24,120 nucleotides of DNA from positions 1-24,120 of IMG/VR virus record IMGVR_UViG_3300031851_000183. One strand, 5' to 3'. Below are positions 1 through 24,120 of the stretch, one piece after another (position 1 is the first letter of the stretch; each line of letters opens with the position of its first letter). This DNA comes from a virus. The notes under the pieces are model-generated. The model was not told the origin of the DNA, ran no database searches, and saw nothing but the letters and a program-made list of their open reading frames with translations. A program made the position numbers and the translations under genes.

Positions 1-737
1 GGACTCGCTGTTCCTATCCCTACTTTTTGAGAAGAGTCTAGAGTTATACCTCTATCGCCAACTGGTCCTCCACCACCATTCTGTATCTGTAATTTGTTGG
101 TGGAGTTATCTAGAATAATTTGGCCGTAATTATCATCATCAGTATCTCCTAAAGCTAGTTGTGCTAACCCTGCTGTTGATCCGACTATGGCTACCACCGA
201 ATTGCTTGACCCATCACCAATTTGCAAATCTCTATTAGGACTAGTTGTTCCTATGCCAACGTTGCCAGAGGAATCAATCCTCATTCTTTCGGCAACATCA
301 TTACTTGCTGAAGAACTAGTAGTTTGATTAACATGAAATGCTAAATACGGAAGTTGACTAGTATTATTTCTTCCGAATCCTTCTATTCTTGCAGTTTCAA
401 CAGTATCGTTATACCTGAATTTTATATTTTTTGGTGATTCTCCAAATGCATTTTGAATTGCAATTGATGTTCCGCTCGATGATGAAGAATCTTCTACGTG
501 AAGTAATTCGTTTGGTGATGTAATTCCTATACCAACGTTGCCGTCGGTATCAATCGCCATATGTGTGGTAAAAGAATTATAAGCATCATTTGCTTTTGCG
601 AATAAGAATTTTCCATCTACATTCTGTATGTATCTATAAGAAAGATCTGCTCCAGCATTAGTATCTTTAAAATTTATTACTGGATTCTGTGATGCTAATT
701 CTAGTATAGATTTGGGACTGGTTGTTCCTATCCCAAC
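1..737 (-). repeat. Repeated VGIGTTSP coding motif in the fibre gene
   Basis: Four copies of a 24-base coding unit lie on the minus strand at 714-737, 513-536, 237-260 and 1-23 (the last cut by the edge). They encode VGIGTTSP, VGIGITSP, VGIGTTSP and VGIGTASP. Spacing is 201, 276 and about 237 bases, always a multiple of three, so this is a protein repeat and not a DNA array. Confidence 0.8.
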
Positions 738-1280
738 TCTATCATTCGTAGAATCTACAAATAATGTATCAGTATCAATAGTCAGAGCTGTACCTGTTAT
801 CTGATTGACGCTAATACCATAAGAAGAAGTGTTGCCCTCAGCAAGCACCTCATTAAGATTTTGATCGTCTGTTCCTCCAGAAGTAGTAAACCCTTGTTGT
901 CCGACCCATGACTGAGAAGCAATTTGAGAACCAGTAATCTCAATTGTATTCTGCCCACTTAAAACAAGTAAATCACTACCGTACTCCCCTAAAGTAATTT
1001 TATCATAACTAGAAGTACTTTCTACCTCTATAATTGGCAAACCAGCAGCATCATTAACAGAAAAAACCGTACCTGTTACTTCGTCAGTTACCCCAAATAA
1101 CCTTCCATTAGACCCGTCTACTGAAAAGATAGTGCTTCCACTACCTTCTAAGAAGAGTCCTGAGAAAGTCGGAGAATCCCCAGTATTCAGCCCCAGATCA
1201 TCTAAAACCTCGCTAGTATCAAGTGAAGAAAAATTAGTTTGATTGTTTGCTCCTGTTGATCCTACGAAATACTCAGACAT
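1..1280 (-). CDS. Phage tail fibre protein with VGIGTTSP repeats (3' part beyond the window)
   Basis: An open frame begins with ATG at 1280 and runs off the left edge without a stop, so about 426 N-terminal residues are visible. The protein is rich in Gly, Ser, Thr, Asn and Asp. It carries four copies of a VGIGTTSP-like motif (copies 67 to 92 residues apart), typically preceded by an aspartate-containing stretch such as IDSSGN or IDTDGN. This pattern is common in trimeric phage tail fibres, which bind the host surface. An SQSWVGQQG segment near residues 145-155 resembles linkers in other fibres, including ATRTWVQSQ in the 4001-5224 protein. It follows the 675-residue fibre gene but is separated from it by a terminator, so it probably has its own promoter; TATAAT lies 8 bases before the ATG. 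The fibre assignment is well supported; the receptor is unknown. Confidence 0.8.
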   Translation of the reverse strand, partial: MSEYFVGSTGANNQTNFSSLDTSEVLDDLGLNTGDSPTFSGLFLEGSGSTIFSVDGSNGRLFGVTDEVTGTVFSVNDAAGLPIIEVESTSSYDKITLGEYGSDLLVLSGQNTIEITGSQIASQSWVGQQGFTTSGGTDDQNLNEVLAEGNTSSYGISVNQITGTALTIDTDTLFVDSTNDRVGIGTTSPKSILELASQNPVINFKDTNAGADLSYRYIQNVDGKFLFAKANDAYNSFTTHMAIDTDGNVGIGITSPNELLHVEDSSSSSGTSIAIQNAFGESPKNIKFRYNDTVETARIEGFGRNNTSQLPYLAFHVNQTTSSSASNDVAERMRIDSSGNVGIGTTSPNRDLQIGDGSSNSVVAIVGSTAGLAQLALGDTDDDNYGQIILDNSTNKLQIQNGGGGPVGDRGITLDSSQKVGIGTAS

Positions 1281-1300
1281 AACTATTAATTATATGACTT

Positions 1301-1307
1301 GTTACAC
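1301..1307 (-). promoter_or_regulatory. GTGTAAC motif upstream of the partial fibre gene
   Basis: GTGTAAC on the minus strand starts 27 bases before the ATG at 1280. The same 7-mer occurs at 3432-3438 and 5577-5583, also just upstream of virion genes. Between it and the ATG lies TATAAT, 8 bases before the start codon. A role as a late promoter element is inferred from recurrence only. Confidence 0.35.
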
Positions 1308-1327
1308 TCTTTTCCTAGTAAATGAAC

Positions 1328-1358
1328 AAAAAAACCCCCTCCAAATTAATGAAGGAGG
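1328..1358 (-). terminator. Rho-independent terminator after the 675-residue fibre gene
   Basis: On the minus strand CCTCC (1354-1358) can pair with GGAGG (1338-1342) around an 11-base loop. This is followed by GGG and a run of seven T (1334-1328). It lies 24 bases past the stop of the gene ending at 1382. The stem is short but GC-only apart from one A-T pair, in an AT-rich background. A T-rich stretch on the other side could give weak termination on the plus strand as well. Confidence 0.65.
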
Positions 1359-1381
1359 CTTTTGTTTCAAATTAATAACTA

Positions 1382-3409
1382 TTAGGTAGTCTCTTCCACC
1401 CAGTTATAATTGATGGTAGCGGAAGTAATTAAAGTAGCTGTTGTTTGATCGCTCGCTATCTTTAATCCACTGCCATTAACACTAACACTTAAACCATAAG
1501 AAGAAGCGCTGGAACCAGCAAAGGTCTTAGTTACAAAAGATTGTAACATGTTAGTGCTATCAGAATCTCGACGAATCACGCCTTGTATCTTCCACATTGC
1601 TACATAAGCTCCATTGTCATCAGGTTGATTGGTATCGGTTGATTGGACAACACCTTCGAAAGCGACTGTAGTCTTATCATTTAAAGCTACAGCATTACCA
1701 TCTGAACCTGAAGTTGTTATACCGTTATTATCAGTACCTCGTAAAATCAAAATTCCCCCTTTAGTAATTACGTTACTGGCGAGTGTATTAGATGTACCAA
1801 GCTCTATCTCATCAAGATGACCTTGATCAGCAGTTGTAGAGAAAGATCTATCCGCAGCAAGAGTACCTCCTCCAGTTAAACCGTCAGAAGCAGACATTTG
1901 TGTAGAAGCGTCTGCTTTCAACGCTAATTGAGCTGAAACAGTGGTACCCCCGATTCCTGCAAGTTGACTTAACTCGGTGCTAGTTACAGTACTTACAGCA
2001 ACCTTCCCGCTAGAATTAGAGATAAGAGCTTTACTGGTACCCAAGTTAGTTCCAGCAATACTACTAGCTCCACCAGTAATAGCTGCTCTAATGTCTGTAT
2101 CTAAAACTTGTAACTCACCACCATTAAATGTTATATTTTCTCCTGCAACACTAGAATGAAGCTCTGCTGAAGTAACTGAATTAGCATCAAGTTGAGCTGT
2201 CCCAATAGAATTAACTTTAAGCCCACTTGCACCTTTAGAAAGAGTAGTCCCGTCTAAATTGAGATCAAGAGCGTCCGTACCAGCAGTAAGACCATCACCT
2301 GCTGCAATGCTAAGAGAAACAGCACTTCCACCTAGTTCCGCATCTCCTCCTCCAGCAAGACCAGCTCCACCAGTAATAGAAACAGATTTGTTTTCTAACA
2401 TGGTGTTCTCAACAACACCTGCACCAATTGTTGCAGTGAGAGTCTCAGAAGAATCTGCGTTAAATGTAACAGCTCCTGCTAAATCTCCATCTAAAGTTAT
2501 AGTAGAATCTGCTACCCACGCTGATGCTGTAGATGCATTACCAACAATATCAGCAGCAATATCTATGCTATTAGTTTTCCAACGATTATTCGTAGAGTCG
2601 TAAGTGAACTCTGCAATTGTAGAAGCGGCTGTTCCAGAAATTATAATACCACCACCATCTGCAGCAGCGTCATTCGCTGCTCCAGTTCCTAAAACCAAGT
2701 TTATGTCACCAATCTGGACATCTGTAGAAGAAATGGTAGTAGTCGTGCCTTCAACTTGCAAATCTCCTTGAATAACGACTGTACCAGCTGGGCCAGAACT
2801 ATCTGGATCGATTGTAATTGTAGATGGTCCCGTAATATTACCTCCGTTAACTCGAAGATCTTCTACTTGTATGTCTTGGTTTGTAGTCGCTCCATTATCA
2901 CAGACATTATCTAAAGTGAGACTTTGGAAAGACCCTGAAACAGCTTGAAGATCATCGACCTGATTTTCCAAATACCCAGTAGCAGTTCTTAAAGTCCCAA
3001 GTTCAGTATCATTAGTACCAATATCTACTCTTAAAGCCCCTGAAATAGAATTAACATCTGCTTTAGGATAATAAATAGTATCTAAATCAACCTCATTAAA
3101 ACTAGCTGCTGTAACATGGCCATCAGAATCAAATGTGAAGGTAGCATCTTGAAGTACCGTTCCGCCCGAATGGTCTTCTGACACATTTGATGCTGGACTA
3201 ACAACTGGGTGAGCATTAGCCGCCAAATAGCCAGACATGGCATAAATCGCATCTTGAGAAGCACCAATGGTAGTAACTCCATCTGCGATAGAGTCTTGTA
3301 TCGCTACCGCCCTTACATCTCCAGTAAAAGTTGATATGTCTGTCAGGTTACCTGTTTCAAAGTTTACCTGAGTGCCGTCGAGTGCGCCTTTATAAATTAT
3401 ATTCGCCAT
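1382..3409 (-). CDS. Phage tail fibre / virion structural protein, 675 residues
   Basis: This is a long low-complexity virion protein rich in Thr, Ser, Gly, Ala and Asp, with no cytoplasmic enzyme motifs. Residues about 210-260 carry a pattern (VEGTTTTISSTDVQIGD, then a Gly/Ala stretch AAADGGGIIISG) that I recognise from fibre and structural proteins of T4-like marine phages. The middle part (about 330-560) is made of short Gly/Ser/Ala-rich repeats such as ITGGAGLAGGGDAELGG, and the C-terminus (about 580-675) looks like a compact beta-rich tip. The ATG at 3409 has no clear ribosome binding site but is preceded by an inverted repeat and a GTGTAAC motif. It lies 52 bases after the 3462-4001 gene in the same direction and ends before a terminator. 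The fibre role is inferred from composition, one recognised segment and neighbours. Confidence 0.78.
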   Translation of the reverse strand: MANIIYKGALDGTQVNFETGNLTDISTFTGDVRAVAIQDSIADGVTTIGASQDAIYAMSGYLAANAHPVVSPASNVSEDHSGGTVLQDATFTFDSDGHVTAASFNEVDLDTIYYPKADVNSISGALRVDIGTNDTELGTLRTATGYLENQVDDLQAVSGSFQSLTLDNVCDNGATTNQDIQVEDLRVNGGNITGPSTITIDPDSSGPAGTVVIQGDLQVEGTTTTISSTDVQIGDINLVLGTGAANDAAADGGGIIISGTAASTIAEFTYDSTNNRWKTNSIDIAADIVGNASTASAWVADSTITLDGDLAGAVTFNADSSETLTATIGAGVVENTMLENKSVSITGGAGLAGGGDAELGGSAVSLSIAAGDGLTAGTDALDLNLDGTTLSKGASGLKVNSIGTAQLDANSVTSAELHSSVAGENITFNGGELQVLDTDIRAAITGGASSIAGTNLGTSKALISNSSGKVAVSTVTSTELSQLAGIGGTTVSAQLALKADASTQMSASDGLTGGGTLAADRSFSTTADQGHLDEIELGTSNTLASNVITKGGILILRGTDNNGITTSGSDGNAVALNDKTTVAFEGVVQSTDTNQPDDNGAYVAMWKIQGVIRRDSDSTNMLQSFVTKTFAGSSASSYGLSVSVNGSGLKIASDQTTATLITSATINYNWVEETT

Positions 3410-3414
3410 GATTC

Positions 3415-3436
3415 GTAACTAGTTAAATCTAGTTAC
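3415..3436. promoter_or_regulatory. Perfect inverted repeat just upstream of the 675-residue fibre gene
   Basis: GTAACTAG (3415-3422) and CTAGTTAC (3429-3436) form a perfect 8-base inverted repeat with a 6-base spacer TTAAAT. Its edge is 5 bases upstream of the ATG at 3409, and its right arm overlaps the GTGTAAC motif at 3432-3438. It could be an operator or a hairpin in the 5' leader that affects translation. There is no T-tract, so it is not a terminator. Confidence 0.45.
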
Positions 3437-3438
3437 AC
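3432..3438 (-). promoter_or_regulatory. GTGTAAC motif upstream of the 675-residue fibre gene
   Basis: This is the second copy of the minus-strand 7-mer, starting 29 bases before the ATG at 3409. It overlaps the right arm of the inverted repeat. Promoter function is inferred from its repeated position only. Confidence 0.35.
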
Positions 3439-3461
3439 AATAAAGGGCGAATAAGAAAAAA

Positions 3462-4001
3462 TTAATATTTTAACTGAGATAAATCAACCTTTCCTAACCA
3501 CCGTATATTAGTTGCAGCCTTACCTACAGCGTGAAATTTTAATGACCCATTTGAAGCACTAACTGAAAATTTTACATCTCCTACCCCTATCTCATCTTGA
3601 ATAATGTGAACGTGAGGAGTCCCCAACAAACTTACCGTATTTGCACTACTACCCCTTTTTGCTCCTCCATTAACGTGCATTACAACAGTATCTCCATCTT
3701 GCGCCCTCCCTATGAACTGACAATTAAAGAAATAAGAAGTATTATCCTCTAATATAAACCTAGCATTAGTACCATCTAAAAATAATTCGGTTTCTGAAGC
3801 GTCTGTAGAATGACCTCGTAAAAGAAAAATTGCATTCTGAGCGTCTCCAGCGGTAGAAAAATACCCATTTGAAATTATAAATTGGCTCTGTTGGGAATCG
3901 AGACTTGTATTCTGAGACCCATCTCCAAAAATAGTTTTAGAGACATTCTCTGTATTAAGAGTCTCTACAACTAAATTTTTTAATTTTACTTCTAGTGCCA
4001 T
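3462..4001 (-). CDS. Tail fibre-associated protein, 179 residues
   Basis: This is a beta-rich protein with no signal peptide or membrane segment. From about residue 36 to the end it follows a pattern seen in phage fibre proteins: SNGYFSTAGDAQNAIFLLRG, then TELFLDG, a Tyr/Phe-rich strand with FFNCQFIGRAQDG, and a Gly/Lys/Arg turn (GGAKRG) before a final WLGKVDLSQL. I recognise the type but cannot name a characterised member. It may form a fibre tip or shaft domain. The ATG at 4001 overlaps the stop of the upstream 407-residue fibre gene as TAATG, so the two are probably translated together in fixed proportion. Confidence 0.72.
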   Translation of the reverse strand: MALEVKLKNLVVETLNTENVSKTIFGDGSQNTSLDSQQSQFIISNGYFSTAGDAQNAIFLLRGHSTDASETELFLDGTNARFILEDNTSYFFNCQFIGRAQDGDTVVMHVNGGAKRGSSANTVSLLGTPHVHIIQDEIGVGDVKFSVSASNGSLKFHAVGKAATNIRWLGKVDLSQLKY

Positions 4002-5224
4002 TATGTATTCGGAATTGATCTAGTTTGCAGTACGTAACCTGTACCTATATTATCTGAAAATTCTACAAAGAATCCAGTAGTAGTTATGTCTCTCACTGCT
4101 AAAAAGTAAGTTCTTTCTCCTCCACTTGGTAGCTGTAATTCGCATTGAACCATTGGCGCAGAAGAAAATACAGTGCTGAATTCTATTCCTGTCTCATCTA
4201 TACCAGAAGGTAAAACTGTATCAAATCTCTGGCTAGTTTCTTGAGATTGAACCCAAGTTCTCGTAGCCACCGTCTCTCCACCCATAGTTATGTCTTCTGC
4301 TACCGCAAAATTACCTGTTGGCACATCTACCCCACTTGCGAAATCAATTGTCAAACCATGTTCCGCGAAAGAAGTTTTACTTCTACCCACTTTACCGTCA
4401 GCTAAAACCATTGAGCCTTCATGTACTGCTCTACCACCTCTTCCAGCCATAACCGTAGAAAAAGACCCACTAGCAAAATTATTAACACCACCAACAACAA
4501 TAGCATTAGATGCATCTTGAATGTTGTTATTCTCCCCACCTAAAATTATGGAATGATCAGGAGCTATAGTACCACTAGTAATATTACTACTTTGTCCACC
4601 AACAATAACTGCATTAGAAGCTCCTAAGATGTCATTATCATAACCTCCATCCACTAAAGAAGCCGTAGACTGCTTAATGGAATGTGATGTGCCACCATTT
4701 ATAGTATTGTAACCTAATCCTCCTAATTCTATTAAATTAGATTTGCCTCCAATAATAACAGAATAATCGTCGCCACTAATAATGTTTAACTCACCTCCTG
4801 CTATAATATCATAATCACCAAAAATTTGGTTACCACTACCTAATATAGCAGCAGAATATAGTGAGTTTACTGCGTTATCTCCAATGATAAGAGCTTCAGC
4901 ATCAATATAAAGCTTCCTATCAGAACCATCAAGATCACCAGTTACAAATATGTCTTGTCCACCAGCATTAATTATATAACCAGAAGCAAAAGTTTTAACA
5001 CCACTAATGGTTTCTTCTCCTGTGATATTTACGAAGGCATCTGGGTTGCCTCCTATCAGATTATACTGATCTAATGTTAAGTGATAATATTCCCCTGTAT
5101 CCCCACCTTGGATTCCTACAAGCGAATTGTGAGATGTCCCGCCGACACCTACATTCAACCCTGTCGAAGAAGATATCGACAAGTCTACATTCGGAGTCTC
5201 TGTAACTGTTACATTAATGCTCAT
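4001..5224 (-). CDS. Tail fibre with YadA-like beta-roll repeats, 407 residues
   Basis: Residues 31-58 include HNSLVGIQGGDTGEYYHLT, a segment common near the N-terminal part of phage fibres. Residues about 112-262 contain short repeats built on hydrophobic pairs, Gly-Gly and Asn (AAILGSGNQI, DIIAGGELNI, SVIIGGKSNLI, AVIVGGQSSNI, SIILGGENNNI, AIVVGGVNNF). These match the head repeats of trimeric autotransporter adhesins and suggest a trimeric left-handed beta-roll. After an ATRTWVQSQ linker (about 320-328), the last 70 residues look like a lectin-type tip (TGFFVEFSDNIGTGY). It probably binds the host surface. The start overlaps the upstream gene as ATGA and its stop overlaps the downstream gene as TAATG. 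The fibre role is well supported; the fold is inferred from the repeat pattern. Confidence 0.8.
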   Translation of the reverse strand: MSINVTVTETPNVDLSISSSTGLNVGVGGTSHNSLVGIQGGDTGEYYHLTLDQYNLIGGNPDAFVNITGEETISGVKTFASGYIINAGGQDIFVTGDLDGSDRKLYIDAEALIIGDNAVNSLYSAAILGSGNQIFGDYDIIAGGELNIISGDDYSVIIGGKSNLIELGGLGYNTINGGTSHSIKQSTASLVDGGYDNDILGASNAVIVGGQSSNITSGTIAPDHSIILGGENNNIQDASNAIVVGGVNNFASGSFSTVMAGRGGRAVHEGSMVLADGKVGRSKTSFAEHGLTIDFASGVDVPTGNFAVAEDITMGGETVATRTWVQSQETSQRFDTVLPSGIDETGIEFSTVFSSAPMVQCELQLPSGGERTYFLAVRDITTTGFFVEFSDNIGTGYVLQTRSIPNT

Positions 5225-5568
5225 GGAAGAGGAACGGCGGTTCCGTTAATAGTCGCCGTCCCATATAACAACCTATCAACACAACCATCAGATTTGATTA
5301 AAAATATATCATAGGAACTATAAGCTGGCTCCATAGCTTGAGTGTCAGCACTATTTAGAGACATTTTCGCAGCACCATTAGCAGCGTCAGTTTCCGAATA
5401 AGTAAAGGTAGCTTGAACCGCTTGATCATAATCACGATAAATAACTCCAGTCAAATAAACCTGATCCGTTCTTAAATCGTAGGCTGTATTAGAGTCATCC
5501 GTCAAGGTTAGAGGGATGTCAAGGCAAGCTCCTTGCTCAATAATGATGTCATATTTTGTCCCAGCCAT
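5221..5568 (-). CDS. Small baseplate/fibre-attachment protein, 115 residues
   Basis: The protein begins with a pattern typical of small phage baseplate or fibre N-terminal domains: IIIEQGACLDIPLTLTDDSN, then Ala-Tyr-Asp-Leu, a strand with TGVIYRDYD, and a C-terminal SYDIFLIKSDGCVDRLLYG followed by a short strand. This recalls the Ig-like N-terminal domain of BppU-type baseplate proteins, where a strand-rich fold anchors fibres to the baseplate. It is first in the 5568-to-3462 fibre operon and overlaps the next gene by ATGA. The GTGTAAC motif begins 15 bases before its ATG. The family link is by pattern memory and moderate; the virion context is strong. Confidence 0.65.
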   Translation of the reverse strand: MAGTKYDIIIEQGACLDIPLTLTDDSNTAYDLRTDQVYLTGVIYRDYDQAVQATFTYSETDAANGAAKMSLNSADTQAMEPAYSSYDIFLIKSDGCVDRLLYGTATINGTAVPLP

Positions 5569-5576
5569 TGCTTTTA

Positions 5577-5583
5577 GTTACAC
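5577..5583 (-). promoter_or_regulatory. GTGTAAC motif upstream of the fibre operon
   Basis: This is the third copy of the 7-mer, starting 15 bases before the ATG at 5568, inside the 22-base gap after the holin gene. GATAAT lies just upstream of it and could act as a -10-like element. Function is inferred. Confidence 0.35.
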
Positions 5584-5590
5584 TAATTAT

Positions 5591-5905
5591 CTATTTTTTT
5601 AAGAATTTATCAGGATTCTTTTCAAACTTCTTCGCTAATGCAATTATCCCATTGATAATCTCTGGACTGACAACACCAACTACACCATACGCTATAGCTT
5701 TAATGAAATCACTAATCGGAGCATCCTGTAGTACAAACCATAAGATACCAGAAAGTATCGAAGCAGCTATAACATTTCTGATGAAAGTTCTTATCGAATA
5801 CGCTCCTTTATAAGTTAGCATTCTTGCTACCATCCCCGCTGCACCTATTATTGGAATAATCCAACCCCCGTCCATAAACTCTCTCATCAAGCTTTTAAAA
5901 TCCAT
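5591..5905 (-). CDS. Probable holin, 104 residues, three membrane segments
   Basis: The protein has three likely membrane segments at about residues 13-30, 42-60 and 66-90, a short N-terminus and a Lys-rich tail (KKFEKNPDKFLKK). Small size, several membrane spans and a charged C-terminus are the hallmarks of class I holins, which open the inner membrane at the end of infection. The third segment contains GVVGVVSPEI, a pattern I associate with LydA-like phage holins. It precedes the fibre operon on the same strand. The other lysis-type genes (8115-8469) lie about 2.2 kb away, separated by a plus-strand cassette. No endolysin is visible in the window. A structural membrane protein is a less likely alternative. 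Confidence 0.65.
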   Translation of the reverse strand: MDFKSLMREFMDGGWIIPIIGAAGMVARMLTYKGAYSIRTFIRNVIAASILSGILWFVLQDAPISDFIKAIAYGVVGVVSPEIINGIIALAKKFEKNPDKFLKK

Positions 5906-5954
5906 GTAAAATATATTACACCAAAATATTTTTTTTTGTGTATCTTATTTTAAG
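5906..5954. promoter_or_regulatory. Divergent intergenic promoter region
   Basis: The 49 bases between the divergent holin gene and the plus-strand cassette are extremely AT-rich, with a run of nine T on the plus strand. On the minus strand GTGTAA (5921-5916) begins 16 bases before the holin ATG. On the plus strand GTGTAT (5938-5943) begins 17 bases before the ATG at 5955. Both operons must start here or be read from further away; neither start has a clear ribosome binding site. Exact promoter elements cannot be assigned with confidence. Confidence 0.45.
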
Positions 5955-7115
5955 ATGGGGGAACATCGAAAAGACCTTGCGGAAGCAGAAGCTTTTGCCA
6001 AAAAATACTGTAATCCAGAGGATAGTGAAATCATCTCTGATTTAGATCGTCATGCAAGGGAAACAGCATGGGCTTTATTACAGAGGATTAAACATCTGGA
6101 ACAGAAATCTTGTGTTTGTGAAGAGTGCGGTAGTGAAGTAGAAGACGAACCTATAGAGGAACAGGTTACAGAAGAAGAAGTTAAAGTAGAAAAGAATAAG
6201 GCCCAAGAAGTAAAGGCTGAAACTCCTGAGACTTCTACTATGGATAAGTTATCGGAGATAGCCGAGAAGAATAAAGATATTTTAGATAAAGCTGCGAAAG
6301 GTACCGCTGCTGCAGCCGCTGCTGGAGCAACAACTCAAACTGCAAGTGCCGCGACTGGGCTAAGCGCATTTGTCCAAGAGACTACTCAAAAAATAGCGAC
6401 TATTGGAGTCGCAGGAACTATGTCCATAGGTAGTGGAGCTTACTTTCAAGCCAAGACAACAAAAGAAAAAGGTACTGAAATCGCCGTTGTAGCAGAACAA
6501 GAGCATAAAGTGTTTTCTAATTTAAATGATTTTACTGAAACGACAATTGGCTTCCAACCTTTTGGAGGAGTCACCGAAGCAATTGTAGAATACGCCGAAA
6601 AAGGTTATGGAGATGTCGTCGGTACATCTGAAGAAGGTTACGAAGGAAGCGAAGAAGGAGAAGATGAAGGATCTAGTGGTGAAGAGGGAGAGGGCGAAAC
6701 GTCAAATGAAGAAACCTCTAACGAGGGAGAAGGAAATGAAGGCGAACCTACAGAAGAAAATAATAAAGAAGGCGAAGGAGAAGCCGTTAAAGAAGAGGAA
6801 TCTGTAGAAACCGAAGAGAAAACAGAAGAAGAATCCAAAGAAGAACCCGAAGAAGAACCCGAAGAAAAGGAAGAGTCTGAAGAGGAGGAGCCTGAGGAAG
6901 AAGCCGAAGAGGAAGAATCCGAAGAGAAAGAATCCGAAGAGAAAGAAGCCGAAGAGGGAGAAGCCGAAGATGAAAAAGCCGAAGAGGAAGAGTCTGAAGA
7001 GGAAGAGCCTGAAGAGGGTGAAAAGAAAAAAACAGATCTAGAAGACTCAGAAGAAACAATAGAACTAGAAGAAGATGATCAGGTCACTCAAGTCCCTGAT
7101 GTTATAACAAGATAA
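5955..7115 (+). CDS. Acidic Glu-rich protein of unknown function, 386 residues
   Basis: I do not recognise this gene. Residues 1-52 look helical. A cysteine cluster CVCEEC (C53, C55, C58) could bind a metal. Residues about 113-165 are Ala/Gly/Thr-rich and could form one or two weakly hydrophobic helices (KGTAAAAAAGATT, then IGVAGTMSIGSGAYF). From about residue 225 to 372 the chain is dominated by Glu with Ser, Gly, Pro and Lys in short imperfect repeats such as EESEEKESEEKEAEEGEAED. Such tails are usually disordered and very negatively charged. It is the first gene of a three-gene plus-strand operon, followed after 5 bases by a small membrane protein gene. It could be a DNA-mimic-like or cation-binding protein, or a virion protein; none of these is demonstrated. 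Confidence 0.7.
   Translation: MGEHRKDLAEAEAFAKKYCNPEDSEIISDLDRHARETAWALLQRIKHLEQKSCVCEECGSEVEDEPIEEQVTEEEVKVEKNKAQEVKAETPETSTMDKLSEIAEKNKDILDKAAKGTAAAAAAGATTQTASAATGLSAFVQETTQKIATIGVAGTMSIGSGAYFQAKTTKEKGTEIAVVAEQEHKVFSNLNDFTETTIGFQPFGGVTEAIVEYAEKGYGDVVGTSEEGYEGSEEGEDEGSSGEEGEGETSNEETSNEGEGNEGEPTEENNKEGEGEAVKEEESVETEEKTEEESKEEPEEEPEEKEESEEEEPEEEAEEEESEEKESEEKEAEEGEAEDEKAEEEESEEEEPEEGEKKKTDLEDSEETIELEEDDQVTQVPDVITR
6634..7056 (+). repeat. GAA-rich low-complexity coding repeat
   Basis: This purine-rich stretch is made of imperfect units of GAAGAG, GAAGCC and GAATCC, encoding EE, EA and ES steps. Units of about 15 bases such as GAATCCGAAGAGAAA recur between 6913 and 6960. It creates long open frames on the opposite strand that are artefacts. 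The pattern suggests expansion by replication slippage. Confidence 0.7.
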
Positions 7116-7120
7116 TTATT

Positions 7121-7312
7121 ATGGAAGATCTATTTGATAAAATACTAGCTCCTTATATGGGGTCAATGCCTGAGTTTATTATTTCTATACTAGGGCTTCT
7201 TGGAACACTTTCTTACATAGTGCCAGAAAATAGCAAGCTAGGCAGAATACTTGGCAAAATTACTGGCAATCTAGGAAAACTTAAAAACTACTTACTTAAA
7301 AAGAAAAAATGA
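7121..7312 (+). CDS. Small membrane protein, 63 residues
   Basis: One hydrophobic segment spans about residues 17-34 (PEFIISILGLLGTLSYIV). It is followed by a Pro-Glu-Asn turn and a basic, probably amphipathic tail (GRILGKITGNLGKLKNYL, then KKKK). The protein likely sits in the inner membrane with its tail in the cytoplasm. It lies 5 bases after the acidic protein gene and its stop overlaps the next start as ATGA, so the three genes are co-translated. Its size would fit an antiholin, a second holin or a superinfection-exclusion protein. None of these can be chosen from the sequence. Confidence 0.6.
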   Translation: MEDLFDKILAPYMGSMPEFIISILGLLGTLSYIVPENSKLGRILGKITGNLGKLKNYLLKKKK

Positions 7313-8064
7313 AAAAACTTGCCCCTCTAATCTTACCATTATTATTCCTAATACCTTTGTCTAAAGCTGCTGTTGTCACCTTTACTGGAGGCAACGCTAT
7401 TTTAGTAGATGGCATAGAAAATCCTACAGAAAACCCAAATATCGCTGTTACTGATGAAAGTCAAAGGTATCAAGGGGTTTCTAGCTACCAAGAAGGAGAT
7501 GTAATTCTAGATTATGTTTCTCCAAATGAAAATTGGCAAATGCAAACTGTAGGAAATTATTATGACGATGGGAATGATGTCATACATGGTCATTGGTCCT
7601 CCCTATCTTCTATAGAAATTTATAGAGAGGACGATGTAGCCTTCGATTTACAATTCTTTTCTCTCACTTCTAATACTGAAATAGGAGGAGGAGCTTCTAC
7701 AGGGAATGAAGACATAGCCATCCAAGGTTTCTTGAAAGGCAAAGCAGTCACTCAGTTATTCAGCTTAGGTTCTGAAGATTGGGGTGGCGAATTTCAAGAT
7801 GTATTCTTGCCAGCGGAATTCGACAATGTCGATAAAGTTGTAATCAAAGACTTGGGTCAATGGCAAGAAGGAACTTGGTGCGCTGATTGTAACTCCGCTT
7901 TCTGCTTTGGAATGGACAACTTCGTATTTGACGAAGTAGTCCCAGAAGAGTTTATCGTTGGCAATTCTGTTCAACTAGAAGTCACAAGCTTACCCGAAGC
8001 TAGCGCCATATTGTTTGCTGCTATACCAATGATATTGTTATTAAGTAAAAAAAGACGCTCATAA
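7309..8064 (+). CDS. Secreted protein with PEP-CTERM-like C-terminal sorting signal, 251 residues
   Basis: Residues 1-20 are a clear Sec signal peptide (KK, then a Leu/Pro-rich core, with likely cleavage after SKA). The C-terminus has the three parts of a PEP-CTERM signal: a Pro-Glu pair (P229, E230), a hydrophobic stretch (about 232-245) and a basic end KKRRS. The canonical box is VPEP; here it is LPEA. In bacteria this tail is processed by exosortase and the protein goes to the cell surface. The mature region looks beta-rich and ends with CFGMDNFVFDEV, which resembles the FGMDN-type strand of PEP-CTERM jelly-roll proteins. It contains three nearby Cys (WCADCNSAFC). It is last in the plus-strand operon, before a strong terminator. 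Secretion is well supported; exosortase processing is inferred. Confidence 0.72.
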   Translation: MKKLAPLILPLLFLIPLSKAAVVTFTGGNAILVDGIENPTENPNIAVTDESQRYQGVSSYQEGDVILDYVSPNENWQMQTVGNYYDDGNDVIHGHWSSLSSIEIYREDDVAFDLQFFSLTSNTEIGGGASTGNEDIAIQGFLKGKAVTQLFSLGSEDWGGEFQDVFLPAEFDNVDKVVIKDLGQWQEGTWCADCNSAFCFGMDNFVFDEVVPEEFIVGNSVQLEVTSLPEASAILFAAIPMILLLSKKRRS

Positions 8065-8081
8065 ATAAACATAAATAAATG

Positions 8082-8112
8082 AAAACGGCATCCGTAAGGG
8101 ATGCCGTTTTTT
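8082..8112 (+). terminator. Strong, possibly bidirectional rho-independent terminator
   Basis: AAAACGGCATCC (8082-8093) and GGATGCCGTTTT (8099-8110) form a perfect 12-base stem with loop GTAAG, ending in a run of six T on the plus strand (8107-8112). It lies 18 bases after the plus-strand operon and 3 bases past the end of the converging minus-strand lipoprotein gene. On the minus strand the same stem ends in four T, so it may stop transcription from both sides. Confidence 0.92.
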
Positions 8113-8114
8113 GT

Positions 8115-8363
8115 TTAATCGAAAAGTTCTCTTTCTAATTTCCTATATCTAGCATCAGAATGCCAGACTTCATCACTTTGAGGGGTGTACGTCCCCTCCT
8201 GAGTCTGGACTGGAATCCCCGCCTTGAGCTTTAAGGAAGACGGCTGATATATGTTTAAAGTCGTCGTTTTCGGACTTGAGCCGCCGCCGCAGGAGGTCAG
8301 CCCGATCAGAGGAGTTACTATCACCAGCAGCCCGTAATTCTTCAATTTCATTAATGAGTTCAT
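8115..8363 (-). CDS. Small outer-membrane lipoprotein, candidate o-spanin (Rz1-like), 82 residues
   Basis: The protein has a short basic N-terminus, a hydrophobic core (GLLVIVTPLIGL) and a lipobox-like LTSC with the lipid-bearing cysteine at residue 25, followed by GGGSS, which favours outer-membrane sorting. The mature part of about 58 residues is Pro/Thr/Ser-rich, then charged (PQSDEVWHSDARYRKLERE). Small lipoproteins that overlap a coiled-coil gene in another frame are typical of o-spanins, which with an inner-membrane partner fuse the two membranes at lysis in Gram-negative hosts. Its first 191 bases lie inside the gene at 8173-8469, in a different frame, as in lambda Rz/Rz1. It is last in its operon, before the terminator at 8082. 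The lipoprotein call is strong and the spanin role inferred. Confidence 0.7.
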   Translation of the reverse strand: MNSLMKLKNYGLLVIVTPLIGLTSCGGGSSPKTTTLNIYQPSSLKLKAGIPVQTQEGTYTPQSDEVWHSDARYRKLERELFD

Positions 8364-8469
8364 TTTTTATGTTTCTATGGTTATTTTTAATTTCAAAAAA
8401 AGCCAATTTATTCCTTAATTCAAGGTACAGTTTAAGGCTTTGAGCTAGAGTTTTAATTAAAGACATCAT
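8173..8469 (-). CDS. Small coiled-coil protein, candidate i-spanin-like partner, 98 residues
   Basis: An amphipathic N-terminal helix (SLIKTLAQSLKLYLELRN) is followed by charged helices rich in Asn, Glu, Arg and Lys (about residues 28-85) that probably form a coiled coil. There is no strong membrane segment, which weakens an i-spanin call; i-spanins normally have one near the N-terminus. The open frame extends upstream to TTG at 8517, but the ATG at 8469 is preferred: it lies 8 bases after the hldD stop and has AGAAGAAG just before it. The 3' two thirds overlap the lipoprotein gene in another frame. The pair could be a spanin complex, or this gene could be an unrelated lysis-region protein. 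Confidence 0.55.
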   Translation of the reverse strand: MMSLIKTLAQSLKLYLELRNKLAFFEIKNNHRNIKNELINEIEELRAAGDSNSSDRADLLRRRLKSENDDFKHISAVFLKAQGGDSSPDSGGDVHPSK

Positions 8470-8476
8470 GCTTCTT

Positions 8477-9277
8477 CTATATACACTCCAAAACCTGTTT
8501 CCACTCCATCTCCCCAATTACAGAGGTTAACTTAGTTATATCTGCCTTAGTGAACTTTTGATACTGACCCTTTAGGTTCGAAGGCATAGTAATCTGTTTA
8601 ACTTTAGCCCCAGAGTTATCAGCCATCTTGTCAGCAATGTCTTTAAATGAAACAGAATTACCAGTCCCGACATTAAAAATACCAGAGTCATCATGATGAA
8701 GCATACGATAGTGCACCTCACAAACGTCTTCGACGTTAACAAAATCTCTGCTTGCTTTGGTCCTAAAAACTTTGATCTCTCCATCTTCCCGAACTTGTTT
8801 GATAAATTTTGTTATCGGACTAGCCTGTTCGCCTTTGTCCTCTTCGTGCGGACCATAGACATTAAAATATCTAAATCCTTGATATGGATGATCTTCATTC
8901 AAGAGCCAATTGTCAAACATATATTTACTATAAGCATAAGGACTTAATGGAGCGCAAAATTGATCCTCTTCAAAAGTCTCCGCTAATCCATAAACAGAGG
9001 CGCTGCTAGAATACTGGAATTTAACATCCATAGCTGCACATAACTGATAAAGAGTGCCAGAAAAGATAAAGTTCTCTTTTAAAATCTTTTTAAGGTCTGT
9101 CTCTGTAGTACTTGAGTTAGCCCCAAGGTGAATTACTGCGTCAATACCATTCAAAGGCGGCAAATCCCCACCATTTTTTATGTCATACTCTTCTACCTCG
9201 ATCCCCCTCTTTGACAAATAAGGGCAGAGGTTCTTACCAATAAAACCTTCACTACCAGTAACTAATACTCTTTTCAC
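8477..9277 (-). CDS. hldD: ADP-L-glycero-D-manno-heptose 6-epimerase (HldD-like)
   Basis: This is an SDR-family nucleotide-sugar epimerase. It has the NAD(P)-binding TGSEGFIG at residues 7-14, then GANSSTTETD (about 52-61), which is the signature of HldD/RfaD. The catalytic pair is Y114 and K118 in PYAYSK, followed by GFRYFNVYGP and DKGEQAS with K148 at the position of the second HldD base. GIFNVGTG and LKGQYQKFTKADI also match. HldD converts ADP-D-glycero- to ADP-L-glycero-manno-heptose, the inner-core LPS precursor in Gram-negative bacteria. At 266 residues it is shorter than the usual about 310, mainly between the first strand and the GANSS motif. The start is GTG at 9277, 12 bases after the upstream gene, with TATAAT 6 bases before it. 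A related sugar epimerase is the alternative. Confidence 0.82.
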   Translation of the reverse strand: MKRVLVTGSEGFIGKNLCPYLSKRGIEVEEYDIKNGGDLPPLNGIDAVIHLGANSSTTETDLKKILKENFIFSGTLYQLCAAMDVKFQYSSSASVYGLAETFEEDQFCAPLSPYAYSKYMFDNWLLNEDHPYQGFRYFNVYGPHEEDKGEQASPITKFIKQVREDGEIKVFRTKASRDFVNVEDVCEVHYRMLHHDDSGIFNVGTGNSVSFKDIADKMADNSGAKVKQITMPSNLKGQYQKFTKADITKLTSVIGEMEWKQVLECI

Positions 9278-9289
9278 AGAGTCATTATA

Positions 9290-10261
9290 TTAAAGATCTC
9301 CCTCGTCTTCAATAACAATTTCCACTGTATTCAAGAAGGGATAAGCATTTAACAAATCTTGATGTTCAGCAAAAGACTCATCATCCCAGCACCATTCTGA
9401 AAATTTCTCTTCATCATCCCAAGCTAGAACGTCTTCTGATGCCATTGAACTAACTGGCTTTTTAGACCAGAATTTGCAACTCCAGTACCTTGGAGTAGTT
9501 TTATCTTTAGCTGTATCACACTTATGTCTGGCCCTAAAGCTTCTACGACGATCAGGGTCATCACGCTTGATCTCCATATTAGGATCACCAAACTTTACCA
9601 TAATCACATTACCAGTCTTTGGGTTTTTAACATAAACCCCAAACTTCTTTTTCCCACCCTTGAGTCTAAAAGGCTTATTTAAAGTCTTTTTCTCTGCTTC
9701 AGAGTAATCTATATCTTCAATCTCTTGATCAGAATCTGCAGAAGCGTCAACCTTAACAAAGTCTAAACGAGCTAAGGCGAAATCCAGTTCATCAAAATCC
9801 ACGAAAGCCTTGTCCTGTTCTTCTATGTAGTATTCCTCTGAACCTTTAGCTACATCCTGATCAGCAGCACGGTAAGATTCCTTCACCTTACCACCACGCA
9901 ACATCTTCAAAAACATATTGACCCTAGCCATCGCCCACTGACCTCTGGTCTTATTCGGACGGTGACTAGAGCTAAATGCTCCCGCACCACGGCGGTATAT
10001 TTTTTTAAGTTGAGATAAAGTGGCTTTTTTAGAATACTTCTCGTTATGCTCTTTTACTTTATTCTTAAGGGCCGTAACGACCTTTTCTGAAAAAGCTATT
10101 TTCTTGCCATCTTTACCCGCACTTCCTTTTTCGTTCTTACTAGAACCCTTTTTACGCTCACTAGGCTTAGAGGGAGTTTGCGCTCCACTCTTCGGCCCAG
10201 AACGTTTTGCAGACTGAGATTTAAGAAAATTCTTTGCTTCTTTAGAAAAATCGTATTCCAT
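9290..10261 (-). CDS. Conserved phage protein, possible virion or assembly factor, 323 residues
   Basis: Residues about 1-55 are a disordered Lys/Ser/Gly-rich segment. Residues about 56-125 form a compact basic helical domain with RRGAGAFSSSHRP and GQWAMARVN, a pattern I recall from several phage structural proteins. After an acidic linker (about 145-192), residues 197-266 contain KKFGVYVKNPKTGNV, FGDPNMEIKRDDP, RRRSFRARHKCD and YWSCKFW. I recognise this domain as widespread in large phages, sometimes attached to prohead or head-related proteins, but I know no proven function. The tail is acidic. ATG at 10261 is preferred over a TTG one codon upstream; GTGTAA begins 15 bases before it. It lies between small unknown genes and hldD. 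Confidence 0.6.
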   Translation of the reverse strand: MEYDFSKEAKNFLKSQSAKRSGPKSGAQTPSKPSERKKGSSKNEKGSAGKDGKKIAFSEKVVTALKNKVKEHNEKYSKKATLSQLKKIYRRGAGAFSSSHRPNKTRGQWAMARVNMFLKMLRGGKVKESYRAADQDVAKGSEEYYIEEQDKAFVDFDELDFALARLDFVKVDASADSDQEIEDIDYSEAEKKTLNKPFRLKGGKKKFGVYVKNPKTGNVIMVKFGDPNMEIKRDDPDRRRSFRARHKCDTAKDKTTPRYWSCKFWSKKPVSSMASEDVLAWDDEEKFSEWCWDDESFAEHQDLLNAYPFLNTVEIVIEDEGDL

Positions 10262-10270
10262 CAAAGTTTC

Positions 10271-10477
10271 TTACACGCTTTCTTCAAAAACTTCATTATA
10301 AGTTTGAAGTTTTTCTTCGTTTGTCATCGCAGACAACTGATCTTTCACCTCCTTAATAGACAATGAGGTCACAATATCGATCAATTCTGAAAAAGTTAGA
10401 TTGCTTGCTATACGATTTACAAGCTTTTTTTCTAAACTTTCTTCTTGATCTTCCGTCAAATTACCTGCTTCTGACAT
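10271..10477 (-). CDS. Small helical protein of unknown function, 68 residues
   Basis: I do not recognise this protein. It is acidic and predicted helical throughout (LTEDQEESLEKKLVNRI, then ELIDIVTSLSIKEVKDQL), with no Cys, signal peptide or membrane segment. It could be a small adaptor or regulator. Its ATG overlaps the stop of the upstream gene as TAATG, and it ends 9 bases before the next start. Confidence 0.6.
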   Translation of the reverse strand: MSEAGNLTEDQEESLEKKLVNRIASNLTFSELIDIVTSLSIKEVKDQLSAMTNEEKLQTYNEVFEESV

Positions 10478-10683
10478 TAACCTTGGTCTACAGGCTTACT
10501 TTTATAAATACGAAGATCTGGTTGATTTTCCTTCTCTTTATATTTATTAGGGAAGATAACCACTTCTAATTTCTCTCCATTAACCGTTAGGTTGCCAGAA
10601 TAGAAAGGCTTATCTCCACCTTTGCGCCATAAAGCGCCGACTTCACGATCAGACCATTCGCTGCTTGTTTTATTTTCGTTCAT
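10477..10683 (-). CDS. Small conserved phage-type protein, 68 residues
   Basis: The sequence begins with a charged stretch and then SDREVGALWRKGG, followed by strand-forming FYSGNLTVNGEKLEVVIFPN and a Lys-rich turn, ending QPDLRIYKSKP. Small proteins with this order (ExGALW, GxL, VVxFxNK, PDxRIYxSxP) occur in many phages and resemble DUF736-like proteins; a function is not established. It has no Cys or membrane segment. Both ends are coupled: ATGA with the 49-residue gene upstream and TAATG with the helical gene downstream. Confidence 0.6.
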   Translation of the reverse strand: MNENKTSSEWSDREVGALWRKGGDKPFYSGNLTVNGEKLEVVIFPNKYKEKENQPDLRIYKSKPVDQG

Positions 10684-10829
10684 AGATTTGTATAACTTTT
10701 AATTAAATGTTTTTTGTTGTGAGGTAGTTTAGTATAATTCTTTTTCAACCTCTTGTAAACCCTTTTCATTATCGGGTCAGCTTGAAAAGAAATTAAACCT
10801 CTAAGGTACTTAGATGTTGACCCACTCAT
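10680..10829 (-). CDS. Very small basic protein of unknown function, 49 residues
   Basis: An open frame of 49 codons fills the apparent gap between two small genes. The ATG at 10829 shares its A with the TGA of the upstream gene (TGATG), and the final TGA overlaps the ATG of the downstream gene (ATGA). The protein is strongly basic, with KYLRGLISFQADPIMKRVYK, then RLKKNY and HNKKHLIKSY. It might bind nucleic acid or an acidic partner. Exact coupling on both sides supports it as a real gene despite its length. I know no relatives. Confidence 0.6.
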   Translation of the reverse strand: MSGSTSKYLRGLISFQADPIMKRVYKRLKKNYTKLPHNKKHLIKSYTNL

Positions 10830-11038
10830 CACTTACTTGAATTCACTGAAGCTAAACTTGTTTTAGCTAAACGGCGATTGAAACGAGCATTGCGATCAAA
10901 AATTGTAATGTAATTATTTGTCTCCCCAAGGAATTGGGCGTTGACCACCTCACCTTGAGTTGTCTCAAGGCCAAAGAAGCGGCCCTTTGTTCCACGAATC
11001 GCCTTAAGAGCGGATGATTGTTTACGATTAAGTTTCAT
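10829..11038 (-). CDS. Small conserved protein, probably beta-rich, 69 residues
   Basis: The protein starts with a basic helix (KLNRKQSSALKAIRGTKG) and continues with strands (RFFGLETTQGEVVNAQFLGE, then NYITIFDRN) and a basic C-terminus. It could be a small SH3- or OB-like domain, but no family is assigned. The frame extends upstream to TTG at 11062, giving 77 residues; I prefer the ATG at 11038, though no ribosome binding site decides this. Just upstream an 8-codon frame (ATG 11058 to TGA 11035) overlaps the ATG as ATGA, which could be a coupling leader or chance. It lies after the ClpA-like gene and before the 49-residue gene. Confidence 0.58.
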   Translation of the reverse strand: MKLNRKQSSALKAIRGTKGRFFGLETTQGEVVNAQFLGETNNYITIFDRNARFNRRLAKTSLASVNSSK

Positions 11039-11080
11039 AACAGTATTATTATTGTCATCCAACCAAATAAATCAAGAGAT

Positions 11081-13363
11081 TTATGAGATTTTATCTAAAT
11101 TAATTTCAGATTCATTTAGGGTTATCTGACCACAAATGAATTTATTTATTTTTTCTTCAAACCTTTCCTCAAAATCAACCAAACTCTTAGATTCTTTCGC
11201 AAACTTTTTCAAAAACCCTAAAGAAAAAACAATTTCTATGTCATTAATTTGCAAATCTAAATTTATCTTTTCTAGCTTATGATAAAGAACTCTAAATATA
11301 TCCTTCTTCCGCAAAGGACTTAAAAAAACATTGTAATCAAATAACGAAACCAATTCTTTAAAAACCGAAGCTACGGGAGTTTCAGAACTGGAATTAAAAC
11401 CCATAGAATTATCATTTTCTATTCCACTAGTGACAAATATTTTTGAGTTTGAAAAATCTGCAATATCTCCATCTGGCATCTGCAACTTCCCCTCCTTTAA
11501 TATTTGAGCGAATATCGTTTTTACAGAAGCATGTACTTTATGGAAATCATCTATTATGATTACACTATTGGGATGAATGATAATCTTTTCGCATAGAGAA
11601 GTATTGTTATTTCTTTCTGGAGATATTTTAAATTTAGCATATTCATCTGAGAAATGAACCCCACTATAATTCAGTACATTGACCCCATTCTTCTCTAGAT
11701 TGTCCTTCAGCACAGAACAAAAAAATGTCTTCCCTGTCGATTCAGCACCTGTAACACAATAGACACTTGGTGCAGACCCTTTTTTATAAACCCCATAATT
11801 AGATAGAGAAACGGATTCCATTAAATCATCTATAACTTTATTATGACCAACGAACTTAGACTTCAATCCCTTGGAAAGATCTGACCGAATATTAAATTTA
11901 CATAATGGGTTCTCTTTCTTTGAGAAAAAATCTTTTAAGTGTTGTGTCGTCACACTAGGAGAATTTTTCTGCATGTCTTCCCCCCATTCCATCAATTTGT
12001 CACTCATTAAGGAGATTAAATGTTTTGTTTTTACTTTGTCAGAAACGCCCGTAATGATCTCCCCCTGCAAATCTTTAATTGATGGATCTATCTCCCAATA
12101 ACTGAGCTTAGATTGAGCGCCACAGTGGTCAATGACATCAATAGCCTTATCTGGATAAAACTTATTAGGAAGATACTTCTCACAATAATCTATAACACTG
12201 TTAACAAAATCGAAACTATATTCAACCCCGTGAAAATCCTCGTAATAAGAGACTATGGTCGGTATGATTTGCTTCATTTGAAACTTAGACGGCTCTTTTA
12301 TTACAACTCTTTCGAAGCGCCTATCCAAAGCCGTATCTTTCTTAATCGTACTTGTATACTCATTAATTGTTGTAGCTCCGATGCAACTAATTGTACCACG
12401 AGCAAGCTCAGGCTTTAAAATATTAGAAGCCTCTAAGGAATTTTCTGTAGTCCCCCCTGCGCCAACCAAAGTATGAATTTCATCTATAAACAAAATAATA
12501 TTCTCATACCTTTTAACCTCATTAACAAAGTTCTCTAACCTTTCCTCAAATTGGCCTCTATATTGAGTGCCAGCGACCATACTAGAAAGGCTCAAAGAAT
12601 AAATAACCTTGTTAGCTATCAGCTCTGGAGCCTCACCGCTTACGATCTTCGCTGCCAAGCCTTCGACTAAAGATGTCTTGCCAGTCCCTGCTGGGCCAAC
12701 CAAGATAGCATTTGGCTTCTTTTTCCTACAAAGAATTGTCGCAATCTCAGAAATCTTATCGTCAAAATCTACAATTTTATCGAATTCATTCTTAGCTGCT
12801 TTGGCGTTTAAGTTCTCAGCAAACTGATCTAAGATAGGATTGCTGTCAAACATGTCCACCCAGTTTTCAGTACTAAGTGGCGTTAAATCACTTAAAACAT
12901 CTTCATCATAATTATCATCAAAATCCTCATCTTTAGAAAACAGAGTTATGTCTGAAATCAAACCTGTAATATCATCAATATCCAAGACACCCAAGAGAGC
13001 CTTTGGGAGACAATCTTCATTAAAGAAATTCAACAAAATTATCTCTGGGGTCACATAATCTAATTCAAACAATTCTGCTTGAACAACCTTGCAGTTATCT
13101 ATAAAGTCATTCAACTTAGAAGTATACTTGCTGGATACAACTTTATTAGGGCGCTTCCTTTCCAATACTTTAGTGGAAGATAATATAAGCGCATCCACAC
13201 AATCATATTTATCAAGGATAGTCTCACAAGACAAACTAAGATCCTGAATAAAACAATGGAAGAATAAATCTAAATCTACCCCGTTCCTATCCAATCTTAT
13301 CGCCAGCTCTTGAGACTTTTGGAAAACGGATTTTATTTGAGGGGTCGTAGGGAAATCATTCAT
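11081..13363 (-). CDS. ClpA/ClpC-like Hsp100 AAA+ unfoldase, 760 residues
   Basis: This is a double-ring AAA+ protein of the ClpA/ClpC type. Residues about 1-145 form a divergent Clp N-domain. Ring 1 has Walker A GPAGTGKT (223-230), pore loop GTQYRG with Y268, Walker B LFIDEIH (D294, E295) and arginines R348/R349 in DTALDRRFERV. There is no ClpB-type middle domain. Ring 2 has Walker A GAESTGKT (539-546), but Walker B is IIDD (D605, D606) instead of DE, the GYVG pore loop is not visible, and the arginine of the usual NRxD motif is missing (SLFDYN). MGF (654-656) sits where ClpA/ClpC/ClpX carry the ClpP-docking loop. Such proteins unfold substrates for ClpP. It follows the polymerase gene as TAATG. 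It could remodel replication proteins or redirect host ClpP; the role is inferred. Confidence 0.85.
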   Translation of the reverse strand: MNDFPTTPQIKSVFQKSQELAIRLDRNGVDLDLFFHCFIQDLSLSCETILDKYDCVDALILSSTKVLERKRPNKVVSSKYTSKLNDFIDNCKVVQAELFELDYVTPEIILLNFFNEDCLPKALLGVLDIDDITGLISDITLFSKDEDFDDNYDEDVLSDLTPLSTENWVDMFDSNPILDQFAENLNAKAAKNEFDKIVDFDDKISEIATILCRKKKPNAILVGPAGTGKTSLVEGLAAKIVSGEAPELIANKVIYSLSLSSMVAGTQYRGQFEERLENFVNEVKRYENIILFIDEIHTLVGAGGTTENSLEASNILKPELARGTISCIGATTINEYTSTIKKDTALDRRFERVVIKEPSKFQMKQIIPTIVSYYEDFHGVEYSFDFVNSVIDYCEKYLPNKFYPDKAIDVIDHCGAQSKLSYWEIDPSIKDLQGEIITGVSDKVKTKHLISLMSDKLMEWGEDMQKNSPSVTTQHLKDFFSKKENPLCKFNIRSDLSKGLKSKFVGHNKVIDDLMESVSLSNYGVYKKGSAPSVYCVTGAESTGKTFFCSVLKDNLEKNGVNVLNYSGVHFSDEYAKFKISPERNNNTSLCEKIIIHPNSVIIIDDFHKVHASVKTIFAQILKEGKLQMPDGDIADFSNSKIFVTSGIENDNSMGFNSSSETPVASVFKELVSLFDYNVFLSPLRKKDIFRVLYHKLEKINLDLQINDIEIVFSLGFLKKFAKESKSLVDFEERFEEKINKFICGQITLNESEINLDKIS

Positions 13364-15918
13364 TATTTTTTTAAATCCTTCAGCTTCATCATAATCTTTG
13401 TATCGACCACTCTCGCTGAGTTCACAAAACTAGTATCACGATTCTTGCTCGCATTCAAGACCAATATTGCATCTTTAGACATTTTGTAAGTATCCAGAAA
13501 GTCCGTGAGTTTTTCTTCTCTTGAATTATCCATCAGTATGAATCTAGAAGATGCTGTATTATCCGAAGCTTCTATGATCATATACTTATTCCCATTCTGG
13601 GAGATCTTAGTAAAGAAATCTTTTACTTGGCAAACTGTTTTATAATTAGTCTGCTCTGGAAGATCCTTAACCTCCTTCAAAGAGTTCAGAATACCATAAT
13701 TCTCTTCGAAACATTCTTTAAGATCATGAGAGTAACTGTACCCAAGCAAAGAATTTTCATACCACCAATTAGAAAATTTTTGATAAGACTTATTCTTATC
13801 GTAGATCTCCCTATAATTAGAGAATTTTTTCAAGAAGGTTTTAAACCTACTCTCTTTCATTAGCACTCTGTTATCGTCAGCGAGAATGCCCATTTCAACA
13901 GCCTGAGCTATAGCATGCAATATATCCTCTCCCAAAACCTCTTTCAAAAGAATAAAATTCCTCTTCTCTCTATCTGTTAGGATATTAAAAGCTTGGCTTT
14001 CTAAAACTAATCGACTTCTTGTTTTAGTTGACTCATCCATCGCTCCAGCCTGTATTAATGCGGCCAATACTGATATATTAATTCCACACTCTTTAGCTGC
14101 CACGAACACTTCATACTTACTGTCGAAACTCTTACCTCTAAAAGAGACCAGTCCGTCTATCGATTTAGCAGAGATACCTTTAATACTATTTAAGCCATAC
14201 CTAATATTATTATCCTCAATAGAAAAATTGATTTGAGACTTAAATAAACTAGGAGGCAAGAGCCGTACGCCAAAATCGCTAAGCTCCTCATGAACAGAAG
14301 TTATTACAGACAATGGTTCTGGATCAAATTCAGAGGACTCTAGAACAGAAAGAAAGAACTCCTTCGGGTGTTTATACTTTAAGTAAACTGTCTTTGCGGC
14401 TAACTCTGCATAAGCAAAACTATGGGATTTATTAAACGAATAATCCGCTGAAGCTTGCAACGCATTCCAGTAAAAATCGCTTATCTCTTCGTCTAATCCC
14501 AGCTCATCTGCCGCTTCATAAATACGCTTCTTCCAAGAGGGCATCTCTTCAGTCTTTTTCTTTCCAACGATACGGCGGAGAGTCTCTGCCTCCTCCAGAG
14601 TTAAACCAAAAACTTTATTTGCAATCTGCATCAACTGTTCTTGATACAAAATAACGTTCTTAGACCAAGACAATATCTTATCTAATTCTGGATGCAAGTC
14701 TAGTACTGTCGGAGAATGCTTCTGACGAACATACTCCTCTACAAACTGTAAAGCCCCAGGCCGTGCAAGAGCGACAACATCAGACAACTCATTAAGGTTA
14801 TCTGGCTTCACATCCCTACAAACCGTAAAGTTTGTACTAGCGGATATTTGGAAAAGACCTTCTGGATGATTATAATCCTGAAGGGTTTCATAAATAAAAG
14901 GATCATTCGGATCTATATCATCTATACCAATCCCTATCTTTTCACATGTCTTATGGGCTATCGTTAATGTTTTAAGACCAAGGATATCAAACTTAACCAT
15001 TAAATCCGCAACATCATGCATATTATATCCTGTAATTAAATCCCCATCCTTAGTCCTTTGAATTGGCACTACATTACGGATATCTTGAGAGCATATGGCG
15101 ATACCAGAAGGATGGACTCCAGTGTTCTTGATTAGATTTTCAATCTTCTTTGCATGAAAAAAAGTCCTCTTGTGTTTCTTACACCAAGATGAAAACTTAT
15201 CACTCTCTTCTTCTGCGTTAGCAAGAGAAGAAACCTTGCCGTGAAGCTTTGGAATCATATCACTAACAGCATTCGCTTGCTCCTCCTTAGCTTCATCAAA
15301 ATATTTAGTAGCTTCCCTAATGCACAATTTAGAACTAAAAGTATTAAAGGTTAATATTTTTGCCGTCTTACCGTCATGCTTTTTTTCAATGTATTCGATA
15401 ACCTTTTGCCTTTTTTCATAACTAATGTCTGAGTCAACATCAGGGAGCAAGCTACCAACAAGGAATTCTTTATTCCTAACATCATATACCTTTTTAGCCC
15501 TGCTCTTCGAAACAAATCTCTCAAAGAAAAGGTTGTGGGGGATTGGATCAATATTGGTAACACCTAACAAATATAAAACCAAAGACCCCGCCGCTGATCC
15601 TCGACCAGCACCAGTGGGAATTTTATTTTCATGACAAAAATTTAAGACATCCCAATTAAGTAAGATATAATCTGTAAAGCCCAACTCTTCAAAAGTCTCA
15701 AGCTCTTGCTTCGCACGATCAAAATACTCCTTCTTATTGGAAAATTTAGTGATGCCTTTATCCCTTAGTCCTTTACGGGTAAGTTCGTACATTATTTCCT
15801 TGGTTGAACTATCCTCAACGAGACCTATGGACTTTAATATTTTATTACTGACCAAGGTTTTAGGTAACTCTACCCCAACTGGCTCGCAATCATCATATAT
15901 TGTAAAATCTTCAAACAT
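13363..15918 (-). CDS. DNA polymerase III alpha catalytic part (DnaE-like, without PHP domain), 851 residues
   Basis: The protein begins about where the PHP domain of DnaE ends. It has GAGRGSAAGS (103-112), the palm motif PDVDSD with catalytic D160 and D162, and the third aspartate D311 in KFDILGLKTLT. It also has ALARPGAL (383-390), YQEQLMQIA (425-433) and the nucleotide-binding fingers motif YSFNKSHSFAY (493-503). A helix-hairpin-helix region is near YGLNSIKGI (574-582) and an OB-like region lies near the end. All three metal-binding aspartates are kept, so it should polymerise DNA; it is the likely replicative polymerase of the phage. I see no clear QLxLF clamp-binding motif. The PHP part is encoded separately at 16519-17220, and the exonuclease gene between them ends in TAATG at this start. 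PHP plus this protein total 1084 residues, close to DnaE (about 1160). Confidence 0.93.
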   Translation of the reverse strand: MFEDFTIYDDCEPVGVELPKTLVSNKILKSIGLVEDSSTKEIMYELTRKGLRDKGITKFSNKKEYFDRAKQELETFEELGFTDYILLNWDVLNFCHENKIPTGAGRGSAAGSLVLYLLGVTNIDPIPHNLFFERFVSKSRAKKVYDVRNKEFLVGSLLPDVDSDISYEKRQKVIEYIEKKHDGKTAKILTFNTFSSKLCIREATKYFDEAKEEQANAVSDMIPKLHGKVSSLANAEEESDKFSSWCKKHKRTFFHAKKIENLIKNTGVHPSGIAICSQDIRNVVPIQRTKDGDLITGYNMHDVADLMVKFDILGLKTLTIAHKTCEKIGIGIDDIDPNDPFIYETLQDYNHPEGLFQISASTNFTVCRDVKPDNLNELSDVVALARPGALQFVEEYVRQKHSPTVLDLHPELDKILSWSKNVILYQEQLMQIANKVFGLTLEEAETLRRIVGKKKTEEMPSWKKRIYEAADELGLDEEISDFYWNALQASADYSFNKSHSFAYAELAAKTVYLKYKHPKEFFLSVLESSEFDPEPLSVITSVHEELSDFGVRLLPPSLFKSQINFSIEDNNIRYGLNSIKGISAKSIDGLVSFRGKSFDSKYEVFVAAKECGINISVLAALIQAGAMDESTKTRSRLVLESQAFNILTDREKRNFILLKEVLGEDILHAIAQAVEMGILADDNRVLMKESRFKTFLKKFSNYREIYDKNKSYQKFSNWWYENSLLGYSYSHDLKECFEENYGILNSLKEVKDLPEQTNYKTVCQVKDFFTKISQNGNKYMIIEASDNTASSRFILMDNSREEKLTDFLDTYKMSKDAILVLNASKNRDTSFVNSARVVDTKIMMKLKDLKK

Positions 15919-16532
15919 TATAAATTCATGTGTTTTTTCAGCGCCTTAAAAACCTCATAGCACTTCTGGTTATCATATAGAGCGTTGTGTAAAAGATCTT
16001 CTTCAAAATCTATCCCAAAAAATTTAAGCAATTGGTTTTGAGACACTCTAGACTTAAGGGATCGATCATGTATGATCTTATACTGCCAACTTAATAAATT
16101 GCCTTTAGGCTTATCTAATTCTTCCCTGTAAGCCTTACCGTAAGCCCTAGTATCATAGATCCTTTCCAAATAACTATAGTCTGGAGCCTCACCCAAAGAT
16201 CTTTGCATTCCTGCCACCATGTAAACATCAAAGCCTAATAAATTTTGACCAACAACCTTATACTCAGGATTGAATAAATCTTTTTTAAAATCAGCCCAAA
16301 CATTTTTCAAAGGCTCCTTCCTCTCGTTATACTCGTCCCAACTAAAACCAGTCAAATGCTCTACCTTTTTATTAATTTGTAGATCCTTATGACTAATATA
16401 TCGATCATTCTCTTTTAAAATCCTATCTCCCTGACAGATGAGCCAAGAGACTTGCCAAGTACGAGAAGAATGAAGGTTTAACCCTTCAGTCTCAGTATCA
16501 AATACTAAATATTTTTGGTTATACGGTAGCAT
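15918..16532 (-). CDS. DEDDh 3'-5' proofreading exonuclease (DnaQ-like), 204 residues
   Basis: This is a DnaQ-type exonuclease. The first motif is VFDTETEG with D12 and E14, the second acidic residue is D102 in GQNLLGFDVYM, and the last motif HNALYD supplies H182 and D187, making it DEDDh. It removes mismatched bases at the 3' end, so it is the likely editing partner of the polymerase encoded next to it. The frame also has an ATG at 16559 (213 residues). I prefer ATG at 16532, which has GGGAG 10 bases upstream; this start still overlaps the end of the PHP gene by 14 bases. Its stop overlaps the polymerase start as TAATG. No clamp-binding motif stands out at the C-terminus. Confidence 0.9.
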   Translation of the reverse strand: MLPYNQKYLVFDTETEGLNLHSSRTWQVSWLICQGDRILKENDRYISHKDLQINKKVEHLTGFSWDEYNERKEPLKNVWADFKKDLFNPEYKVVGQNLLGFDVYMVAGMQRSLGEAPDYSYLERIYDTRAYGKAYREELDKPKGNLLSWQYKIIHDRSLKSRVSQNQLLKFFGIDFEEDLLHNALYDNQKCYEVFKALKKHMNL

Positions 16533-17220
16533 CTTTATAAGACTCCCAACAGAAATCATCTGAACAGAAGTGGTCTAAGTTTGGGTTTTGAAAAGTTGGC
16601 GCTCGCCCTTGAGATCTACTACAAGAAGCCTTATACATTTGGAAAGCCTCAAAATCATCTTTGTTATGATGAAGTATTGTTTTGACCATCTTTGTCCCAA
16701 CGTCTAAGCCTTCTATCACAGAACGAATCTGAAAATCAAAAGGGTGATTATTATCTTCAATGAAAAAAATCGGATCTAACCCCTTGAGGCCCAAATGAGA
16801 TAAGCCAAAGTGAAATAAATTATTATATATATATGAGTCGTAAAAGGGTACAGCCACCTTGACATCCTTGAAGTCTTCTACAGAATAATGGCTCAATATC
16901 AAGCTATTCCTATCATTCAATGACGCATCAGAATATAAACGCTTTATTGTTTTAAGACCCTCATTGTTCCTAGCAAAAAAAACTAACTTACTCGACCTTT
17001 CGTTTTCTACCATCTCGTCATTTAGGACCGACAATCTAATACCGAAAACCAGAGAGACGTTGTTCTCTTGGAATAACTGATTAAAGACCCTGAAGCCATA
17101 AAAAGAGTCTTCAACCATCACGACCCTTTCTAGAGAGTTAAGCTGAGCTATATTTAGAATCTTCTCAGCGGTCAGAATAGACTTCCCGACACTGAATTGG
17201 CTCTTGAAGAGTGGCGTCAT
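16519..17220 (-). CDS. Stand-alone PHP domain of DNA polymerase III alpha, degenerate, 233 residues
   Basis: The protein aligns by eye with the N-terminal PHP domain of DnaE. FKSQFSVGKS (5-14) takes the place of the HSDYSxxDG motif. MVED (35-38) matches the AITD strand, VSLVFGIRLSVL (55-66) matches GIKPIxGxE, KLVFFARNNEGLKTIKRLYSDAS (78-100, given in two parts: KLVFFARNNEG and LKTIKRLYSDAS) matches the LLAxNxxGYxNLxxLxSxA stretch, and FCSDDFCWESY (218-228) matches the FKSxEEM end. The metal-binding histidines of the first motif are absent, so phosphatase or exonuclease activity is unlikely, as in E. coli DnaE. It probably associates with the polymerase protein as a structural domain and may hold the exonuclease. 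The ATG at 17220 follows the nuclease gene by 9 bases. Confidence 0.75.
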   Translation of the reverse strand: MTPLFKSQFSVGKSILTAEKILNIAQLNSLERVVMVEDSFYGFRVFNQLFQENNVSLVFGIRLSVLNDEMVENERSSKLVFFARNNEGLKTIKRLYSDASLNDRNSLILSHYSVEDFKDVKVAVPFYDSYIYNNLFHFGLSHLGLKGLDPIFFIEDNNHPFDFQIRSVIEGLDVGTKMVKTILHHNKDDFEAFQMYKASCSRSQGRAPTFQNPNLDHFCSDDFCWESYKDATV

Positions 17221-17229
17221 GAAAGAAAC

Positions 17230-18276
17230 CTATAGAAGATCCATAGGCTTGTCAAACGAAAAAGCTGGGCAACCCTTATATTTTTTCTCTTCGATCCTAG
17301 AACCCTTTCCCTCCTGAAGCAGAACCTCAAGATCTTCCTTGTTGTAAGATGATTTCAAAAATGACCCATCTTCTTTTAATAAGTGGAAATAATCGAATCC
17401 AAATTTAAATGGGCAATGCCACATTAAATCTCCATTCTTTTTTAACTGACCTACCCTATTTGCCCGACCACAAACTATCTTTCCAGCAAACCCCTCCTCT
17501 TTTGAAGGATAACCCTTGTCCCAAGCCAAACCACTAGTAGCGGTCTTCTCATTGAAATTATTTATAACTTTTTGTACATCAGTTAAGAAATATTCAAATC
17601 CCTCTAAATCCAAGTCATCTAATGGTTCCATTTCCAAAAGACCCTCTCCATTCAAATCGAACTTAAGAAACAAGAACTCCATCCTCCTCTTTAAGTACTC
17701 TGGGTATAAGTATTTCACAGCAAGACAATACATGTAATCCTGCATATTATCGCTATACTCTTTCCCTTCGAAGATGCTTTTGGATGTTTTAAAGTCCCGT
17801 ATAATGGCAGTTTTTTTTCTTTTAAATAAAAACAATTTATCTATGAACCCTAAAATGCGATAATCCTTGTCCCCATCCTTTACTTTTATATCGAAGTCTT
17901 TTTCTGAAATAGACTCAGTTGGCTTGCTGCTAGTATCGCCAAAGAAATCGAAATTCAATCCCTCAACAGTCATCCTGTTAATAAGATCCATATTCTCAAA
18001 ATCATCTATCTCATACTTTTTGGCATACGCATCCACCATCCTTTTAATAGATGGACTAACATTAATATCCTGAGCTTTAATTATAGCCTTATAGTGCTTC
18101 CTATGGCGAGGGTTTCCCAAGTTCTCAAATACAGCATGACAAATTGTACCACGCAAAGACCCATGATTAGATTTATCGGGGAGACGCATGTGGTACTTAG
18201 CCCAATACTGCCAAGTACAAGTTTGCATTGTCTTAATGCGAGAAGCAGATAGAGGCTTGTTTTCAGATTTCTCCAT
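17230..18276 (-). CDS. PD-(D/E)XK nuclease of the RecB/Cas4 type, 348 residues
   Basis: The N-terminus has LSASRIKTMQTCTWQYWAKY and then RGTICHAVFENL, whose His (H47) matches the GxxxH motif of RecB-family nucleases. The catalytic core is LGFIDKLF (D146) and IIRDFKTSK (D161, K163), followed by QDYMYCLAVKY, the usual QxxxY helix. C20 near the start and C269, C288 and C336 near the end could hold an iron-sulphur cluster as in Cas4 and AddB, though the spacing is not standard. It likely cuts or resects DNA in phage recombination or in host DNA breakdown. The frame extends to TTG at 18300; ATG at 18276 is preferred because it reduces the overlap with the primase gene to 14 bases. Confidence 0.82.
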   Translation of the reverse strand: MEKSENKPLSASRIKTMQTCTWQYWAKYHMRLPDKSNHGSLRGTICHAVFENLGNPRHRKHYKAIIKAQDINVSPSIKRMVDAYAKKYEIDDFENMDLINRMTVEGLNFDFFGDTSSKPTESISEKDFDIKVKDGDKDYRILGFIDKLFLFKRKKTAIIRDFKTSKSIFEGKEYSDNMQDYMYCLAVKYLYPEYLKRRMEFLFLKFDLNGEGLLEMEPLDDLDLEGFEYFLTDVQKVINNFNEKTATSGLAWDKGYPSKEEGFAGKIVCGRANRVGQLKKNGDLMWHCPFKFGFDYFHLLKEDGSFLKSSYNKEDLEVLLQEGKGSRIEEKKYKGCPAFSFDKPMDLL

Positions 18277-19309
18277 AATGGAAGTCGTATTTCTTCTCAA
18301 ACTTCCTTAAGTTAGAAGAAAAGGTTTTGTTGACACCTCGTTTATTCATCTCTTTAGCGAAATCAATAACGTTAGTCATTGATTCATTATGAGACATGAC
18401 TCCACAATATTCAACAAATTTATCTAACTGCTCTTTGCTCATATCTCCAAAATCATTTTCAGAAGGCGGAGCAAAAAATATCTTTTCAAAATCCATCTGA
18501 TCAGACAACTTGAATATCGATTTTATAGCCCCCTCAAAACCCCTGTTAAATTCTGAATTAAAATCATTATTGAAGGATAAGAAAACCTTGTCTAAAGGAA
18601 GCCCGTTTAACCTTGCAATAAATTTTGGGGATATATTAAGACCGAAAGAAACTAAAACATTCTTAATGCCAGAATCAAAAAGAGAAATGCAATCTCCTAT
18701 CGACTCAACAATATAAACACTCCTCTCTTTCTTTATGCAAGCCGCTACCTGATCTATAGAGTAATATGGATAAAACCAATCAGAACAACGACCATTATGC
18801 AACCACTTAGGTCTAGGGTCTTCAGTAACCTTTCTCCCCGAAAAGCCGTGTATGAGGCCATCAGAGCGAAATACTGGGAATATAACACGTTGATACAACT
18901 TACCTGACATAGCAAGGCCACATTGGAATTGTTTCATCGTATCTTCCGTAATGCCTTTCTCTAAATAAAAATCATAATGAGGAAGAAGTCTACTCAAACA
19001 AGATTTAGGATATGTCTTCTCTTCACTCAAAAGATTCTTCTTAGCGGTTCTATGTTGAATATTTACACTAATATCCTTCAAATAAGAACTTAAAATAGTC
19101 TTATCGTTAGTGTTAAGAGTCTTCTGCAGTAAAGCTTCGAAAGGGAGAAACATTGAGTCCTCCACATAATCCTTCCAAACCCCTGTATCCTTGTAAATTT
19201 GTAGAGCTGTAGAATTGTCTCCTGACCTATAGATAGCACTAGTCCTCCAATATGAACCATGATCCTTAAGCCTGTAGCCAAGATCCTCAAGTACTTGTTT
19301 GTAATCCAT
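18263..19309 (-). CDS. DnaG-like DNA primase with cysteine-free N-terminal domain, 348 residues
   Basis: The core is of bacterial primase type. RVIFPVFRSDGLIHGFSGR (about 141-159) matches the RIMFPIxDxxGxVIGFGGR motif before the Toprim domain. VYIVESIGDCISLFDSGIKN (about 198-217, E202 and D206) is the Toprim strand-helix motif, and SFNND (about 245-249) stands in the place of the DxD motif. The N-terminal YWRTSAIYRSGDNSTALQIY and GVWKDY resemble the CHC2 zinc-ribbon layout but have no cysteines, so this domain cannot bind zinc in the normal way. It makes RNA primers for the polymerase at 13363-15918, working with the DnaB-like helicase next to it. A TTG lies one codon upstream of the chosen ATG. 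The gap to the helicase gene is 4 bases. Confidence 0.82.
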   Translation of the reverse strand: MDYKQVLEDLGYRLKDHGSYWRTSAIYRSGDNSTALQIYKDTGVWKDYVEDSMFLPFEALLQKTLNTNDKTILSSYLKDISVNIQHRTAKKNLLSEEKTYPKSCLSRLLPHYDFYLEKGITEDTMKQFQCGLAMSGKLYQRVIFPVFRSDGLIHGFSGRKVTEDPRPKWLHNGRCSDWFYPYYSIDQVAACIKKERSVYIVESIGDCISLFDSGIKNVLVSFGLNISPKFIARLNGLPLDKVFLSFNNDFNSEFNRGFEGAIKSIFKLSDQMDFEKIFFAPPSENDFGDMSKEQLDKFVEYCGVMSHNESMTNVIDFAKEMNKRGVNKTFSSNLRKFEKKYDFHYGEI

Positions 19310-19313
19310 CAAC

Positions 19314-20852
19314 CTAGGGGGTCAAAATCACGGGAATATCTTCCGAATCATTATTCCTTACACGAACATCCTGATTATTCACTGAATCTACAATGTCCTG
19401 CAAGTCTCCCCTCTCTGTAACCCTAAAGTTCTTAATCTCAAGATTAATGAAATTGTTTTTGTTCGATCCATCTGGCATCTCAACAGGATTAATTGCACGA
19501 AGAGCCTCTTTGCCTAAATGACGAGCCTTTAAGTTAATTAATTTATGAGTACCGAAACGGTCCCCCTCTTCGTGGATCTCATCAGCAATCTTCCGACGAA
19601 GTAAAAATAAGTGAGAACAAAACTGAGTGATGCCATCTGAAAGAGAAACAACGCTCTCATCATCCACTATAGAATCGGCTCCCCTGTTCCCAGTAATACC
19701 AAGCCTATTTGCCTGAACAGATGTCATCATTGAGACACAAGGCTTCCCATCAAAACAAAGATCTCTATGGATTGTCTGCTTGAATTTGTGAACCATAGAC
19801 GCAACCTGCTGCCAACCATCATTTTTCCCTAAATTATTGAAGTCAGTCTTAATGTAATCAAAACTAAAAATCATGCGCTTCCCTCGACCAACCTTTGAAT
19901 AATAAAACCTCTTCAAAAGAGAGCACATCTCATCAGCAGACATTCCTGCCACATTCTCATAGTAGAACTTCATGTTCTTAATTTTACTCCAAGCAGACCT
20001 CACCTTATCCACCACCTCTTCCGCAGTCCAATCCCCATAACTTGAAGTCCTCCACTTACCGCTTTGCAGTAAAAATATAGGTATTCCTGTCATTGCCGAA
20101 CATTGACGGAATATAAGTTCCTCTTCACTCATCTCTCCATTATCAAAATGGAGTACTGGGATCTCATATTTCGCAGCAGCCCTCGTGGTATAATCCATGC
20201 AAAACTGAGTCTTTCCCACTCCAGAACGAGCTACGATGACTGAGATATTACCCTCTAAAAGCAAAGAACCATAAATCTCATTAACCCTCTGGTGTGGACC
20301 CATCATCCCAGACTCTTCTACTGGGTTATTCCCTCTCTCCTCAACGACAGATTCCATTATCTCAAAAAGATTTACTGGCCCATCCTCATTAAACTCAAAT
20401 TGCTTAATGTTCTTGTTGTAGATTTCGTCTGCTTTATCTACGATTTCAGAATATTTTAAATTAGGATCAATCTTCTTGACAAATTTAGCTACATCCTTAC
20501 ACGAATGATATATTTCACGCCTCGCTGAGAACTTCTTTAACTCCTTAACAGAAGAAAGAAATATGTCTTCAGTTATCTTATGGAAAACTAAAGACCGTAT
20601 GTATTCCGCTAGATCAATACTGTCAGGGAAGCTAACCTTTAATTCATTAAGGCGAGGTATAAGAATTGTATCGTCAATCGTTTCTGCGTTATCAAGAGCG
20701 TTCTTGATTAGCTTAAAAATAGAGAGGTGTACTTGAGAATCCTCACTATAAAAGTCCTTCTCATTTAAAAAAATCGAAATCTCAGCCCACTTATGGGGAT
20801 GCTGTAAAAGACCTTTCAATACAGTCTTCTCCAAATCCATATTAGATATCAT
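19314..20852 (-). CDS. dnaB: Replicative DNA helicase, DnaB-like, 512 residues
   Basis: Residues about 1-110 form a DnaB N-terminal helical domain (DLEKTVLKGLLQHPH at the start). The C-terminal RecA-like motor has Walker A ARSGVGKT (208-215) preceded by SLLLEGNISVIV, a glutamate-bearing helix LHFDNGEMSEEEL (E240/E243-245), and Walker B MIFSFDYIKTD (D332). Further on lie SVQANR and a FRVTERGDL strand near the end. DnaB-family hexamers unwind DNA at the fork and call in the primase, whose gene follows 4 bases later. The length is close to E. coli DnaB (471) with about 40 extra residues. The start overlaps the upstream gene as ATGA. Confidence 0.92.
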   Translation of the reverse strand: MISNMDLEKTVLKGLLQHPHKWAEISIFLNEKDFYSEDSQVHLSIFKLIKNALDNAETIDDTILIPRLNELKVSFPDSIDLAEYIRSLVFHKITEDIFLSSVKELKKFSARREIYHSCKDVAKFVKKIDPNLKYSEIVDKADEIYNKNIKQFEFNEDGPVNLFEIMESVVEERGNNPVEESGMMGPHQRVNEIYGSLLLEGNISVIVARSGVGKTQFCMDYTTRAAAKYEIPVLHFDNGEMSEEELIFRQCSAMTGIPIFLLQSGKWRTSSYGDWTAEEVVDKVRSAWSKIKNMKFYYENVAGMSADEMCSLLKRFYYSKVGRGKRMIFSFDYIKTDFNNLGKNDGWQQVASMVHKFKQTIHRDLCFDGKPCVSMMTSVQANRLGITGNRGADSIVDDESVVSLSDGITQFCSHLFLLRRKIADEIHEEGDRFGTHKLINLKARHLGKEALRAINPVEMPDGSNKNNFINLEIKNFRVTERGDLQDIVDSVNNQDVRVRNNDSEDIPVILTP

Positions 20853-21070
20853 TGATCAACCCCCTTTTCAAGTGACAATTCTATCAATTTACTCAAAGCC
20901 ATATCCACACAGGAATTTTCAGTCTTTGTGGCGAAACTGGGTTGGCCCAAATCATTGATATAAAACAAAAAGAACCCCTTATTCCCTCCAGTAGGAGACC
21001 CTGTACAGTCATAGAGTTTAGTCAGCACACTCTGAGGTAACGTATTATCGCTTTTATCGAAAAGATTCAT
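20849..21070 (-). CDS. Small protein of unknown function in the replication operon, 73 residues
   Basis: I do not recognise this protein. It has two short strands (KGFFLFYINDLGQPSFATK) and a C-terminal helix (CVDMALSKLIELSLEKG), with two Cys and no membrane segment. It overlaps the nuclease gene upstream and the helicase gene downstream, each by ATGA. Its place between recA and dnaB suggests a part in replication or recombination, such as a mediator or loader, but nothing in the sequence shows this. Confidence 0.6.
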   Translation of the reverse strand: MNLFDKSDNTLPQSVLTKLYDCTGSPTGGNKGFFLFYINDLGQPSFATKTENSCVDMALSKLIELSLEKGVDQ

Positions 21071-21474
21071 ATTATGTCTAATTTCTTAAGTAACCGCTCA
21101 TCAATAGTATCCTTCTCTAGAATACGAACAAGCCTTATTTGATTAATTTCACAGAAATATTCCTTCTTCTCATCCCTCTGTAATTGAGCAAGAAAATTCT
21201 GTCTTGAGTTAGAGTGAAAGAATTTGTTGTATTGATAATGCTGATTACCGTCAACTTCTATAGCCATCTTAAGATTAGCATTATAAAAATCTAATGTCAT
21301 CCTTGTACCTAGGACGGGCATCTCTTCGAAAACAATATCTGCAACCCAGTGAGGATAAAGAAGATCTTTAACTTTTTTCTGGATTTTACTCCGACATTTT
21401 TTATCCCAATCAACCAAATACTTAGAAGATTTCTTTAACTTTTGCTCTCTCCCAGTGGTAGTTAAAAATATCAT
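21067..21474 (-). CDS. Small endonuclease of the Vsr/DUF559 type, 135 residues
   Basis: The core TLDFYNANLKMAIEVDGNQH (D62, E73, D75, H79) is the catalytic pattern of Vsr/DUF559-like PD-(D/E)XK nucleases. It is followed by QLQRDEKKEYFCEINQIRLV, the usual helix that ends in a strand with an Arg (LVRILE). The N-terminal 50 residues are basic and could contact DNA. The frame extends to 21501, but ATG at 21474 forms an exact ATGA overlap with the recA stop, so I take that as the start. A stand-alone nuclease between recombinase and helicase could act in recombination or as a nicking enzyme. The precise substrate is unknown. Confidence 0.72.
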   Translation of the reverse strand: MIFLTTTGREQKLKKSSKYLVDWDKKCRSKIQKKVKDLLYPHWVADIVFEEMPVLGTRMTLDFYNANLKMAIEVDGNQHYQYNKFFHSNSRQNFLAQLQRDEKKEYFCEINQIRLVRILEKDTIDERLLKKLDII

Positions 21475-22598
21475 GAAAGCACGTTCTCTGCTATAAAACA
21501 ACCAAGAGCCTTAGTCAATTCAGGACTACCCTCCAAAAGATCATATAAAGAATTCATGCCTTGATATTTTTCTTTTATCTCAAGACCTTGGCCCGAAACA
21601 TAAGAACTAACATCTTCGTCAATCTTAAACCAAGAACCAGCTTTCTCAATGTACTTCCACATTAAAAGCATCTCAATAACCTCTCTTTCTATCCAAATGG
21701 ATTTTCCATCAGTGCGGCCATGCTTGATCGGGTATCTAACACGCATGCCCGTACTTTCATTTGTCGATTTCTGAATGTGGACTTTAGCGTAATGACCAAT
21801 AATAGGATTTTCGGGGCTAGGTCTAGCTTTTGGATCTTGGAGTATTAGATCTGATTGGTTTCGTTTCTCAAAATTAATAATCCAATCTGGATAATGAAGA
21901 GCTGCATTGCCACCGCTAGAATTGGTTTGGTTGTTTGGATCACTAGGAGCATATTGATTAGTCTTTATAGTTGACCGAACCTGAGAGACCATAATACACA
22001 TATGACCAAATTTACTCATACCAAGACTAACTCGCTTTAAGAAATCAGAAGTTAAAGAAGCTCCAGCTGCAACTTTTGCTGCATCGCTAGTAGACTTTTC
22101 TAAGTCTGATTTAGGAAGCAAACCATCCATACTGTCGATGACAATGCATAATCTTTCCTTATCTGGATTATTTTTGAGTAGACTCCTTAGCCCATCAAAA
22201 ACTACATCATAAATATTACACTCCCAGACAAGACAGGTTCCGAGTTCCCAATCGTCTGGATGGGATACAAACTTCAAACCTGAGCGCTTTTGGATTTCCA
22301 CTGACAATCTACCTTCAGCCTTAATATAAAGACCCTTCGTTTTATCTACAGAGTTAAGCATGTTACGCATCACTTGCAGAGCCTCATTTGTCTTACCACC
22401 CTCGTTACATCCCGTAAACCTTTGTAGCCCTGCTCCAAGACCACCCCCAATGAAATTGTCCAAAATCAAAGACCCAGTAGAAACTGAATACGAAGCCGCC
22501 GTCTCTTCGAAATTAAAATGATAATCCTTATTCGCTTTCATGAACTGACCCATGAATTGTGAAGTTCCAATTGTACTGTTCTTTTTTTCCTTACTCAT
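21471..22598 (-). CDS. RecA/UvsX-like recombinase, 375 residues
   Basis: The RecA core is clear: STGSLILDNFIGGGL (40-54), Walker A GCNEGGKT (63-70), KAEGRLS with the catalytic-type E95, Walker B LCIVIDSMDG (D155), and SGGNAALHYPDW in the region of the second DNA-binding loop. Loop 1 lies near KSTSDAAKVAAGA. The layout and the short form are closer to phage UvsX-type recombinases than to bacterial RecA. It should form filaments on single-stranded DNA and carry out strand exchange. The ATG at 22598 overlaps the end of the upstream zinc-ribbon gene by 8 bases, and its stop overlaps the nuclease gene by ATGA. Confidence 0.9.
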   Translation of the reverse strand: MSKEKKNSTIGTSQFMGQFMKANKDYHFNFEETAASYSVSTGSLILDNFIGGGLGAGLQRFTGCNEGGKTNEALQVMRNMLNSVDKTKGLYIKAEGRLSVEIQKRSGLKFVSHPDDWELGTCLVWECNIYDVVFDGLRSLLKNNPDKERLCIVIDSMDGLLPKSDLEKSTSDAAKVAAGASLTSDFLKRVSLGMSKFGHMCIMVSQVRSTIKTNQYAPSDPNNQTNSSGGNAALHYPDWIINFEKRNQSDLILQDPKARPSPENPIIGHYAKVHIQKSTNESTGMRVRYPIKHGRTDGKSIWIEREVIEMLLMWKYIEKAGSWFKIDEDVSSYVSGQGLEIKEKYQGMNSLYDLLEGSPELTKALGCFIAENVLS

Positions 22599-23037
22599 CT
22601 AAAAAATCTCTCAGGGTTTTCCGTTTTTCGATCTTTATATCTTCGCCCATCTTATCTTGATGGTCAACCATTTTTTCAAAATTCTTTGGCTTGTAGTCAA
22701 ACTCTAGCTTTTTCCTCTTTAGGTATTGAATACCATCCTTAGTCAAAAAATACTTTATCGACCCCTCTAACTTAAATGGAGCTTTAACCTTGGACAAAAA
22801 GTCAAGATCATTATTGAAGATTTTGAAGACCTTAGTCACAGTCATCATATCAAGCCTATAATCAATAGATTTTGCCCCACCCAACATCCTTTTGATAAAC
22901 TCTCTCCTCTCCTTAAAGAAAGGGCTAGCTTTCTTTTTAGAAAGTTTCTTCTTGAAGACATGTCCACACGAACAAACCTTAAGAGAGGCTGCACTTAGGG
23001 CATCACATTTAGGACAAGTCTTTTTACCCTTCGGCAT
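22591..23037 (-). CDS. Zinc-ribbon protein of unknown function, 148 residues
   Basis: The N-terminus contains CPKC and CSCGHVF with C8, C11, C22 and C24, a zinc-ribbon pattern seen in many small phage proteins (CPxC...CxCGHxF). The rest is basic, with a Lys-rich linker (residues 29-37), a helical region (about 42-75) and a C-terminal part with SIKYFLTKDGIQYLKRKK, which recalls a winged-helix-like strand-helix. It may bind DNA or RNA polymerase, perhaps as a regulator. AAGG lies 7 bases before the ATG and is one of the few good ribosome binding sites here. It sits between gmd and recA. Confidence 0.68.
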   Translation of the reverse strand: MPKGKKTCPKCDALSAASLKVCSCGHVFKKKLSKKKASPFFKERREFIKRMLGGAKSIDYRLDMMTVTKVFKIFNNDLDFLSKVKAPFKLEGSIKYFLTKDGIQYLKRKKLEFDYKPKNFEKMVDHQDKMGEDIKIEKRKTLRDFLDE

Positions 23038-23046
23038 AGAACTACC

Positions 23047-24075
23047 TTAGAGTAATCTTAAGTCGTTATCAACCATTTTTCTTACAAGGCCGATAAAATC
23101 TGTTTTAGGCTTCCAACCCAAGTTTCTCCTAGCCTCCGAAGAGTCCCCCCAAAGCACCTCTACTTCAGCAGGTCTATAGAATTCTGGGTTAATCTGCATC
23201 AAAGTCCTGCCTTCATGCACATACTTCTCATCTACACCCTTACCAACCCACTTACACTCTTCTACAGCAAAGCCAGCAAAATTAAATGCCTGTTCTACAA
23301 ATTCCCTAATAGTATGAGTCTCATTGGAAGAAAGAACGTACTCCCTAGGCTCTTCTTGATTCAACATAAACCAAACTCCTTCTACAAAGTCTTCAGCATC
23401 ACTCCAATCTCTTTTCGTATCAATATTACCCAATTCAAGAGGTTTAAAATCATTTAAAATGTACTCATTCTTAATACGGGCCACGTTTTTGGTGATCTTA
23501 CGAGTAACAAACTCTTCTCCACGACGAGTGCCTTCATGGTTAAATAACCAACCCTGTACGGCAAATAAATCATAAGAGTCTCTCCAAACCTTTACCATGT
23601 GCCTAGCACTAGCCTTAGAAACACCGTAGGGGCTTCTTGGGCGCAAAGGATGAAGCTCTGACTGAGGAGAGTATAAAACGTCCCCAAACTCTTCTGAGGA
23701 GCCAGCATTGTAGTAATGGCAATTAGGGCAATGTTTCCTTATAGCTTCTAGCTGATACAGAACAGCCATCGCGTTTGTCTCCATGTGATTAACTGGCATT
23801 TTCCAGCTAACACCAACGAAAGAATTAGCAGCAAAGTTAATGAAATAGTCTGGCTTCTCCTCTGCTATAACCAGATCTGTATTGGCTTGATCTGCCACAT
23901 CCAAATCTATTAGCTTAAACCTAGGATTACCAGAAAGGTGCTGAATATTCTCATGGTTTTTCACGCTTAACCTACGTACTCCTGCAATAATAAGATGCTC
24001 TGTATTTTTCAAGAGGTAATCCGCCATAAAGCTACCATCTTGACCCGTTACTCCCGTAATTATTACCTTCTTCAT
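23047..24075 (-). CDS. gmd: GDP-mannose 4,6-dehydratase
   Basis: This is a full-length SDR enzyme (342 residues; family about 340-370). It has the NADP-binding GVTGQDGSF with G8, G11 and G14, the R34/R35 pair in GVRRLS, SSEEFG (126-131) and the catalytic Y150/K154 in PYGVSKASARH. Further family marks are FNHEGTRRGEEFVTRKIT, LELGNIDTKRDWSDAEDFV and FYRPAEVEVLWGD. Gmd turns GDP-mannose into GDP-4-keto-6-deoxymannose, the precursor of fucose, rhamnose, colitose or perosamine in surface polysaccharides. In phages such genes are thought to change host or virion glycans. TATAAT lies 8 bases before the ATG. No partner reductase or aminotransferase is in the window. Confidence 0.93.
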   Translation of the reverse strand: MKKVIITGVTGQDGSFMADYLLKNTEHLIIAGVRRLSVKNHENIQHLSGNPRFKLIDLDVADQANTDLVIAEEKPDYFINFAANSFVGVSWKMPVNHMETNAMAVLYQLEAIRKHCPNCHYYNAGSSEEFGDVLYSPQSELHPLRPRSPYGVSKASARHMVKVWRDSYDLFAVQGWLFNHEGTRRGEEFVTRKITKNVARIKNEYILNDFKPLELGNIDTKRDWSDAEDFVEGVWFMLNQEEPREYVLSSNETHTIREFVEQAFNFAGFAVEECKWVGKGVDEKYVHEGRTLMQINPEFYRPAEVEVLWGDSSEARRNLGWKPKTDFIGLVRKMVDNDLRLL

Positions 24076-24090
24076 TTATTTATATTATAT

Positions 24091-24120
24091 TCAAACCCAC
24101 CAATCTAAAACATAATCTTT
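24091..24120 (-). CDS. Possible C-terminal end of an upstream gene (partial)
   Basis: The last 30 bases on the minus strand read KDYVLDWWV followed by TGA at 24091-24093, 15 bases before the gmd start. This would fit the end of another gene in the same tightly packed operon. With only nine codons visible it is a suggestion and could be chance. Confidence 0.3.
   Translation of the reverse strand, partial: KDYVLDWWV

Follow-up and report, generated by a model that had tools for sequence, protein, structure and literature searches.

Gene layout of the locus

The window analysed in this study is a 24,120-base stretch of viral DNA, positions 1-24,120 of the IMG/VR virus record IMGVR_UViG_3300031851_000183. 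A first-pass annotation had proposed that three consecutive minus-strand genes carry a divided DNA polymerase III alpha, and open reading frames were found where it had placed them (16519-17220, 15918-16532 and 13363-15918). These genes, called PHP, Exo and Pol here, lie in the following setting:

21471-22598, minus strand: RecA/UvsX-like recombinase, upstream neighbour
19314-20852, minus strand: DnaB-like helicase, replication cluster
18263-19312, minus strand: DnaG-like primase, replication cluster
17230-18300, minus strand: PD-(D/E)XK nuclease, a replication neighbour directly upstream of PHP
16519-17220, minus strand: PHP, a stand-alone PHP protein of 233 amino acids with a predicted DnaE-type fold, mapped metal ligands all replaced
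16519-16532, minus strand: 14-base overlap of PHP and Exo, ATGCTACCGTATAA, in different frames
15918-16532, minus strand: Exo, a DEDDh 3'-5' exonuclease of 204 amino acids (D12, E14, D102, H182, D187) without an epsilon-like C-terminal tail
15916-15920, minus strand: junction of the Exo stop and Pol start, TAATG, with one base common to both
13363-15918, minus strand: Pol, a PHP-less DnaE-type polymerase of 851 amino acids with palm, fingers and HHH (catalytic D162, D164 and D311)
11081-13363, minus strand: ClpA-like AAA+ ATPase directly downstream of Pol, a neighbour outside the replicase

The longest open reading frame for Exo begins at 16559; conservation among relatives begins at 16532, and the nine extra residues of the longer frame are absent from most relatives. 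This suggests that 16532 is most likely the Exo start, which makes the PHP/Exo overlap 14 bases. Of the 14 to 41 bases given earlier, the lower figure therefore stands, as does the TAATG junction, while the upper one falls away. The 14-base overlap probably leads to translational coupling. The PHROGs assignments of PHP, Exo and Pol agree with those of Pfam. Outside the three genes, the ClpA-like protein was directly 3' of Pol in 20/20 close relatives checked (L002-L021). The window also holds an HNH or homing-endonuclease-like gene (21067-21501), flanked by the genes for the DnaB-like helicase and the RecA-like protein, and two nucleotide-sugar epimerase/dehydratase genes (8477-9277 and 23047-24075), one of them strongly GDP-mannose 4,6-dehydratase-like.

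Conservation of the three genes among relatives

Relatives were found by scans with Pol and with PHP, which returned viral contigs and four contigs in bacterial bins. Once duplicates were removed, 82 non-redundant triplets were retained, the window included, in one of which (L187) the contig ends within PHP; the Pol-bearing loci left out of this set were cut by contig ends, were duplicates or had an interrupted Pol (L060, L102). Pol of the relatives is 37-90% identical to that of the window. In all 82 triplets PHP, Exo and Pol are encoded separately, follow one another in that order and share a strand, so that the gene order first noticed in the window is found in related phages as well, and this fixed order is far beyond chance. 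Loci lacking this PHP were out of reach of the PHP-based scan; the scan with Pol has no bias toward this PHP, and no fused PHP-Pol member was present among the loci that it returned.

The spacing of the three genes ranges from overlap up to 3.4 kb. Overlap lengths vary among relatives, as much as 3.4 kb separates PHP from Exo in members such as L065, and some relatives have unrelated genes between members of the triplet, such as an RNA ligase (L065) or a cupin/JmjC protein (L188). Since the order is kept despite these insertions, it outlasts contact between the genes. Given the variable spacing and the inserted genes, a frameshift artefact is also excluded, as is a single chain arising from fixed-site slippage. 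The arrangement persists throughout a broad clade, made up of many uncultured phages, most of them marine, and is not transitional; the earlier suggestion of a state between fused and separate forms is thus not upheld.

Candidate LAGLIDADG-like homing-endonuclease genes lie between PHP and Exo in two relatives (L101, 4486-5400; L158, 6669-7691), which marks this junction as a target of mobile elements. The two interrupted Pol genes are a separate matter. In L060 (IMGVR_UViG_3300037487_002061, 5995-6597 and 6700-9042) Pol is probably fractured by a split intein exactly in the GRGS motif: on the N side '...GAGRG' is followed by CFVSGQ... (~92 aa) and a stop, and a C-part of 35 aa ending in ...GAAVHN precedes SAAGSL. 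L102 (IMGVR_UViG_3300037205_000062, 5950-8283 and 8907-10112) probably has a second split intein in Pol, between SFNK and S, whose N-part carries NUMOD4 and HNH_3 motifs, with other sequence between the halves. This site is presumably a few residues from the split-intein site of cyanobacterial DnaE.

Polymerase and exonuclease

Pol matched the Pfam families DNA_pol3_alpha (3.4e-60), finger (5.4e-35) and HHH_6. In a profile search against PDB structures it scored about 300 bits with DnaE and 24 bits with PolC, which bears out the first impression of a DnaE-like polymerase. The PHP domain is not in the Pol chain, being encoded by its own gene in all 82 triplets. Exo matched RNase_T in Pfam (5.9e-8), and its matches to DnaQ and to PolC-type exonucleases were about equally weak. 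The catalytic residues had been described as all kept, and this holds across the relatives: Exo D12, E14, D102, H182 and D187 and Pol D162 and D311 are present in 82/82 triplets and Pol D164 in 81/82, the exception being a change of Asp to Asn. No conserved or canonical clamp-binding motif (internal QxxLF) was found in Pol. Pol ends after a stretch that can be aligned to the C-terminal portion of short bacterial DnaEs, and a tau-binding domain therefore seems to be missing.

The stand-alone PHP protein

The PHP protein matched Pfam PF02811 with an E-value of 5.5e-5 and 24.0 bits, slightly under the curated threshold of 26.4, and a PDB sequence search with it returned nothing relevant. An AF2 model built on 57 family sequences (alignment A4) had a pLDDT of 90.4 and a pTM of 0.88. 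A first model from 16 close sequences had been poor (pLDDT 63), yet already matched Pol III alpha; the deeper alignment solved this problem. The 20 best PDB matches of the final model were bacterial Pol III alpha chains only, with a best E-value of 1e-11 (E. coli first) and TM scores of 0.68-0.81 over about 250 columns, the highest (0.81) with Thermus. PolC ranked 18th and 20th; the free PHP phosphoesterases came next, with TM scores of 0.33-0.45. Profile-profile comparison with the PHP domains of fused DnaEs gave a probability of 99.2% and was colinear over 228 columns, and the family HMM matches several bacterial DnaEs at their N-terminus. Based on the model and its PDB matches, the profile-profile comparison and the HMM matches, the 233-residue protein is a whole, uninterrupted PHP domain of the DnaE type. 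The proposal of a stand-alone PHP protein has therefore passed both profile and structure checks.

The metal site of active PHP exonucleases consists of nine ligands, HHDHEH[C/H]DH (PMC12926913). The ligand positions were mapped through Potty gp55, a PHP of the active type, by which eight of the nine could be placed. All eight are replaced in 57/57 PHP sequences, in agreement with the ligand loss noted earlier; the residues in the window are L4, K6, K13, D38, R62, K78, T181 and L183, and the replacements are mostly conserved residues within the family. In E. coli alpha five of the nine ligands are altered (PMC5636811), and when PHP and DnaQ are both present, PHP is the site that is lost (PMC12926913; PMC3666897). 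A dead PHP beside an intact Exo fits this published pattern of PHP loss where a separate DEDD exonuclease exists. PHP is also the fastest-evolving of the three proteins, with a mean identity of 45% compared to 56% for Pol.

Where the cut falls was read from alignments. FLPQFP occupies E. coli residues 277-282 (numbering is that of the Salmonella sequence plus 16), and its LP aligns with Pol L18-P19, which places Pol M1 near E. coli ~260, and the C-terminal end of PHP, in an alignment read by eye, resembles E. coli ~245-253. Taken together, PHP and Pol thus amount to a single DnaE core with no obvious gap, the cut lying near E. coli residues 253-260, in line with the PHP/Pol boundary named by the first-pass annotation. 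The E. coli alpha fragment 1-270 by itself behaves well and shows full epsilon binding, whereas the fragment 1-255 is insoluble (PMC3642679). Because the phage cut is close to that of the insoluble fragment, folding of PHP may depend on Pol residues.

Relation to other phages and known replicases

A tree of the Pol part was made from 62 rows, 32 of them split, by a quick search that left PolC out and gave several long branches. A branch with an SH-aLRT of 100 and a long stem of 1.72 changes per column sets the 32 split rows apart, and the bacterial DnaEs and other phage DnaEs fall outside this group. Of the DnaE and PolC phylogeny suggested earlier, this tree supplies the DnaE half, with the split clade set among DnaE sequences; PolC is absent from it. 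None of the INPHARED isolates is close: for alignments that cover most of Pol, identity reaches ~33% at most.

In nearly all known relatives, PHP and polymerase share a single chain. A parallel in gene layout is found in the Krampusvirus phages of Microbacterium (Potty, AnnaSerena), where a PHP gene stands directly upstream of a PHP-less DnaE gene as in the window, but with no exonuclease between them and with a PHP of the active type (121.8 bits; Potty Pfam 4.5e-35). In the Krampusvirus loci L280 (2800-6217) and L285 (3528-6879), which come from deposited isolates, this active-type PHP gene and the PHP-less DnaE gene after it are annotated just as DNA polymerase or DnaE-like. Potty is placed elsewhere than the split clade in the Pol tree, though an AU test did not reject its union with that clade (p 0.40). 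Its PHP is ~45-55% identical to fused actinophage DnaEs, and its Pol is 37% identical to the fused Indlulamithi enzyme compared to 25% to the window. This kinship with fused actinophage DnaEs, which given the AU test is the sole argument, tips the balance somewhat toward a Krampusvirus split independent of that of the window clade.

DnaE is likewise encoded in two or more genes in Cellulophaga phage phiST, Rossellomorea phage phiT1, Lactococcus phage AM2 and Corynebacterium phage P1201, but there the cut is within the polymerase part, and in phiT1 and AM2 PHP stays with the first DnaE part (Pfam-checked for both). Together with Krampusvirus, these phages show that splitting of DnaE is recurrent in phages. 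In Pseudomonas phage F8 (Pbunavirus) and Luteibacter phage Pluto an exonuclease gene adjoins DnaE as in the window, but the order is Exo then PHP-Pol and PHP is still fused (shown for F8).

The window proteins share the DnaE palm, fingers and HHH with bacterial Pol III alpha of the DnaE type, which has a separate DnaQ/epsilon (E. coli, Thermus), and E. coli also combines an inactive PHP with an active DEDDh exonuclease; the TM scores of the PHP fold with E. coli and Thermus are 0.76-0.81. In bacterial DnaE, however, PHP is part of alpha, whereas the window has a gene of its own for PHP, with that of Exo lying between it and the Pol gene. Also unlike E. coli and Thermus Pol III, Exo is without the epsilon tail, and no canonical clamp motif was found in Pol. 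PolC also has PHP, a DEDDh exonuclease and a C-family polymerase, but in one chain, with the exonuclease inside PHP and a polymerase of another subfamily. No papers on a PHP/Pol gene split in phages were found in the open-licence literature. Nor did that literature describe the whole combination, a triplet of genes with Exo central and PHP uniformly dead that is fixed in a broad clade; as only open-licence papers were covered, no priority is claimed.

Replication setting and hosts

In each of ten large relatives (G001-G010, 106-205 kb) there is a single C-family Pol and a single PHP of this family, and searches for polymerases of the A and B families gave no match. Nine of the ten have a clamp-loader-like open reading frame of ~307-328 aa that matches phrog_168, a model that also matches other AAA+ ATPases. 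No beta clamp was found in these ten records, which may be incomplete, and there was no match to T4-type clamp models, for which there was no positive control genome. A tail-sheath search gave no match, and a gp23 capsid search was uninformative, there being no control genome known to hold gp23. Contigs were present in Flavobacteriaceae, Flavobacteriales and Halobacteriovorax bins; as binning of phage contigs is unreliable, these groups are only weakly hinted at as hosts.

A probable three-subunit replicase

We consider it likely that the three genes encode an obligate heterotrimeric C-family replicase, in which a dead PHP subunit completes and stabilises Pol and holds Exo. PHP, normally the N-terminus of DnaE, would be made as a separate subunit that completes and stabilises Pol and gives Exo a platform, as the E. 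coli PHP domain does for epsilon; Exo would proofread and Pol synthesise, and the overlapping stop and start codons would couple translation and keep the three subunits in proportion. Pol III of E. coli owes stability to its PHP, and loss of the PHP ligands goes with the presence of a separate DEDD exonuclease (PMC3666897). Each proposed contact of PHP has support by analogy from the homologous E. coli arrangement, in which PHP binds epsilon and also lends stability to alpha. The computed support consists of the identity, completeness and order of the genes, the loss of the PHP site with the Exo and Pol sites kept, and the single PHP and C-family Pol in each of the ten large relatives. The physical assembly, the scaffold role and the translational coupling are inferred; gene order alone is no proof of a complex. 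The distances of PHP, Exo and Pol correlate at 0.90-0.96; any genes that share a genome should do so, which makes this weak support for the heterotrimer. Epsilon wraps round PHP by its C-terminal tail. As Exo is without this tail, its contact with PHP must differ from that in E. coli. A wider version, in which an obligate three-polypeptide replicase with PHP as a dedicated non-catalytic adaptor may work with a gp44/RFC-type clamp loader and an unrecognised clamp instead of beta, is a tentative proposal with somewhat less than an even chance.

The best surviving alternative, though rather unlikely, is that PHP has left the polymerase for another role in replication or repair and that Pol works without it. 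The distance of the gene from Exo in relatives such as L065 and the fast evolution of PHP would fit such a departure, but the fold is specifically that of a DnaE PHP and not of a free PHP phosphoesterase, the gene is always upstream on the same strand, its metal site is gone, and in bacterial replicases PHP is reported to be a strictly conserved, structurally integrated domain (PMC3666897). It is improbable that the PHP subunit retains catalytic activity through a new site: K6, K13/R, E37, D38, R62/K and K78 are conserved where the metal ligands were, but no ligand set is left, and the degenerate PHP site of E. coli can be purely structural (PMC3666897). The first-pass annotation had also pointed to PolC, and the PHP-Exo-Pol order does resemble the linear domain order of that enzyme. 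A PolC-like form, or an intermediate between PolC and DnaE, is nevertheless very improbable, as Pol is far closer to DnaE (300 against 24 bits), PHP is complete, uninterrupted and nearer to DnaE than to PolC, and the clade falls among DnaE sequences in the tree made without PolC. Equally improbable is the prospect that the pieces are joined into one chain during or after translation, by intein splicing or a programmed frameshift; two relatives (L060, L102) probably carry split inteins within Pol, but Pfam gave no intein (Hint) match in PHP, Exo or Pol of the window, overlap lengths differ among relatives and other genes intervene. The chance that a single PHP-Pol gene was broken by frameshifts introduced in sequencing or assembly, or that the genes are decaying, is negligible: the overlaps of a few bases are what a broken gene would give, but an entire exonuclease gene lies between PHP and Pol, the 81 other triplets have the same arrangement at 37-90% Pol identity, unrelated genes intervene and the active sites are strongly conserved, so that the relatives exclude the single-frame gene against which the first-pass annotation had cautioned.

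A three-subunit replicase thus appears to be the likeliest reading, as the first-pass annotation had thought possible. Published surveys describe PHP as universal or strictly conserved among the C-family replicases of bacteria (PMC12926913, PMC3666897). What PHP does where it is inactive is still debated. The phages described here offer a natural dissection of such an enzyme into three chains. With PHP as a separate protein, its scaffold role would be directly testable by adding or omitting one protein, and the large sequence family makes the contacts of PHP with Pol and with Exo searchable by coevolution.
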